From Marivirga atlantica (lineage in GTDB: Bacteria > Bacteroidota > Bacteroidia > Cytophagales > Cyclobacteriaceae), in assembly GCF_016734805.1 (NCBI RefSeq), contig NZ_JAERQG010000004.1, positions 310,001 to 374,000 on the forward strand: a stretch of DNA of 64,000 nt. The letters are read 5' to 3'. Below the pieces are notes generated by a model. That model did no database searches. It was given only the letters and a program-made list of their open reading frames with translations, and was not told the DNA's origin. Of the stretch, positions 1-64,000 are shown piece by piece. Numbering within the stretch: position 1 is the stretch's first letter; every line of letters starts with the position of its first letter. The position numbers and the translations under genes are program-made.

Positions 1-103
1 TTACGCTTACCTCTTCCACCTCGCTCAACTGAGCAATACTTTTCTCAACATGCTCTCTACAGCCGTTGCAGGTCATTCCAGAAACTTTATAAGTTTTTTC
101 CAT
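1..103 (-). CDS. N-terminus of heavy-metal-associated (HMA) domain protein, cut by window edge
   Basis: Only the first 34 codons are visible; the frame is open to the window edge. It starts at ATG 101-103 with an AGAAGC-like stretch just upstream. The peptide begins MEKTYKVSGMTCNGC, the HMA fold with the GMTCxxC metal-binding pair, which binds Cu(I) or similar soft metals. It could be a CopZ-like metallochaperone of about 70 residues or the N-terminal domain of a P1B-type copper ATPase; the visible part cannot decide. It follows the AraC regulator by 67 bases on the same strand, at the downstream end of the metal efflux genes, so a role in copper handling is the natural inference. Confidence 0.85.
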   Translation of the reverse strand, partial: MEKTYKVSGMTCNGCREHVEKSIAQLSEVEEVSV

Positions 104-170
104 TGCTTCTTATTTTATAATAAAATTAAGCGACCCAATGTAGATGTATCTACACAATTTTAATTAAAAG

Positions 171-749
171 CTATACAATTTTGTCAATGCCCCTTCGCCT
201 GGTTACTTCTTGCCCTTTATAATCACTTAAACTCATGCCTACAAAGGATTTGAATTGTTTGGAGAAATGATTCACATGTGCATAATCCAATTGTTGGGCA
301 ATTTCAGTGAAGTTTAGGCGACCATATTGAATAAGTTCCTTAGCCTTTTCTACCTTAAGCAAAAGAAAATAACGCTCAATAGTAATTCCTTCGTGCTGCG
401 AAAACAATTTGCTCAAATTAGGATAACTCACAGCAAATTGCCTGGCTAATAAGTTGGAGAGTTTATCGTCTAAGGTAAGTGGCAATTGATTGAGCAAGGA
501 TTGTAAAAAGATTTTCACTTGTTCCATCAGTACCTCTTGCGCATTCTTGATCAATTCAAATCCATGCGCTGCCAGGGTATTTTCAACTTCTTTCAAATCT
601 AAGGAATTGCTATATCGTGCCATGCCAAGTTTCACCTCAACATCTTCTGCACCAAGTTGCTTTAAGCTACTTTCTACTGTAGCAATGCATCGATCACACA
701 CCATATTCTTGATTGTGATTTCGCCTTTATTTTCCTTTGCCTTTTTCAT
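171..749 (-). CDS. AraC-family regulator with N-terminal HMA-like metal domain
   Basis: A 192-residue protein with two parts. Residues about 12-65 form an HMA-like ferredoxin fold with the motif KNMVCDRC, close to GMTCxxC, so two cysteines are placed to bind a soft metal. Residues about 95-180 are an AraC-type double helix-turn-helix with the usual second-helix signature (AHVNHFSKQFKSFVGMS, then DYK). There is no AraC cupin domain, so the HMA domain is the likely sensor. The gene lies 49 bases downstream of the adaptor gene on the same strand, so it probably controls the efflux genes in response to copper or silver. The domain calls are well supported by motif; the target promoter is inferred. 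Confidence 0.85.
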   Translation of the reverse strand: MKKAKENKGEITIKNMVCDRCIATVESSLKQLGAEDVEVKLGMARYSNSLDLKEVENTLAAHGFELIKNAQEVLMEQVKIFLQSLLNQLPLTLDDKLSNLLARQFAVSYPNLSKLFSQHEGITIERYFLLLKVEKAKELIQYGRLNFTEIAQQLDYAHVNHFSKQFKSFVGMSLSDYKGQEVTRRRGIDKIV

Positions 750-798
750 TATCCTTTTATGCGCTAGAATCTTAACGTCAATACTTTGATGGTTTCTC

Positions 799-2505
799 TT
801 ATAATTCAGCAGTTACCTCTCCGCATGTAAGCATAGAAGCTCCAAAATAGGGGTTTCTTATTTCACTCTCCGCACTCAACCAGTCGGCCCCCTTATTGTG
901 ATCGGCCATAGGGCAATGCTGTACATAAATCTTGTTATCACTCCATTGAAGTGTTTTCAAAAGGTCAATCATTTGATCAGAAAGTGTAATAAAAAAATGG
1001 CGAGCCCTTGTCATGTCCTTTGCCTTTGAAAGACTAAGTGCATCTCCTTCCAAAGGCTTCTTAAATTTCATCCAGACTTGATGGGCATCATGATCAAAGG
1101 CATGCATAGGCACCTGCTTGATATGCTTTTCCAGCGCAGCGGCATTCTTTTGGGCCATCTGAAAATCATCTTTCACAAGACTATTTTTCACCTCTAAATA
1201 AGCATTAAGAATAGCCGAGAGCTTATTTTTAGCTACTTCACTTAAGCTATAATGTTGAGGTTGCTCACGATTCATCATACTAGCTTTGCCTGCCAACTGC
1301 GCGGCAGCGTCAATACTAAAGGTTCCATTCACTGCAATTTCTTCACCTGCTTCCAAACCACTTTTGATGATATAGCTATCTCCCAAACTAGGTCCAAGCA
1401 CTAACTCACGCATGCTAAAATTCACCCCTCGATCGGACGATTGCTTCACATAGGCTACGGATCGTTTACCTGTCCACATCACTGCCGACTTAGGTATCAC
1501 TAATTGAGATTTCCCCTCCCTTAAAGAAGCTTCCAACTCACCAGTTACAAACATTTCAGGTTTCAATTGATGTGCTTTGTTCTGAACAACAACACGCGCT
1601 TTTGCTACTCTAGTGACCGGATCAATGATAGGGTCCACATAGCTGATCATTCCTGAAAAGCTTTCACCAGGAAGAGATTGCACCCTAAAGGTAATGTCCT
1701 CCCCTTCTTTTACCCATTGCATGTCTGACTCATAAATATCAAACAACACCCAGAGGCGCGATAAATCAGCTATGCGATAGATTATCTCTCCCTTTTTCAG
1801 ATAATCCCCTTCATTCACCAACTTTTCGACAACATAGCCAGAAACTTCTGCTCTTACCGGAAAATTCTCAGTGGCAGTTCCTTTGGATACAATTTGGTCT
1901 ATTTGCACATCAGTAAGTTTCCAACTTTTCAATTTGTTTCGCGCAGCCTTGAACAAGCCTGGCTGTGTCTCTTTTATTTTTTGAGCTTCGAAAAGTTCCT
2001 CTTGTGCGGTCACCAATTCTGGTGAATACACATAGGCAAGAATCTCACCTTTATGCACATGCTCTCCGGTGAAGTTTACCTTCAACTCTTCGATTCTTCC
2101 AGGTATATGGCTTGCTTGTGAGGCTAATGTGCGCTCATCTACTTGCACCTTACCATTTAGCCGGATGTGTTTTATGGGAATCATCGTACCTACAACATCG
2201 GTTCTTACATTGGCCAACTGCATTGCCGTTGCTGACATGTTTACCGCATCAGGATTCAGTTCATCCTGCTCGGCATCAGCTAGTGGAATTAATTCCATGC
2301 CGCAAATGGGGCAATCACCCGGCTCAGACTGCCTAATTTGAGGATGCATAGCACAGGTCCAAATAGTTTCCTTAGCCAGATCTGTTTCATGCTGCTGTTG
2401 ATCGGTATTTTTATCAGTATTGCCTCCAAAAATCAACCAACCCAGAAATAATCCGACTAGTAAAGTCAGGATGAGCACGAATAGTGAATTCTTATTTATC
2501 TTCAT
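799..2505 (-). CDS. cusB: CusB-like RND efflux periplasmic adaptor with HMBD and DUF3347 domains
   Basis: A 568-residue membrane-fusion protein that would link the RND pump to a TolC-type channel. Residues 7-28 are a membrane anchor. Residues 49-74 are the heavy-metal-binding domain (WTCAMHP then CPICGM, a Cys/Met/His-rich site typical of Cu/Ag adaptors). The middle, about 100-400, is the HlyD barrel-sandwich/lipoyl and beta-barrel region. The C-terminus, about 415-568, resembles DUF3347, with the HCPMA and NPYFG motifs and a CGEV end. It ends 13 bases from the TolC-like gene in an apparent operon. The extra C-terminal domain suggests a built-in metal chaperone segment, as in other Bacteroidota CusB proteins. 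Confidence 0.93.
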   Translation of the reverse strand: MKINKNSLFVLILTLLVGLFLGWLIFGGNTDKNTDQQQHETDLAKETIWTCAMHPQIRQSEPGDCPICGMELIPLADAEQDELNPDAVNMSATAMQLANVRTDVVGTMIPIKHIRLNGKVQVDERTLASQASHIPGRIEELKVNFTGEHVHKGEILAYVYSPELVTAQEELFEAQKIKETQPGLFKAARNKLKSWKLTDVQIDQIVSKGTATENFPVRAEVSGYVVEKLVNEGDYLKKGEIIYRIADLSRLWVLFDIYESDMQWVKEGEDITFRVQSLPGESFSGMISYVDPIIDPVTRVAKARVVVQNKAHQLKPEMFVTGELEASLREGKSQLVIPKSAVMWTGKRSVAYVKQSSDRGVNFSMRELVLGPSLGDSYIIKSGLEAGEEIAVNGTFSIDAAAQLAGKASMMNREQPQHYSLSEVAKNKLSAILNAYLEVKNSLVKDDFQMAQKNAAALEKHIKQVPMHAFDHDAHQVWMKFKKPLEGDALSLSKAKDMTRARHFFITLSDQMIDLLKTLQWSDNKIYVQHCPMADHNKGADWLSAESEIRNPYFGASMLTCGEVTAEL

Positions 2506-2517
2506 CTCTGTAATTAT

Positions 2518-3795
2518 TTAATTTGAAGCGGTGAGGTAATTCAATTCCGCCATTTTAATATGATATACCTTTAGGGCTGTAGCCATTTGTTTTTGATATT
2601 TAAGCAGTTTTTGTTGTACACGCAGCACTTCTTCAAAGTCCTGTCCTGCATTACCATAAGCTGATAACAATAGCGTCAGCATCTGCTTGCTTTCGGCTAT
2701 TTGTCTATCGTATAAATTGATATAATCAACTTGCTGTTTTAATTCAAATAGAGCCAATTCATAGTTGCTGCTCAGTTGATTACGGTAATCCTTTTTTTGA
2801 AGGGTGTAGCTTTCTTGCATCAACTCGGCTTCTTTACGGGCAGCATGATACTTCCTTCGAAAAATGGGCAGGCTAATAGATACCATAGGCATCAGTGCAT
2901 CCTTTCCATTGTTAGCTGGTGCTCCTGCATCTGTTCTTTTACCCACCAACATATAGTCTAGTCCAACACCTATTTTAGGCATTCCCTGCTTTTGGGCCAC
3001 CAATGCTTTGGCCTTACTCGCTTTCACTTTGAATTCGAGGGATTCAAGCACAGGGTTTTCAATAAATAATGAATCCTTTGTTAAAGGGATGTTTATGAGA
3101 TCGGCTTTCAATGTATCTGAGACAAGCACCTCAACATCTTCCTTTCTATTCAATAAGTTATTGAAAGCTACCTGCAAAGGATCTTCCTTTTTTTTAAGTA
3201 TCTCCAAATTGGTTTGAGCATCCTGAAGCATAATATCTACCCTCAGCACATCTACCATGGTGCCGGCACCATTTTCAAATTTATGCTGCGCAATTGCTTT
3301 ATAAGCTTCCAGCACCTCGATATTCTCTATTTCAATACTTTGCCATCTTCTCAGCTCATACAAAGGATAGTAGGCTGTCGCTACTTGCAAGCAAAGTTTA
3401 CTTCTTACTTCCAGAAATGTTTGATATTGAGCATCAGCCATAAGTGCAGCTGCATTTCCCTGAGCCTTTAGGCTACCAAACCAGGGGAACATCTGAGTCA
3501 AAGAGAACTTAGCCTGTTGAGGACCTACTCTGGTTTCTATGGGAGATAAAAAGTAACCCATTGAGACTGTTGGATCGGGCAGGCGATTTTGTTGATTTAC
3601 ACTTTGCAATGCTGCTTCAAACTGCTTGTAGGCAGCCTGCAAACCAGGGTTATTTTCTGCTGCTATTTTTTGGTAATCCGATAAACTTTGTGCCTCTAAG
3701 CTATTAGAGGTTAGAAGGCAAAAGATAGAGGTCAAGTAGATTACAAAGCTAAAGCTTGAAATAAGCTGAAGTAAAATTGAAAAAATAGCTCTCAT
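2518..3795 (-). CDS. TolC-family outer-membrane efflux channel (CusC/CzcC-like)
   Basis: A 425-residue protein with a long signal peptide ending near residue 36 (SLEAQS). The body is alpha-helical with the TolC-family repeat pattern: two OEP halves, each with long amphipathic helices, including LPDPTVSMGYF near the first half and the regularly spaced ISLPIFRRKYHAARKEA in the second. It would provide the outer-membrane and periplasmic tunnel of a tripartite metal pump. Its ATG overlaps the stop of the upstream lipoprotein gene by 4 bases (ATGA), so translation is probably coupled. No defect is visible. Confidence 0.92.
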   Translation of the reverse strand: MRAIFSILLQLISSFSFVIYLTSIFCLLTSNSLEAQSLSDYQKIAAENNPGLQAAYKQFEAALQSVNQQNRLPDPTVSMGYFLSPIETRVGPQQAKFSLTQMFPWFGSLKAQGNAAALMADAQYQTFLEVRSKLCLQVATAYYPLYELRRWQSIEIENIEVLEAYKAIAQHKFENGAGTMVDVLRVDIMLQDAQTNLEILKKKEDPLQVAFNNLLNRKEDVEVLVSDTLKADLINIPLTKDSLFIENPVLESLEFKVKASKAKALVAQKQGMPKIGVGLDYMLVGKRTDAGAPANNGKDALMPMVSISLPIFRRKYHAARKEAELMQESYTLQKKDYRNQLSSNYELALFELKQQVDYINLYDRQIAESKQMLTLLLSAYGNAGQDFEEVLRVQQKLLKYQKQMATALKVYHIKMAELNYLTASN

Positions 3796-4478
3796 ATTCT
3801 CGGAATTAACAGTTGAATATCATTTTCTCCCCAAGAAATATCCTCCACGTGTCCCATTTGAGTTTTACGTCCATTTAAAACATGCATGTGTAAATTACTG
3901 TCATGATGGGTGTAGACCCCTTTTGCATCTGTAGCATAAAAGCCAAGAATCGTCACAGCCTCATTTTTAATTTTACCGATATAAGCACCATTTTTGTGAT
4001 GAGCCATATCACCATTTTGAGTATCAAAGTTGATTATATGATAGCTCACTTCAGGCTTCCCAATTAGTATAAATGGAAAAGGAGCTTCTATTCCTTTATC
4101 AAAAGCTTGCTTTGCAATAAGTTGCTCAATATCGGCTTCTGCTTGTACTGAAATTGTATCCCAATTATCCACTTTAGCATACACTAATAAAGTGGCTTCA
4201 GCAGATGGATTGATTTGAATGTAGGGCAGCGAATCCTGCACTGTAGCCTCAAAAACTTTTCCATCCATCATCATGATTTCACCAGAAAGTGAATCAGAAG
4301 CACCCAAACCATATAATCCTTCCGTTGCAAGCGTATCAAGCTTCACTCTGGCTTGATACTTCCCCTGATGCATGATTTCCCGTAGGGCACCAATACTTTT
4401 AACTGATATTGCCTGCCCATTTTCCTGACTGGTGCATCCAGTCAGTATCAATATTGATAGCGTAATGATATATCTCAT
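3792..4478 (-). CDS. Acetolactate-decarboxylase-fold lipoprotein in metal efflux operon
   Basis: Read from ATG 4476-4478 it encodes 228 residues; a longer frame to 4523 exists, but it overlaps the pump gene and would bury the lipoprotein signal. The signal MRYIITLSILILTGC gives a lipobox cysteine at 15, so the product is probably a lipoprotein. The rest matches the alpha-acetolactate decarboxylase family: LSGEI (Glu67), LHMHV (His197, His199) and GHVEDI (His210) match the zinc site in spacing. The catalytic arginine of the family (in YAIRIDG) appears to be Leu138 here, and the protein ends at the domain without the C-terminal catalytic glutamate. The gene sits 2 bases after the pump stop and overlaps the TolC gene. 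Acetoin synthesis makes little sense for a lipoprotein here; a metal-binding role is inferred. Confidence 0.78.
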   Translation of the reverse strand: MRYIITLSILILTGCTSQENGQAISVKSIGALREIMHQGKYQARVKLDTLATEGLYGLGASDSLSGEIMMMDGKVFEATVQDSLPYIQINPSAEATLLVYAKVDNWDTISVQAEADIEQLIAKQAFDKGIEAPFPFILIGKPEVSYHIINFDTQNGDMAHHKNGAYIGKIKNEAVTILGFYATDAKGVYTHHDSNLHMHVLNGRKTQMGHVEDISWGENDIQLLIPRI

Positions 4479-4480
4479 CT

Positions 4481-7400
4481 TTAATCCTGTTTTCTTTTTT
4501 GTTGAAATTCTTCTCTCATACAATACAGTACCGGCACAATAAAATAGGTAATAGCTGCTACCAACATGCCCCCAAAGGCAGGTATAGCCATGGGAATCAT
4601 GATATCCGAACCCTTACCGGAGGAAGTTAAGACCGGCAGTAGCGCAATAATAGTAGTAGCTGAAGTCATAGCAGCAGGTCTTATTCTTCTGGCACCTGCT
4701 TCTACTACAGCAGCTCTAATATTCTGAATGTTATTTGTTGCGTTTCTTTTGAAGCTTTGGTCGAGATAAGTTCCTATTAAAACACCATCATCAGTAGCAA
4801 TTCCAAAAAGTGCGATAAAACCAACCCAAACAGCTACGCTTAAATTGATGGTTCTTATCTGAAAAAGATCTCTGAAATCTATTCCCAGCAGGGAGAAGTT
4901 TAAAAACCACTCCTGATTGTAAAACCAAATCATTATAAAGCCTCCGGTAAAAGCCATTGCTATACCAGTGAAAATCATAAGTGATGTACTTACTGATTTA
5001 AACTGGAAGTAGAGGATGAGAAAAACTATGATTAAAACGACCGGAACAATTAGTGAAAGTCTTTTTTCAGCCCTCACCTGGTTCTCATAGCTGCCTGAAA
5101 ATTTGTAGCTCACGCCTGAAGGAACTATTAATTCTCCTCTGGCTATCTGTCCTTCGATAGCAGTTTGAGCCTCATTGACAACGCTTACCTCTGAATAACC
5201 GTCATTTTTATCGAAGAGTACATATCCCACTAAAAATGTCTCCTCACTTTTGATAGCCTGAGGCCCTTTTACGTAATCCAAATCAACCAATTGCCCCAAC
5301 GGAATCTGAGCGCCTAAAGGAGTTGGTACCAAAACTTTCACTAAACTTTCAGGGTCATTTCTAAGCTCACGAGGATAACGAACCCTTACAGGGTAGCGCT
5401 CACGACCTTCAACTGTGGTGGTGAGTTTCATACCTCCAATAGCTGTTTCTATAACCTGCTGAACATCTTCAATACTCAAACCATAACGAGCAATTTCCTG
5501 TCGATTAATATTGAGATGTAAATAAGGTTTACCAACAATTCTATCGGCAAATACTGTCTCTTTCTTAACAGAAGGTATTTGCTTTAGTCTTTCTTCCAGT
5601 TGTACGCCAAAATCTTGTATAGTCTTAAGATCAGGCCCATAAACCTTTATTCCCATCGGTGCGCGCATGCCGGTTTGTAACATCACCAGCCTTGTTTCAA
5701 TAGGCTGCAATTTAGGAGCCGAGGTAACACCAGGAATCTTAGTGACTTTTACAATTTCATTCCATATATCATCAGGTGATTGTATTTGCTGACGCCAGTT
5801 TCTGTAATATTGCCCGTTTCTAGCGGGTATAAGTTGCTGTTCTAAAGCTGATAAAAGTTGGAAATCGGCAGTTATTTCAAGCGTATCTTCCCCATTAAAG
5901 TACCATGATTTATTTTGGTCTAACTTCCTACTTCCATCCCTCTCCTTCTTACTTTCCTCCAAAAAATAATTCCCCTCTTCATCAACCTCAAATCTTTGCT
6001 TATGCCCTTTTGCATCCAGCTTATACTCAGGTTTGTAGTTGATTACATTTTCAAACATAGAAATAGGTGCAGGATCCAAAGCCGATTCAACCCTACCTAT
6101 TTTACCAACGGTGAGCTCTACTTCCGGAATATTACTTACCATCATATCAAGCTGACCCAATACTTCACGGTTGTATTGCAAACCTGAGTGCGGCATAGAA
6201 GTTGGCATCAATAAAAAGCTACCTTCATTAAGGCTGGGCATAAATTCTTCTCCTACTCCCGGAAAAGAATCACTAAGCCCCGACCACAAACTTGTTTTTC
6301 GGATTTCAATATTCACACTATCAAAACCCTTAGCTATAAATCCAAAAACCGTATTGAAGCCAAGCCAAATATTTAAAGCTATTAGAATTAAAAGTGCTGG
6401 AATCAAAAGAAAAGCCGCTTTGTGAGCCAGACACCAGCCTAAAATAGTTTTATAGTAATATTGTAACAGGCTAAAAGCTCCTAAAATAAGTCCTACAAGA
6501 ATTGCTGTAAACGTTATGTTACTCAATAGGCTATTTCCTGCACCCAGTGGAAGCCAATAGTTCGCCAGCAGCCATAAAACTCCTACAGTCGCTATTAGTA
6601 ATTCCGCATGATTATAGCACCATACATACCACTTATTACCTTGAAGTACACTTTTGTAGAGTTGCTTTGAGAATCCTATTATTCCAAATAGCAGCAGCAT
6701 GATTCCAGCCCAAAAGAAATGATAGTATAAGGAGATAATTCCTAAGACAACAAGTGCAGTATGAAATACCCTTTTTGTTCCCTTATTGCTGCGAGAAGTG
6801 TTAAATCCAAAAAACCAATAGGCTAAGGTTGGCAAAATTAGTAAGGTGACTATCAGAGCCGCAACAAGTGCGAAGGTTTTAGTGAATGCCAATGGTCCGA
6901 ATAGTTTACCTTCGGCTGCCTGCATGGTAAATACAGGAATAAAGCTAACAATAGTAGTGGCGACAGCTGTTAGAATTGCGGTAGCTACTTCAGTTGATCC
7001 CTTGTAAACCGTAGTTAGTAAAGGCTGATCCTCTGGCGATTCTTCTAAATGCTTAATGATATTTTCCGAGAGAATAATACCAAGATCAACCATAGTACCT
7101 ATGGCAATGGCTATTCCTGATAAAGCTACAATATTGGCATCAACCCCAAAATAACGCATGGCAATAAAGACCATCAGCACAGCAATAGGTAAGATGCTGG
7201 ATATCAATAAAGAGGCTCTCAAGTTGTAGACCATTACAATCACAACCAAAATTGAAATAAGAATTTCCAGCGAGAGGGCTTCTTCCAGTGTTCCTAATGT
7301 CTCATAAATTAGTTCAGAACGATCATAAAAAGGAACAATAGTTAACTGACTTTCTCTACCATCGGCTAAGGTCTTTTTAGGTAAGCCCGAAGCAATCTCT

Positions 7401-8374
7401 TTTATTTTGGCCTTTACATTATTAATTACCTTCAGAGGATTGGCTCCGTATCTGGCAACCACCACACCACCTACCACTTCAGCACCATCTTTATCCAATA
7501 CACCTCTTCTGCTGGCAGGGCCCAAACTTACACGAGCAACATCCTTTATCCTGATTGGCGTATTATTGGCCACAGTAACAACAGCCTGCTCCAAATCTTC
7601 TAAAGACTTAACATATCCAAGCCCACGCACCAGGTACTCAGCTTGATTGAGTTCAATGGTTTTAGCACCTGCATCCTTATTGGCATCTTTCACCGCATTC
7701 ATCACTTTATGCAAAGGAATGTTGTAAGCCTGCAGGGCATCAGGGTTTACGTCAATTTGGTATTCTTGCACAAATCCTCCAATGGAAGCAACTTCTGAAA
7801 CACCCTCAGTAGCATTTAAGCCATACTTCACATAAAAATCCTGAACTGATCTTATTTCATGCAAATCCCAACCATCTGTAGGATTGCCATCTTTATCTCT
7901 CCCCTCAAGGGTGTACCAATAAACCTGACCTAATGCTGTAGCATCCGGACCTAGCGTTGGTTGCACGCCATCGGGAAGCAATCCTGATGGGATTGAATTT
8001 AGCTTTTCCAGTATTCTTGACCTGCTCCATTAGAACTCCGTTTCTTCATCAAAAATGATGTAGATACTTGAAAACCCGAAAATAGATGAACTTCTAATGG
8101 ATTTCACACCAGGTATTCCTAGCAGATAGGTGGTAAGCGGATAGGAAATTTGATCTTCAATATCTTGAGGCGACCTGCCAGACCATTGTGTAAAAACAAT
8201 TTGCTGATTCTCACCAATATCAGGAATGGCATCAACAGGCACAGGGTCTGAAGGTAAAACCTCAAACTTCCAATTGAAGGGAGCCACAATAACTCCCCAA
8301 AGTATAAATCCAATAAGTATGAGAACAGTAACTAGCCTATTCTCAAGAAAATATTTTATAATTTTATTAAGCAT
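4481..8374 (-). pseudogene. cusA: CusA/CzcA-family heavy-metal RND pump gene interrupted by an in-frame stop
   Basis: The reading frame from ATG 8372-8374 runs 114 codons, meets TAA at 8030-8032, and continues open in the same frame to 4481, giving about 1297 codons in all. The N-terminal piece carries TM1 and the first porter segment (DAIPDIGE, then GVKSIRSSS). The downstream piece starts W-S-R-S-R, where intact relatives read Y-W-(A/S)-R-S-R, so the stop replaces a Tyr codon. The remainder has all other RND elements: GTMVDLGIILSENI, GPASRRG, a large membrane insertion around TM7 typical of the long Bacteroidota form, and the proton-relay region ATDDGVLIGTYLD. Without readthrough or suppression no complete pump is made; the 3' part alone lacks TM1. 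The lack of any other damage argues for a recent mutation, a strain polymorphism, a sequencing error or recoding. Confidence 0.85.
8030..8032 (-). other. In-frame TAA stop inside the RND pump gene
   Basis: On the minus strand the codons read GAG-TTC-TAA-TGG-AGC. The family consensus here is aromatic-Tyr-Trp, so TAT or TAC to TAA is a one-base change. The upstream and downstream parts are in the same frame, which rules out a frameshift. No SECIS-like or obvious readthrough stem was noticed directly 3' of it. Confidence 0.9.
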
Positions 8375-8453
8375 GATAATATCTCATAATCAATTAAGTG
8401 TAGGGAAACACCAAAAGCCATGTAAAATGGCCTTTATAAAATTGATTAGGATA

Positions 8454-8876
8454 TCATATAAGAAATTGCTGATACCTCACATGGAGGGAATCAGTGGGTA
8501 AAGGAGGCGGGTCGGGTGAAACCTCAACAACTGCACTTCCTGAAGATTCAAATGGATTGGTAAATAGATACTGAACAAGCACATAAAAAACAGTAACAAA
8601 TTGGCTACCCTTTTTTATAATGCCGTAGTTTTCAGAGGTTGGTTTATTTTTATCTGAAGTATCCAGGTTTTGCTTTTCTGTTTTACAGCAACCTTCTTTT
8701 TCAGTTTCATGATGACACATCCCCTCTGTTTGATGTGCTTTACAATGTTTTTCAATCTTTGTTAAAGAAAGTTCTTTGAGAGATGAACCACAAAAATGTT
8801 GATAAACAACGGCTCCTAGACTTGTTGATAGCATCAACAGGGAGAAAACAAGTGCCGTTATGGTTCTAAAATTCAT
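8454..8876 (-). CDS. HYC_CC_PP family small envelope protein
   Basis: From ATG 8874-8876 it encodes 140 residues; an upstream extension to 8954 lacks a sensible signal sequence. Residues 5-22 form a signal/anchor segment followed by YQHFCG (25-30). A Cys/His-rich hydrophilic stretch (HCKAH, MCHHE, GCCK at 62-65), a second hydrophobic segment near 92-106 and a proline run PDPPPLP (121-127) follow. This order of H-x-C, C-C and P-P motifs defines the uncharacterised Bacteroidota HYC_CC_PP family, often found beside metal efflux genes. It is the first gene of the efflux group, 79 bases before the pump. The Cys/His content fits metal binding; the function is unknown. Confidence 0.75.
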   Translation of the reverse strand: MNFRTITALVFSLLMLSTSLGAVVYQHFCGSSLKELSLTKIEKHCKAHQTEGMCHHETEKEGCCKTEKQNLDTSDKNKPTSENYGIIKKGSQFVTVFYVLVQYLFTNPFESSGSAVVEVSPDPPPLPTDSLHVRYQQFLI

Positions 8877-9006
8877 CACGAAGGTATTCTTACGCTCCCA
8901 AATGTAAAAAGTTACAATGAAACAAGAAAATTTAATAAACATTAGATAAATCAAACCCGTTGAATTCTACTAATTTAATTTACGGAAAACTCTTAATCCT
9001 TTTATA

Positions 9007-9906
9007 ATGAAATTTGGTAGCGCGGATAATCCTGAAGAAATTGATTTTACTTTACCTAAAGACCATCCTGATACAAAAAGGGTATTGAGTGAAAATACGG
9101 CAGGTTTGAAGGAGGTTTTTGTAGGTTGCGCAAAATGGAATAAGGCAGATTTGAAAGGCTTTTATCCCAGAGGAACCAAAGATGAACTGAGTTATTATTC
9201 ACAGCAGTTCAATTCCATTGAGCTAAATGCTACATTTTATAATTTCGATGCTGATCAAATAAAGGTCTGGAAAGATAAAACTCCTGATGATTTTAAGTTC
9301 TTCCCAAAAGTACCTCGCTATTTAAGTCACTTGAAAAGGTTAAAAGATTATGGTTCATACCTTGATGATTACCTGGCTGCTATTAGTGGATTTGATTCAA
9401 AGTTTGGAATGGCCTTCTTGCAAATGATAGACAACTATGGGCCAAAAGATGAGAATATCAGAAGACTGGAAAAATTTCTAAACGACTGGCCAGCAGATTT
9501 ACCTCTCGCTGTAGAATTAAGGCATACAGATTGGTTTAATGATACAGACATTGCTGAAAACCTTTACCAATTACTTGAATCAAAGAATAAAGCAAATATC
9601 ATAGTTGATTCTGCAGGCAGAAGGGATATTATGCACATGAGACTCACCAATACTACTGCCTTTGTGAGGTATGTAGGTGCCAACCATTCTTCAGATTATA
9701 CACGATTAGATGATTGGATTAAGCGCATAAAGGAATGGAAACAGCAGGGCTTAGAAAATTTGTATTTCTTTATTCACCAAAATATCGAAAAAGAATCACC
9801 TCTATTAGCCGTGAAATTTATTGAAAAGCTAAACAAGGAAATAGGTACCAATATCAAAATACCTGATCATCCCGGAAATAATAGTCAAGGAAAATTAGAC
9901 TTATAA
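9007..9906 (+). CDS. DUF72 (YecE-like) protein
   Basis: A 299-residue cytoplasmic protein with the DUF72 TIM-barrel pattern: VGCAKWNKADLKGFYP near the start (residues about 38-53), then YYSQQFNSIELNATFYNF, FKFFPKVPRYLSHLKRL, and a C-terminal half with the VELRHTDWF and FIHQN motifs. The biochemical role of the family is not established. It is one of the few plus-strand genes here, diverging from the metal island. Its last 6 bases overlap the end of the convergent peroxiredoxin gene, leaving no room for a separate terminator. Confidence 0.9.
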   Translation: MKFGSADNPEEIDFTLPKDHPDTKRVLSENTAGLKEVFVGCAKWNKADLKGFYPRGTKDELSYYSQQFNSIELNATFYNFDADQIKVWKDKTPDDFKFFPKVPRYLSHLKRLKDYGSYLDDYLAAISGFDSKFGMAFLQMIDNYGPKDENIRRLEKFLNDWPADLPLAVELRHTDWFNDTDIAENLYQLLESKNKANIIVDSAGRRDIMHMRLTNTTAFVRYVGANHSSDYTRLDDWIKRIKEWKQQGLENLYFFIHQNIEKESPLLAVKFIEKLNKEIGTNIKIPDHPGNNSQGKLDL

Positions 9907-10341
9907 TTTTTGCAGCATAGCTTCAACATGCCTGCCCGCAGCGAACATGTTCTCGAAAACTCCTTTTATTTTATGCTCTTTGTCAAGGAGATAAGTAACT
10001 CTCCTATTCATTCCTATTACAGGAATTGTTGCTTTGTATTGCTTTGCCACTTTACCATTTTTATCAGTTAAAAGATCAAAAGGTAAATTATGTTGCTTGA
10101 TAAACTTGTGATGAGACTCAATTGAATCCTGACTTATCCCTAGTACTTTAACATCGAGGTTACGAAATTCTGCAAAAGCATCTCTGAATTCACAAACTTC
10201 CTTTGTACAACCTGGAGTAAAGTCTTTCGGGTAAAAGAACAATATAATCGGCTCTCCTAAATAATCTTTTAAATTAAAATCGCTTCCTGATGTTGACGGA
10301 AGACTGAAAACAGGTGCTTTTTGATTCTCTTGTAATGGCAT
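9901..10341 (-). CDS. bcp: Thioredoxin-dependent peroxiredoxin, BCP/PrxQ type
   Basis: A 146-residue cytoplasmic thiol peroxidase that reduces H2O2 and organic hydroperoxides. The active-site motif FFYPKDFTPGCTKEVCEF places the peroxidatic Cys at 45 and a resolving Cys at 50, the atypical two-cysteine BCP arrangement. The thioredoxin-fold core and full family length are present. It is a single gene, tail-to-tail with the DUF72 gene. Start ATG 10339-10341. Confidence 0.95.
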   Translation of the reverse strand: MPLQENQKAPVFSLPSTSGSDFNLKDYLGEPIILFFYPKDFTPGCTKEVCEFRDAFAEFRNLDVKVLGISQDSIESHHKFIKQHNLPFDLLTDKNGKVAKQYKATIPVIGMNRRVTYLLDKEHKIKGVFENMFAAGRHVEAMLQKL

Positions 10342-10438
10342 AGATTAAAATTATTGAGTATTAAACTATTCTTGCTTTTAATGGTTTAATAAATGTCGTT
10401 ACATATAACGGCAAGTTTTCATGTTCAATTAGGTTAAT

Positions 10439-10476
10439 AGCGCTATCCATTTGCATGGGTAGCGCTTATTTTTTTC
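10439..10476 (+). terminator. Orphan intrinsic terminator, possible small-RNA end
   Basis: A 10-bp stem, AGCGCTATCC (10439-10448) against GGGTAGCGCT (10457-10466) with one G-U pair and an 8-base loop, is followed by a run of seven T on the plus strand. No plus-strand gene leads into it: the 297-base gap 10342-10638 has no ORF, and the preceding plus gene ends at 9906 behind an antisense gene. A smaller stem CGTTA/TAACG lies upstream at about 10396-10410. It may end a short unannotated transcript. Confidence 0.6.
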
Positions 10477-10638
10477 CTATCTCACCCGACTCTTAAAAAC
10501 TTTATTTTAAAGGATTTTCTTAAGTAAACATTAAAAAATTCACTAGTAGTTTTACAAGAATTGAGTCATTAACATTTTCAGCTGATAGTAGTCAAATGGC
10601 TACATATAAGCTCACCAATAGTTGCTAAAATCTTTAGA

Positions 10639-13600
10639 TTATTGCTTTATGAATCTGATTATTTCGGTAAAGTCATTGGATTTGGCTTCCAATAAGTAAA
10701 TCCCTTTACTCAAAGTATTAATAGAAATATAAATTTCATTATTGAGTAACTCAAAAGAGTAGTTGTTTTCATTAATAAGCTGTCCGTCTACTGTATAGAG
10801 TGTAAGCTGTATATTTTTCAAATCCTGATTTACAATACTGCTTCTCAAATTGATAAAGTCATTAGCAGGGTTTGGATAAAGCTCCAGCTTGTTATTCATG
10901 TTTTGTCCACCAACCGAAACAACAGGTGAATACTCAAAATCGCCATCAAAATCAACTTGTTTTAAACGGTAGTAAGTTTTAGCTTCTAATGTTTCTACAT
11001 CCTTGAAACTATATGAGGTATTTACTTTAGAGTTTCCTGCCCCACTTACTTTACCTATTGTATCAAATGTAATTCCATCTTCACTCCTCTCAATCTGAAA
11101 ATAATCATTATCTTTTTCACTTGCTGTCTCCCACTCTAATAGCACATAGTCATTTTCTTTGATTGCATCAAAATATAGTAATTCAACAGGTAGAGGGTTA
11201 TTGACATCAGTACCAGTGAAGCTAGAGAATGAACTTAAACCTGAAACAGAGATGCTGTTAGATGAGACAACTGGCGAAACAGAGGAATAAGTATTCCAGC
11301 CACTTCCATCATTTTTTGCTAAGCGTAAATCTGATTCAGCTGCTACGGTTCCTGATAAAGCTTCATCATAAAGAAATTCAATCTCGTAAGAGTACCCGCT
11401 TCCTCCCAATGCACTTATATCAAAGTAGCAATTCATATATTTAGCTGATGCAGGATAAATATTTGGTGGATTATTGCCAGAGTAATACTTCATATAATTT
11501 AGAGTGGGCAAAGTACCCGAACCACCCCAGGTAATTCGTGCTATTGTTCTATTGCCTACTGTAAAAGTTTCTGTCCCCCCTAAAGTATGACTTCCCGTAA
11601 CCACTGCATCATTTGGAGTAGCCGAAGGATTAATCTCATAGGCACCGATATCTGGTGCACCATTAGCTAAGGTTGTACTTCTACTGGAGCCAGTAAAGTC
11701 ATCTGTTACTGTGCTGATTTGAACTCCTGTTCCATTTACATACCAGCTATTAGGATTACTTTCATCGGGCTGTAAATTCGTAATTGAGCTGAATCCAGGA
11801 TCTGCTGAAATGTCGCTACTATTATTTGTACTAAGCCCTTTCCAATTAGACAAAGTTGCATAATCTGTAGATCCTACTCTTCCTATTCGATTAGTACCGT
11901 TTCCTGTGGCATTTACGTAAATATTATTATAATTCTCGGCTTCTAACTGACTTGCATTTGTACTTAAAACAATTCCATAACTACCTCTTCCAGTACTTGC
12001 TGTGAGCCCTAAATTATTTACCAGATTATTATTTCTAATATCGGCCGAGCTATTTGCGGCAATATAGATACATGATGAAATAGCATTAGTTCTGTTAACA
12101 GTATTACCATCAAGATAAATTGAATTATTGTAAATATCTATTCCAGATTGCGTACCTGTAAGTAAAATACCTGTAGGATTGTATAATGGAAAAGAAGAAA
12201 TGTCATCTCCATCCCCATCAATTTGATAAATGAGATTATTGGAAACTTCTAAGCTAGCGTTTGTACCAGCTGAGGTAATCCTTATTCCAATACCAGTGTA
12301 TCCAGCACTCCCAGTATAACTCAAATCATGAATCTCATTTTTCTCAATTAGACTATTTCTAACTGCAGATGCCACATATATGCCATAATCTCTTTCATTA
12401 TCAGTACCATCAAAATTACCTATGTTATTTCCTGATATAAGTAGATCATCTATTGCCTCCACATAAATTCCCATATTATCCAAAGCATCTGCGCCTGCTT
12501 GATTCATATTATTGTTGGTAATTGAAACCCTACTACCATTAAGACTACCAGCAGATCCACCATCAAAATAAATTCCATAATCACCATTTCTGAAAGTATT
12601 ATTATCGATTGATATATTATCGAACCCGCCATTGTTAGAAGTAAAACTTTCTTGAATAGCTAATAGTCCAATTGATGAACCACTTGCAGCATTTGCGACC
12701 TCAATTGTACAATTTGAGATATTTATATTCTCATTAAAACTACCACTAGCCGAAGCAATAAAAACTCCTATCGGTTGAGCTGTATTATTATTAATCACCT
12801 CTAGTGATTCTAGCGTTACATTATCTGCTCTACTTAAAGTTAAAAGTCCTTTATAAGCACCATCATATAGCGTATTTCCAGATAAAGCTCCTTCAATAAT
12901 TGGGGTTACGCCAGTTTGAGGCTCTATTGTTAAGCTAAAAGAGTTGGAAGATGGGCTTGGAGGATTGTTATTAAAGTTATCAATTTGAATCGGAAAAGCC
13001 TCGTTGGCATCATAAGTCTCATCCGTTAATAAAAAGCGTGTGTCTCCTGAAACACCGAAAGAATTTAAGAAATAGGTGGCATCTGTTAAAGTAGGGAAAA
13101 AGGCAGACGCATCGCTTCCTACCAAGTAATCTCCCGAAAGTGAACTAGGCACAGGACCTAATGATAAAATTATATTATCAATAGCAGCAGGCACCCCGTT
13201 AGTCGTATTATTATCATTTGTCCAAGTAAAAACCAACTGGAGATCCGTTCTGCCTTCAATAGAGGTAGGTAAAGTTTCATTATATGTTGTAAATGTACTT
13301 TGGCCTGAGAATTCGTTTCCTGAGTTTAATGGAATTACAGTTCCAGAATGCGCAGCAATTGCGGACTCAGTAGGGTTTCCTAATGAGCGATCTACCAGAT
13401 AAACCTTCATGTAATCATAGCCTACCTCTCCAACACATTTCCATGTAAAAGATAATTCAATATTATATGTTGCACTTGAAGGAAAATCAACATTTTTTTG
13501 TAGATAAGCTTCATCTGCCACAGTTTCATTATATCCATAAGTACTTTCATCGTCACTTATATAAATGGCTTTATTCCCTTGAAAAACTCCTGAAGCATCT

Positions 13601-13767
13601 GTTCCTCTAGCGAAATTGTTGTCTGTAGTCTCAAAACCGAACCAACCGCCAGCACCAGCCTGACCTTCCCAGTTTTGTAAATGAATAATTGATTGTGCAT
13701 CCGCATTAGAAATCAGAAGAAAAAAGATTGGAAGAAGAAATAATATATACTTATGGAGATATTTCAT
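10639..13767 (-). CDS. Large secreted beta-helix protein with T9SS type A sorting domain
   Basis: Read from ATG 13765-13767 (a TTG three codons upstream is less likely), it encodes 1042 residues. A signal peptide ends at NADAQS. Residues about 30-205 look like a jellyroll adhesion or binding domain. About 210-660 holds repeated N-rich turns (for example DNITLE-, SNNLIYQI- and NNSIYL-type rungs) of a right-handed parallel beta-helix. The next segment is beta-rich, and the last about 80 residues (LELYPNPANDFINL to the IIRFIKQ end) are the type A C-terminal signal for type IX secretion. The product is likely exported or surface-attached. Beta-helices often bind or cleave polysaccharides, but no catalytic residues are recognised. 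Confidence 0.85.
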   Translation of the reverse strand: MKYLHKYILFLLPIFFLLISNADAQSIIHLQNWEGQAGAGGWFGFETTDNNFARGTDASGVFQGNKAIYISDDESTYGYNETVADEAYLQKNVDFPSSATYNIELSFTWKCVGEVGYDYMKVYLVDRSLGNPTESAIAAHSGTVIPLNSGNEFSGQSTFTTYNETLPTSIEGRTDLQLVFTWTNDNNTTNGVPAAIDNIILSLGPVPSSLSGDYLVGSDASAFFPTLTDATYFLNSFGVSGDTRFLLTDETYDANEAFPIQIDNFNNNPPSPSSNSFSLTIEPQTGVTPIIEGALSGNTLYDGAYKGLLTLSRADNVTLESLEVINNNTAQPIGVFIASASGSFNENINISNCTIEVANAASGSSIGLLAIQESFTSNNGGFDNISIDNNTFRNGDYGIYFDGGSAGSLNGSRVSITNNNMNQAGADALDNMGIYVEAIDDLLISGNNIGNFDGTDNERDYGIYVASAVRNSLIEKNEIHDLSYTGSAGYTGIGIRITSAGTNASLEVSNNLIYQIDGDGDDISSFPLYNPTGILLTGTQSGIDIYNNSIYLDGNTVNRTNAISSCIYIAANSSADIRNNNLVNNLGLTASTGRGSYGIVLSTNASQLEAENYNNIYVNATGNGTNRIGRVGSTDYATLSNWKGLSTNNSSDISADPGFSSITNLQPDESNPNSWYVNGTGVQISTVTDDFTGSSRSTTLANGAPDIGAYEINPSATPNDAVVTGSHTLGGTETFTVGNRTIARITWGGSGTLPTLNYMKYYSGNNPPNIYPASAKYMNCYFDISALGGSGYSYEIEFLYDEALSGTVAAESDLRLAKNDGSGWNTYSSVSPVVSSNSISVSGLSSFSSFTGTDVNNPLPVELLYFDAIKENDYVLLEWETASEKDNDYFQIERSEDGITFDTIGKVSGAGNSKVNTSYSFKDVETLEAKTYYRLKQVDFDGDFEYSPVVSVGGQNMNNKLELYPNPANDFINLRSSIVNQDLKNIQLTLYTVDGQLINENNYSFELLNNEIYISINTLSKGIYLLEAKSNDFTEIIRFIKQ

Positions 13768-13862
13768 ATTATACAAACAAAAAATATAGTAGTAATTGTT
13801 TGTATTATATTTAGAAAAATTGAATATAAAAGTGAAAACTAGATTTTTCGATTAACACAAAT

Positions 13863-13895
13863 AAAAAAAGCACCAACCTTATGGCTGGTGCTTTT
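13863..13895 (-). terminator. Terminator of the dcw operon after ftsZ
   Basis: AAAAGCACCA (13866-13875) pairs with TGGTGCTTTT (13886-13895), and A-rich DNA on the left gives a U-run on the minus-strand transcript. It lies 28 bases beyond the ftsZ stop. Confidence 0.85.
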
Positions 13896-13922
13896 GTAAC
13901 ACCTGTTATTGATATATATATG

Positions 13923-15494
13923 CTAATCTACATTATCATGTAGAAATTTATTGTTTCCCAGAATTTGATTATCGTCATTCAGGTTGAACTTAGAGATATT
14001 CTTTTCAGCTGAATGAGGCACATCATTTAACTTAACCTGCTTACGCTTATAGGCTGGAACTTCCATTTGCCTATAAGATTCTGGCGTATTGGTATGACCT
14101 CCATTTAACTGCTTAAGCTTTTCAATACGCTCCATTGAACGTCTTTTCAGCTCTTGCTGTCTAAGCGCTTCATCTCTTTCATCATCTTCTTGACGCTGCT
14201 TATTCACAATTTCATAATCATTCTCTAGATCCTTTGTGAAGTCATCTTCTTCATAATCAAAGGCGTGTTCATCAATCTCTTCTTCAGGCTGAGATGATGG
14301 AACCGGACGACCGAAAGCATAACCTCTTTCTTCATCTGCCTTTGGCTGCTGCTGAGGCTTAGGTTGCTGAAATTCTGTTCTTGGCTTCATCTCAGGTTCT
14401 CTGGGACTTTGAGTTGGATTATCCGCCTCGAACAAAGAAATCTGCTTAGGTTCTTCATCTAAATTGAAAACACGCTTTGATTCTTTCTGAGATTGTGGCA
14501 AAGCATCTTCTTTATAACCTTGTTGGTCAAAGCCTGTAGCAATTACAGTAACAGATAAGGCATCACCAAGACTCTCATCCACACCATGACCGAATATCAC
14601 TTCCGCTTCATCACCAGCTTTTTCCTGAATGTAGTCGGTAATTTCTGTCAACTCATCCATTTGAAGTTCAGCCTTTTCACCAGAAATGATAGAAAGAAGA
14701 ATTTTCTCAGCTCCTAGAATATCTGTATTATTCAATAACGGAGAGTTTAATGCCTCTTCAGCTGCTCTTAATGCTCTACCATCACCTTCAGTTCTGGCAG
14801 AACCCATAACCGCGGCACCCGCATTATGCATAACTGTTTTAACATCTTCAAAATCCACGTTTACATAACCTGGAACAGTGATGATTTCTGCTATACCTTT
14901 TGCACCAGTTGTTAATACGTTATCGGCTTTAGCAAAGGCATTACCAATAGTTAGGTTACCGTATATCTCTCTGAGTTTATCATTGAGGATGACCAATACG
15001 GTATCACAACTTTCTTTTAATTCTCTTATACCTTCTTCCGCCTGTTTAGCCTTCTTTTTACCCTCAAAAGCAAATGGAGAAGTGACAATCCCTACTGTAA
15101 GAATGTCCATTTCCTTAGCTATTTTAGCAATAACAGGGGCCGCTCCGGTACCAGTACCACCGCCCATACCCGCAGTTACAAAAAGCATTTTTGTATCAGT
15201 ACCGAGTAATTCACGAATGTCCTCCTTGCTTTCCATAGCCGCTTCCTTCCCTTTAATAGGGTTAGCTCCAGCTCCCAGTCCGCTAGTTAGGTTTACACCT
15301 ATTTGCAGCTTATTAGGAATAGGGCTTGATTTAAGCGCCTGGGCATCGGTATTGCAAATGATGAATTCAACATCTTTAATACCTTGGTTAAACATGTGGT
15401 TTACTGCGTTGCTACCTCCGCCACCAACACCAATTACTTTTATAATTGATTTGTGGTGCTTTGGTATCTCAAATTTGTATCCTTCTGTAGTCAT
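13923..15494 (-). CDS. ftsZ: Cell division GTPase FtsZ
   Basis: A 523-residue tubulin homologue that polymerises at midcell. The GTP-binding domain has GVGGGGSNAV (22-31) and the tubulin signature GGGTGTG (111-117). The T7/synergy region follows to about 320. After that comes a long, charged, Gln/Glu/Pro-rich linker (about 335-475), much longer than in E. coli and usual for Bacteroidota, then a conserved C-terminal peptide region (PAYKRKQVKL). It is the last gene of the dcw cluster, 26 bases after ftsA, followed by a terminator. Confidence 0.98.
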   Translation of the reverse strand: MTTEGYKFEIPKHHKSIIKVIGVGGGGSNAVNHMFNQGIKDVEFIICNTDAQALKSSPIPNKLQIGVNLTSGLGAGANPIKGKEAAMESKEDIRELLGTDTKMLFVTAGMGGGTGTGAAPVIAKIAKEMDILTVGIVTSPFAFEGKKKAKQAEEGIRELKESCDTVLVILNDKLREIYGNLTIGNAFAKADNVLTTGAKGIAEIITVPGYVNVDFEDVKTVMHNAGAAVMGSARTEGDGRALRAAEEALNSPLLNNTDILGAEKILLSIISGEKAELQMDELTEITDYIQEKAGDEAEVIFGHGVDESLGDALSVTVIATGFDQQGYKEDALPQSQKESKRVFNLDEEPKQISLFEADNPTQSPREPEMKPRTEFQQPKPQQQPKADEERGYAFGRPVPSSQPEEEIDEHAFDYEEDDFTKDLENDYEIVNKQRQEDDERDEALRQQELKRRSMERIEKLKQLNGGHTNTPESYRQMEVPAYKRKQVKLNDVPHSAEKNISKFNLNDDNQILGNNKFLHDNVD

Positions 15495-15520
15495 CTTTCT
15501 AGGATTTAATTCTTTCTATA

Positions 15521-16843
15521 TTAAAAGTCATCGTTATCATCGAAATCATCGATTAACAGACTTTTTGTTTTATTAATAATCTTGCTGAAGAAGTCTCCTT
15601 CTCTTTTTCCAGGTTTTTGCCTCTCGTTATTGAACACGTTTTGGTTTTTGGCTTTTACTTCCTGATACCTGTTTTCTCGTTCATCTAATGAACGGTAACC
15701 TACTAATACAAGCCCTACTGCAGTTGCAAACATTGGACTTTTTACCTGCTCTAGCTTACTCTTACCTAAGTGCTCGTTAGGGTAACCAATTCTGGCGTCC
15801 ATACCACTTTGGTATTCTACTAATTGCCTAACACTGTGCAATTGAGAACCACCACCGGTAATTACAATACCACCAGCAAGTTTTCCATCATATCCAGAGT
15901 TTAAAATCTCTGCATGAGCCAGATCAATAATTTCTTCCATTCTGGCCTCAACAATATGAGCCAGATTTTTCACTGAAATTTCCTTTGGTGGTCTGTTTCT
16001 TAAACCTGGAATAGAAACTATTTCGTTTTCATTAGCTTCCAGCGCTATAGCTTTACCAAATTTAGTTTTAAGCAATTCAGCTTGCTGTTGCATTACCATA
16101 CATCCTTCTTTAATATCAGAAGTGATGATGTTACCTCCGAAAGGTATAACTCCTGTATGGCGTATAATATTTTCATGGAAGATGGCAATATCTGTAGTAC
16201 CTCCACCTATGTCAATTAAGCATACACCAGCTTCTTTTTCTTCGTCAGATAAAACCGCCAAGCTAGAAGCTAGTGGCTCCAATATCATATTTTCAATATC
16301 TAAGCCGGCACGTTTAACGCACTTTTGGATATTGTTAATTGAGTTAATGTCAGCAGTAATAACATGAAAATCAGCTTCCAAACGCACACCTGTCATACCA
16401 ACAGGGTCTTTAATACCATCATCGTAATCAACAGTATACACTTGAGGCATTACATGGATAATTTGGTTACCGGCAGGTATAACCATTCTATGCATGTCGT
16501 TAGTCAGGCGGTTTACATCCTCCACGGTAATTTCCTCATCTCTATCCTGTCTGGTAATGCTTCCTCTATGAATTGAACTTCTGATATGCTGACCAGCTAT
16601 ACCAACATTCACCACTTTAATATCTATTCCAGAAATTTCTTCGGCCTCTTCAACTGCCTTTTTAATGGCTACGATTGTTTTCTCGATATTGATGACTTTA
16701 CCCTTAACAACACCATCAGATACGGACTTACCCATACCCAATACATCGAGTTTACCGTATTCATTCTTACGGCCCACCATCACACATATTTTGGTGGTTC
16801 CAATGTCTAGTCCAACTACTATTTTATCGTTTTGCATGTTCAT
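15521..16843 (-). CDS. ftsA: Cell division actin-like protein FtsA
   Basis: A 440-residue actin-fold ATPase that tethers FtsZ to the membrane. The phosphate-1 loop is GLDIGTTKIC (11-20), the phosphate-2 loop is LIDIGGGTTDIA (about 209-220) and the adenosine motif is IVITGGGSQL (about 325). The C-terminal segment FFSKIINKTKSLLI is a plausible amphipathic membrane-targeting helix, followed by an acidic tail. ATG occurs at 16843 and again two codons later; either could be used. The position between ftsQ and ftsZ is standard. Confidence 0.98.
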   Translation of the reverse strand: MNMQNDKIVVGLDIGTTKICVMVGRKNEYGKLDVLGMGKSVSDGVVKGKVINIEKTIVAIKKAVEEAEEISGIDIKVVNVGIAGQHIRSSIHRGSITRQDRDEEITVEDVNRLTNDMHRMVIPAGNQIIHVMPQVYTVDYDDGIKDPVGMTGVRLEADFHVITADINSINNIQKCVKRAGLDIENMILEPLASSLAVLSDEEKEAGVCLIDIGGGTTDIAIFHENIIRHTGVIPFGGNIITSDIKEGCMVMQQQAELLKTKFGKAIALEANENEIVSIPGLRNRPPKEISVKNLAHIVEARMEEIIDLAHAEILNSGYDGKLAGGIVITGGGSQLHSVRQLVEYQSGMDARIGYPNEHLGKSKLEQVKSPMFATAVGLVLVGYRSLDERENRYQEVKAKNQNVFNNERQKPGKREGDFFSKIINKTKSLLIDDFDDNDDF

Positions 16844-16860
16844 TTCCTGCCATTATTAAT

Positions 16861-17625
16861 TTACTCGCAAATAATCTGATTTTCAAACTTCAAATTTACT
16901 CGATTATATCGATTCCATCCCCTGTCTGGGAGTATCTTATCATAAAAAATTTTAAGCTTTTTTAACTTCTCATCATACTGATAAGTATCGCCAAACTCTA
17001 TCATTTGTTTGGTCACCTGAGGGAAGATTTCAATCATCCCTCTTTTATCTACTTTTAGTTGTGCAAACTGGGCACTCCAGAATTTATCTTTCTCGATGTA
17101 TTTGATGAAATAGAATAGGTCTTTTCCTTCATCATCTACCAGCATATTCTTATCTAAATACTTTTTAAAGAAGCTACCACTTAACACCATCACGCGTGCT
17201 GTAAACCTATTGCTTACAGGAAGAATTTCCCCTCGCTCACTTATGTAATGATCCTGACCTGATGGATTAAATATTCTGGCAATTGGTCTTTCTTGTCGGG
17301 CATCAATCATCATATTACCTGCCAGGTCACGATATACTTCAGCCGACTCTACGTATTTATGATTTTCAATGCGCTCTTCGATATCTTTTAACTCAAGCTG
17401 CTCATAAGGCAGATTGATTACCATTTCACGGCCACCATTGGTTACCAAATCGTTAATATCAGCTTCATTGATAAAAAAGTTGCCCTGCTGATTCTCTATT
17501 GAAATCAGTAATTTTTTACATAATGCATCATTTTGCCTTTTATTGACAAAGCCAATAGAAACAATGAATACCACTAAGGCAATCACTATTTTAACTCTAT
17601 TATATATCTTTCTTTTAGACTGCAT
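16861..17625 (-). CDS. ftsQ: Cell division protein FtsQ
   Basis: A 254-residue single-pass protein. A short basic N-terminus is followed by a membrane helix (about 10-27), then a POTRA-like domain (residues 40-110, containing INLPYEQLELKDIEERI and the KYVESAEVYRD strand) and the beta domain. It would bridge FtsL/FtsB-type partners and the septal synthase. The start overlaps murC by 11 bases, indicating coupling. Confidence 0.93.
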   Translation of the reverse strand: MQSKRKIYNRVKIVIALVVFIVSIGFVNKRQNDALCKKLLISIENQQGNFFINEADINDLVTNGGREMVINLPYEQLELKDIEERIENHKYVESAEVYRDLAGNMMIDARQERPIARIFNPSGQDHYISERGEILPVSNRFTARVMVLSGSFFKKYLDKNMLVDDEGKDLFYFIKYIEKDKFWSAQFAQLKVDKRGMIEIFPQVTKQMIEFGDTYQYDEKLKKLKIFYDKILPDRGWNRYNRVNLKFENQIICE

Positions 17626-19015
17626 ATGTCTTATTAAAAATCTCCTTTAGTGGCGTCACTAATCTGTCAATATCACCTGCACCTAGAGTGATAAACACTT
17701 CAAACCTATTATTGGAAGCATAATTTCCAACTTCCTCTTTAGCCAATATAAGCTTTCTGTCCGCAGTGATATTTGACAACAACATTTCACTATTCACTCC
17801 TTCAATAGGTTCTTCCCTTGCCGGATATATATCTAATAAAAGTGCCTCATCCGCTAAGCTTAAACTTTCAGAAAAACCTTCAGCAAAATCTCTGGTTCTG
17901 CTGTAAAGATGCGGTTGAAAAAGCACAGTTATCTTCTTATCTGGAAACAATGCTCTGGCTGATTTCAGCATAGCGCTTATTTCAGAAGGATGGTGAGCAT
18001 AATCATCAATAAAAATAAAATCATCTCTTCTGATGATGTATTCAAATCTTCTTTTTACGCCTTTGTAAGAAGCAATGGCTGCTTTAATTTTATCAGTTGA
18101 GATGTTAATTTTTTTAGCTACTGCAATGGCAGCTGTAGCATTCTCTACATTATGGTAGCCCGGAACAGCTAGTTCAAAATCTGTCATCAGCTCTCCATTA
18201 ATAGCCACATCAAAACTGAATGCTCCGTTCTCAATTCTAATATTGAAAGCTTTTACATTGGCTCCCTTCTCAATAGCATATTCAGAATGAGTAGCCGCAA
18301 TTTTATCTGTTGACAACCCTTCCCACAAACCTTCTTTTATAAAAATCTGTCCTTCAGCATTTACCTTCTGCAAAAATTCTGCAAATGACTTTTTCAGCTC
18401 ATTTGCTTCACCATAGATATCCAGATGATCAGCATCCGTAGAAGTTACTATCGCAATATTTGGATGAAGTGTTAAGAATGACCTATCAAACTCGTCAGCC
18501 TCAACCACAACTTTTGCAGTATTCATTTCACCTTCATTCAAAAGCATATTAGTATCATAATTTACTGATATACCTCCAAGAAAGCCTGTGACATTCTCAC
18601 CTGAATGCTTTAAGATATGAGCCACCATCGAGCTGGTAGTTGTTTTACCATGTGTACCAGCAACGGCAATAGTAAACAAGCCCTTTGTTATTTCTCCTAA
18701 TACCTCCGAGCGTTTGTAAAGCTTAAATCCATTCTCTTTTAAATAACTAAAAGCTTTATGCTTAGCTGGAATGGCCGGTGTATAAACAAGCAACACCTTT
18801 TCATCTTGTTCTTTAACAAAACCTGGTAAAGCGGCTACCGACTCATCGAAATCTACATCTATACCTTCTTGCTGTAATCTTTCAGTCAATGGTGATGGTG
18901 TTTTATCATAGCCGGTTACTTTCACCCCATTATGGTGGAACCATCGGGCAATAGCACTCATACCGATACCACCGATGCCTATGAAATATGCGCTATGTAC
19001 TTCCTTTATGTTCAT
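17615..19015 (-). CDS. murC: UDP-N-acetylmuramate--L-alanine ligase MurC
   Basis: A 466-residue Mur ligase adding L-Ala to UDP-MurNAc. The N-terminal Rossmann loop is GIGGIGMSAIA (13-23), the ATP P-loop is GTHGKTT (120-126) and the central motif DEFDRSFL (about residues 173-180) follows. C-terminal residues IDDYAHHPSEI contain the family His pair. Full length with no defects. Overlaps murG by 4 bases and ftsQ by 11. Confidence 0.98.
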   Translation of the reverse strand: MNIKEVHSAYFIGIGGIGMSAIARWFHHNGVKVTGYDKTPSPLTERLQQEGIDVDFDESVAALPGFVKEQDEKVLLVYTPAIPAKHKAFSYLKENGFKLYKRSEVLGEITKGLFTIAVAGTHGKTTTSSMVAHILKHSGENVTGFLGGISVNYDTNMLLNEGEMNTAKVVVEADEFDRSFLTLHPNIAIVTSTDADHLDIYGEANELKKSFAEFLQKVNAEGQIFIKEGLWEGLSTDKIAATHSEYAIEKGANVKAFNIRIENGAFSFDVAINGELMTDFELAVPGYHNVENATAAIAVAKKINISTDKIKAAIASYKGVKRRFEYIIRRDDFIFIDDYAHHPSEISAMLKSARALFPDKKITVLFQPHLYSRTRDFAEGFSESLSLADEALLLDIYPAREEPIEGVNSEMLLSNITADRKLILAKEEVGNYASNNRFEVFITLGAGDIDRLVTPLKEIFNKTYAV

Positions 19016-20118
19016 GCCACCATTGACATTATAATTTTCACTATATCTTCTGTAGCATTTGGCTTAGCCATCTGCTTTATATTTTGAGAAAGAATTTCAC
19101 ACCTCTCTTTATCATTCAATAATTGTAAAGCTCTTGGAATTAACTTTTCCTCAGCCTCATCATCCTTTATTAAAATGGCCGCATCATTCTCTACCAAAGA
19201 CTTAGCATTTTTTGTCTGATGATCTTCTGCCACATTAGGTGATGGTACAAAAATTACCGGTTTACCAACTACTTCCAGCTCAGAGACAGAGAGAGCTCCG
19301 GATCGCGATATAATTATATCAGCTGCTGCATAAGCCATTTCCATATCATCAATAAAGGCATTAAGTTTAATGAAATCAGATTTATGATCAGCCATTCTAA
19401 CTTCCATCTCCTGCTCATAGAATTTACCACACTGCCAAATCAGATTGATTTGATTTTCGTTGATGGCTTCTAAAAAATTAAGGACACTTTCATTCAATGT
19501 TCTAGCTCCTAAGCTACCACCCATTATGAAAATGGTTGGCTTATCTTCAACTAATTCCAGAGCCTTATAGGCCTCGGCTTTTTCTGGTAGTTGCATTAAA
19601 TGCTTCCTTACCGGATTACCCGTTCGGTGTAATTTTTCCTTCGGGAAATAGGCTTCCATACCCTCATATGCTACACAGATATGCTGCACCTTATTTTTCA
19701 ACCATTTATTGGTTAAGCCAGCATAGGAATTTTGTTCTTGCAATAAGCAAGGGATGTTAGCATTAGATGCTGCTCTTAAAGTAGGGCCACTTGCATAACC
19801 ACCTACACCTATTACAGCATCAGGTTTAAAGTTTTTTACAATCTTTTTCGCCTGTCTTAAACTACTTAATAGCTTAAAAGGAAACGCTAGGTTTTTAAGT
19901 GTAAGACTTCTTTGGATACCGGCTATCGGCAACCCTAGAATCTTATAACCTGCTTTAGGCACTCGTTGCATTTCCATTTTACCTTCTGCCCCGACAAATA
20001 GAATCTCAGTATCCGCGTACTCATGTTTTATCTGGTCAGCAATTGCCAAAGCAGGATAGATATGGCCACCTGTGCCTCCACCACTTATTATAAATCGATA
20101 TGGTCTTTTATTAGTCAA
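19012..20118 (-). CDS. murG: UDP-GlcNAc--undecaprenyl-PP-MurNAc-pentapeptide GlcNAc transferase MurG
   Basis: A 368-residue GT28 enzyme that makes lipid II on the inner face of the membrane. GGGTGGHIYPALAIA begins at residue 13; GVGGYASGPT and the C-domain donor site (ISRSGALSVSELEVVGKPVIFVP) are intact. It directly abuts ftsW (no bases between) and overlaps murC by 4. Confidence 0.98.
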   Translation of the reverse strand: MTNKRPYRFIISGGGTGGHIYPALAIADQIKHEYADTEILFVGAEGKMEMQRVPKAGYKILGLPIAGIQRSLTLKNLAFPFKLLSSLRQAKKIVKNFKPDAVIGVGGYASGPTLRAASNANIPCLLQEQNSYAGLTNKWLKNKVQHICVAYEGMEAYFPKEKLHRTGNPVRKHLMQLPEKAEAYKALELVEDKPTIFIMGGSLGARTLNESVLNFLEAINENQINLIWQCGKFYEQEMEVRMADHKSDFIKLNAFIDDMEMAYAAADIIISRSGALSVSELEVVGKPVIFVPSPNVAEDHQTKNAKSLVENDAAILIKDDEAEEKLIPRALQLLNDKERCEILSQNIKQMAKPNATEDIVKIIMSMVA

Positions 20119-21300
20119 TTAAGCTGCTTCCTTTTTAGGTAAATTGGCAAATGAATTTCCATTCTTGGCATTGGCCACTTCTTCAATTTCTCCTCTGCTG
20201 ACACTTAAGATAATACCCATAGCCAGCCCTGTAAATAATAGTGAAGTACCACCCATACTCAATAATGGAAGTGGTAAACCTGTTACAGGCCCTAAGCCTA
20301 CTGCTACTCCCATATTCACCAAAGCTTGAATGACAATGGCAAAACTGAGACCCGCGGAGAGCAAACCTCCGTATGCCTTTCCACTGGCAGCAGCGGCTTT
20401 CATGCCTCGGTATAGTAATGTCAGGTAAAGTAAAATAACAATTGAAGCACCAATCAGTCCGTATTCCTCCACTACAATAGCGAAGATAAAATCGGAAAAG
20501 GCTTCAGGTAAGAAATTTCTTTGACTACTGTTCCCAGGACCTTTACCAGTGATACCGCCTGTAGCAACAGCTATATAACTTTGCTGTGCTTGAAATGGTA
20601 CTTCATCTTTATTAATAAAATTCTCTATTCTGCTAATGGCTGTTGCTCCACGCTGACCCACCACCATAGCAATACTCACTGCTAACACTCCCACCAAAGC
20701 AAGCATGGCTAAATACTTTACGGGAATTCTACCTATAAAAAGTAGTAACATACAAGTCATGAAAAGCAAAATAGCGGTACTTAAATTAGTCATAGCAATA
20801 AGTCCACATATCAAACCACACCACAATAGCATTGGTATTAATGCTTTTTTAAAATCATGTATATTCTGTTGCCTTTTTGAAAGCATACCCGCCAAGTTGA
20901 TAATTAGTGCCAGCTTGGCTAAATCCGAAGGTTGAAATGATTGATTGATTAAAGGTATAGTGATCCAACGAGAGGCATTATTTAGATTAACACCAAACTG
21001 CCAGGCAAAAATCAAAAGTGGTACTGATAGATAAAGTGCGAGGCGCGACAACTTTGAATAATACCTGTAATCAATTTTGTGAGCCACCCACATTGCAAAG
21101 AAACTTAGGAGCACCAAGAAACTGTGTCTGAGTAAGTAATACTCAGTATTGCCTCCGTACTTAAAATAGGAAATACTTCCTGTTGCACTGTAAACTACCA
21201 GAATACTCAACATCCCTAAAGCAAAAACAACTGACCATATAACAGGATCACCTTTTAAATGCTTATCAGTCCAACTCTTTATGGTATCAATATTAATCAT
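20119..21300 (-). CDS. ftsW: Septal peptidoglycan polymerase FtsW (SEDS family)
   Basis: A 393-residue polytopic protein with about ten membrane helices. Typical SEDS blocks are seen: NNASRWI (with FQPSDLAKLALI after it), ERNFLPEA-like QRNFLPEAFSDFIFAIVVEEYGLIG, and the GLPLPLLSMGGTSLL region. It would act with the FtsI transpeptidase encoded upstream. Overlaps murD by 4 bases. Confidence 0.97.
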   Translation of the reverse strand: MINIDTIKSWTDKHLKGDPVIWSVVFALGMLSILVVYSATGSISYFKYGGNTEYYLLRHSFLVLLSFFAMWVAHKIDYRYYSKLSRLALYLSVPLLIFAWQFGVNLNNASRWITIPLINQSFQPSDLAKLALIINLAGMLSKRQQNIHDFKKALIPMLLWCGLICGLIAMTNLSTAILLFMTCMLLLFIGRIPVKYLAMLALVGVLAVSIAMVVGQRGATAISRIENFINKDEVPFQAQQSYIAVATGGITGKGPGNSSQRNFLPEAFSDFIFAIVVEEYGLIGASIVILLYLTLLYRGMKAAAASGKAYGGLLSAGLSFAIVIQALVNMGVAVGLGPVTGLPLPLLSMGGTSLLFTGLAMGIILSVSRGEIEEVANAKNGNSFANLPKKEAA

Positions 21301-22670
21301 GCTTGGTGCATACTTTTTAATGCTACTTCACGCTCTAGAAGCTGTACAGCCATTCTAAACTGATTGCCTCTGTCTTCATAATTCTTAAAAAGGTCAAAAC
21401 TTGCACAGGCCGGAGAAAGCAATACTACTTCTCTGTCTTTAGCGAGTTTATAACCCATCCGTACTGCCTCATCCATCGATTGAGTTTCTTCAATGATGGC
21501 AAACTGATCTTTATAGAAGTCTTTAATTTTCTGATTGTCCTTACCCAAGCAAATAACTCCTTTAACGCTCGAACTAACAGCATTCAATTTTGAGTAATCA
21601 TTCCCTTTGTCGACTCCACCAACAATCCAGATAACTGGTCTTGAGAATGACTCGAGGGCATAATAAACAGCATCTACATTAGTAGCTTTTGAATCATTGA
21701 TAAAATCCACTCCATGGATAGAAGCAATAAGCTCCATTCTGTGTTGTGCATTCTTGAATTTTGGTAGACTATCCTTAATAGTGGATGCTTTTAATCCAGC
21801 CAAAGTGGCTGCAAAAATTGATGCCATAGCGTTAATTTGGTTATGCTTACCTTTAATGGAGAGTAAGCTCAATTCGAATTTTAATTCTTTACCTAAATAC
21901 TTTAATACTATTTCTTCATCTGTTACATAGCTGTCTGCCCGTGCTAGCTGCTCAGTAGCAACTCTTATTTCCGGAGCATTTAGCACCTCTTCCTTCTTAA
22001 ATTCTTCTATAATTGAATCCTGACCATTTATAATTATATGATCAGATTTATCCATATTCATAAATAAGCGAAACTTGGCGTGTGCATAGTTTGCCAAGTT
22101 CTTATCATATCTATCCAAATGATCTGGAGTGATATTAAGTAACACAGCAACATCAGGCTTAAAATCTTTAAAGCCATCAATTTGGAAACTACTTACCTCC
22201 AGCACCCACCATTCGTAGTCTTTGTCGATTAGTTGTGCTGCCATACTTTTGCCCACATTGCCGCCCAAGCCCACATTTAAACCTGCCTCTTTTAAAAGAT
22301 GATAGGTTAATAGTGTAGTGGTAGTTTTACCATTTGTTCCTGTAATGGCGATAATTTTACCTTCCGTAAAACGATAAGCAAATTCAAGCTCATCAATTAC
22401 TTTTATTCCTTTTTCCTGCAACTTTACTATTATTGGCGCTGTGTATGGAATACCAGGACTTTTAATCACCAAGTCAGCATTTAGAATTTTTGATTCCGTA
22501 TGCTGTTTCTCTTCAAATGGTATTTCAGCAGTCAATAACTGCTCAGTATAATTATTTTTAATCGCTCCAAAATCAGACACAAAGACATCATAGCCCTTCG
22601 CTTTTGCCAGCAAAGCAGCACCGGTTCCACTTTCACCAGCACCTAGCACTATGATCCTTTTTTGCTTCAT
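21297..22670 (-). CDS. murD: UDP-MurNAc-L-alanine--D-glutamate ligase MurD
   Basis: A 457-residue Mur ligase. N-terminal [14 protein letters not shown] (10-23), P-loop GTNGKTTTT (111-119), central EVSSFQ and [10 protein letters not shown] motifs and the C-terminal NDSKATN segment all match MurD. Overlaps both neighbours by 4 bases. Confidence 0.98.
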
Positions 22671-23887
22671 TGAAGTTTTAAAGTAGCAACTGTCAGTATT
22701 GCCAGTAGTATGCCGACAATCCAGAAGCGGTTTACAATTTTGGATTCATGTATTCCTTTCTTTTGATAGTGATGGTGCAAAGGAGACATTAAAAAGATCC
22801 TTCTGCCCTCACCATGTTTTTTCTTGGTGTATTTAAAGTAGCTCACCTGCATGATGACAGATAATAGCTCTACCAAGAATATTCCGCATAAAAGTGGAAG
22901 CAATAATTCTTTTCTGATAGCCAATGCCAGTGTGGCGATAATTCCTCCTAAAGCCAAACTTCCAGTATCACCCATAAATACCTGAGCAGGGTGCGTATTG
23001 TACCATAAAAAGCCTACGCAGGCTCCAACAAATGCGGCACAAAATATCACCATTTCTCCTGAAGTTGGGATGTACATAATATTCAGGTATTCTGAAAAAA
23101 TGACGTTACCAGAGAGGTAAGCAAATATCCCAAGGGTTAAACCTATAATAGCTGAAGTACCTGCCGCAAGGCCATCAATTCCATCAGTTATGTTAGCTCC
23201 ATTTGATACAGCTGTAATAATAAATATTGCCCAAAGCACATAAATTATTACCGTAAAGTCTTGAGGTATAAATGGAAGTATGTTGGAATAATCAAACTCG
23301 TTGTCCTTCAAAAATGGAATAGTAGTTTTCATAGATTTTACATCTTCATAAGCTACCTCCCCTTCTACCATTTCAATCTCAGCTGAAGTAGTTTCAGCGG
23401 TTTTAAATTCTCTTACTACTACTTCCTGATTATAAAAAAGGGTTATCCCCACTATGAGTCCAAGCCCTACCTGACCAACTATTTTAAATTTACCTTGTAG
23501 TCCTTCTTTATTCTTTTTAAAGACTTTTATATAATCATCTAGGAAACCAATCAATCCCATCCAAACAGATGAAATAAGTAAGAGGATGATGTATACATTC
23601 TTTATCTGAGCAAATAAAAGTACTGGAATTACTATCGCCATTAGAATGATGATACCACCCATAGTTGGCGTACCTGCCTTTTCATTCTGGCCATCTAAAC
23701 CCAAATCGCGAATGGTTTCACCCACTTGCCTCTTTTGAAGCATTTTGATTAATTTTTTACCAAAGGTGATGCTAATCAGCAATGAAAAAACCGTTGCCAT
23801 ACCTGCTCGGAAAGAGATGTATTGAAATACTCCTGCTCCGAAGAGATCCATTTGCTTATCTAAATAGTTGAATAAGTAATATAGCAT
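22667..23887 (-). CDS. mraY: Phospho-N-acetylmuramoyl-pentapeptide transferase MraY
   Basis: A 406-residue membrane enzyme transferring phospho-MurNAc-pentapeptide to undecaprenyl phosphate (lipid I). Catalytic Asp pair DD at 117-118 in [30 protein letters not shown] and the loop [10 protein letters not shown] are intact. Between helices there is an insertion at about residues 155-200 rich in acidic residues, making it longer than the E. coli enzyme (360); this is common in Bacteroidota. It overlaps murD by 4 bases and lies 9 bases after murE. Confidence 0.98.
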
Positions 23888-23896
23888 TGCCTTTGC

Positions 23897-25363
23897 TTAT
23901 CGGTTATGAATTAGGTTTAACATTTCATTTACTACTTCTTTATCATCGAAGTGATGTTTCACTCCTTTTATCTCCTGATAGGTTTCATGTCCTTTTCCTG
24001 CTACTAAAATAATATCACCACTTTGCGCAAAACTACAGGCGAGCTTAATGGCCTCTTTTCTATCAGAAAGTTTAGTCACTTTTCTCACTTGCGATACCGA
24101 AACGCCTTTCTCCATGTCGGCAATGATCTGATCAGGATCTTCATTTCTAGGATTATCAGAGGTAAGAATTACCCTATCACTCAGTTTGCAAGCTATTTCT
24201 GCCATGATTGGTCGTTTGGTTGTATCGCGATTTCCTCCACATCCTACTACAGTTAGTACCTGCTCGTTACCTGTTCGAACATTATCGATTGTTTTTAACA
24301 CATTTTCTAACGCATCAGGCGTATGAGCATAATCAACAATAGCAGTGATTCCGGCCGTGTTAGGCACCTGTTCAAAACGACCATTCTCCAGCGAAATTTG
24401 AGAAAGGGCAGTTAGAACCTCTATACTTTCTTCCTCTAAAAGGGTAGCAACTGTATAAGCCGCCAATAAATTATAAGCATTGAAATAACCAATCAACTTA
24501 AACCACACATCCTGACCTTCAATATTTAGTTCTAAACCTTGTAAGGAATTGGTCAATACCTTTGCCTTATAATTAGCCATTGACTTAAGCGAATAAGTAT
24601 ACTTATCGGCTTTGCAATTTTGCAGCATTACCATACCTCGCTTGTCATCTACATTGACTAAAGCAAAGGCTTCAGATGACAACCCATCGAACAATTTCTT
24701 CTTTGCTTTTATATAGGCATCGAAAGTTTCATGATAGTCCAAATGATCATGTGAGAGGTTTGTAAAAACAGCACCCGCAATATCTAAACCGGCCATACGC
24801 TCTTGATCAATGGCATGACTGCTCGCTTCCATGAAAACTACCGTACAATCGGCCTTTACCATTTTATGTAAAAGCTGATTCAGCTGAATAGCATCAGGTG
24901 TAGTGTGTGTTGCCTCAATTACAGATTCATTAATCTGATTTTGCACTGTAGAAAGTAGACCAACATTATAGCCTAATTCTCTAAAAAGCTTATATAAAAG
25001 CGTTACCGTTGTAGTCTTTCCGTTGGTTCCGGTAACAGCTACAAGCTTAAGTTTTGATGATGGATTGCCATAGAAGTTAGAAGCCATGATACCCAGCGCA
25101 CGAGCACTATTGTCAGTTTGAATATAGGTTAAACCTTCATTCAATTCTGCCGGCATGTCTTCGCAAACAATGACCTTCGCACCAGAAGCTGTTGCTTTAT
25201 CAATAAAGTTATGACCATCTACCTGCGTACCTCGAACAGCAATAAAGATATTGCCTTCTTCAACTTTTCTTGAATCGAACTGAATAGCATTGATGTCTAT
25301 ATCTGTGGCACCATGTACCGATAGCAATTTTACTTTATATAATATGTCTTTTAATTGCGTCAC
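23897..25363 (-). CDS. murE: UDP-MurNAc-tripeptide synthetase MurE, meso-diaminopimelate type
   Basis: A 488-residue Mur ligase adding the third stem amino acid. P-loop GTNGKTTT (112-119), central HTTPDA and EASSHAIDQ, and FTNLSHDHLDYH are present. The substrate loop reads DNPRNEDP; DNPR is the signature of enzymes adding meso-diaminopimelate rather than lysine, so the peptidoglycan is inferred to be of the DAP type. Shares one base with the upstream ftsI stop. Confidence 0.98.
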   Translation of the reverse strand: MTQLKDILYKVKLLSVHGATDIDINAIQFDSRKVEEGNIFIAVRGTQVDGHNFIDKATASGAKVIVCEDMPAELNEGLTYIQTDNSARALGIMASNFYGNPSSKLKLVAVTGTNGKTTTVTLLYKLFRELGYNVGLLSTVQNQINESVIEATHTTPDAIQLNQLLHKMVKADCTVVFMEASSHAIDQERMAGLDIAGAVFTNLSHDHLDYHETFDAYIKAKKKLFDGLSSEAFALVNVDDKRGMVMLQNCKADKYTYSLKSMANYKAKVLTNSLQGLELNIEGQDVWFKLIGYFNAYNLLAAYTVATLLEEESIEVLTALSQISLENGRFEQVPNTAGITAIVDYAHTPDALENVLKTIDNVRTGNEQVLTVVGCGGNRDTTKRPIMAEIACKLSDRVILTSDNPRNEDPDQIIADMEKGVSVSQVRKVTKLSDRKEAIKLACSFAQSGDIILVAGKGHETYQEIKGVKHHFDDKEVVNEMLNLIHNR

Positions 25364-27456
25364 TAACTCACTTCAATTTTAATGGTGCTTCCTTTTAATG
25401 CTTTTGTCCCTGGCAGTTGTGATTGTGTAATCACCCTACCTCCATCACCTTTAATAACTACTTGCAACCCTTTATTTTCTAATAAGTATAGAGCATCACG
25501 CAAGGTCATGCCTTGCACATTAGGCACTACATTCCCTTCAGCTTCATTGAGCTTCCACTCTATTGAATTTTTATCGATATCAGCTCTTACCCATTCTGCT
25601 TCATCAACCTCACTATGATTTGAAATACCTAAAAAGTTAAGCATCAGACTCAACTCATCTTTTTTACCGGCTTGTACTACAGGGAAAATGCCCATTTCAG
25701 GTTGTTCTTCCAGCGCATATTTATCATGCATTTTTAAATCTAAGGCATAAATTTTATCTGCGATTTCCTTAAATACTGGTGCAGCTACATCTGAACCATA
25801 TTGTCTGTAACCTTTAGGATTATCCATTACCACTATGGCTGAATACTTAGGGTTGTCAGCAGGGAAATAACCAGCGAATGAAGTGTAGTATTGTCTTACA
25901 TATCGGCCATTTTTTAAACTCTGAGCAGTACCTGTTTTACCAGCCACTTTATAATTGGCATTATTGATATTAGAAGCAGTACCCCTTTCTACTACACCTT
26001 CCAATAAGGTTCTCACTTTTTTGAGTGTTTCTTTCGAGCAGATTTGATCACTTATTACTGAAGTTTTATAGGTATTGATTTCTCTATCTACCTGTCTGAT
26101 AGATTTAACCAAAAGCGGACGAATCATTTTGCCATTGTTGGCAACTGCATTATAAAGTGTGAGTATCTGTAAAGGAGTAAACTCCAGTCCGTACCCATAA
26201 GCCATCCATGGTAAAGTGATGCCACTCCACTGATTCAATGGTGGTACTTTAGGTTTGCCTTCACCAATCATCTGGAAACCCAAAGGCTCAGTTAATCCCA
26301 TTGTCTTTAAGTAATCTAGAAACCGCTGCGGGTTTTCTCTGAAAGTTTCATCAATCAGTTTAGCGATTGCAATGTTTGATGATTTCTCGAAAGCCTCTTG
26401 CAAACTGATAGTACCATAACCGCCAGGTTTATGATCACGAACAGTTTCTTTATAAAATTTAAGTTCGCCATCACCTGTTTTGATAGAATCGGACAATTTC
26501 AAGTCTCTTTCTTCAAGCAAAGCAATGTATGAAGCAAGCTTCATGGTACTACCCGGCTCTCTCAGGCCATGGCTACCAACTGCATAATTGTAAACTTCTC
26601 CATATCTTCCACTGCTTAATTTTTTGAGGTTACTGATAGCTTTAATTTCTCCGGTAGCAACTTCCATCACCACTACACAGCCCATATCCGCATCGTGCTG
26701 CACCAAATGGCTCAAAAGTGCAGATTCGGCAACGTCTTGTAGGTTAATGTCTATTGTCGTTTGAATATCATAACCATCCTTCGGTCTTACTTCGGTACCA
26801 TCATAAAGTGGTCGCCAGCTACCTCCTGAAATTTTTTGGAAGAGCGCTTTACCATTTTGCCCTGCTAAATAATCGTTAAAGCTGTACTCTAAGCCTGCAC
26901 CATAGTCATTCTCATTAAGGAAGCCGATTGTTCTAAAAGCCAGGTTGGAAAATGGCCTGAAACGCTTATCTGTTTTTGTAAAGATCACACCACCACCTAG
27001 TCTGCCTTCACGGAAAATTGGCCAGGATTCCATTTCCTTTTTTTGCTGATAACCTATCAAATCTCTTGTAAGCATAAGGTATTGGTTACCCTTTTGCCTG
27101 GCAGATTTTATCTTTTGTTTATAATAAGTAGCAGACTGACCGAAGCTTTTTGATAAAAGATAGCTCAAGGAGTCTACCCCTTCTCTAAAAATATTATCGC
27201 CAGCAATGGTAGGATCGATAGCTACCCTATAAAAAGGTAAAGAAGTAGCCAGTAGACTACCATTATCAGAATAGATGTTACCACGTGTAGCTTTAACTTC
27301 CTGGTAACTCAGGTTAATTTCTTCAGCCATCTGCTTCCACTTCTCACCATTAATCCACTGAATATTTACGATTTGGTAAATAATGGCAATGGCGAAGATC
27401 AGCACAAAAAGAAATGCTATCCTTACTCTTAATAATATGGATTTCTTAATATTCAC
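25363..27456 (-). CDS. ftsI: Septal transpeptidase FtsI/PBP3 with C-terminal PASTA domain
   Basis: A 697-residue class B penicillin-binding protein. One membrane helix (about 10-32), a non-catalytic domain with RGNIYSDNG, then the transpeptidase: STMK (303-306, catalytic Ser303), SSN (359-361) and KTGTAQ (near 507). A single PASTA repeat occupies about 638-697. It cross-links septal peptidoglycan with FtsW. The PASTA domain is absent from E. coli FtsI but frequent in Bacteroidota. Overlaps ftsL by 11 bases. Confidence 0.97.
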   Translation of the reverse strand: MNIKKSILLRVRIAFLFVLIFAIAIIYQIVNIQWINGEKWKQMAEEINLSYQEVKATRGNIYSDNGSLLATSLPFYRVAIDPTIAGDNIFREGVDSLSYLLSKSFGQSATYYKQKIKSARQKGNQYLMLTRDLIGYQQKKEMESWPIFREGRLGGGVIFTKTDKRFRPFSNLAFRTIGFLNENDYGAGLEYSFNDYLAGQNGKALFQKISGGSWRPLYDGTEVRPKDGYDIQTTIDINLQDVAESALLSHLVQHDADMGCVVVMEVATGEIKAISNLKKLSSGRYGEVYNYAVGSHGLREPGSTMKLASYIALLEERDLKLSDSIKTGDGELKFYKETVRDHKPGGYGTISLQEAFEKSSNIAIAKLIDETFRENPQRFLDYLKTMGLTEPLGFQMIGEGKPKVPPLNQWSGITLPWMAYGYGLEFTPLQILTLYNAVANNGKMIRPLLVKSIRQVDREINTYKTSVISDQICSKETLKKVRTLLEGVVERGTASNINNANYKVAGKTGTAQSLKNGRYVRQYYTSFAGYFPADNPKYSAIVVMDNPKGYRQYGSDVAAPVFKEIADKIYALDLKMHDKYALEEQPEMGIFPVVQAGKKDELSLMLNFLGISNHSEVDEAEWVRADIDKNSIEWKLNEAEGNVVPNVQGMTLRDALYLLENKGLQVVIKGDGGRVITQSQLPGTKALKGSTIKIEVS

Positions 27457-27829
27457 CCTCTTCTATCACAATTTTAAACGGTGGCTCCTGTGATTCCACT
27501 AATCCTAATTTTTTAACTCTTTTAGCTACTTCAGATTGCTTGGAAGCAAACATGTATTCAGACTTAAGTGTGGTATAATCAGCTCTTAAATCTTCAACTT
27601 CCTGCTCCAGTTTGTCTATTTTCCTAATGGTTTTATCAGCATAATGGCTATTACCTATGTAGAAGATGCCAAGCACGACAAAAAACAGAAAGTAAGGAAG
27701 GTATTGAACCGGAAGCCCTTCACTCTCCTTATCACCACCAAGCTTCTTATCTAAAAATGAAAAGATGCTACCTGATGACTGCTTGTCCATATTCCCTTTA
27801 TGCTTAACCTTGTAAGTATTCTTGCTCAT
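27446..27829 (-). CDS. ftsL: FtsL-like divisome protein
   Basis: A 127-residue bitopic protein. A cytoplasmic N-terminus of about 43 residues precedes a membrane helix (about 45-62, YLPYFLFFVVLGIFYI), then a coiled coil (about 70-105, KIDKLEQEVEDLRADYTTLKSE) and a short tail. Topology, size and position between rsmH and ftsI identify it as the FtsL counterpart, though sequence conservation in this family is low. Overlaps rsmH by 4 and ftsI by 11 bases. Confidence 0.85.
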   Translation of the reverse strand: MSKNTYKVKHKGNMDKQSSGSIFSFLDKKLGGDKESEGLPVQYLPYFLFFVVLGIFYIGNSHYADKTIRKIDKLEQEVEDLRADYTTLKSEYMFASKQSEVAKRVKKLGLVESQEPPFKIVIEEGEY

Positions 27830-28731
27830 ATCTTCTCCGCAACTCTAAGTTTTGCACTTCTTGCTCTATTATTCTGCTGCAGCTCCTCTTCAGAAGCTGT
27901 TATGGGCTTTCTATTTATAGCCTTAAAAGCTTTATTTACATTACCATAGAAGTCTTTATCTTCTTTACCTTCAACATTTCCTTTATTGATGTAATTTTTC
28001 ACCAGCCTATCTTCCAGGCTATGGTAGCTCATTACTACCAACCTTCCTCCAGGTTTTATTACTTCTTCCATTTGCCTTAGCATTTCTTCTAAAGCTGTTA
28101 ACTCTTCATTTACTTCTATGCGTAAAGCCTGAAAAACCTGTGCATAGTATCTATTTTCACGCCCTCTTTTAGCGTAATTATCCATGATAGATTTTAGCTG
28201 ACCTACAGTAGTGATGGCCTCATTTGTTCTGGCACTAACAAGAGCTCCTGCCAACGTTTTAGCATTTCTCACCTCACCATAAAGTCCTAAGATTTTGTGT
28301 AAATCAGCTTCAGAATAACTGTTAATTACTTCTTTAGCAGATTGAGAAGCCTGCTGATCCATTCGCATATCCAGCTCCGCTTCAAAACGAGTGGAGAAGC
28401 CTCTTTCTGGTTTATTAAACTGATGAGAAGAAACTCCTAAATCCGCCAATACACCGTCTACCTGCTTTACACCATGCAACTTGAGGTATTTCTTTACCAA
28501 CCTAAAGTTGGCCGGTATAAAATTAAAGCACTCATTATCTATAGCTTCTGCATTCACTACAGCATCCTGATCCTGATCAAAAGCATACAACTTTCCTGTG
28601 GTCAAATGCTCAAGTATAGCCTTCGAATGACCACCACCCCCAAAAGTTAAATCCACATAAGTACCAGTAGGATCAATAGACAATCCTTCCAGACACTCTT
28701 GCAACATGACCGGATTATGATATTCACTCAT
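27826..28731 (-). CDS. rsmH: 16S rRNA (cytosine-N4)-methyltransferase RsmH
   Basis: A 301-residue SAM-dependent enzyme methylating N4 of C1402 in 16S rRNA. HNPVML at the start, the SAM loop VDLTFGGGGHS (26-36), the DLGVSSHQ motif, and VMSYHSLEDRLVK near the C-terminus are typical. It lies 5 bases after mraZ. Confidence 0.98.
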   Translation of the reverse strand: MSEYHNPVMLQECLEGLSIDPTGTYVDLTFGGGGHSKAILEHLTTGKLYAFDQDQDAVVNAEAIDNECFNFIPANFRLVKKYLKLHGVKQVDGVLADLGVSSHQFNKPERGFSTRFEAELDMRMDQQASQSAKEVINSYSEADLHKILGLYGEVRNAKTLAGALVSARTNEAITTVGQLKSIMDNYAKRGRENRYYAQVFQALRIEVNEELTALEEMLRQMEEVIKPGGRLVVMSYHSLEDRLVKNYINKGNVEGKEDKDFYGNVNKAFKAINRKPITASEEELQQNNRARSAKLRVAEKI

Positions 28732-28736
28732 AAGGA

Positions 28737-29183
28737 TTACTCTTGAAAAAGGTGTTTCTCAGCCAACTCAGAAAACGCCTGCTGGTCTTTGATCAGGAAT
28801 TCATCATAACGTGATGGCTCCCAAATTTCTACCCGATTACCCATGCCCACTACAATACTGTCCTTTTCTAAACCAGCATAGCTGGTCATGTTTTTCGGAA
28901 AAAGAATTCGGCCGGCAGCATCGAGCTCAACGATAGCATTCCCCCTGAAAAAGTTACGCTGCAAATTTCTGTACTCAGCGTTAAACTCATTTAAACCCGC
29001 AATTTTTGAGTAAATCTTTTTATACTCAACCATTGGGTACAATACCAAACATGGCTCAAACCCACGCCTCAAAACCAGCTCGCTTCCCGAAATCTCGGGC
29101 AGGCTGTTTTTGATCTTGGCGGGCAAGACCATACGCCCCTTGGCGTCTATTTTGCAATCATATTCTCCTGTGAAGAATGCCAT
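28737..29183 (-). CDS. mraZ: Transcriptional regulator MraZ
   Basis: A 148-residue protein with two AbrB-like swapped-hairpin domains, each with the family core: DAKGRMVLPAKIK (about 13-25) and DAAGRILFPKNM (about 88-99). In other bacteria it forms rings that bind repeats in the dcw promoter and repress it. It is the first gene of the cluster; matching repeats lie 59-85 bases upstream of its start (see the promoter entry). Confidence 0.97.
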   Translation of the reverse strand: MAFFTGEYDCKIDAKGRMVLPAKIKNSLPEISGSELVLRRGFEPCLVLYPMVEYKKIYSKIAGLNEFNAEYRNLQRNFFRGNAIVELDAAGRILFPKNMTSYAGLEKDSIVVGMGNRVEIWEPSRYDEFLIKDQQAFSELAEKHLFQE

Positions 29184-29211
29184 GTTCAGTTTTTACACAA
29201 TTTCTTAAAGA

Positions 29212-29268
29212 CAAAACTAACACAATTAGCGACATTTCATACCACTTTCCCCCACTTTTTTCCACCTT
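29212..29268 (-). promoter_or_regulatory. dcw operon promoter with three candidate MraZ boxes
   Basis: On the minus strand TAGTTTTG (29219-29212) matches the Bacteroidota -7 element TAnnTTTG exactly. Immediately upstream, at the place of the -33 element, three heptamers AAGGTGG, AAAGTGG, AAAGTGG start at an exact 10-base period (29268, 29258 and 29248 downwards). MraZ of other phyla binds three or four such G-rich repeats at 10-base spacing, and AAAGTGG closely resembles the mollicute box. Autoregulation by steric block of RNA polymerase is inferred. The rest of the gap 29184-29418 shows nothing else convincing. Confidence 0.7.
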
Positions 29269-29418
29269 CAAATAAATATTATTGAAATGATGACTGCATC
29301 TGTAGAAAAAGTGCAATTAGGTAGCTAAAATCAAGAAGAAGAGCCTGTTAAGGAGGTAGATGAATTTCCCTATTCTTTTACTCATTAAGGCTTTTACTCA
29401 GAATTTTTTGGCTTAACT

Positions 29419-30546
29419 CTATTCAAATGAAGCTATTCCACTGTTAAAAGAGGCTGGTGGGGTAATGTGGGGCATTTTTTCCATAAAGCTCATTTTAGCC
29501 ACGAAGTTTTTCAGTCCTACAATCTGCTTTCCGTCTTTTATGGTAAGTTTCTGAGCCTCTTTTGATTGAAAAAGTGTAGCTATATCATTTAGTCTTCCGG
29601 ACGGCACTTTCTTTCTTTCAAGTATTTCAAGCAATGTTATACTATCAAATCTTTGAATGCTCTCTTGCAAAAGAGTATTCAACTCCGTCCTGTTTTTCAC
29701 TCTCTGTTTATTATTCTCAAATCGCAGATCATTTGCAATTGATTCAACATTCAAAGACTCACAAAGGAGCTTAAACTGTTTATCATTTCCTATAGCCAAA
29801 ATTATTTGAGCCTTGTCGGCACAGGTAAAAAGTTTACCATATGGAGCAATATTCGGATGCTCGGCACCCATTTTCTGCGGGTTATAATCACCCACCAGGT
29901 AATTGGTTGCCTGATTCACCAAAGAAGAAACAGCTGCATCAAATAAAGAAACAGATACCCGGCTTCCCTCATTAGTTTTCAACCTGTGAATGTAAGCCAA
30001 TAAAACCGCCTCCTTTAAATGGTGAGCAGCCAAAACATCTATCAAGGCAACGGGCATTTTTATGGACTCGCCACCGGGCTCCCCGTTCAAAAACATATAA
30101 CCTGTTTCAGCCTGTAGAATAGCATCATACCCTACTTTCGGACTGTCATTCCCATAGCCGGTAATTTCAGCATAAATGAGTTGAGGATTAATATTTCTTA
30201 GCGTCTCATAATCAAGACCAAGTTTTTCTGAATCACCTGGTTTATAACTACTTATTAATAAATCGGCTTCTTTTATTAAATCTTTGAGAGTTGCCTGATC
30301 TCTTTCTGATTTCACATCGAGGGCTACACTAGTTTTACCTGCATTAACTGCAGAAAAATAAGCACTTACACTTGAGTTATCTGATTCCTCTGAAGTCTTC
30401 CAGCTTCGCGTAACATCACCTTTGGTTGCAGGATTCTCTACCTTTATTACTTTAGCACCAAGCTCTGCAAAAAACTGTCCTACCGAAGGGCCGGCAAGCA
30501 CATTTGCAAGCTCCACGACTTTTAAAGAATCAAATATATGTTGCAT
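29419..30546 (-). CDS. CaiB/BaiF (class III) CoA-transferase family protein
   Basis: A 375-residue cytoplasmic protein with the family N-terminus (LKVVELANVLAGPSVGQFFAELGAKVIKVE) and the ALDVKS and YAEITGYG blocks. Asp170 in PVALIDVLAAHHL matches the position of the catalytic aspartate of formyl-CoA transferase. It would move CoA between carboxylic acids; the substrate cannot be told. It stands alone between the dcw cluster and a divergent TlpA gene. Confidence 0.9.
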   Translation of the reverse strand: MQHIFDSLKVVELANVLAGPSVGQFFAELGAKVIKVENPATKGDVTRSWKTSEESDNSSVSAYFSAVNAGKTSVALDVKSERDQATLKDLIKEADLLISSYKPGDSEKLGLDYETLRNINPQLIYAEITGYGNDSPKVGYDAILQAETGYMFLNGEPGGESIKMPVALIDVLAAHHLKEAVLLAYIHRLKTNEGSRVSVSLFDAAVSSLVNQATNYLVGDYNPQKMGAEHPNIAPYGKLFTCADKAQIILAIGNDKQFKLLCESLNVESIANDLRFENNKQRVKNRTELNTLLQESIQRFDSITLLEILERKKVPSGRLNDIATLFQSKEAQKLTIKDGKQIVGLKNFVAKMSFMEKMPHITPPASFNSGIASFE

Positions 30547-30640
30547 AGCTTTTCAATTAAGTACTAAATTGCAAACATAAGGATTTCAGGCATATGACCT
30601 GTCATTGCATTTTTATGTTCTTAAGCCTTTTTTTATCGAT

Positions 30641-31870
30641 ATGAATAAGTTAAAAATTCTTTTTACGCTTCTTGCAATTAGTCTTCTTTCAAACTGCACT
30701 AACAACATAGAAAAGGCCGAGCTGGATGGTTTATGGATTGGCAAAATCTATATGCAGAATAAAGAGATGCCTTTCAAAATGTTAATTGAAGAAAAAGGTG
30801 ACTCTACCGTAAAAGCTACCGTTATTAATGGTGCAGAGAAAATTGTACTTGATGAAATCACCAGACATGGCGATTCATTGCATATTCCTATGAATGTTTT
30901 TGATATCAGCCTCGATGTAGCCATTAAGAATAATACCCTTGCAGGTATTTATACCAAACACTATAAAGAAGGTTATGAACTACCTATCACTTTTGTAAAG
31001 GGTAATGACCGTTTTCTGATAGATAAAGCTGATGCCAAACCAGCTTCATTTGATGGCAAATGGGAAGTAGAATTCATAGAACCAGAAGAAAAAGACACCT
31101 CTAAAGCTGTCGGTATTTTTAAACAAAACGGCCACCAGGTAACAGGAACTTTTCTTACTCCTTTAGGAGACTACAGATACCTTGCAGGAGTAGCCGATGG
31201 CAATCAATTAAAGCTTAGCACCTTTGATGGAAACCATGCTTTCTTATTTGAAGCTGAAATGCAGAATGATGGTACCCTTAAAGGTGATTTCTATTCAGGA
31301 AAAGACTGGCATGAGTCATGGACTGCCTTTAGGAATGATGCAGCCAGTTTACCTGACCCTGATTCGCTTACCTATTTAAAGAAGGGTTATGACAGAATCT
31401 ATTTCGAGTTCCCAAATTTGGAAGGTGAAATGGTGAAATTCCCTAACGACTCCTACAAAGACAAAGTGGTGATTTTACAGATTTTTGGTTCCTGGTGTCC
31501 AAATTGCATGGATGAAACCAAATTTTTAACCAAATGGTATGAAAATAATAAGGATAGAGGTGTAGAAATCATTGGCCTGGCATATGAAACCAAAGACAAT
31601 TTTGAATATGCAAAATCTCGCGTAGAGCGTATGATCAAAAAGTGGGATGTAGGCTACAATTTTGTAATAGCAGGTACTGATGATAAAGAAGCGGCTTCCC
31701 AAACTCTGCCTATGCTCAACCGTGTGATCTCTTTCCCGACCATGATTATTATTGATAAAAATGGTGAAGTTGCAAAAATCCATACTGGATTTAATGGACC
31801 GGGTACCGGAGCCTATTATGATAAATTTGTTGAGGACTTCAACAAAACCATGGACAAATTACTTAACTAA
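30641..31870 (+). CDS. TlpA-like thioredoxin-fold lipoprotein
   Basis: From ATG 30641 it encodes 409 residues; a TTG-initiated extension from 30605 would spoil the signal peptide. Lipobox Cys is at 19 (LLSNC). Residues 25-240 are beta-rich, with two similar lipocalin-like halves of unknown role. The C-terminal thioredoxin domain has the redox pair in SWCPNC (Cys286, Cys289) and the cis-Pro region (SFPTMIIIDKNG). It is probably a periplasmic-side thiol-disulfide reductase. First of three plus-strand genes. Confidence 0.9.
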   Translation: MNKLKILFTLLAISLLSNCTNNIEKAELDGLWIGKIYMQNKEMPFKMLIEEKGDSTVKATVINGAEKIVLDEITRHGDSLHIPMNVFDISLDVAIKNNTLAGIYTKHYKEGYELPITFVKGNDRFLIDKADAKPASFDGKWEVEFIEPEEKDTSKAVGIFKQNGHQVTGTFLTPLGDYRYLAGVADGNQLKLSTFDGNHAFLFEAEMQNDGTLKGDFYSGKDWHESWTAFRNDAASLPDPDSLTYLKKGYDRIYFEFPNLEGEMVKFPNDSYKDKVVILQIFGSWCPNCMDETKFLTKWYENNKDRGVEIIGLAYETKDNFEYAKSRVERMIKKWDVGYNFVIAGTDDKEAASQTLPMLNRVISFPTMIIIDKNGEVAKIHTGFNGPGTGAYYDKFVEDFNKTMDKLLN

Positions 31871-31897
31871 GAAACCCTTTTAATATCGAAGTAAATT

Positions 31898-32479
31898 ATG
31901 TTAAGATTTTTTTTAACATCGTGTCTTCTATTGTGCTACCTATCAGGATTTAGTCAGGATTCTGTAAAGGTTGAAGTTGAGAAAAGAATCAAAAAAGAAG
32001 ACCTACCAATTATAATGGCTAATAGATTAGAATCACTTTTAGCTAATGCTTCAAAGATTAAATACTATCAGGAGCAGCAAAATGCGGTAACATTCTTTGA
32101 GGTAAAACTTAAACGAAATCAACAGCTATTAAGTGTAAAATTTGATAGTGCTGGTCAGGCCCTAGATGTTGAAGTTATCACTTCTTTCAATGATTTAAAT
32201 AAAGTTACACAGGACTCTGTTAACGCCTACTTCAAAAAACACACATCTAAATTTGATATCAAAAAAATTCAGAAACGGTATACATCAAACACGTCAGATG
32301 TATTGGAGGCTTTCCTGAAAGGTGATGAAAAACTAACAATAAGCTATGAAATAGAAGTATTATTAAAATCAGAGAAGGCTAAGCATCATGGCTTTTTCGA
32401 ATTACTGTTCGATAACCAAGGAAATTTTTTAAAAAAACGAAGAATACAATCCTCTCCGTCAGATTATGTACTTTACTAG
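31898..32479 (+). CDS. Secreted protein of unknown function, PepSY-like
   Basis: A 193-residue protein with a cleavable signal (ends GFSQ, residue 20). The remaining alpha/beta sequence, with short repeats of the FFEVKLKRNQQLLSVKFDSAGQALDVE and YEIEVLLKSEKAKHHGFFELLFDNQGNFLKK type, resembles PepSY-like inhibitor folds, but I do not firmly recognise the family. Its end overlaps the DUF2490 gene by 14 bases, so the two are probably expressed and used together in the envelope. Confidence 0.7.
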   Translation: MLRFFLTSCLLLCYLSGFSQDSVKVEVEKRIKKEDLPIIMANRLESLLANASKIKYYQEQQNAVTFFEVKLKRNQQLLSVKFDSAGQALDVEVITSFNDLNKVTQDSVNAYFKKHTSKFDIKKIQKRYTSNTSDVLEAFLKGDEKLTISYEIEVLLKSEKAKHHGFFELLFDNQGNFLKKRRIQSSPSDYVLY

Positions 32480-33155
32480 AAAGCACTTTTTTATAGTTAC
32501 ATTCTTTCTACTATCCATAAAAGCTTACTCTCAAACACCTGCATACAGGTGGGAGCCTGGTTTTTCCATAAGCAAGCGGCTAACCAATAAGTGGCAGGCT
32601 AATGGGCAGTTCAAAGCACGGATACGTGCTAATGATTATGGTGATCAACAATGGAATCCTAAACTATTAATGATTGATGCCAGAGGCTATCTCACATACA
32701 CTTTATTCAACCAATCTAAGTTGACCATTGGATATTTAACAAGAACTAATAATCCGCTGGAGGAAGACTCTAACGAAAAGAGAATTATAGAGCAATACGC
32801 CTTTTTCAGCCAAATCAATAAATACAGATATACCCATAAAATTACGCTTGAACAGCGCATGAGAGAAATAAACTATATCGGTAGGTTACGATATGCTTTG
32901 TCGTTTGATTTCCCGCTTAATGGCGAAAAGTTAGATAAACAAGAAATGTATTTTTACAGTAAGGTGGGTATGCTTTATTCCTTTAATAGCTATACACAAG
33001 GATTAGAAAACAGAGCGGCTTTGGGGATTGGAAGAATGTTAAAATCCGGTCATCGCTTTCAGCTAGACCTTGAATCACGGTTAAGCGGACTTTTGAACTG
33101 GAATGACAGGAGTTTAGCCTTACAATTTAACACTGTGTATTACATCAGTTATTGA
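32466..33155 (+). CDS. DUF2490 outer-membrane beta-barrel protein
   Basis: A 229-residue protein with a signal peptide (ends KAYSQ). Alternating hydrophobic strands, the motif YTLFNQSKLTIGYLTR, EQYAFFSQI and EQRMREINYIGRLRY, and the terminal aromatic QFNTVYYISY are typical of DUF2490 barrels. The role is unknown. The start ATG lies inside the preceding gene in another frame. Confidence 0.82.
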   Translation: MYFTRKHFFIVTFFLLSIKAYSQTPAYRWEPGFSISKRLTNKWQANGQFKARIRANDYGDQQWNPKLLMIDARGYLTYTLFNQSKLTIGYLTRTNNPLEEDSNEKRIIEQYAFFSQINKYRYTHKITLEQRMREINYIGRLRYALSFDFPLNGEKLDKQEMYFYSKVGMLYSFNSYTQGLENRAALGIGRMLKSGHRFQLDLESRLSGLLNWNDRSLALQFNTVYYISY

Positions 33156-33215
33156 GTATTATTACAGATGTGGAAAACTTTATCGGCAGAGTTTCTGTTT
33201 GGATAATCGTTGCAT

Positions 33216-33223
33216 TAACTTTG
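33216..33223 (+). promoter_or_regulatory. -7 element of the structured RNA promoter
   Basis: TAACTTTG matches the Bacteroidota -7 consensus TAnnTTTG exactly and ends 8 bases before the first base of the long RNA stem (33231). No good -33 TTG is seen at the standard distance. Confidence 0.65.
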
Positions 33224-33230
33224 CAGCCAA

Positions 33231-33446
33231 CCTCGGTGTATTAAACATATTTTGGTGAACCTAACAAGTATAACAATACCGGGTGAAGCAGACTTGTAAA
33301 GCCAGGCCTCATCATGACGATTCTGTCATGACCTCGTTACCGATAACTCTGTAGCAGGATAACAGTGGAAGGCTGATCAGGCGAGCAGCCCAAATCCTGT
33401 AATAATCGGGGTTCACGCAATATCTTTGATATGCTGAGGTTTTTTT
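33231..33446 (+). ncRNA. Structured noncoding RNA with long closing stem, candidate 6S RNA
   Basis: A gene-free stretch with its own promoter and a T-run at 33440-33446. The two ends (33231-33261 and 33409-33439) form a nearly complete helix of about 28 pairs (starts CCTCGGTG, ends GCTGAGG). Inside, GCCTCATCA (33306-33314) can pair with TGATCAGGC (33374-33382), leaving two single-stranded flanks, which gives the rod, bubble and terminal stem layout of 6S RNA. Alternative local hairpins also exist (TCATGAC/GTCATGA at 33312-33331; CAGGAT/ATCCTG at about 33355-33399). Length of about 215 nt fits 6S. Signatures of tmRNA, RNase P and the SRP GGAAGG apical loop in a proper context were not found. 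The RNA call is firm; the 6S label is tentative. Confidence 0.65.
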
Positions 33447-34284
33447 ATTTCAGACGAATCTGCGCTTGCACGGGAAAATGATCTGAAGGATAATGCATTT
33501 CCTTGCTATCTGATAGTGTAGCATAACTCAAAACCTCCACTCCATCATTCACAAATATATAGTCAATTCTTCGCTTAGGCATTTCTGAAAATCTGAAAGC
33601 ATTAAAGGTAGCTTCCGGTCCGTAAGGAGCCTTTTCACTTATTAAGTAGGAGTCTGATAGATTTTTAGTAATTAATTGATATGGCTCACTATCATTGGTA
33701 AAGTTAAAGTCACCCATAACTATTACGGCTGAATTCCCTGCAATTTCATTGACCTTTTTTGTGATGAGCCTGATACTATTCTTTCTGGCCTCTACTCCTA
33801 CATGATCAAAATGGGCATTAAAAACATAGAAGGATTTCCCTGACTCTCTATTTTCAAAATGAGCCCAAGTGCAAATTCTTGTATTGGCTGCATCCCAACC
33901 TTTCGATGGTTTATCTGGCGTTTCTGATAGCCAGAAATTGCCTGATGATTTTAGCATAAATAATGTTGAGTCATAGAATATAGCACTGTACTCACCTTCT
34001 TGTTTGCCATCTTCACGAGCAACTCCCACATATGTATAATCAGACAGGGCATTGTCTATATCTTCCAATTGATTAAAAAGCCCTTCCTGTGTTCCAAAAA
34101 TGTTTGGCTGATGGTACTTCAATAAACCAATCAAATGCTCCTTCCTGTTATTCCAGTTATTAACCTGATCATTTCTATCATCAAACTTGATGTTGTAAGT
34201 CATTAATTTGACAGGCTTTTGCAGCTGAGCTTCAGATAGAAATGAACAGCTTAGGAAAAAGATGAATGTTGCTAAATATTTCAT
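33445..34284 (-). CDS. Secreted endonuclease/exonuclease/phosphatase-family hydrolase
   Basis: A 279-residue protein with a signal peptide (ends SEAQ, 20). DNase-I-like fold motifs are complete: MTYNIKFDD (28-36), TQEG with Glu67, NAHFDH, VMGDFNFTND, RRIDYIFV and SDHFP near the end. Substrates in this superfamily range from nucleic acids to phosphoesters, inositol phosphates and sphingomyelin; none can be chosen here. It lies at the distal end of the glycan gene group after a 164-base gap. Confidence 0.9.
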   Translation of the reverse strand: MKYLATFIFFLSCSFLSEAQLQKPVKLMTYNIKFDDRNDQVNNWNNRKEHLIGLLKYHQPNIFGTQEGLFNQLEDIDNALSDYTYVGVAREDGKQEGEYSAIFYDSTLFMLKSSGNFWLSETPDKPSKGWDAANTRICTWAHFENRESGKSFYVFNAHFDHVGVEARKNSIRLITKKVNEIAGNSAVIVMGDFNFTNDSEPYQLITKNLSDSYLISEKAPYGPEATFNAFRFSEMPKRRIDYIFVNDGVEVLSYATLSDSKEMHYPSDHFPVQAQIRLK

Positions 34285-34339
34285 GTGAGAATTTTTAAGA
34301 TCAAATAATTCGTTATCAGTCCGTAATTAAGTTTCAATG

Positions 34340-34423
34340 GTAATTGCGAGTAAAGGAAGTAATCTTTATTCGAAGAGATTGCTTCACTTTGTCGGTCTTC
34401 GCCTACAAGAGTTCGCAATAACC
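34340..34423. repeat. Degenerate extragenic palindrome (REP-like)
   Basis: In the gap between the nuclease-like gene and the esterase gene, TTGCGAG and AAAG-AAG-AATCT on the left are mirrored by AGATTGCTTCACTTT and TCGCAATAAC on the right. This layout resembles the common Bacteroidota intergenic palindrome built from TTGCGAG and GCAATCTC. Mutated arms suggest an old copy. Confidence 0.5.
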
Positions 34424-34448
34424 AGATACATTTATTAGTCACAATAAT

Positions 34449-35396
34449 TCAATCCAAACACACTTCAGGCGTTTCGGTAAAATCACAGTTTTCATTGACC
34501 ATCAATACTTCATGTAGCTGGCGGAATTTCTGCTTTACTACATCATAGTAAACGAAATCCGCCACTTCCTCACGGTAATGCTTAAAAGGCTTTCCCGCCC
34601 AGGAATGATTATCACCACAACCAGTTAAAAGATAATAACCTTTATTTAACGACTCCATCTTTTTTGCTATGCTGCCAGCACCATGGAGCATTAAATAGCC
34701 TACATCTTCCTGATCACAATAATGGTGAGGTGCAGAACCATAAGGCACCAGGTTATCACAGCTTCCATGGAAAAGCTGGATGGGCATAGCGCTTTGCTCG
34801 TTGATCAAATCAATATCGAAAATAGCGCCTGCCATACTGATAAGTCCGCCATATTTGAAGTCAGCAGGAAGTGCCTGTTGCGTTTCGGACCAGAAGGCTG
34901 CATGTAACACAGCCTCTGCACCCGCACTGCTCCCTGCCAATATCACTTTAGTTGGGTCAATTCTGAACTCTTCACGCCTGTTGATCAAATAGTTAGTAGA
35001 CTTATTAATTTCAGTTGCTACTTGTTTAAAAGTAGCCATCTTATTAGCAGCTGCCTGATCGCAACTGAAAGATTTACCCTTCATGGTTAAGGTGTATGAC
35101 ATGCTAGCTGTAACGATTCCCCTGCGTGCCATATTTCTACAGAACTCTTTGATTTCAGGTTCATTTCTCGCACCACCAGCAAAGCCTCCGCCATGCACAA
35201 ATAGTATCATAGGTCGCTGCTGTAAAGTATCTTCTGTGGACTGATAAATATCCAGCTGTAGCGGATCTGCATCAGTCACTAAATAGGTCAAAGTCTTTTC
35301 TGAAACTTCATCGAAAATCTGATTCTTATATCGCTGTCCTATTGAGGAAAAACCGATTAATAGAAGCGAAAGAAGTAGAGTTGATGTTTTTAGCAT
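34449..35396 (-). CDS. Secreted alpha/beta-hydrolase, esterase/lipase type
   Basis: A 315-residue protein with a signal peptide (ends SSIGQ). Oxyanion motif HGGG (68-71), nucleophile elbow GSSAG (155-159, Ser157), and later FHGSCDNLVP and DNHSW carrying the acid and histidine candidates. The HGGG type fits carboxylesterases acting on acyl groups, plausibly removing acetyl or similar groups from polysaccharide. Last of the co-oriented glycan genes, 73 bases after GH43. Confidence 0.85.
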   Translation of the reverse strand: MLKTSTLLLSLLLIGFSSIGQRYKNQIFDEVSEKTLTYLVTDADPLQLDIYQSTEDTLQQRPMILFVHGGGFAGGARNEPEIKEFCRNMARRGIVTASMSYTLTMKGKSFSCDQAAANKMATFKQVATEINKSTNYLINRREEFRIDPTKVILAGSSAGAEAVLHAAFWSETQQALPADFKYGGLISMAGAIFDIDLINEQSAMPIQLFHGSCDNLVPYGSAPHHYCDQEDVGYLMLHGAGSIAKKMESLNKGYYLLTGCGDNHSWAGKPFKHYREEVADFVYYDVVKQKFRQLHEVLMVNENCDFTETPEVCLD

Positions 35397-35403
35397 AGCT
35401 TTA

Positions 35404-35455
35404 TGAGTTGCGAGTTATGAGCTTTGAGTTACGAGTATTTAGTTATTAGTTGCAA
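35404..35455. repeat. Short imperfect tandem repeats of GAGTTRYGAG type
   Basis: The 73-base gap between GH43 and the esterase gene is filled with related units (GAGTTGCGAG, TTATGAGC, TTTGAGTTACGAG, AGTTATTAGTTGC). Such low-complexity arrays are frequent between Bacteroidota genes; no function is assigned. Confidence 0.45.
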
Positions 35456-35469
35456 GCTGATTGTTTAAA

Positions 35470-37314
35470 TTAATCGGTATATAGTATTTCACTTTTAGCT
35501 GAGATGCCATTTTCATTAAAAGCTTCTACTTGGTAATAATACCCTTGATCAGTATTTAAAGCTCTCAATTCGTAATTTGGCTTATCGTACATCAAAGCCG
35601 AGAGGTTTAATCTATCCTTCTTAATCCCCCAATAAATCACATAGCCTGCGGCATCCTGCACTGCATCCCATGTCAAATCAGTATTTCTCCTATCAGATTG
35701 CCTTGATACTTTAAAGTTAGCAGGAGTGGCTGGCTTGGCCTGATGTCCTTTTCCGAATACTCTGAATTCAGAAATAGACAGGTAATTGTTAGTACAATAT
35801 TTATGATCATACTTTACATATCTGGCTTCAGCCGGTTCATCCAATTCAATATAAGCATGTGGCATATCTTTCTGGTTGTTGGACAAATCAGCCATGGCAA
35901 ACCAATTTTCACCATCTGTTGAGCCTAGAATTTCAAACTGCTGTTTTAGTGTATCTGGTCTGCCGTAAATATCACTTCTGAAATCCTGAAAATTAATTTG
36001 CACAGCATTGATAGTCATCACCTCTCCTAAATCAACCTTTACATAAATAGAATCATGGTTGGCCTTCGACACCCAATAAGACCTGATTTCTTCATCATTA
36101 ATTTTATTGATATCAAACTCTCTGATTTGCTCCAACATATAGCCCGATGAACTTTCATCCACCACATTGATATCATCCTTGACCTCAGGAGAATTAGTGC
36201 TCACCTCCTTATTATAAGAAAGCAACATCCAGCCTGTAAAGCGTTTTTTATGATTATCAACCTTTGTTTCAGGTAAATAATGTGGATAATCACCATAAGC
36301 AGTATTTACAAACATTTGTCCTTCTTCACCTTCAAAACCTGCCGGATACATCCCTATTCTTCGTTCAAACTTATAATTCACAGAAATAGCCATGGTGGCG
36401 AAGTGCCAATAGTTGCCATTATTATCTTTCACTGTACTGCCATGACCAGAACCTTTCAGAAAGCCTCCCGGTTTGTATGAAATTGGGTTGTAATCGGCAT
36501 AAGTAAAAGGGCCAAGCGGACTGTCACTTGTATAAACACCATCGGCATAAACATTCCACTGTGTGCCAGGCGCACCATATTCCAAATAATACTTTCCATT
36601 ATTCTTCACCATCCAGGGTCCTTCAATGTACGGACCAATATCTGATTTGTGGTCTTGACCGAAACGTTCCCAACCATGCTTATCAGCATCCAGATTAAAT
36701 AAATCCTGTTGCTCACCTATTGGAACAAAGTAATTGTCAGGATCAAGTTCTACACCACGGATAGGCCATTTATTTGATGATTCCTCAAATAGATATACTC
36801 TGTTATCATCATCCACAAATAAATCCGGATCTTGTATACCCTGCGGCATATTGAGTACCGCAAAGTTGGTTTGCCAATCACCTTTTTCAGGGGTTGCTGT
36901 TTCTATAATAGGACCACTTCCGGTAGGATCGCCATAAGCGATAATTTTATCTTTATAAACTGCCGCAGCAGGTGCATTGCTTCCCTGAAAATACCAGGCT
37001 TGTGGCCTGATGAATTGCCAATTGCTCATGTCATCAGAAACCCAATAACCGTGAGAGCGCGTAACAAACATATAATATTTGCCTTTGAAATTAACTACAG
37101 CAGGATCAGCCCCTGAACGATAAGACACTCTGTTCTTAGCCCTATAATGCGACATGTAAGAATAATCTATATCGATTGGGTTGCAGTAGGTTTTATAGTT
37201 CTTTTTTGCCTCTTGCTGCTCAGTTTTATCATTTCTCGTTTGCTCATTCTGGCCATCCTTTTGACAGCTAATAAGCATTACAGCCGAAAGTAAAATAATT
37301 AAGGTGCGCTTCAT
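35470..37314 (-). CDS. GH43-family glycosidase lipoprotein with F5/8-type C and fibronectin III modules
   Basis: A 614-residue lipoprotein (Cys17, MLISCQK). The five-bladed propeller domain, about 45-340, has the GH43 pattern: GADPAVVNFKGKYYMF, GIQDPDLFVDDDNRVYLF and DIGPYIEGPWMVKNNGKYYLEYG, carrying Asp, Asp and Glu candidates. Residues about 400-525 look like a discoidin/F5-8C carbohydrate-binding module and the last about 85 residues like fibronectin III. Known GH43 enzymes cleave arabinose-, xylose- or galactose-containing chains; the substrate here is unknown. The start overlaps the sulfatase gene by 4 bases. Confidence 0.88.
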   Translation of the reverse strand: MKRTLIILLSAVMLISCQKDGQNEQTRNDKTEQQEAKKNYKTYCNPIDIDYSYMSHYRAKNRVSYRSGADPAVVNFKGKYYMFVTRSHGYWVSDDMSNWQFIRPQAWYFQGSNAPAAAVYKDKIIAYGDPTGSGPIIETATPEKGDWQTNFAVLNMPQGIQDPDLFVDDDNRVYLFEESSNKWPIRGVELDPDNYFVPIGEQQDLFNLDADKHGWERFGQDHKSDIGPYIEGPWMVKNNGKYYLEYGAPGTQWNVYADGVYTSDSPLGPFTYADYNPISYKPGGFLKGSGHGSTVKDNNGNYWHFATMAISVNYKFERRIGMYPAGFEGEEGQMFVNTAYGDYPHYLPETKVDNHKKRFTGWMLLSYNKEVSTNSPEVKDDINVVDESSSGYMLEQIREFDINKINDEEIRSYWVSKANHDSIYVKVDLGEVMTINAVQINFQDFRSDIYGRPDTLKQQFEILGSTDGENWFAMADLSNNQKDMPHAYIELDEPAEARYVKYDHKYCTNNYLSISEFRVFGKGHQAKPATPANFKVSRQSDRRNTDLTWDAVQDAAGYVIYWGIKKDRLNLSALMYDKPNYELRALNTDQGYYYQVEAFNENGISAKSEILYTD

Positions 37315-39008
37315 TGTCCTACTTTTATGTCTTTATCATTAATGGGATCATAGGCAGTTCCTGTATTGCCTCTGAGCTTCTCAAATTGTTTGTAAGCTCG
37401 CTCTACTTTTTCTTTTGGAGCCTGTTCAAATTCCTTTTTGGTCACTTTATAAACTTGCTGTAATGAATCCAAAGTAGTCCTAAGTCTGTCTTCAATAGCA
37501 TCGTAAGCCGGGTTATCAATTTGGTTATGAATTTCCTTTGGGTCTTCCTCAAGATCATATAATTCCCAGGTATCAATATCATCATAGAAATGCATGAGTT
37601 TATAGCGCTCCGTTCGCACTCCATAATGCTTCTTCACCATATGAAATGCAGGATAATCATAATAATGATAGTAAACAGCATCTCGAAAATTGTCATCTTT
37701 CATGGTATTTTCGAGCAGTGGTTTTAAGGATTTCCCTTGCATATCTGCCGGAACAGCTACTCCTGCATAATCAAGAAATGTTTCAGGGAAGTCAAGATTT
37801 TGCGTGAGGGCACCAATTCGCGAGCCTGGCTTTATATGATTAGGATATTTCATCAAGAGTGGCATCGCCAGTGATTCCTCATACATATAGCGCTTATCGA
37901 ACCAGCCCTTCTCCCCTAAATAAAAGCCCTGGTCGGTGGTGTAAACCACTATGGTATTTTCCGCTAAACCGTTCTTTTCTAAATAATCTAAAACTTTACC
38001 CACACCTTCATCTACTGCCGCAATAGTCGCCAGGTATTCATGTAAATACCGCTGCCCTTTCCATTCTGCCAATGCTCGCCCGGAAAGATTTGCCTCATGA
38101 AAAGAATCGTTCTTGGCTTGATAAGCTTCATCCCATTGCCTTCTTTGTTCAGGCGTCATTCGTTCAAAGTCAGTAGTCCAGGGATTATGTGCCAACTCAG
38201 GACTACCCTTTTCTTTGGTCATCTTCAAATCATGACCTTCATACATATCTTGATAAATTGTTTGCTGTTGCTCTTTGGAACCAAGAGAACCAGCATGATC
38301 AGTGAAGTAGGTTTCAGGTAACGGAAACTCAACAGAATCATATTTATTGACATGACGCAAAGCCGGCATCCAGTTTCTGTGAGGGGCTTTATGATGAATC
38401 ATTAACATAAAAGGCTGATTACTACCTTCAGCATTTTTAAGAAACTGCAACGCTTCTTCTGTAATAATATCAGTAGCGTAACCATGAATTCTGGTGGTAT
38501 CAACCTGATTGGTGGATGTATCCACTTTGAGAAAATCAGGATTATAATAATTACCCTGATCTGTTAGTATATTCCAATAATCGAAGCCTTGAGGATAACC
38601 TGCCAGATGCCATTTACCTACAATTCCTGTTTTGTAACCAGCTTGCTGCAATAGCTTAGGAAAGGTTTGCTGATCCCCATTGAATCGCTCGCCATTCATG
38701 CGGAAACCATTGACATGGCTAAACTTGCCCGTAAGCACCACTGCCCGGCTAGGTCCGCAAATAGAATTAGTACAAAAGTTGTTCTCAAAAAGCGCACCTT
38801 CAGCAGCTATGCGATCTATATTAGGAGTTGGTGCAAGTTGACTTACAGGATGACCATAGGCGCTTATCGCTTGCTCAGCATGATCATCAGCCATAATATA
38901 TATAATATTTGGTCGCTTCGAAGCTGCTTCATTTTCAACTTGCTTCTTATTCCCTTCAGAACAGGCCGAGGAGAGGAAAATAATAAACAGTAGGAAATAA
39001 TTTCTCAT
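37311..39008 (-). CDS. Arylsulfatase-type sulfatase lipoprotein, formylglycine Cys type
   Basis: A 565-residue lipoprotein (Cys16 in SSACSEGN). The sulfatase family 1 core is intact: metal Asp41 and Asp42 (IMADDHA), the formylglycine site C84-G-P-S-R, GKWHLAGYP and the C-terminal YTTDQGFYLGEKGWFDKR block. The cysteine form requires a maturase not seen in this window. It implies sulfated substrates, although some relatives act on phosphate or phosphonate esters. Between GH3 (20 bases) and GH43 (4-base overlap). Confidence 0.93.
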   Translation of the reverse strand: MRNYFLLFIIFLSSACSEGNKKQVENEAASKRPNIIYIMADDHAEQAISAYGHPVSQLAPTPNIDRIAAEGALFENNFCTNSICGPSRAVVLTGKFSHVNGFRMNGERFNGDQQTFPKLLQQAGYKTGIVGKWHLAGYPQGFDYWNILTDQGNYYNPDFLKVDTSTNQVDTTRIHGYATDIITEEALQFLKNAEGSNQPFMLMIHHKAPHRNWMPALRHVNKYDSVEFPLPETYFTDHAGSLGSKEQQQTIYQDMYEGHDLKMTKEKGSPELAHNPWTTDFERMTPEQRRQWDEAYQAKNDSFHEANLSGRALAEWKGQRYLHEYLATIAAVDEGVGKVLDYLEKNGLAENTIVVYTTDQGFYLGEKGWFDKRYMYEESLAMPLLMKYPNHIKPGSRIGALTQNLDFPETFLDYAGVAVPADMQGKSLKPLLENTMKDDNFRDAVYYHYYDYPAFHMVKKHYGVRTERYKLMHFYDDIDTWELYDLEEDPKEIHNQIDNPAYDAIEDRLRTTLDSLQQVYKVTKKEFEQAPKEKVERAYKQFEKLRGNTGTAYDPINDKDIKVGQ

Positions 39009-39028
39009 CTGTTAATTTTTAAGTTTAG

Positions 39029-41332
39029 CTATTTAGTAAGACTGAAGTCAGCTTCTAAACCTTCCGCTGAACTTGGCCCCACAAATACTTTGAAATCACC
39101 CGGCTCTGCATAGAAACTCATATCCTGATGATAAAAAGCCAGGTCATCAGCAGTTAAACTGAATGTAACTATTTTACTTTCACCCGGAGCCAGTTCAATT
39201 TTTTGAAAGCCTTTCAGTTCTTTAACAGGTCTTGTAATAGAGCCCACCAAGTCTCTGGTGTAAAGCTGTACCACTTCTTTCCCTTTACGATCACCTGTAT
39301 TAGCAACCTCCACAGACACTTTTAATGTCCCATCCATTGAGATTGAATCCGCGCTTAATACCAAGTTTCCATAATCAAAATTGGTGTAGCTCAAACCATA
39401 ACCAAAAGGATAAAGCGGCTCGTTGGAAACATCCAGATAATTGGACTTAAATTTTTGAAACCATTGTCCATCAGGCAGCGGACGTCCCGTATTTTTATGA
39501 CTATAATAGATTGGTACTTGCCCTACATTCTGTGGCCATGTCATAGTCAATTTCCCTGAAGGGTTTACATCTCCAAAAACTACATCAGCAATGGCATCAC
39601 CCGCTTCGCTACCAGCAAACCACACATTTAGGATAGATGGCATATTTTCATCTTCCCATTTTAAAGCCAACGGTCTTCCTGTAAATAAAACAGTAACTAC
39701 CGGCTTGCCCGTTTTTAATAACGCCTTTAACAAATTGCGTTGAGATTTCGGTAATTCAATATCTGATCTACTTGAACTTTCACCACTCATTTCTGATGCT
39801 TCCCCAACAGCAGCTATAACAACATCTGCTTTTTGTGCCGCCTGAACCGCTTCCTTAATCATAGCCTCTTCAGAGCGGTTATCTCTGTGCGTATTTTTGC
39901 CGAAAACGCTGAATCTTTTTTCCAATTCAGGGTCAGAAACGAAATTGGCTCCTCGTGCATGAATTATATTCGCCTGATCGCCAATAGCATTTTCAAGACC
40001 TTTACGCAAAGAAATCGCCTTGTCTACCTGGCCTGCTACACTCCAGGTACCATTCATATTTTCTTTATTATCGGCCAAAGGGCCAACCAGCGCTATGGTA
40101 CCGGATTTTTTAATCGGTAAAATATTGCCTTCATTTTTTAAGAGCACAAATGATTGGGCTGCGGTTTCTCTCGCTGTCTTCCTGTTCTTCTCGGAAAATA
40201 TTTCCTGCTTACCTCTTTCTACATCACAATATTTATAAGGATCATCAAACAAACCCAATTGGTATTTCGCTTCCAGCATTCTTCGGCAAGCTTTATCAAT
40301 ATCAGCCTCAGTTACTTTACCCTCTTCTAAAGATTTCTTAAGTGTGGTAAGAAATCCTTCTCCTACCATATCCATATCTACACCTGCCTTTAAAGCTAAG
40401 GCAGAAACCTGCTGCAGGTCACCCATTCCGTGCGCCATCATTTCATTGATAGCCGTATAGTCGGTCACTACAAATCCATCGAAACCCCATGCTTCACGGA
40501 GAATATCATGCATTAGCCATTTATTGGCACTGGCAGGAACGCCATCTATTTCATTGAAGGATGTCATAACACTACCTACACCGGCATCAACGGCTGCTTT
40601 GTAAGGAGGGAAATAGTCGTTGTACATTCTTAGTCGGCTCATGTCCGTAGTGTTGTAATCTCTGCCAGCTTCGGCTGCACCGTAAAGAGCGAAATGCTTC
40701 ACGCAAGCCATGATAGTATTAGGATCAGCCAAATCTGTCCCCTGATAACCTTTCACCATTGCCTTGGCAATCTGTGCCCCTAGATAAGAATCTTCACCCG
40801 ATCCTTCAGAAGCTCTACCCCAACGAGGATCGACAGAAATATCTGTCATGGGTGAGAAGGTCCATGCGATGCCATCAGCACTTACTTCTTTGGCAGCAAC
40901 TCTTGCCGATTGCTCTATTAAGTCCATATCCCAAGTACAGGAAAGCCCTAAAGGAATAGGAAAAATGGTTTTGTAACCATGGATTACATCCATACCAAAT
41001 ATTAGCGGAATACCATGTGGTGATTGCTCAACAGCTATCTTTTGCACTTCTCTGATTCGCTCAGCAGACTGAATATTGAATAATCCTCCTACTTTGCCTT
41101 CCTTAATGCTTCCTGCAATATTAGAGTTGGCGGCTTCTCCGGTAGTAAAGGCTCCGGAAGTAGGTAAATTCAGCTGGCCGATTTTTTCATCTAAACTCAT
41201 TTCATTCATCAATGAGTCTATAAAGGCGGTTTGGTCATTACCTTCAGTTGATTTATTTTCTGAAGGACTGCATGCCACGATCATTGAAAAAGCAGCAGCA
41301 GAAATTATGGTTGTAAGCGATCTGGTTATCAT
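39029..41332 (-). CDS. bglX: GH3 beta-glucosidase lipoprotein, BglX-like
   Basis: From ATG 41330-41332, one base after the upstream stop, it encodes 767 residues; a longer frame to 41380 would bury the signal. Lipobox Cys is at 21 (MIVAC). The GH3 N-domain has KHFALYGAAEAGRDY and the nucleophile Asp291 in FVVTDYTA; the second domain (ALVGPLADN) and the C-terminal FnIII-like domain (LPDGQWF region to the VFVGPSS end) are present. It would cleave beta-linked glucose disaccharides. With the two GH144 genes upstream, sophorose-type beta-1,2 oligosaccharides are a likely substrate. Confidence 0.93.
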   Translation of the reverse strand: MITRSLTTIISAAAFSMIVACSPSENKSTEGNDQTAFIDSLMNEMSLDEKIGQLNLPTSGAFTTGEAANSNIAGSIKEGKVGGLFNIQSAERIREVQKIAVEQSPHGIPLIFGMDVIHGYKTIFPIPLGLSCTWDMDLIEQSARVAAKEVSADGIAWTFSPMTDISVDPRWGRASEGSGEDSYLGAQIAKAMVKGYQGTDLADPNTIMACVKHFALYGAAEAGRDYNTTDMSRLRMYNDYFPPYKAAVDAGVGSVMTSFNEIDGVPASANKWLMHDILREAWGFDGFVVTDYTAINEMMAHGMGDLQQVSALALKAGVDMDMVGEGFLTTLKKSLEEGKVTEADIDKACRRMLEAKYQLGLFDDPYKYCDVERGKQEIFSEKNRKTARETAAQSFVLLKNEGNILPIKKSGTIALVGPLADNKENMNGTWSVAGQVDKAISLRKGLENAIGDQANIIHARGANFVSDPELEKRFSVFGKNTHRDNRSEEAMIKEAVQAAQKADVVIAAVGEASEMSGESSSRSDIELPKSQRNLLKALLKTGKPVVTVLFTGRPLALKWEDENMPSILNVWFAGSEAGDAIADVVFGDVNPSGKLTMTWPQNVGQVPIYYSHKNTGRPLPDGQWFQKFKSNYLDVSNEPLYPFGYGLSYTNFDYGNLVLSADSISMDGTLKVSVEVANTGDRKGKEVVQLYTRDLVGSITRPVKELKGFQKIELAPGESKIVTFSLTADDLAFYHQDMSFYAEPGDFKVFVGPSSAEGLEADFSLTK

Positions 41333-41333
41333 A

Positions 41334-42122
41334 TTATTTACTTTTTGAAAATAGCCACGACATAAACTCTGGTTCAGCAAATGCCGGGTCCCAACTATTG
41401 TGATTGGCCTCAGGATATAATGAGAATTTCACATTAGCTCCTTCAGCTCTCAAAGCCTGATACATCTTTTCAGAATGTGCAGGGTCTACTATATCATCTT
41501 TTGCTCCATGAAAAATCCAGAAAGCCACCTGATCAGCATATAATGAAGCATCATCAGGGTTTCCTCCTCCACAAATCGGCATGGCCGCAGCAAAAAGCTT
41601 AGGTCTTCTTTTTACAATTTCGAAAGTCCCCATCCCTCCCATTGAGAGGCCTGCCATATAAATTCTGGATTGATCGGTTGTAGCTAGCTGTTTTAATGAA
41701 TCCATCATAGAAAGCACCAGCTGCATAGCTTTAGTTGGTGGACCTTCCGGTGAAAAATCAAAACTTCTTTTGCCAGCCTCATTTCTTGTTACTGATACAT
41801 TTGACCAATAATCTTCTTTGGGGCATTGCGGAAAAACTACTACTGCCGGATATTTCTCTCTGTTCTCTTCTTGCAGAAATAAGGAAGAGCCATGTACTAA
41901 TTGCTTTTTGTTGTCATTCCCTCTTTCACCAGCTCCATGTAGAAAAAGCACGAGCGGATAAGTTTTATCACGGTCAAAATTTTCAGGATACAGTATTCGA
42001 TAGAGTAGCGTATCACCATCAGAAATGAAAGTTTCTCTTTCAAATAACTCCTTATCTTGAGCACGTAAAGTAATGCTCAGACAAAAAGCTATCAGCGTTG
42101 ATATATAAATCTTAATCTTCAT
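41334..42122 (-). CDS. Secreted esterase, prolyl-oligopeptidase/PHB-depolymerase-like alpha/beta hydrolase
   Basis: A 262-residue protein with a signal peptide (ends LRAQ, 22). HGAGERG (62-68), GLSMGG (158-163, Ser160), HGAKDDIVD and EANHNSW provide the triad. It closely resembles the C-terminal half of the DUF5689 fusion at the head of the locus. It probably removes acyl groups from the glycan in the periplasm. Overlaps the GH144 gene by 11 bases. Confidence 0.9.
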   Translation of the reverse strand: MKIKIYISTLIAFCLSITLRAQDKELFERETFISDGDTLLYRILYPENFDRDKTYPLVLFLHGAGERGNDNKKQLVHGSSLFLQEENREKYPAVVVFPQCPKEDYWSNVSVTRNEAGKRSFDFSPEGPPTKAMQLVLSMMDSLKQLATTDQSRIYMAGLSMGGMGTFEIVKRRPKLFAAAMPICGGGNPDDASLYADQVAFWIFHGAKDDIVDPAHSEKMYQALRAEGANVKFSLYPEANHNSWDPAFAEPEFMSWLFSKSK

Positions 42123-43611
42123 AGCTGAAACCTAGTTTTTCTAATCCTTTCTGTACTTCGGGAACCTTAGCGAATAAATCCCACACAAAGCCTGATCTGT
42201 AATTTTCAATCATGACTGGAATGGGTCCCTGATCAATTGCCAAATAGCGCGGTAAATACCAATCTGCTTCAAAGCTGAATGCATCATAAGGGCCATATTT
42301 ACCTCTTAAGCTATCGAGCGATGGTTGATACATAAACTTTAAGAATTTCATGCTTTCAGCCGGTGTATAAGGGAATGAAGAAAGCGCAGCAGTTGGTGAA
42401 ATCACACCCAAATCTCTGCTTGGATTATGACCTGCATAACCTCGCATTGAATAGCTTGATGTTAATCCCCAACAATTTTCACCATAGCCTTCGTATTCTT
42501 TCGGATTATCAACACAATATCTGTAATGAATCAGCGCATGGTTTTGATTAAGCTTCCAGTAATCGCCATACTGATCTTTTAGCCCTTTAGGGTTCAAGCC
42601 CAAATATGAATAATGCGCCCAAAATAATGGTCCGACAGGGTCTTTACTATGCTCATAATGATCTAAGATCGTTGGCAGATCATAAAAGGTGGTATCATTG
42701 GCAATCGCCCCTGATCTAGCCCAGCCTTCCGTATAAGCCGCTTTTGAGATGGGATGTGTTGGTGATGATGCCGCCAGAATGTACATGATTAAACATTCAT
42801 TATAACCACCTACAGCAAAGTTCATATCCCAGCCATAGTTGGGCGACCAATGCCAATAGAGTACATCTTTTCCTTGTGTGTACCAATCCCATTCAACTGC
42901 TTCCCAAAGTGTATTAATTCTACCGGCTAGGGCTTTCTCCTGTTCATTTCCATCAGAGAAATATTGGCGAACTGCCAAAAGACCCTGCATTAAAAAGGCT
43001 GTTTCCACTAAATCGCCCCCATCATCTTTTTTACTGAAAGGTTTTACTTTTCCTGTTTCACCATTTAGCCAATGCGGGTAAGCTCCATGAAAACGATCTG
43101 CCTTTTCAAGAAAAGACACCATTTTATCAAATCGATTAAATCCTTCCTCCCTGGTAATGAACCCTCTTTCTATGCCGACCAAAATGGCCATCAACCCAAA
43201 GCCTGTTCCGCCTGTAGTTACTATGTTTTTATCATTAGAAGGATAGATATTATCCAAATGAACCCTTTCACAAGCCAAACCTGAATTTGGCTCAGCACCT
43301 TCCCAGAAATAGTTAAAAGTCTGGTATTGTACCAGGTTGAGTAATGAGTCGTCAGAAATACTCAATTCAACTTGGGTGGTGTTATCATTAGAAACTTCTG
43401 AGCTTTTCTCCGAGCTCTTTGTATGCTGCTGACAGGCTACTAAAATTAGAAAAGAGATTCCCATCAAAATAAAGAGAATCGATCTTCCCGCTTTAAAATG
43501 ACACTTTGAAGGATCTATAGTTCCTTCTAAGTGCTTATCTCTGTATCCTTTAGTCATTTCTGACGAATTCCCCTCTTGAGAGGGGTTAGGGGTGTGATTC
43601 TTCATAATCAT
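42112..43611 (-). CDS. GH144-type (glycoamylase Pfam) glucanase lipoprotein; N-terminus altered by repeats
   Basis: Up to 499 residues. The catalytic region, about 85-495, carries the PF10091 pattern: TFNYFWEGAEPNSGLACER, GGTGFGLMAILVGIERGFITREEG, PHWLNGETG and IDQGPIPVMIENYRSGFVWDL. GH144 members studied in Chitinophaga are endo-beta-1,2-glucanases. The lipoprotein h-region (SILFILMGISFLILVAC) begins only at about residue 44. Residues 4-14 are encoded by a copy of the 29-bp DUF559-cassette repeat and residues about 27-37 by a second palindrome, so the native start seems displaced; ATG at 43611, 43605 or 43557 are candidates. It overlaps the DUF559 gene by 26 bases. Confidence 0.85.
   Translation of the reverse strand: MIMKNHTPNPSQEGNSSEMTKGYRDKHLEGTIDPSKCHFKAGRSILFILMGISFLILVACQQHTKSSEKSSEVSNDNTTQVELSISDDSLLNLVQYQTFNYFWEGAEPNSGLACERVHLDNIYPSNDKNIVTTGGTGFGLMAILVGIERGFITREEGFNRFDKMVSFLEKADRFHGAYPHWLNGETGKVKPFSKKDDGGDLVETAFLMQGLLAVRQYFSDGNEQEKALAGRINTLWEAVEWDWYTQGKDVLYWHWSPNYGWDMNFAVGGYNECLIMYILAASSPTHPISKAAYTEGWARSGAIANDTTFYDLPTILDHYEHSKDPVGPLFWAHYSYLGLNPKGLKDQYGDYWKLNQNHALIHYRYCVDNPKEYEGYGENCWGLTSSYSMRGYAGHNPSRDLGVISPTAALSSFPYTPAESMKFLKFMYQPSLDSLRGKYGPYDAFSFEADWYLPRYLAIDQGPIPVMIENYRSGFVWDLFAKVPEVQKGLEKLGFSYED
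43502..43533. repeat. Palindrome inside the 5' end of the GH144 gene
   Basis: CACTTTGAAGGA (43502-43513) pairs with TCCTTCTAAGTG (43522-43533), 11 of 12 positions, around an 8-base loop. It lies in the unusual N-terminal extension, outside the conserved protein, and is probably a separate extragenic-type element now read as coding. Confidence 0.55.
43568..43596 (-). repeat. Left inverted copy of 29-bp DUF559-cassette repeat
   Basis: Exact inverted copy of the sequence at 43986-44014. It contains a 7-bp perfect palindrome (CCCCTCT/AGAGGGG). It supplies the last codons and the TAA of the DUF559 gene and codons 4-14 of the GH144 frame. Confidence 0.9.
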
Positions 43612-43969
43612 AGATATAATTTGTGATTGTTCTTAACACATTATTTATGTCTTGCATAACCTCTATATCGGCAAACCTTAAAACCGTTAATCCTAAACCT
43701 TCAAGTGCCCGTTGTTTAGATTCATCCTTCTTTTGTACTTCCTCAAATTTGTGGGTATAACCATCCAACTCAATTACCAACATCAATTCGTGACAGAAAA
43801 AATCTGCAATATATTTCAGTAAAGGCTTCTGACGATGAAAATCATACCCCATCATTTGCTTTCCCTTCAACTGCTGCCATAACCTGATTTCGCTTTGTGT
43901 ACTATTATTCCTTAACTCCCTTGCCAGTAGCTTCAATTTAGGATCATATGGTAATATGTTTCTTTTCAT
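43586..43969 (-). CDS. DUF559 (Vsr-like) endonuclease-domain protein
   Basis: A 127-residue protein of the DUF559 family, a very-short-patch-repair-like PD-(D/E)XK nuclease fold. Visible family residues: SEIRLWQQL (Glu27), DFHRQKPL, YIADFF (Asp56), VIELDG (Glu67, Asp69), His73 and the strand LTVLRFAD. Full length for the family. The start is 16 bases inside the right-hand repeat; the final HP-stop codons lie in the left-hand repeat. Function of the family is not established; association with repeats suggests a role in their spread or in single-strand processing. Confidence 0.88.
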   Translation of the reverse strand: MKRNILPYDPKLKLLARELRNNSTQSEIRLWQQLKGKQMMGYDFHRQKPLLKYIADFFCHELMLVIELDGYTHKFEEVQKKDESKQRALEGLGLTVLRFADIEVMQDINNVLRTITNYIYDYEESHP

Positions 43970-43985
43970 TTCATTTACTCAAGGA

Positions 43986-44014
43986 CACACCCCTAACCCC
44001 TCTCAAGAGGGGAA
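43986..44014 (+). repeat. Right copy of 29-bp DUF559-cassette repeat
   Basis: Begins CACACCCCTAACCCC and contains the palindrome CCCCTCT-CA-AGAGGGG. Identical, in inverse orientation, to 43568-43596. It lies just upstream of the DUF559 start codon. The bases 44015-44079 up to the next stop codon show nothing recognisable. Confidence 0.9.
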
Positions 44015-44079
44015 AGTGAATGTCAAACCAATCGGTAAAATCAGAATCTCATTAAAGTTCATTTTCATATCAACTGAAG

Positions 44080-46056
44080 TTAATAAGTAAATCCAAGTTT
44101 GTTAAGTCCATCCTGCACATCAGGATCGCTCATGTATAGATCCCAGATTAAGCCTGTTCGGTAATTTTCAATCATAATGATGATTGGCCCCTGATCAATT
44201 GCCAGATAACTATTAGCATACCAATTCTGCGTTACATTATACGCATCATGAAAGCCATACTCACCCCAAAGTTTATCTCCCATTAAATAATAGAAGTGTT
44301 TGATCGCTGCCATCGATTCTTCAGGTGTATAGGGAATAGACGATATGGCTGCAGTTGGCGTGATAGTACCTATGTCATTGGTAGGCGAATGAGCCGTATA
44401 GCCATTGTAAGTATCGCTGGCGGTTAAGCCCCAGGCATTTTCTCCATAACCCACATAATTTTGAGGATTGGCGATACAATAGGCTCTGTTGATTAATGAA
44501 TGAGCAATATTCTGTTCCATGTAATTGGCGTATTGGTCTTCAAGATTTCTTGGGTCCATTCCCAGGAAAGAATAATGTGCGAAGAAAAGTGGACCACCAC
44601 GATCATAGCCAAGAGGTAATTGATAACCATAATAAGTTGAACCATTTACCATTCCTCCATTGCTTGCCCAGCCCTCTTCATACACTTGTTTAGTAATTGG
44701 ATAAGTTGGAGATGAAGCAGCTAAGGTATAAATAACCAAGGCCTCATTCCATCCTCGGATTTTCAGATTCTTCTCAAAATCGAAATTTGGTGACCAATGC
44801 CAGGTGAGCACATTGTCTCCCTCCTGTTGAAACCAAGTCCATTCAACTTCTTCCCACAGTGTGGTGATTTTTGAAATGATCGCAGCTTCTTCAGTAACAT
44901 TACCATCAAGATATTGTCTGACTGCGAGCAGCCCCTCAATCATAAATGCTGTTTCTACAAGATCGGCTCCATCATCATTGGCGCTAAAAGGTATGGTTTC
45001 CCCAGTGTTACCATTCATCCAATGCGGCCATACGCCATGAAAACGATCAGCATTTTCTAAGAAATTAATGATGGTCGAAAGTCTTTGAACACCTTCTTGC
45101 CGGGTAATGAAACCCCTTTCAATTCCCACCAAAATAGACATAACTCCAAAGCCCGAACCACCAATGGTTACTGTGTTCCCTGAAGTATTTCTCTCTCTGG
45201 CTAAGCCACTCACCGGATGTCCAAAATCCCAGAAGTACTTAAATGTTTGCTCCTGAACTTTGGTTAATAAGGCATCATCTGAGATTTCAGGAAAATCGTA
45301 GGTGGAGTCTATTTGGGTGTAGAATTCCTTTGTAAAGCCTTCAAATCGAAGATCAGTTGCACTTCTAAGTTCATCAGAAATCTCAAAAGTATATTTATTT
45401 AAGGGCTGTGCTTCTCCACTAACAGTTAAAGAAACATTTTTATGATCATTCGATAAACTTAGCTGCGATGACAGTGCACTACCAAATCTATTTTTTACTG
45501 TAAAGAATTGTTGAATTGCTCCTACGTTTTGCAGTGAATCAGAAAAACTTAATTGAATCGTTGGGGCAAAGCCTACATTTTGAATTCTACGACTTGAAAA
45601 CAAATCGTTATCTGCTAATGTGGCACTGAGTAAATTAAAACTACCTTGTTCCGTAATAAAGGAATATGAGGCGCCTGGAAACGCACTATTATTTACCGAG
45701 GTTATTTCACCAATTAAAAGAGTATAGCTTATAGCCCGTGGTAGAAAGTTAGAAGGAATTATTGATATTGTTTTATCATTGTCAAGATAGGCGTACGACA
45801 CATCAACCAAGTCGCCAGAATTATTCCTAAGTTCTAGATTTGATTCCGCAGAAGACCTATCTAGCTCTTCTGAGAAGGTAATGACAATATTTTGATCTGC
45901 TGGCACTTCTTGTTCAGGCTCATTTGGACTTAAGCTAGTTGTACCAACACGAATACTTTGCAACCTTAATATCTCATTTTGAGCATCAGGCGTTTCTTCA
46001 TTGCAGGAAAGAAGTAGGAAGGAAAGTAGTAAAATTAAGGGACTTAGATGTCTCAT
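44080..46056 (-). CDS. GH144-type glucanase lipoprotein with N-terminal Big_5 Ig-like domains
   Basis: A 658-residue lipoprotein (Cys18, LLLSCNEE). About 30-260 holds two bacterial Ig-like (Big_5) domains with the PADQNIVITFSEELD and TIQLSFSDSLQN motifs. About 265-655 is the GH144/glycoamylase domain, clearly similar to the next gene: TFKYFWDFGHPVSGLARERN, GGSGFGVMSILVGIERGFI, PHWMNGNTG and YTAHSPTNDIGTITPTAAISSIPYTPEE. Likely a surface or periplasmic endo-beta-1,2-glucanase. The pair may be a duplication with division of labour between outside and periplasm. Confidence 0.9.
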   Translation of the reverse strand: MRHLSPLILLLSFLLLSCNEETPDAQNEILRLQSIRVGTTSLSPNEPEQEVPADQNIVITFSEELDRSSAESNLELRNNSGDLVDVSYAYLDNDKTISIIPSNFLPRAISYTLLIGEITSVNNSAFPGASYSFITEQGSFNLLSATLADNDLFSSRRIQNVGFAPTIQLSFSDSLQNVGAIQQFFTVKNRFGSALSSQLSLSNDHKNVSLTVSGEAQPLNKYTFEISDELRSATDLRFEGFTKEFYTQIDSTYDFPEISDDALLTKVQEQTFKYFWDFGHPVSGLARERNTSGNTVTIGGSGFGVMSILVGIERGFITRQEGVQRLSTIINFLENADRFHGVWPHWMNGNTGETIPFSANDDGADLVETAFMIEGLLAVRQYLDGNVTEEAAIISKITTLWEEVEWTWFQQEGDNVLTWHWSPNFDFEKNLKIRGWNEALVIYTLAASSPTYPITKQVYEEGWASNGGMVNGSTYYGYQLPLGYDRGGPLFFAHYSFLGMDPRNLEDQYANYMEQNIAHSLINRAYCIANPQNYVGYGENAWGLTASDTYNGYTAHSPTNDIGTITPTAAISSIPYTPEESMAAIKHFYYLMGDKLWGEYGFHDAYNVTQNWYANSYLAIDQGPIIIMIENYRTGLIWDLYMSDPDVQDGLNKLGFTY

Positions 46057-46065
46057 ATAGAGTTT

Positions 46066-46100
46066 ATAAAAAGACAGAGGCCAATTACAGCCTCCGTCTT
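46066..46100 (-). terminator. Hairpin between surface-protein genes and enzyme genes of the PUL
   Basis: AAGACAGAGG (46071-46080) pairs with CCTCCGTCTT (46091-46100), 9 of 10 positions. On the minus-strand RNA it is followed by a U-rich run (CTTTTTATAAA). It sits in the 66-base gap after the LamG gene and before the first GH144 gene, so it could end or attenuate transcription between the two parts of the operon. Confidence 0.65.
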
Positions 46101-46122
46101 CAATTATGAAAAAAACAATCTA

Positions 46123-47430
46123 TTATGGCTTTTCTGCATTATAAAGGTTAAGCACATCTTCAGAAGAATAAGATGCATCAAAAATTCTAAAGTCATCTAA
46201 CATGCCTTTAAAGTGATTTGAGGTCGGTAAATCAAAATTACCAAATCCTGTATCTTGCCAAAGTTCACCTCTACGTGATTGTACCCATCCAAAAGCAAGA
46301 TCTGGGAAAACATTAGGTTCTTCACCCGAATATTTCCATCCAACGCAATCTTCTTGTGGATGTGGAGCATATTCATTGTAATCTTGTTCTTTCATAAGCT
46401 TACCATCAATATATATGGAAGCAACTAAAGAAGGCGCGTCATAAGTAAATACTATATGTTTCCAATTACTTACAAGTACCGCTGAAAGACCACCTTGATC
46501 CGACAAATCTTCTTCATAGGTGTGGCCTCTCCAACCACCTGTAGCATTATAAATTCCATCACCATTAAAACTGAAGCCTTCACCTCTAGTATAAGGGTCT
46601 TCTCCTTCAGGCTCTATTTCCCAGAAAGTGGCTAAACTAAAATTATTTGCTGAACCTGAAGATTCCATTCTAAAACCATAAAATGCTCCTAAACCAAACA
46701 CAAACTGACCTGCCGGACCTGTACCATCTGCATTTAAGTTATTAAGAGTATCAATATTCATCCATAGACTTATGGTCCAACTACTATTCTCTTTCATTAA
46801 ATCAGCAGCATCATTTACTTCTATGATACTAGCATCACCATCAAACAGAGCTGTACTTGAAGCTTCATCATGCCTGTCAGTTACATACTCTATATTAAGT
46901 TCAGTATCGGCATCGTAAGTGCCTGTTTCATCAGTTGCATCTCCATCAAACTTCCAGAAAGCCAATTGATTCTCTTCTTTCGGAGGTACTACTGGCGCTC
47001 TACCACCTGTTTTAAAGCTTCTGCTTGTTGCTGTGAGTGACCCACCAGCTGTTGATGAAACTTCACCTAATGACAGGCTAAAATTTGTTCCTCTCGGAAG
47101 CTCTTCGGAAACAGTAGCTACTACATCCATTCCATTTACAGCTAGATCATAAGTAGCTCCTTCAATATTAACAGAGCTTTGAGAAACAGTAGTTTCATCT
47201 ACTTCTGCACTAAATGTAATTGTTATTACAGGATTAACTGGAACACCTTCTGCAACAGTTGCTCCATTCAAATCAATGGTTGTTTCTTCACCACTTTTAA
47301 CATCGGTACCTGTAGCAGTAATTGCTGTTACAGTAAGCGCTGCTGGTTCATCGTCTTCATTATCACAACTAACCATAAACAAAACACCTGTTATTAAAAC
47401 CAGGTTAAATAAATGTTTGTACTTTTTCAT
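46123..47430 (-). CDS. SusE/F-position surface lipoprotein with Big_5 and LamG domains
   Basis: A 435-residue lipoprotein (Cys22, FMVSCDNEDDEP). Residues about 33-145 form a Big_5 Ig-like domain; about 155-435 a LamG/concanavalin-like jellyroll (LAFWKFDGDATDETGTYDA at its start, FKGMLDDFRIFDASYSSEDVLNLYN at its end). It lies right after SusD, where glycan-binding surface lipoproteins are usual, so binding of the target polysaccharide is inferred. Confidence 0.85.
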   Translation of the reverse strand: MKKYKHLFNLVLITGVLFMVSCDNEDDEPAALTVTAITATGTDVKSGEETTIDLNGATVAEGVPVNPVITITFSAEVDETTVSQSSVNIEGATYDLAVNGMDVVATVSEELPRGTNFSLSLGEVSSTAGGSLTATSRSFKTGGRAPVVPPKEENQLAFWKFDGDATDETGTYDADTELNIEYVTDRHDEASSTALFDGDASIIEVNDAADLMKENSSWTISLWMNIDTLNNLNADGTGPAGQFVFGLGAFYGFRMESSGSANNFSLATFWEIEPEGEDPYTRGEGFSFNGDGIYNATGGWRGHTYEEDLSDQGGLSAVLVSNWKHIVFTYDAPSLVASIYIDGKLMKEQDYNEYAPHPQEDCVGWKYSGEEPNVFPDLAFGWVQSRRGELWQDTGFGNFDLPTSNHFKGMLDDFRIFDASYSSEDVLNLYNAEKP

Positions 47431-47464
47431 AATTCAACTATTTAAATTTATACATATTTAAAAC

Positions 47465-48949
47465 TTACTCGTAATTAGGATTTTGTGTGATCCTTCTTTG
47501 TGAAATATCAATTTCAGACTGCGGGATTGGAAAAAGTTCGTGCTTGCCTTCTACAAAGCCTAAAGGGCCAAGAATAGTAGAAGCTCTATCAGTTCTTACT
47601 AAATCCCAATACCTGAGCCCTTCAAAAGCCAGCTCATAGTTTCTTTCATCTTCAATCAAAAGTCTCAAAGTAGCTTGATCAGTTGCGGTTATATCAGGTA
47701 AAATATCGGTATTTCCTGCTCTGGCTCTAGCCCTTACCTGATTTAAATAATTCAAGGCAACATTTGGACTCCCATTTTCATTAGCTGCTTCAGCGGCCAT
47801 CAGCAACACATCCGCGTATCGAATAATACGTTGGTTGTGACCAAAGGACTCTTGCGCAGTTGTACCAGGAGTCCACACTTTTTGATTATAGCATTCTATT
47901 TCAACAATCTGGCCATCAACTCTAGTTGTATCGGTTGTTGCATCATCACCTAAAATCTCAATACCGTCTAATACCTCTCCCAAGAAAATGACACTTGCAT
48001 CCAATCGAGGATCTTCATTATTCTGCATTTCGATAATCCATGGATAAGCTGGTCTTCCAAATCCCCAGCCTCTATTTGGTGTACCTCTCACTCCCCAGGT
48101 ATTTGCATATTGATTGCCTCCATCTCCAAAACCAAAAGGTAAGGCCGGAACTTCCCACACGGATTCAACCCCACCTTCACTTTCAACGTTAAAAGCATCT
48201 TCAAAATCTGGTTCAAGACTATATTGACCTGAATTAATCACTTCTTCAGAGTATTGTTGTGCTAGAGGAAAATCGCCTAAATACAGGTAAAGTCTAGCTA
48301 ATAACGCCTTTGCTCCACCCCGGGTAACTCTTCCTAAATCTTCAGCAGCATAGTCAGACTTTTCAGGCAAGTTTTCCACTGCAAACTCTAAATCAGGAAT
48401 AATCACATCCTCCCAAATGATTTGCGCATCGGTTCTAGTTAGATCAAGTGGAGGATTTATTTCTAATACTAATACTGCATCACCAAAAGCACGAACAAGA
48501 ATAGAGTAAAAATAGGCTCTCAAAAATCGAGCTTCAGCTACGTATCTAGTTCTGAGCTCCTCATCCATAGTAATCTTTGGAACTTCAAGAATCACTAAAT
48601 TACTTTTTCTTATTCCTTGATAAAGTGTTGCATACCATCTTTCCATTGCAGGATCGAATGCGTCAAACGTAAAATCTTCGAAAACCGCTGTTGCGGCACC
48701 ATCTCCTGCACTACTTCCTTTGGTTACCTGATCTGTCATAATATCCAGCAATGGAAATCCACCAGCATTAAGGTTCCATTGTCTAAGACTATTATAAGCT
48801 CCATTTGTAGCTAATAAAGCATCATTTGCAGTTGCTGGAAATAGCCCTTCAGTTGTTTGGCTAAGCGGTGGTTTTTCTAGAAAATCTTCATTACAAGAAA
48901 AAGTTAAGAAAAACAGTAAAATACAAATACTAATATTTAAATATCTCAT
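47465..48949 (-). CDS. susD: SusD/RagB-family glycan-binding lipoprotein
   Basis: A 494-residue lipoprotein (Cys19, LTFSCNEDFLEKPPLSQ). TPR-rich SusD fold: LLATNGAYNSLRQW, YVAEARFLRAYFYSILVRAFGDAVLV, GGAKALLARLYLYLGDFPLAQQYSEEVI and the C-terminal LLIEDERNYELAFEGLRYWDLVR with FPIPQSEIDI. It would form the lid of the SusC transporter directly upstream (2 bases between). Confidence 0.95.
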   Translation of the reverse strand: MRYLNISICILLFFLTFSCNEDFLEKPPLSQTTEGLFPATANDALLATNGAYNSLRQWNLNAGGFPLLDIMTDQVTKGSSAGDGAATAVFEDFTFDAFDPAMERWYATLYQGIRKSNLVILEVPKITMDEELRTRYVAEARFLRAYFYSILVRAFGDAVLVLEINPPLDLTRTDAQIIWEDVIIPDLEFAVENLPEKSDYAAEDLGRVTRGGAKALLARLYLYLGDFPLAQQYSEEVINSGQYSLEPDFEDAFNVESEGGVESVWEVPALPFGFGDGGNQYANTWGVRGTPNRGWGFGRPAYPWIIEMQNNEDPRLDASVIFLGEVLDGIEILGDDATTDTTRVDGQIVEIECYNQKVWTPGTTAQESFGHNQRIIRYADVLLMAAEAANENGSPNVALNYLNQVRARARAGNTDILPDITATDQATLRLLIEDERNYELAFEGLRYWDLVRTDRASTILGPLGFVEGKHELFPIPQSEIDISQRRITQNPNYE

Positions 48950-48951
48950 AA

Positions 48952-51936
48952 CTAAAAGTTTACATTTAGTCCTACACTATACGTTTTGGTAACCGGATAA
49001 CGTCCTAAGTCGATAACCCCGTCTAAAGGATTACCCGTACCAATATCAGGTGAATATCCTGTATATTTTGTCCAGGTTATCAGGTTAGTACCTCTAACAT
49101 ATATTCTGACCTGACTCGCCTTTATTTTGGATATTAAGTTTTGTGGAAAATTATAACCCAGTGTTAATGTTCTAAGTCTGAGGTAAGAAGCATCTTCTAC
49201 AAAATAATCTGAAGGAGAAAAATTAACCCCTCCTTGAGTAGCTCGAGGATCAGTATCAGAAGTACCCTCACCAGTCCAACGATCTAGAAATTTATCCTCA
49301 TAATTTAGGATAGAAAATCTGAGAGCTTGTTTCCCATTGTATACATCTACTCCAGTTTGCCCTTGAAAATCAGCAGACAGGGAAATACCCTTCCAACCAA
49401 CCGATCCTCCAAAACCAAAAGTTAAATCAGGAATAGAATTGCCAATTACTGTTCTGTCTTCAGCGTTTAAAACACCGTCATTATTTACATCTCTGTAAAT
49501 AAAGTCGCCTATTCCCTGAGCTGATAAGCTAGGAAATTGATTGAGTTGTTCAGAATTTTGAAATACTCCCTGTACTTCATAACCATAGAAGAATCCTACG
49601 GGGAAACCAACAACTGTTCTAGCTACTCTTTGACCATTACCCAAATCACCTCCAATAATTACCGAGTCAGCACCAAACCCCTCTCCTAAGTCTAACACCT
49701 CATTCTTGATAAATGATCCTAATACATTTAGAGAATAATTAACATTCCCAATTTGATCCTTCCAACTTGTATTAAATTCAAATCCTTTATTCTCAACATT
49801 GGCAACATTATATCTTATTTGTTGAAAAGCACCAATACCCGTATATCCTAATGGGGTAAGATTCACCAGTATGTCGTTAGTAGTCTTATTATAATAGTCA
49901 AGTTCAATTACCAACCTATTATTTAGGAACTCTCCATTAATCCCAAAATCGTACTGTACCTGCTCTTCCCACTGAAGATTTGGGTTGCCAGCAGAAGCAA
50001 ATGAGGCTCCTGGATTTAATGTTTCATTCTCGCCAAATACAGCACCTTGTCCGGTACCAATAGTAGAATACTGATTGTTAGCTGGTATTTTCTCATTCCC
50101 AACAATACCCCAGCTAGCCCTCAGTTTTATATTCTCAACAAAATTTGTTTGAGGGAAAAAAGATTCTTCAGATAAATTCCAACCTAAGGCGAAAGATGGA
50201 AATACGCCATATCTATTATTAGCTCCAAACTTTGAGGATCCATCTCTTCTATATGTGGCAGTAAATAAATACTTATCCATCAAGGAGTAATTTACTCTAG
50301 CCAAAATTGAAACAATTGCTGTTTCTGATGCATTGTTACTAACATTTTGTAGTAATGGATCTCCATCTCCAGCATTGATATACCAAAACTCTTCCTCTTC
50401 TCTTAATAGGTTCTGCGCAGATCCATTTAAGAATTCACTTCTGGTTTGCTGTGTTGTATAGCCAGCTACTGCATTAATTCTGTGAATCCCATTAAACTCT
50501 TTGTTGTAAGATAATATGTTTTCAAAAATCAACTGATAAAAGTCAGAATAACTCTGAGAAATATCACTCGTTTCATTTTGTTGAAGTGGTGCTACAAAGA
50601 ATTCAGGTGTGAATGACTTAGTTTTTGACAATGATCCATTGAACTGAAAAGATGTTTTAAAAGAAAAGCCATCTAAAAAAGAAAATTCAGCATATAAATT
50701 ACTAACCGCTTCTTGACGAGTTGTCTTACTGTTTTGATATTCAATAGCTGCCAACGGATTAGCACTACCCCTAACCTCTGCAAAAACTTCATTTCCTAAA
50801 GAATCAGTTGTAAAAGGTTCGTCAATCGGGAAAGCCCTTAAAGCAGTAGTAATAACACCAGGAGCATTACTCTTGGTAGTAGATGCAAGAGATAAATTAA
50901 GCCCCATTTTAAAAGACTTACCTACTTTATAATTGTTATTAAGCTTTGCCGTAATTCTTTCAAAATCTGATTTTGGTAAAATCCCATCTTGATTAAAATA
51001 ACCTAGACTAAAATAGTAGTCTGACTTTTCAGAAGCTGAACTTACTGAAGCATTATAATTATTGATAGGAGCTAAATCTTCAAATATTAAATCTTGATAA
51101 TCAACATTTGGTAAAACATCAAGATTATTATAAGTACCTGGAGCAAACTCATTAACATAAGTTGCGAATTCTCTTCCATTCATCACACCAATTTTATTCG
51201 CTATTGACTCCCAACTTTGTTCAGCAGAAAAATTAACTCTTACAGTTCCTTTTTCTCCTTGCTTGGTGGTTATTAAAATAACACCATTACTTCCCCTAGA
51301 ACCATAAATAGCAGTAGCTGAAGCATCTTTTAACACTTCAACCGATTCAATATCATTTGGATTCAAGAAGTTTATACCACCATTAAGAATTACACCATCT
51401 ACCACATAAAGAGGGTTGTTATCATTTAAAGTACCTATTCCTCTTAGTCTAACAACTGGCTCTGACCCTGGATCACCACTAGTATTGGAAACCTGCAAAC
51501 CCGAAACTTTACCTTGTAAAGCTTGTACAGGATTAGCCGCTGGTACTTTAACAAGTTCCTCACTTTTTACTGAAGCAACAGAACCAGTCAAATCACTTTT
51601 TCTCACAGTACCATAACCTACCACTACTACTTCAGAAAGTGTTTCAACATCTACTTGAAGTTGAATATTAATTTGACTCCTTCCATTTACTGGAATAGTT
51701 TGCGTTTTATATCCTATAAATGAGAATTGTAGTTGTGCATCGGAACCAACCCTTATCGAATAGTTACCATCTAAATCTGTTGTTGCTCCGTTTGTGGTAT
51801 TCACTACTTTAATTGAAACTCCAGGGATAGGATCTCCATTTTCTGCATCGGTTACAGTCCCAGTCAATAAATCTTGAGCAGTAATCATATAACTGCCTAG
51901 TAGAAAAATAAGAATAGTTAGATAAAGTTTTTTCAT
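48952..51936 (-). CDS. susC: SusC/RagA-family TonB-dependent transporter
   Basis: A 994-residue outer-membrane transporter. Signal peptide ends MITAQ (21); a carboxypeptidase-regulatory-like domain follows at about 25-105 (TGTVTDAENGDPIPGVSIKV), then the TonB-box-like VVVVGYGTVRKSDLTGSV, the plug with LRGIGTLNDNNPLYVVDG and SVEVLKDASATAIYGSRGSNGVI, and the 22-strand barrel to the terminal VGLNVNF. It imports oligosaccharides captured by SusD. It lies 37 bases after the esterase fusion gene. Confidence 0.96.
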   Translation of the reverse strand: MKKLYLTILIFLLGSYMITAQDLLTGTVTDAENGDPIPGVSIKVVNTTNGATTDLDGNYSIRVGSDAQLQFSFIGYKTQTIPVNGRSQINIQLQVDVETLSEVVVVGYGTVRKSDLTGSVASVKSEELVKVPAANPVQALQGKVSGLQVSNTSGDPGSEPVVRLRGIGTLNDNNPLYVVDGVILNGGINFLNPNDIESVEVLKDASATAIYGSRGSNGVILITTKQGEKGTVRVNFSAEQSWESIANKIGVMNGREFATYVNEFAPGTYNNLDVLPNVDYQDLIFEDLAPINNYNASVSSASEKSDYYFSLGYFNQDGILPKSDFERITAKLNNNYKVGKSFKMGLNLSLASTTKSNAPGVITTALRAFPIDEPFTTDSLGNEVFAEVRGSANPLAAIEYQNSKTTRQEAVSNLYAEFSFLDGFSFKTSFQFNGSLSKTKSFTPEFFVAPLQQNETSDISQSYSDFYQLIFENILSYNKEFNGIHRINAVAGYTTQQTRSEFLNGSAQNLLREEEEFWYINAGDGDPLLQNVSNNASETAIVSILARVNYSLMDKYLFTATYRRDGSSKFGANNRYGVFPSFALGWNLSEESFFPQTNFVENIKLRASWGIVGNEKIPANNQYSTIGTGQGAVFGENETLNPGASFASAGNPNLQWEEQVQYDFGINGEFLNNRLVIELDYYNKTTNDILVNLTPLGYTGIGAFQQIRYNVANVENKGFEFNTSWKDQIGNVNYSLNVLGSFIKNEVLDLGEGFGADSVIIGGDLGNGQRVARTVVGFPVGFFYGYEVQGVFQNSEQLNQFPSLSAQGIGDFIYRDVNNDGVLNAEDRTVIGNSIPDLTFGFGGSVGWKGISLSADFQGQTGVDVYNGKQALRFSILNYEDKFLDRWTGEGTSDTDPRATQGGVNFSPSDYFVEDASYLRLRTLTLGYNFPQNLISKIKASQVRIYVRGTNLITWTKYTGYSPDIGTGNPLDGVIDLGRYPVTKTYSVGLNVNF

Positions 51937-51973
51937 ATTTTACAATTAGGTGCTGTTTAGATTTTATACGTAG

Positions 51974-53488
51974 TTATTTAGAATTTGACCATAACCAACT
52001 TAAAATTGAATCGGACTCATTTAAGATGTAGTTCCATTCATGACCTTTTCCCTCAGCCTCAAAATATTCAGCTTGCTCGTTTGGCAATTCATTTAATGCT
52101 TCAATTAAGTCTCTGCTATATTTTGGAGGGACAACCCCATCATTACTTCCATGATATAATCGGATAGCTATATCATTACCATAAGTTGATACTAAAGATG
52201 AATCATGTCCTCCAGCGATAGAAATAGCTGCAACTGGCAAATCTGGGGCATAATAGAGGTATTCCAATGTACCTATTCCTCCCATTGATAAGCCCATTAC
52301 ATAAATTTTATTCGGGTCAGCATCACCAGATGCTATTAGTGATTTCGTTAACTCTATGACTAAGCCCATTGGCTCATTTGGATTGTCCTCAACAGGAAAA
52401 GAAAAAATTCTATCTCCGCCAGAATCATCTATTTCTCTTCTCGACCACATAAACTCTGGTGGGCATTGTGGATAAATCACAATGGCCGGATATTCTTCTC
52501 TCGCCTTCTGATTATTAAAGACCTGAGTCCCATAAGCTAGTTGACTTGTGTTATTAGTTCCGCGCTCTCCAGCTCCATGTAAAAATATAACTAATGGATA
52601 AGACGTCTCAGAATCATGATTTCTAGGCAGCATCATTTGATAAGGAATAGAGGCTCCATTAAATTCAAAAGTCTTTGCTTGAAAAAGTGAGTGTCTTTTA
52701 CTTGTAAAAGCTAAATTTTCTAAAGCATCTGGAACGATAGTGAATGCATTATTTTCAACTAAAAGTATACCCTCAATATTGCCACTTTCATAGGGTACTT
52801 CAAAATCAGACAAACTAGAATTCTCACTAATACGCAAGCCAATTTGGTTGCCCTCATCGTCTTGTAAAATACTTTCTTCTAATTCAGCTATTTTTTGCCC
52901 TACAAGTGACTCATTAAATTGTACACCGTATACTTTAATGCTTTTCTGATTATAAGAGTCATTCAAATCCGATAAATCAGTGACAATATCAAAATATATA
53001 GAGTTGTCTGTACTTATATTTTGAGATCGTTCTGCAAGCTGTTCAATTTCAATAGATGTGTTATTATTATCCCCAAAGACTTGCTGTTTTTCAGCATCAA
53101 AGAAAAGGCCTGTTAACAATAGAAAGATTTCATCACCTTTATTAAAATTATTATCAGATGCGCTTCCGGAAATGTTAATAGATAAAGGTGTGCTACCCTC
53201 TTGAAGATATATGATACCTTCTATGTTACCGGTGTTATCCGTTGAAGCTATTACTACTTGAAGAATAACGGTATCTTCTATTAAACCATTTGATGTAAAT
53301 GATTGAATAAAATCATCCAAATCATGAGTTTTTCGCCAATTAATCTCAATAGTAGTTTCTTCCTCATCTATGATATTTGGTTCTTCTTCAGAACAACCAA
53401 CTAATAATAAAAACAAGAAAGTAGATAACAAAAAGACACTTCTGCTATTGAAAATTCGATTGCTTTTAACAGGATAATTATAAACCAT
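51974..53488 (-). CDS. Lipoprotein fusion of DUF5689-like domain and esterase
   Basis: A 504-residue lipoprotein (Cys32, LLVGCSEEEP). About 45-265 resembles DUF5689-type OB/binding domains of Bacteroidota surface lipoproteins (VVIASTDNTGNIEGIIYLQEG and GDEIFLLLTGLFFD). About 275-504 is an alpha/beta hydrolase closely like the 262-residue esterase nearer the end of the locus: FLHGAGERGTNN, GLSMGGIGTLEY, HGSNDGVVPP and GKGHEWNY. It is the first gene of the PUL operon, behind a candidate operator. Probably a surface esterase that deacylates incoming polysaccharide. Confidence 0.85.
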   Translation of the reverse strand: MVYNYPVKSNRIFNSRSVFLLSTFLFLLLVGCSEEEPNIIDEEETTIEINWRKTHDLDDFIQSFTSNGLIEDTVILQVVIASTDNTGNIEGIIYLQEGSTPLSINISGSASDNNFNKGDEIFLLLTGLFFDAEKQQVFGDNNNTSIEIEQLAERSQNISTDNSIYFDIVTDLSDLNDSYNQKSIKVYGVQFNESLVGQKIAELEESILQDDEGNQIGLRISENSSLSDFEVPYESGNIEGILLVENNAFTIVPDALENLAFTSKRHSLFQAKTFEFNGASIPYQMMLPRNHDSETSYPLVIFLHGAGERGTNNTSQLAYGTQVFNNQKAREEYPAIVIYPQCPPEFMWSRREIDDSGGDRIFSFPVEDNPNEPMGLVIELTKSLIASGDADPNKIYVMGLSMGGIGTLEYLYYAPDLPVAAISIAGGHDSSLVSTYGNDIAIRLYHGSNDGVVPPKYSRDLIEALNELPNEQAEYFEAEGKGHEWNYILNESDSILSWLWSNSK

Positions 53489-53613
53489 ACCCTAATTAAG
53501 AAAAAAATTAACATCACTTCCAAGTCTAAATCTTAAAAAGATTCAATTGTATCTTTTTAAAATCATTAAAAAACAACTCGTTTTTTGCGCTTTAAAAACA
53601 AGCATTAATAGAC

Positions 53614-53651
53614 TAAAATTAAATATTGACAGAATTATGCAAACGTTTGTC
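53614..53651 (-). promoter_or_regulatory. Candidate PUL promoter with CAAACGTTTG palindrome
   Basis: On the minus strand TTG (53642-53640) is followed after 18 bases by TAATTTTA (53621-53614), close to the Bacteroidota TTG/TAnnTTTG promoter. A perfect 10-base palindrome CAAACGTTTG (53640-53649) overlaps the upstream element and resembles LacI-family operators. No LacI-type gene is in the window. The remaining AT-rich gap 53489-53704 shows nothing else clear. Confidence 0.45.
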
Positions 53652-53704
53652 TCGTTTAAAAAACAATAAAAAAAATTTCGGTAAATTATTGAAATAATAA
53701 TATT

Positions 53705-55543
53705 TCACTGAATCTCTTCAAATTTCAACGACCTATCGTAACCGTAAGAAAGTAAGGCATTCAAGTAGGATTTACCATTGCTCTGAATTTCATCATCAAC
53801 CTTCTTTCTGAATTGCCAAATAGTATTCCTTCGCATTTCAAGAACTTCGGCCATTTCGTCAAGTGTGTACTTATCTTCATTGAGGTATGAATACACTATA
53901 AAGAATGCCTTATGGAGTGGAAATTTTAATCCTTTAAATACAGTAAAAGCGGTTGGGCTTTCATTATAGCCGCACTTAGTACATCTGCGCGAATAATTTT
54001 TCTTATTTTCAATATATTTCTCATTATCGCACTTTTGACAAGTGTAGCTGCTTTTCCATTTGAAGTCAGCAAGAATTTCAAGACATTCATCTGAACTACT
54101 AAATATTTCAGAGAACTCATCAAAATCGAGGTTTTTATGAGACAAACGCTCTTTCTGAATCTTCTTAATATTGTTTTGAAGTCGCCAATTGTCTAAATCA
54201 AGAATTGAATTGATTTCAGCTATTTCATTATACTGTCTTGAAATCTTATTGTTGGTTTCCTCCAGTAGTGAGTTCTTTTCACGCAAGTCTTCCGTTCTTT
54301 CAGCAACTTTACGCTCAAGGTCTTTATTAATCTTATTGATAAGTGCGATATTCTGTTCATGCTGAGTCACAATTCTTTTCAAGGCTTTATCACGATTGGC
54401 CTTTAGTATTCTAACCCTATCAGAAAGTGCATACGTCAGGAATAACATCTCCAATATAAAACAGATATGTAAACTGTAATAAGTAAGTATACTGAAAGGT
54501 ATAACAGACTGCATTACCAATGCTTTTAATATAAAACCAAGAAACAGTATGCCATAAGCCAGAACGAAGAACCTGGCAGGTTTATAACCCCTAATAAGCA
54601 CTGCTATACTGGATATAAAAATGAGAGAGAGTGGGATAATCTCAATATTCCTTAGCTGAAATAACTGATGATCAATAAAAAGTGCCACAATAAAGAATGC
54701 TATCCTGGCCACAAAGACCATTAGAAGTAGCTTATACAGTTTGGGAGCCCTTTGTTTAACATTCAGAAACTTAAGCGAAAATAATATAGACCAAAAAATG
54801 ATTGAGAACAGTGCTATTCCGTAGGCAAACTGATTTAATATAGGCTGATTAGGCCACAGATACTGATAGGCAATTCCATCGATACACATGGCATATAAGC
54901 CAACACTCAAAATGTAAAGAGTATAATAAAGGTATTTGCGCTCCTTGATGGCAAAAAATATAAGCACGTTGTACAATGAGATAATCAGGATCATACCGTA
55001 GAAAAGCCCATACAACATATACTCACTAAGTGTATATTGAATAAAGCGATCGATTCGCTTGATGGCTATTCTGATATCGGCATATTGAGAATTTTTTACT
55101 TGAATGTAAGCTTGATAGTGGTTGTTGCTTTGAAGGATTACCTCAAAGTTCTTATGATGAATGTTTTTCTGGTGGAAAGGAAGCGCATCACCCATCCTGA
55201 TTTCATCAAATCCGGAACTATCTTTAGCTATATATACATTAATACTATCTATAGATTGGTCATAAAACTCAAGTACATAATTACCATTATATTCGGGCAA
55301 CTCCAGATCGAGCTTTACCCAATAGGTTGAATGCTTATTATAATTTTCAGGCTTAAATTCTGGATTTAGTTGAAACCTTTTTTGATACTGAGGGCTAAGT
55401 ATTTGATCAAAATCAAGCTTATTCGATTTATCTTCAAAATGAGCTAAATCGGAAATTGTAAGGATAATCTCCTGATCGGTTTTATCAACTTTTAAAGGTG
55501 GTTGAAAGAAAAATGTTAGAAAATGAAAAAATACTAAAAGCAT
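53705..55543 (-). CDS. 7TM-DISM receptor fused to IS1595-type transposase zinc-ribbon/HTH
   Basis: A 612-residue membrane protein. About 22-165 is an extracytoplasmic 7TMR-DISMED2-type sensor domain; about 172-375 contains seven membrane helices; about 380-450 is a coiled coil (AERTEDLREKNSLLEETNNKI). The cytoplasmic end, about 472-590, matches the N-terminal region of IS1595-family transposases: FDEFSEIFSSSDECLEILADFKW, a zinc ribbon of Cys502, Cys505, Cys521 and Cys524, FTVFKGLKFPLHKAF, and an HTH at about 556-585 (TLDEMAEVLEMRRNTIWQFRKKV). No DDE catalytic domain follows. A membrane-bound transcription factor for the adjacent PUL is the best inference. It is a separate gene, 78 bases after pyrF. 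Confidence 0.82.
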   Translation of the reverse strand: MLLVFFHFLTFFFQPPLKVDKTDQEIILTISDLAHFEDKSNKLDFDQILSPQYQKRFQLNPEFKPENYNKHSTYWVKLDLELPEYNGNYVLEFYDQSIDSINVYIAKDSSGFDEIRMGDALPFHQKNIHHKNFEVILQSNNHYQAYIQVKNSQYADIRIAIKRIDRFIQYTLSEYMLYGLFYGMILIISLYNVLIFFAIKERKYLYYTLYILSVGLYAMCIDGIAYQYLWPNQPILNQFAYGIALFSIIFWSILFSLKFLNVKQRAPKLYKLLLMVFVARIAFFIVALFIDHQLFQLRNIEIIPLSLIFISSIAVLIRGYKPARFFVLAYGILFLGFILKALVMQSVIPFSILTYYSLHICFILEMLFLTYALSDRVRILKANRDKALKRIVTQHEQNIALINKINKDLERKVAERTEDLREKNSLLEETNNKISRQYNEIAEINSILDLDNWRLQNNIKKIQKERLSHKNLDFDEFSEIFSSSDECLEILADFKWKSSYTCQKCDNEKYIENKKNYSRRCTKCGYNESPTAFTVFKGLKFPLHKAFFIVYSYLNEDKYTLDEMAEVLEMRRNTIWQFRKKVDDEIQSNGKSYLNALLSYGYDRSLKFEEIQ

Positions 55544-55621
55544 ATTAAAAGTGTTTACCCCAACAGACTATACTAAATATACCTTTAAAATAGGAAAATC
55601 TAAATTTGTCTGCTTATCTGG

Positions 55622-56434
55622 TTAACACCATTTAGCTAAATATCCTTCCATTTCTTCTTGAATTGATTTTGCTTTTTGAGCTGCTACCTGAGCAAAGTTT
55701 TTTTCATCAGATGCATAAATAATTCCTCTAGATGAGTTCACGAGTAACCCACAATCTTTATTAAGTCCTTTCTCAGAAACATCAGACAAATTACCACCTT
55801 GAGCACCTACACCTGGCACCAACAAGAAATGATTGGGAATTGACTTCCGTATTTTTTCAAGCTGATCCGTTCTGGTGGCACCGACTACATACATCATATT
55901 TTCAGAATCACCCCAATCTTGTGATTTCTGCAGCACCTCCTCAAATAAGGACTGATCATTGACCTTCAGATATTGAAAATCCTTCGAACCCTGATTAGAA
56001 GTTAAAGCAAGCAGAATTACCCACTTATTCTCAAATTCAAGAAAAGGCTCAACGGAATCACTCCCCATATAGGGAGCAACAGTAATGCTATCGAAATTCA
56101 TTTGCTCAAAGAAAGCCCTGGCATACATCTTTGAAGTATTACCAATGTCACCACGCTTGGCATCTGCGATGGTAAATATATCATCTGGAATATATTCGAT
56201 TGTTTTCTGTAAGCTTTCCCAGCCTTTGGGTCCGTGCGCCTCGTAGAACGCAATATTTGGCTTGTAAGCAACAGCATACTCATACGTAGCGTCAATAATC
56301 TGTTTATTAAATTCAAATATGGGATCTTCAGCAGATTTCAGATGTGAAGGAATTTTATTGATATCTGTATCAAGACCAACACACAGATACGACTTCTTAC
56401 TGAATATTTGTTTGATGATTTCTTGCTTAGTCAT
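55622..56434 (-). CDS. pyrF: Orotidine 5'-phosphate decarboxylase, PyrF type 2
   Basis: A 270-residue enzyme converting OMP to UMP. The catalytic array [11 protein letters not shown] (Asp91, Lys93, Asp96), the N-terminal CVGLDTD and the phosphate loop VVGATR to [11 protein letters not shown] are intact. The length and motif belong to the longer type 2 subfamily. Preceded by the lolA terminator, so it likely has its own promoter. Confidence 0.97.
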
Positions 56435-56444
56435 ATTAAGAACA

Positions 56445-56474
56445 TAAAAAAGCCACTGATCTTTTCAGTGGCTT
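56445..56474 (-). terminator. Terminator after lolA
   Basis: AAGCCACTGA (56450-56459) pairs perfectly with TCAGTGGCTT (56465-56474); the A-run at its left gives a U-run on the minus-strand RNA. It lies 6 bases past the lolA stop. Confidence 0.9.
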
Positions 56475-56479
56475 AAACA

Positions 56480-57115
56480 TTATCTAAAGTCTAATACCTC
56501 TATGTTAGGATATTTTGATGGATCAAAATTAAATGCTGAAGCACTTAAATCATTTCTCACCTTAAAATCTGTAACTGCATAATTAAAAATATTCCCAGCT
56601 CTATCAAAAACCGACCAGCTATTTAATAGATTGGACTGCTTATCAATCTTCAATCTTATTTTGTAAAAATTCTCATCTTTATTAGTTGGTACTAAATCTA
56701 TAATGTGATATTTAGCGGTACCCTCACCAGCCATATACAAATATTTATAACCTGATTTATAAGCATCATATATTTTACTAGGATTCATTTCGCCTGCCTC
56801 TGGGTCATAATTGCTAATAGTCACTTCATTAGCATCCTTTAAATAAGTCCAAACAGTTTCATTATTATTAACGATTACCTGACCAGCAACATCGGCTTTA
56901 AACTTATCTCCCATTACGGTAATGGTACCTGTAAAGCTGTCGTTTATGTTTTCATCTTTGTTCTCAAGTGTCTGTGTAAATGTGGCAGAAAAAGCAGGAA
57001 CTTCTCTGTATTTAGCACTCATCTGGTCTAAAATCTTTTTGGCTTTAGGGTCATTCTGAGCCACAGCAATGTTAATTGCAATAAATGTTAAAAGAATCGA
57101 TTTTAATATTTTCAT
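56480..57115 (-). CDS. lolA: Outer-membrane lipoprotein carrier protein LolA-like
   Basis: A 211-residue periplasmic protein with a signal peptide (ends AVAQ, 20). The half-barrel pattern is typical: AKKILDQMSAKYREVPAFSATFTQTL, FTGTITVMGDKFKADV, NNNETVWTYLKDANEVTISNYDPE and the C-terminal FKVRNDLSASAFNFDPSKYPNIEVLDFR. It would ferry lipoproteins to the outer membrane, apt for a lipoprotein-rich organism. Lies 12 bases after ftsK and ends in a terminator. Confidence 0.92.
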   Translation of the reverse strand: MKILKSILLTFIAINIAVAQNDPKAKKILDQMSAKYREVPAFSATFTQTLENKDENINDSFTGTITVMGDKFKADVAGQVIVNNNETVWTYLKDANEVTISNYDPEAGEMNPSKIYDAYKSGYKYLYMAGEGTAKYHIIDLVPTNKDENFYKIRLKIDKQSNLLNSWSVFDRAGNIFNYAVTDFKVRNDLSASAFNFDPSKYPNIEVLDFR

Positions 57116-57127
57116 TTTTGTAGTCTT

Positions 57128-59620
57128 TTAATTGTCCATGTTGTTCAATAACTGTTCCAAACTCATTTCGTCAGGAATTAAAACTTCTCTTGCCTTACTA
57201 CCTTCAAAAGCTCCTACAACGCCAGCTGCTTCCAACTGGTCAATAATTCGGCCTGCTCTATTATAGCCTAATTTCAACTTACGCTGAATGAGAGATGTAC
57301 TACCTTGTTGGTGCATAACTATGAGCCTTGCAGCTTCGTCAAATAAAGCATCTCTATCTGATAAATCAACCTCACCTACTTTGCTATTGTCGTCATCTCC
57401 AGAAAACTCAGGTAATTGATAAGCCATTTCATAACCTCTTTGGTTACCAATGTACTCTACTACATCATCAATTTCAGGTGTATCAATAAAAGGACATTGC
57501 AGCCTTATTAAATCAGAGCCTTGAGATAACAGCATATCACCCTGACCAACCAACTGTTCTGCACCGCCAGCATCAAGAATTGTTCTTGAATCTATTTTTG
57601 AAGTTACCCTGAAAGATAATCGTGCAGGGAAATTAGCCTTAATAATACCTGTGATAACGTTAACTGAAGGTCTTTGTGTAGCAATAATCAAATGAATACC
57701 TATTGCTCTGGCCAACTGCGCCAACCTGGCAATTGGTGTTTCTACTTCTTTACCGGCTGTCATCATTAAATCAGCCAACTCATCTATCACTAATACTATG
57801 TAAGGTAAAAATCTGTGCCCTTTTTCAGGATTGAGTTTTCGGCTGACAAATTTATTATTATACTCCTTTAAGTTTCTACAACCAGCATCTTTAAGCAAGT
57901 CATATCTATTATCCATTTCAATACAAAGCGAATTTAGCGTATTAACTACTTTCTTTGTATCTGTAATAATAGGTTCTTCACTGTCAGGAAGTTTTGCCAG
58001 GAAGTGTCTTTCAAGCTTGTTAAAAAGTGTTAACTCCACCTTTTTAGGATCCACCAACACAAATTTAAGTTGTGATGGATGCTTCTTGTAGATAAGTGAA
58101 GCTAACATCACGTTTAAACCAACTGATTTACCCTGCCCCGTAGCACCGGCCATCAATAAATGTGGCATTTTGGCCAAATCTGCCACGAACACCTCATTAG
58201 ATATAGTTTTACCTAAAATAACAGGGAGTTCTTTATCACTACGCATGAATTTATCTGTTGCCAAAACAGACTTCATGCTCACCATCTCACGATTTTTATT
58301 AGGTACTTCAATACCAATTGTACCCTTACCAGGAATTGGCGCTATAATACGAATGCCAAGAGCAGCTAAGCTAAGTGCAATATCATCTTCGAGGTTTTTA
58401 ATCTTGGAGATTTTAACACCAGCCTCAGGTACGATTTCATAAAGCGTTACAGTTGGCCCGATGGTAGCCTTAATGCTTTGAATTTTAATCTTGAAGTTGG
58501 TAAGTGTCTCAAGAATCTTGTCCTTGTTCTGCTCAAGTTCCTCCTGAGTCACCTTCACTTTACCTGAATCATGATCTTCCAGTAGATCAAGCGTTGGATA
58601 TTTATAAGACGATAAATCAAGGGTTGGATCATAGTTTTCCACCTTGGTAGCTGACTTTTCTTTGAAATCGGATTCTTCTACAGCAAAATCAGATTCCTGC
58701 TCAGCTTCCTCTTTTTCACTATCAGCCTGTTCTTTTATATCATCCTCTGATAAAACTGCATTAGAAAGTGTATTCTCCACTTCCATTTCCAAAGTAGGCT
58801 TCACCTGCTCTTTCTTTTCCTGCTTATCAACAGTTTTTACTGTCCAGCTATTACTTTCATCCTCGACTTCCTCCTCACTTTCTTTTGAGTAAGGTTTTTG
58901 ATCTTCAGACGTATTCTGTGTTTCAGATTCATCATCTTGACTATCGGCAACTTCTGTTTCATCAGAAGGTATATAAACATCATCTTTTTGATTAAATGAT
59001 AACAGCGAAGTGATGTCAAAATAGAAAATGCTGAATACAAGCAATGAGAATATTAATACCAAATACGTTCCCCAGCCGAAGAGGCTATCGAACAATACGG
59101 CCAACTCATAACCTATACCTCCACATAAAAAAGAAAAAGCATTGGTTTCGCCAGCTTCAAAAACCATAAAGCCCAGTAACAAACTTATCCAAAAAAGGAA
59201 GAATGCTACAAAGCTAAAAGCACTAGCTGCTGACATAATAACCTTCTTGAAGGTTATGTGGTAGCCTAGAATAAATAAAAAGGGTGGTATTAGAAAAGAA
59301 GCTAAACCAAACCATTTAAAAATAAATAAGTAAGAAGCCTGAGCCCCTAGCAAACCTAACCAGTTTTCAATTTCAGCACCAGAAGCCTTTACATCCATTT
59401 CGGCTGCGGCCTGTATCACACTCATATCCGACTTACCCGTAAAGAGATAAGAAACAAAAGCTGTAAAAAGGAATAAGGAAGTAGTTAAAAGAAAAAAACC
59501 GACTGTGAGGTGTAATCTTCTATCTTTAAAAAAAGCAAAATTAAAATTGAAGTTTCTCGATTTCCTTTCTGCTTTCTGATTTTTCTTAAAAGTGTTTGAT
59601 TTATAGGTGTTTTTAGCCAT
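57128..59620 (-). CDS. ftsK: DNA translocase FtsK/SpoIIIE
   Basis: From ATG 59618-59620 (a GTG two codons earlier is possible) it encodes 830 residues. Four membrane helices lie within about 40-205, followed by an acidic, Ser/Glu-rich linker (about 215-335), then the alpha/beta motor: Walker A GATGQGKS (about 492-499), VLVDPKKVELTLF, the Walker B-like IVLVIDELADLMM, and IATQRPSVNVITG. The C-terminal winged-helix gamma domain (LIQRKLKLGYNRAGRIIDQLE) reads polar sequences. It pumps terminus DNA through the septum. Probably co-transcribed with lolA. Confidence 0.97.
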   Translation of the reverse strand: MAKNTYKSNTFKKNQKAERKSRNFNFNFAFFKDRRLHLTVGFFLLTTSLFLFTAFVSYLFTGKSDMSVIQAAAEMDVKASGAEIENWLGLLGAQASYLFIFKWFGLASFLIPPFLFILGYHITFKKVIMSAASAFSFVAFFLFWISLLLGFMVFEAGETNAFSFLCGGIGYELAVLFDSLFGWGTYLVLIFSLLVFSIFYFDITSLLSFNQKDDVYIPSDETEVADSQDDESETQNTSEDQKPYSKESEEEVEDESNSWTVKTVDKQEKKEQVKPTLEMEVENTLSNAVLSEDDIKEQADSEKEEAEQESDFAVEESDFKEKSATKVENYDPTLDLSSYKYPTLDLLEDHDSGKVKVTQEELEQNKDKILETLTNFKIKIQSIKATIGPTVTLYEIVPEAGVKISKIKNLEDDIALSLAALGIRIIAPIPGKGTIGIEVPNKNREMVSMKSVLATDKFMRSDKELPVILGKTISNEVFVADLAKMPHLLMAGATGQGKSVGLNVMLASLIYKKHPSQLKFVLVDPKKVELTLFNKLERHFLAKLPDSEEPIITDTKKVVNTLNSLCIEMDNRYDLLKDAGCRNLKEYNNKFVSRKLNPEKGHRFLPYIVLVIDELADLMMTAGKEVETPIARLAQLARAIGIHLIIATQRPSVNVITGIIKANFPARLSFRVTSKIDSRTILDAGGAEQLVGQGDMLLSQGSDLIRLQCPFIDTPEIDDVVEYIGNQRGYEMAYQLPEFSGDDDNSKVGEVDLSDRDALFDEAARLIVMHQQGSTSLIQRKLKLGYNRAGRIIDQLEAAGVVGAFEGSKAREVLIPDEMSLEQLLNNMDN

Positions 59621-59702
59621 CAGCACTGCCTAATAAGCGAATACAAAGTTGTTAAATTTGAATTTAAACGCAAATTACAGTAAATATTACTCACATCAAC
59701 AA

Positions 59703-60740
59703 TTATAAGCCTCTCTTTAGAATAGCCTTGTTGATTTTTTTAATGAGCGATGGACCTTCGTAAATAAAACCTGTATATAACTGAATAAGGCTGGCGCCTG
59801 CTTCCAGCTTTTCTATAGCATCTTGGGCTGACATTATTCCACCAACACCAATAATTGGAAATGCACCTGCAGATTTATCATGAAGATATCGTATTACCTC
59901 AGTTGATCTATTTTTAAGTGGCTTTCCACTCAAACCACCATTGCCGATATCGCTAATTGTTGATTCATCAGTTTTTAGGCCTGATCGGTCAATAGTAGTA
60001 TTTGTTGCAATAATTCCATCTATTTTAGTTTCCCTTACAATCTCAATTATATCATCAAGCTGCTCATTGGTTAAATCTGGAGCAATTTTTAATAAAATAG
60101 GTTTTGGTGTATCTTTTTCCTTGTTAAGCCTCATTAAGCCATTTAAAAGATTGGTTAATGGCTCTTTATCTTGAAGTGCCCTTAAATTAGGTGTATTAGG
60201 TGAACTTACATTTACCACAAAATAGTCTACATAGTCGAATAACTCCTCAAAAGATGTTTCATAATCCTTATAAGCCTCTTCGTTAGGAGTAACTTTATTC
60301 TTGCCGATGTTACCACCTACAATTACTTTAGATTTTCTATTTTTCAATCTTTCAATTGCAGGTTGCAATCCTTCGTTATTGAAACCCATTCTATTAATAA
60401 TGGCTTCATCTTGCCTAAGCCTAAATAATCTAGGTTGAGGATTGCCTGGTTGTGACTTAGGCGTTAGGGTGCCTATTTCAATGAACCCGAAGCCTAGTGA
60501 GGCAAACTCATCAATCATTTTAGCATCTTTATCAAAACCAGCTGCTAAACCAACAGGGTTAGGGAATTTAATACCGAAAAGCTCTCTTTCAAGCTTCTTA
60601 TTTTTGAGGCTAAAAAGACCTTGATTAATTGATTTTGCACCTGGAATGCTAAAAACAAATTTTGCCAGCTTGAAGGTAATATAATGCGCCTTCTCAGCTG
60701 GCAAAAGAAACAATAAGGAACGGATTAGGGATTTGTACAT
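59703..60740 (-). CDS. pyrD: Quinone-dependent dihydroorotate dehydrogenase PyrD (class 2)
   Basis: From ATG 60738-60740, 345 residues; a longer frame to 60785 runs into the terminator hairpin and is unlikely. The N-terminal helices ([23 protein letters not shown]) mark the membrane-associated class 2 form. FMN site [46 protein letters not shown] with the catalytic Ser, and [12 protein letters not shown] with the GVGGI phosphate loop are intact. It oxidises dihydroorotate, feeding electrons to menaquinone. pyrF lies 3 kb away. Confidence 0.97.
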
Positions 60741-60768
60741 TGGGATCTTTATTAATTGACTTGGACAA

Positions 60769-60799
60769 AAAAAAAGCTTGTACAAATGTACAAGCTTTT
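60769..60799 (-). terminator. Terminator between second Sus-like locus and pyrD
   Basis: A 13-bp perfect stem, AAAAGCTTGTACA (60772-60784) with TGTACAAGCTTTT (60787-60799), and a 2-base AA gap at its centre. The preceding A-run gives a strong U-run on the minus strand. Ends the lipoprotein gene 20 bases upstream. Confidence 0.9.
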
Positions 60800-60818
60800 A
60801 AATATTGTCGTTTTAATG

Positions 60819-61727
60819 TTATTGCAAAGTATAAGTAGTTACACCTCTTTCACCGTAACCAGTTGCTTCCCAATAAATTGTTATAGTATTTGCATTGGGA
60901 TCATAGTTACTAGTTGGCTGAGTAGCGTCCTGTACAATTAATCCACCAAATTGATCACTAACAGTACCCCAAGTTATCTCATTACTACTCGGATCGATAG
61001 TTATAATTGCATTTCTAGCGCTTGCTCCATAAAGATCAGCATAACCAATCCCCCATAATCCACCAGTAATGTCAACCAACGGATAAGAGCCCTCAACAGT
61101 ACAGTCAGCTAAACCTAGCGCCTCCTCGTAAGAATAGGTTACTGGACCTAAGTCTGAAACCAGAACATCTCCGTCAACCGCATAAAGACCTGCTAAGTCA
61201 CCACAATCATTATCAGAAATTTCCACGTAGAATTCTTTTCTAATAGAGCCTCTACCTCCAGCAAAAGATAATCCTGCACTTTCAACACCTGTAGCCCCAT
61301 TTAAAGTAACAGTTAGCTCTTTTGTTCCGTCCTGAACAAAGTTTTCAGGAAAAGAAATGGTGAATTCTGCTTGATCAGTTACAAACTCATTCGGCTTAGC
61401 AGGTAAAAATGGTATTCGTATTACCGCTCCATTTTCATCAACGGATTCTAAATACTCACTGCTTATTGTAAAATCTGTACCATAAACTGCAGTTCCTTCA
61501 AAACTCAAGCTAGCTAATAAATCCTCACCTCCAGATATTGGAGCTTGAATAGTAACTGCCTGAGGAAAATTAGAACCCTCAGCCAATGCAGTACTATCAG
61601 GAGTATTAGCACCAAATTGAACAAATAAATCCGTTTGTTCTACTCCAGCCAATGGATCAGCTACATCTTCACAAGAAGCCAATACAAAAACGGTTGCAAT
61701 TGCGTATATTAATTTTTTCATATTCAT
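60819..61727 (-). CDS. Surface lipoprotein of second Sus-like locus, Calx-beta-like
   Basis: A 302-residue lipoprotein (Cys19, VLASCEDVADP). Residues about 30-175 have the Calx-beta look: FPQAVTIQAPISGGEDLLASLSFEGTAVYGTDF followed by ENFVQDGTKELTVTLNGATG. The last about 120 residues are beta-rich and unassigned. The start codon overlaps the SusD-like stop as TAATG, indicating translational coupling (a second ATG is at 61721). Likely a glycan- or peptide-binding accessory. Substrate unknown. Confidence 0.78.
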   Translation of the reverse strand: MNMKKLIYAIATVFVLASCEDVADPLAGVEQTDLFVQFGANTPDSTALAEGSNFPQAVTIQAPISGGEDLLASLSFEGTAVYGTDFTISSEYLESVDENGAVIRIPFLPAKPNEFVTDQAEFTISFPENFVQDGTKELTVTLNGATGVESAGLSFAGGRGSIRKEFYVEISDNDCGDLAGLYAVDGDVLVSDLGPVTYSYEEALGLADCTVEGSYPLVDITGGLWGIGYADLYGASARNAIITIDPSSNEITWGTVSDQFGGLIVQDATQPTSNYDPNANTITIYWEATGYGERGVTTYTLQ

Positions 61728-63214
61728 TAGTTTAATCTTTCAAAGAATACTGGTACATCCCTCAATGGAGAAACATCTGGTGCATTCGAATTCGAGCCCA
61801 GAGTTGATTGAGGTAACGGTATTCTGCTAATTACAGTATTAATTGGCCCACCAACTGCCGGAGTTAAGGCCGGACGTTTAGTTCTTCTCCAATGAGACCA
61901 TGCTTCAACACCATTACCGTAAAGGGCTTTGTAAAGCTCCTGCTGTATAAAAGATACCGGATCTGTTTTACCATTCAAACTGTTTGCAGCAATATAAGCG
62001 GTAACATCAGCATCAGCAATCTCGTACTCAGTACCATCAAATATACCCATATGGGCTGTAGTACCATTGGCAAAAGCAGTTTGAGCATCACCTGTTGCCA
62101 AACCTCTTTGATATGCCTCAGCGGCTAATAACCAATATTCTGAAGCTGCAAACCAAACATCAGGTGCATCTTGTCTAATGTAAAAATCAGAAACAAACCC
62201 TCTTTCAGCAGGATCTGGTAAAGGCGCAGCACCGTTTACTGCTCCAGTAAATTCATAATCATCTGGTTGAGTATAATACGGAACAAAGAATGAAGTTAAT
62301 CGTGGATCATTATCATCCTCTAATAGAGTTACCATTCTATTAGACGCTAGTCGCCAAGCCTGATGTTGTCTATCAGTTGCACTCGGCAAATAAGATCCTA
62401 GATTAGAGAAGTTATCAAAAGTGGCGTAATCGAAATTTTGATTAGATCTTTGATTGTAATATCTAAATATAGCATCCTCAGAACCATCCACTTCATCGAT
62501 AAAGTTTGCTCCAGAACTTAATAGTGCACTTATTTCTGCATCTCTATTTTCTACGTAGGATAATCTCATTAAGGCTCTTAATTTCAACGAATTACCAAAA
62601 GCTTCCCAATTATTCATATTTCCACCATAAATATGGTCAAAGGTAACAATTGTGAAAGGTTCATCCTGATTATTCAAATCAATTAAACCTAGTGCCTCAT
62701 CAAGTAAATCAAGTATCCCTTGGTAAACATCTGCACCCTCATCAAACTCTGGATTAACGAAATCTGGATTATTAACTTGATAAAAAGGCATTTCTCCCCA
62801 ACGATCAATTCCATGAATCCATGCAAACGCTTGTAGTAACTTCAATTGAGCAACAACATTATTATTTCCTTCCTCGAGTGCTATATTAATAGCTAAGTTA
62901 GGATCTTTAATAATGTCCTGATAAAATGAAAATTCCCAAAAGTTGTTATTACCAATTTCACTAAACCCATAAGTATCAGGGGCAGTAAGTACAACAACAG
63001 GCTTATGATGTTGAATAAAAGCCGCTCCATCTGGATTAAGTGTATTTAACCTATTTTGTGATAAAGCTATAGATGCATTCATCAGCAAAGTACCAGGAGG
63101 CACCTCTGATGAGGCGTTAGGATTAGTATTAACATCCAGAAAATCTTCTTCGCATGATGTTAATATAATCAAACCTGTTAGTAAAAGTGTTATATATTTT
63201 TTCATCTCTTTCAT
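61727..63214 (-). CDS. SusD/RagB-like nutrient-binding lipoprotein (SusD_2 type)
   Basis: A 495-residue lipoprotein (ILTSCEEDFLDVNTNPN). It has the NTNPN and LLMNASIALSQNRLN opening, WEAFGNSLKLRALMRLSY, SEYWLLAAEAYQRGL and FIQQELYKALYGNGVEAWSHWRRT blocks of the SusD-like_2 subfamily, which often pairs with transporters for non-starch ligands, including peptides. It follows the partial SusC by 6 bases. ATG occurs at 63214 and 63205. Confidence 0.92.
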   Translation of the reverse strand: MKEMKKYITLLLTGLIILTSCEEDFLDVNTNPNASSEVPPGTLLMNASIALSQNRLNTLNPDGAAFIQHHKPVVVLTAPDTYGFSEIGNNNFWEFSFYQDIIKDPNLAINIALEEGNNNVVAQLKLLQAFAWIHGIDRWGEMPFYQVNNPDFVNPEFDEGADVYQGILDLLDEALGLIDLNNQDEPFTIVTFDHIYGGNMNNWEAFGNSLKLRALMRLSYVENRDAEISALLSSGANFIDEVDGSEDAIFRYYNQRSNQNFDYATFDNFSNLGSYLPSATDRQHQAWRLASNRMVTLLEDDNDPRLTSFFVPYYTQPDDYEFTGAVNGAAPLPDPAERGFVSDFYIRQDAPDVWFAASEYWLLAAEAYQRGLATGDAQTAFANGTTAHMGIFDGTEYEIADADVTAYIAANSLNGKTDPVSFIQQELYKALYGNGVEAWSHWRRTKRPALTPAVGGPINTVISRIPLPQSTLGSNSNAPDVSPLRDVPVFFERLN

Positions 63215-63220
63215 AATTTA

Positions 63221-64000
63221 TTAAAATGTTAATTTAACATTCACTCCCAATGAACGAGTAGTAGGTAAGTTAAATGCCTCAATACCTTGTGCATTACCAG
63301 AACCGTAGAAACTCACCTCAGGGTCAATATGAGGAATTTTCGAGTATAATAAGGCCAGGTTCCTTCCTTCAACCCCCAAAGAAAGACTACCAATTGGAAG
63401 GTCATTAAACCAAGCACTTGGAAGAGTATACGATGCACTTAACTCTCTTAGTTTTACATAAGTAGCATCAAAAACACCGTCAGCATCAACAGTATTCTGT
63501 TGTCCCCAGAATTGCTGTGCAGTAATGGCAATGTCATTAGGACGAGTTGAAATAGCATTTCCATCTTCATCTTCATCTAGTAAAATAACCCCATTATCAA
63601 TGTATGCTAAATCTCTACCTTCAACAGTCTCCATAACAGCACCATTTCCTCTTAATGATTGAACGGTTTGTGAATGAATTTGACCACCTTGTCTCCAATC
63701 AATTAAAGCACTAACAGACAATCCTTTGAAACTGAATTCATTCTGAAAACCTAATCTAAAGTCTGGTGTTATGTTACCAATCTTTTGCCCATCTTGAGAT
63801 AATCTTAATCCACTAACCGGGTTTATCAATATATTACCCTCACTGTCTCTTCTCCAATCAGAACCAAATATTGTACCTACAGGCTCACCTAAATAGGCTC
63901 TTAAACCAGGATCTGTTCTAGTACCTGGTACATCAACAAATTCAAATTCATCCTGAATAGATACTAGCTCATTAACGTTTCTAGCAAAGTTAACAGTGGA
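63221..64000 (-). CDS. C-terminal part of SusC/RagA-type TonB-dependent transporter, cut by window edge
   Basis: 260 codons are visible and the frame is open to base 64000, so the N-terminal plug and most of the barrel lie outside. The visible barrel end is typical: the TDPGLRAYLGEPVGTIFG stretch, LRLSQDGQKIGNITPDFRLGFQNEFSFKG, SALIDWRQGGQIHSQT, DATYVKLRELSASYTLP and the final SLGVNVKLTF. It would form a transporter pair with the SusD-like gene. Confidence 0.93.
   Translation of the reverse strand, partial: STVNFARNVNELVSIQDEFEFVDVPGTRTDPGLRAYLGEPVGTIFGSDWRRDSEGNILINPVSGLRLSQDGQKIGNITPDFRLGFQNEFSFKGLSVSALIDWRQGGQIHSQTVQSLRGNGAVMETVEGRDLAYIDNGVILLDEDEDGNAISTRPNDIAITAQQFWGQQNTVDADGVFDATYVKLRELSASYTLPSAWFNDLPIGSLSLGVEGRNLALLYSKIPHIDPEVSFYGSGNAQGIEAFNLPTTRSLGVNVKLTF

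Follow-up and report, generated by a model that had tools for sequence, protein, structure and literature searches.

The receptor gene studied here lies in a window of 64,000 nt (the whole stretch of Marivirga atlantica DNA that was analysed) and is followed on the same strand by the genes of a PUL (Table 1). Its open reading frame coincides exactly with the tabulated interval and starts with an ATG at 55543. A sulfatase and a GH43 are also encoded at the PUL locus. The two PF10091 proteins are the only ones in their genome. They match the solved endo-β-1,2-glucanase 5gzh with E values of 9.5e-186 and 7.8e-153, from which their activity is predicted. Both resemble the characterised CpSGL, named as the founding member of GH144 (PMC12102758), across the catalytic domain, and on this likeness they are putative GH144 enzymes. 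A second SusCD pair is found near dihydroorotate dehydrogenase and ftsK, with the SusD-like gene at 61727–63214 and the SusC-like gene past the window end (C9:373224–376271).

Table 1. Features of the receptor gene, the predicted operator and the adjoining PUL (window positions)
Feature	Position	Strand	Basis or remark
7TMR-DISM receptor-regulator gene, 612 aa	53705..55543	-	
7TMR-DISMED2 periplasmic sensor domain, residues 33-160	55064..55447	-	RetS periplasmic-domain fold (predicted)
7TMR-DISM_7TM membrane domain, residues 174-376	54416..55024	-	Pfam, AF2
Signalling-helix coiled coil, residues 377-468	54140..54415	-	Homologue conservation, AF2
Captured IS1595-type DNA-binding module (binding predicted), residues 470-593	53765..54136	-	Profile, tree, AF2
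Cys4 zinc ribbon, residues 483-526	53966..54097	-	Pfam
Three-helix HTH, residues 543-589	53777..53917	-	AF2, generic HTH matches
Distal predicted operator box TTATTGTTTTTTAAACGAGACA	53648..53669	-	
Proximal predicted operator box TGCTTGTTTTTAAAGCGCAAAA	53583..53604	-	65 bp from distal box, same orientation
DUF5689 + esterase-like gene, first gene past predicted operator	51974..53488	-	
SusC-type TonB-dependent transporter	48952..51936	-	TIGR04056, 903.6 bits
SusD-type glycan-binding lipoprotein	47465..48949	-	
Laminin-G-like, weakly Big_5-like protein, slot between SusD and GH144-like gene	46123..47430	-	
GH144-like enzyme (PF10091)	44080..46056	-	
GH144-like endo-β-1,2-glucanase homologue (PF10091)	42112..43611	-	5gzh E 9.5e-186
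GH3-family enzyme	39029..41380	-	

The earlier note on this DNA described a sensor, seven membrane helices and a coiled coil, then a Cys4 zinc ribbon and an HTH like those of IS1595 transposases, without a catalytic domain, and each of these parts is borne out. A Pfam search of the single protein finds a 7TMR-DISM_7TM domain (E 9e-45) with a DISMED sensor, here DISMED2 (E 7e-25), the combination that marks 7TMR-DISM receptors. The full-length AlphaFold2 monomer model has a pLDDT of 86.5 and a pTM of 0.64. In this model one continuous helix runs from residue 357 to 468, and the pLDDT falls below 50 at 460–468, a low-confidence stretch that could be hinge-like. The S-helix, a coiled coil that joins sensor to output, is marked by an ERT signature (PMC1592074). 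The coiled coil of the receptor holds this position, and its R416 is kept in 39 of 41 homologues and T417 in all 41. Of 151 non-independent ORFs, 87 match a stricter ERT text pattern, one that overlooks the RTED of the receptor itself.

Structure prediction of the C-terminus, one of the checks that the earlier note had proposed, yields two helices, a zinc-ribbon hairpin and a three-helix HTH (pLDDT 90.6). All 41 homologues keep Cys502, Cys505, Cys521 and Cys524. The protein stops soon after the module, with a median of 21 residues following it in the family ORFs. The catalytic model DDE_Tnp_IS1595 (PF12762) has no match in the receptor (Pfam) and none in its genome at E ≤ 0.001, and the receptor thus lacks the DDE domain of a whole IS1595 transposase. 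A search of 148 genomes of the same bacterial family, with at most eight candidates scored per genome, lists 90 places besides the receptor with 25–65% identity. Because these relatives align through residue 581 or beyond, the architecture is not due to chance.

The architecture recurs beside PULs, as a survey of the best 80 of at least 567 confirmed relatives makes clear; these were obtained by a scan of genome contigs, and the sample is biased toward close relatives. Among the matches listed, Marivirga aurantiaca and M. sericea come nearest. In 69 of the 80 loci SusC directly follows the receptor gene, and in 72 it is the first or second gene downstream in the same orientation; SusD is present in 62. 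With 11 SusC above cut-off in the 4.19 Mb of the receptor's genome, the linkage is far above chance. The recurrent order is receptor–SusC–SusD–(another protein)–GH144, and the opposite flank varies. The locus sets L037–L076 and L132–L211 are not independent: L157 is the same DNA as L059, and L133 (M. sericea) the same as L038. Four of the best 80 loci (L134, L139, L146 and L206) have no SusC in the listed neighbourhood, and in L166 it is found only on the other, divergent side of the receptor; in all five, the gap after the receptor holds no site of at least 12 bits for the motif described below. More distant receptors (~25–40% identity) adjoin other SusC genes, GH3 genes or neither, with a SusC match in 14 of 32 divergent loci; the 32 include a standalone protein and a repeat of L074. 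The PUL-linked architecture is not a local oddity. Two loci (L046 and L049) have a receptor orthologue with no SusC nearby; it adjoins a second, weakly receptor-like gene (21–25%) and a GH3-like gene, and no operator motif in its gaps reaches 11 bits.

GH144-like genes occur in 67 of the best 80 loci and point to β-1,2-gluco-oligosaccharides as the probable ligand. The alternative that survives best is that the receptor senses something else, such as another glycan, a sulfated sugar, calcium or an envelope signal. We regard it as a serious competitor, if the less probable one. The sulfatase and the GH43 at the locus would suit it, as would the binding of calcium by the DISMED2 of LadS, described in a review (PMC7695008). 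No GH144-like gene was seen in the remaining 13 loci, several of them on short contigs. β-1,2-gluco-oligosaccharides are the ligand assumed in what follows.

A 22-bp motif, TcaaTGTTTTTtAagCGtaAAA, which is new here, lies in the gap that follows the receptor gene and often occurs as two direct repeats 64–66 bp apart. It was derived by EM from 73 gaps, all different, comprising 72 from the best 80 of at least 567 loci and the window gap, which leads to the DUF5689-esterase gene. Loci with no SusC within two downstream genes (L134, L139, L146, L157, L160, L166, L169 and L206) were left out. The motif has an information content of 17.9 bits, versus 9.1 bits in Markov-resampled sequence, with 30 EM starts for the real gaps and 12 for this control. 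At 12 bits it occurs in 62 of the 73 gaps on which it was trained, versus 0.016 per kb elsewhere, a background counted outside the gaps in the first 40 gap loci. In five-fold cross-validation, 59 of the 73 gaps, when held out, contain a sense-strand site of at least 10 bits, versus 4 on the antisense strand and 1 in the reversed control, and 39 contain the 64–66 bp pair (reversed control 0). Pair spacing was evaluated in the 70 gaps whose best site scores 8 bits or more; 41 of them have a partner at 64–66 bp, and every other non-overlapping 3-bp bin holds at most one. A model-free self-similarity of the gaps also peaks at lags of 65, 66 and 64 (6.5, 6.1 and 5.5; mean 2.4, sd 1.1). Elsewhere in the 4.19-Mb genome, the pattern drawn from the two window boxes is matched exactly nowhere and at one mismatch once, on contig C6.

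This geometry resembles that of SusR, whose motifs form direct repeats with a spacing of 67 or 77 bp, a layout read in terms of dimers with the monomers on one DNA face (PMC3878776, in excerpt). The same DNA-binding receptor might instead repress the PUL until its ligand comes. The window boxes start 181 and 116 bp ahead of the next start codon, and such positions could suit a repressor, their placement relative to the promoter not being established. That excerpt describes SusR, which shares the operator geometry, as an activator, and we think repression improbable. Activation is thus the polarity we adopt for the receptor.

In a more distant clade of receptors with a diverged head, the box has diverged as well. 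All six gaps of this clade with SusC next (L067, L068, L227, L228, L252 and L258) hold exactly two forward [AGC]CGTAT[CT]A boxes, 76–91 bp apart, and their reverse strands have none; ~0.11 per kb would be expected by chance at 40% GC. The pattern was picked by eye from the six gaps where it was later counted, so its strength lies in pairing and orientation, not in mere presence. One box is found in L257, with another ORF ahead of SusC, and none in L259, whose receptor and SusC genes are separated by an 81-aa ORF. The part AAGCGT is common to the main motif and the distant-group box. Such diverged boxes fit what a shared, slowly diverging DNA-binding head would predict.

The paired boxes might also be bound by another factor, with the receptor head contacting protein or RNA, or working elsewhere. 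Small zinc ribbons are able to bind RNA or protein, and these gaps are also enriched in another class of motif (see the last paragraph). However, the motif also stands ahead of the esterase gene when that gene follows the receptor, with a 16.6-bit site in L157 and L160, neither of which was used for training. The distant clade again has two forward copies of its own box, and zinc ribbon and HTH are both retained, as in transposases. We consider another factor at the boxes unlikely and prefer binding by the receptor's own head.

The kinship of this head with IS1595 transposases was traced with a C-terminal profile (A1) built from 39 rows of a 41-row alignment (A2). It was searched against 395 genomes of the phylum, of which 48 matched at E ≤ 1e-8, against 395 genomes of the class, of which 27 matched at 1e-20, the two samples overlapping, and against ORFs from the fetched loci. 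This search, also proposed in the earlier note, reaches a DDE-bearing IS1595 transposase (L090) at E 8.6e-38; its IS1595 model score is 142 bits, and its frame ends at the contig end. Another IS1595 transposase, from the same bacterial family (L114), scores 137.7 bits with the profile and 75.8 bits with the DDE model. The Zn_ribbon_IS1595 match of the receptor is E 3e-4 and 21.1 bits in the single-protein Pfam search, under the cut-off of 25.4; the same stretch reaches 25.8 bits, just above it, in a scan of the receptor's own genome. Among the family C-termini, 38 of 39 match this model (PF12760) at E ≤ 0.01, the best at 4e-11. The receptor thus carries the IS1595 zinc-ribbon/HTH module.

A tree of 81 domains and 123 columns places 47 receptors on one side of a branch with support 94/81, not starred, and the IS1595 transposases form successive outer branches around this clade under a midpoint root. 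Its rows come from 99 loci scanned, after dropping matches short of 90 model positions and L222, a duplicate of L090. Since the 47 receptors form one clade nested within IS1595 transposases, the tree favours a single capture of the head, in the direction from transposase to receptor, though with few columns and a midpoint root it is no proof. That convergence alone, of a zinc ribbon and an HTH of a common kind, produced the likeness is scarcely credible, as the match spans ~120 residues including flanking helices and non-ligand residues and the receptors nest among the transposases, even with the single-protein Pfam score under cut-off and no clear solved structure of an IS1595-type head found for comparison. 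We therefore retain homology. The operator shows no resemblance to the terminal repeat AGAGGTCAGTAnTTA of the nearest complete IS1595 element examined.

Other relatives of the module were met in these searches. One genome of the same class (G305; L086 79–1074, L214–L221) has eleven profile matches. The nine that were read are diverged paralogues of 311–339 aa with the same zinc ribbon-HTH and an IS1595-like C-terminus, where the customary VDE and TD motifs were not seen. Nucleotide similarity stretches little past these genes, which are possibly a second domestication. A standalone 137-aa zinc ribbon-HTH protein (L089 1194–1607, also L262), with neither a receptor nor a transposase domain, forms a long branch adjoining the receptor clade.

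Three Bacteroidetes-specific types of PUL regulator are described, namely SusR-like, HTCS and ECF/anti-sigma (PMC3878776; PMC10316084, both in part). The receptor shares with SusR the linkage to SusCD, the periplasmic sensor, the cytoplasmic C-terminal DNA-binding domain (its topology being predicted) and the long-spaced direct-repeat operators, predicted for the receptor. It differs in its 7TMR-DISM sensor and membrane part and in its IS1595 zinc ribbon-HTH head. Set beside SusR by description, the receptor family may work like it in layout, which is where the likeness lies. HTCS are also PUL-linked membrane sensors with a DNA-binding output and direct-repeat operators, but their repeat spacing averages 21 bp (PMC3878776), and the receptor has no histidine kinase, receiver or AraC domain by Pfam. 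With RetS, LadS and RgsP the receptor shares the DISMED2 sensor and 7TM domain, to which a coiled-coil/S-helix linker is joined here; its output, in contrast, is a transposase-derived DNA-binding module. This module is N-terminal in IS1595-family transposases and C-terminal in the receptor. The 7TMR-DISM domain is listed among those found with another DNA-binding domain, the ChiS-family DBD (PMC8092284, in part). A literature search found no paper on a fusion of 7TMR-DISM with an IS1595 head.

We propose, with a probability of roughly 70%, that the receptor is a one-component, membrane-tethered activator of the β-1,2-glucan PUL. It probably switches on the adjoining glucan-utilisation genes. 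Judging from enzyme homology, the GH144-type enzymes and SusCD would bring β-1,2-gluco-oligosaccharides into the periplasm, where they may bind the RetS-like DISMED2 sensor. The signal would pass through the seven helices to the long signalling-helix coiled coil, as the monomer model and the conserved RT suggest, and this coiled coil would dimerise the receptor. The two zinc-ribbon/HTH heads could then bind the two direct-repeat boxes, about six turns apart, which by their conservation mark a putative operator ahead of the SusCD operon. The low-confidence stretch 460–468 could be a hinge that allows both heads the same orientation; which head grips which box we infer. By analogy with SusR, the bound receptor would recruit or stabilise RNA polymerase and so turn the PUL on. 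The earlier note had read the protein as a membrane-tethered one-component regulator with a captured transposase domain. Homology, PUL linkage and the paired motif support this reading, and from them we infer DNA binding, polarity and ligand.

The receptor clearly exemplifies, in a bacterium, how the DNA-binding module of a transposase can be reused to form a 7TM receptor's head. It is a candidate regulator for β-1,2-glucan utilisation loci and comes with a directly testable predicted operator. As an activator, it would add a further class, present in many Bacteroidota, to the SusR-like, HTCS and ECF/anti-sigma regulators (PMC3878776, PMC10316084). More speculatively, and here we lean toward doubt, this may be a widespread, apparently undescribed class of PUL regulators that stems from one IS1595 capture and whose dimer pairs two boxes as a transposase pairs the ends of its element. 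If this two-site habit was indeed kept, the 65-bp code of direct repeats that SusR has in common with the receptor would represent a general grip of membrane-tethered regulators on PUL promoters, and the SusR head, an orphan, may have the same origin.

The gaps hold further features. Sites of AAACGTTT and of AACGATTG/CAATCGTT occur in 14 and 11 of the 73 gaps (those of L132–L211 and window 53489–53704; reversed control 0). They are ~20-fold and ~15-fold enriched over the rest of the loci, which suggests that a second factor may act at the same promoters. The promoter sequence TAnnTTTG at a fixed distance has hardly any exact match in the gaps. At one mismatch, a weak cluster of 18 matches in 17 gaps lies 103–107 bp after the start of the proximal box, versus a mean of 4.2 per 5-bp window, and is a possible promoter. 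Some TAnnTTTG-like octamers in the gaps of L132–L211 have TTTG ~20 bp upstream. Between the predicted operator and the first PUL gene, at 53530–53563, there is an inverted repeat with 17-nt arms, 88% complementary and without a loop.
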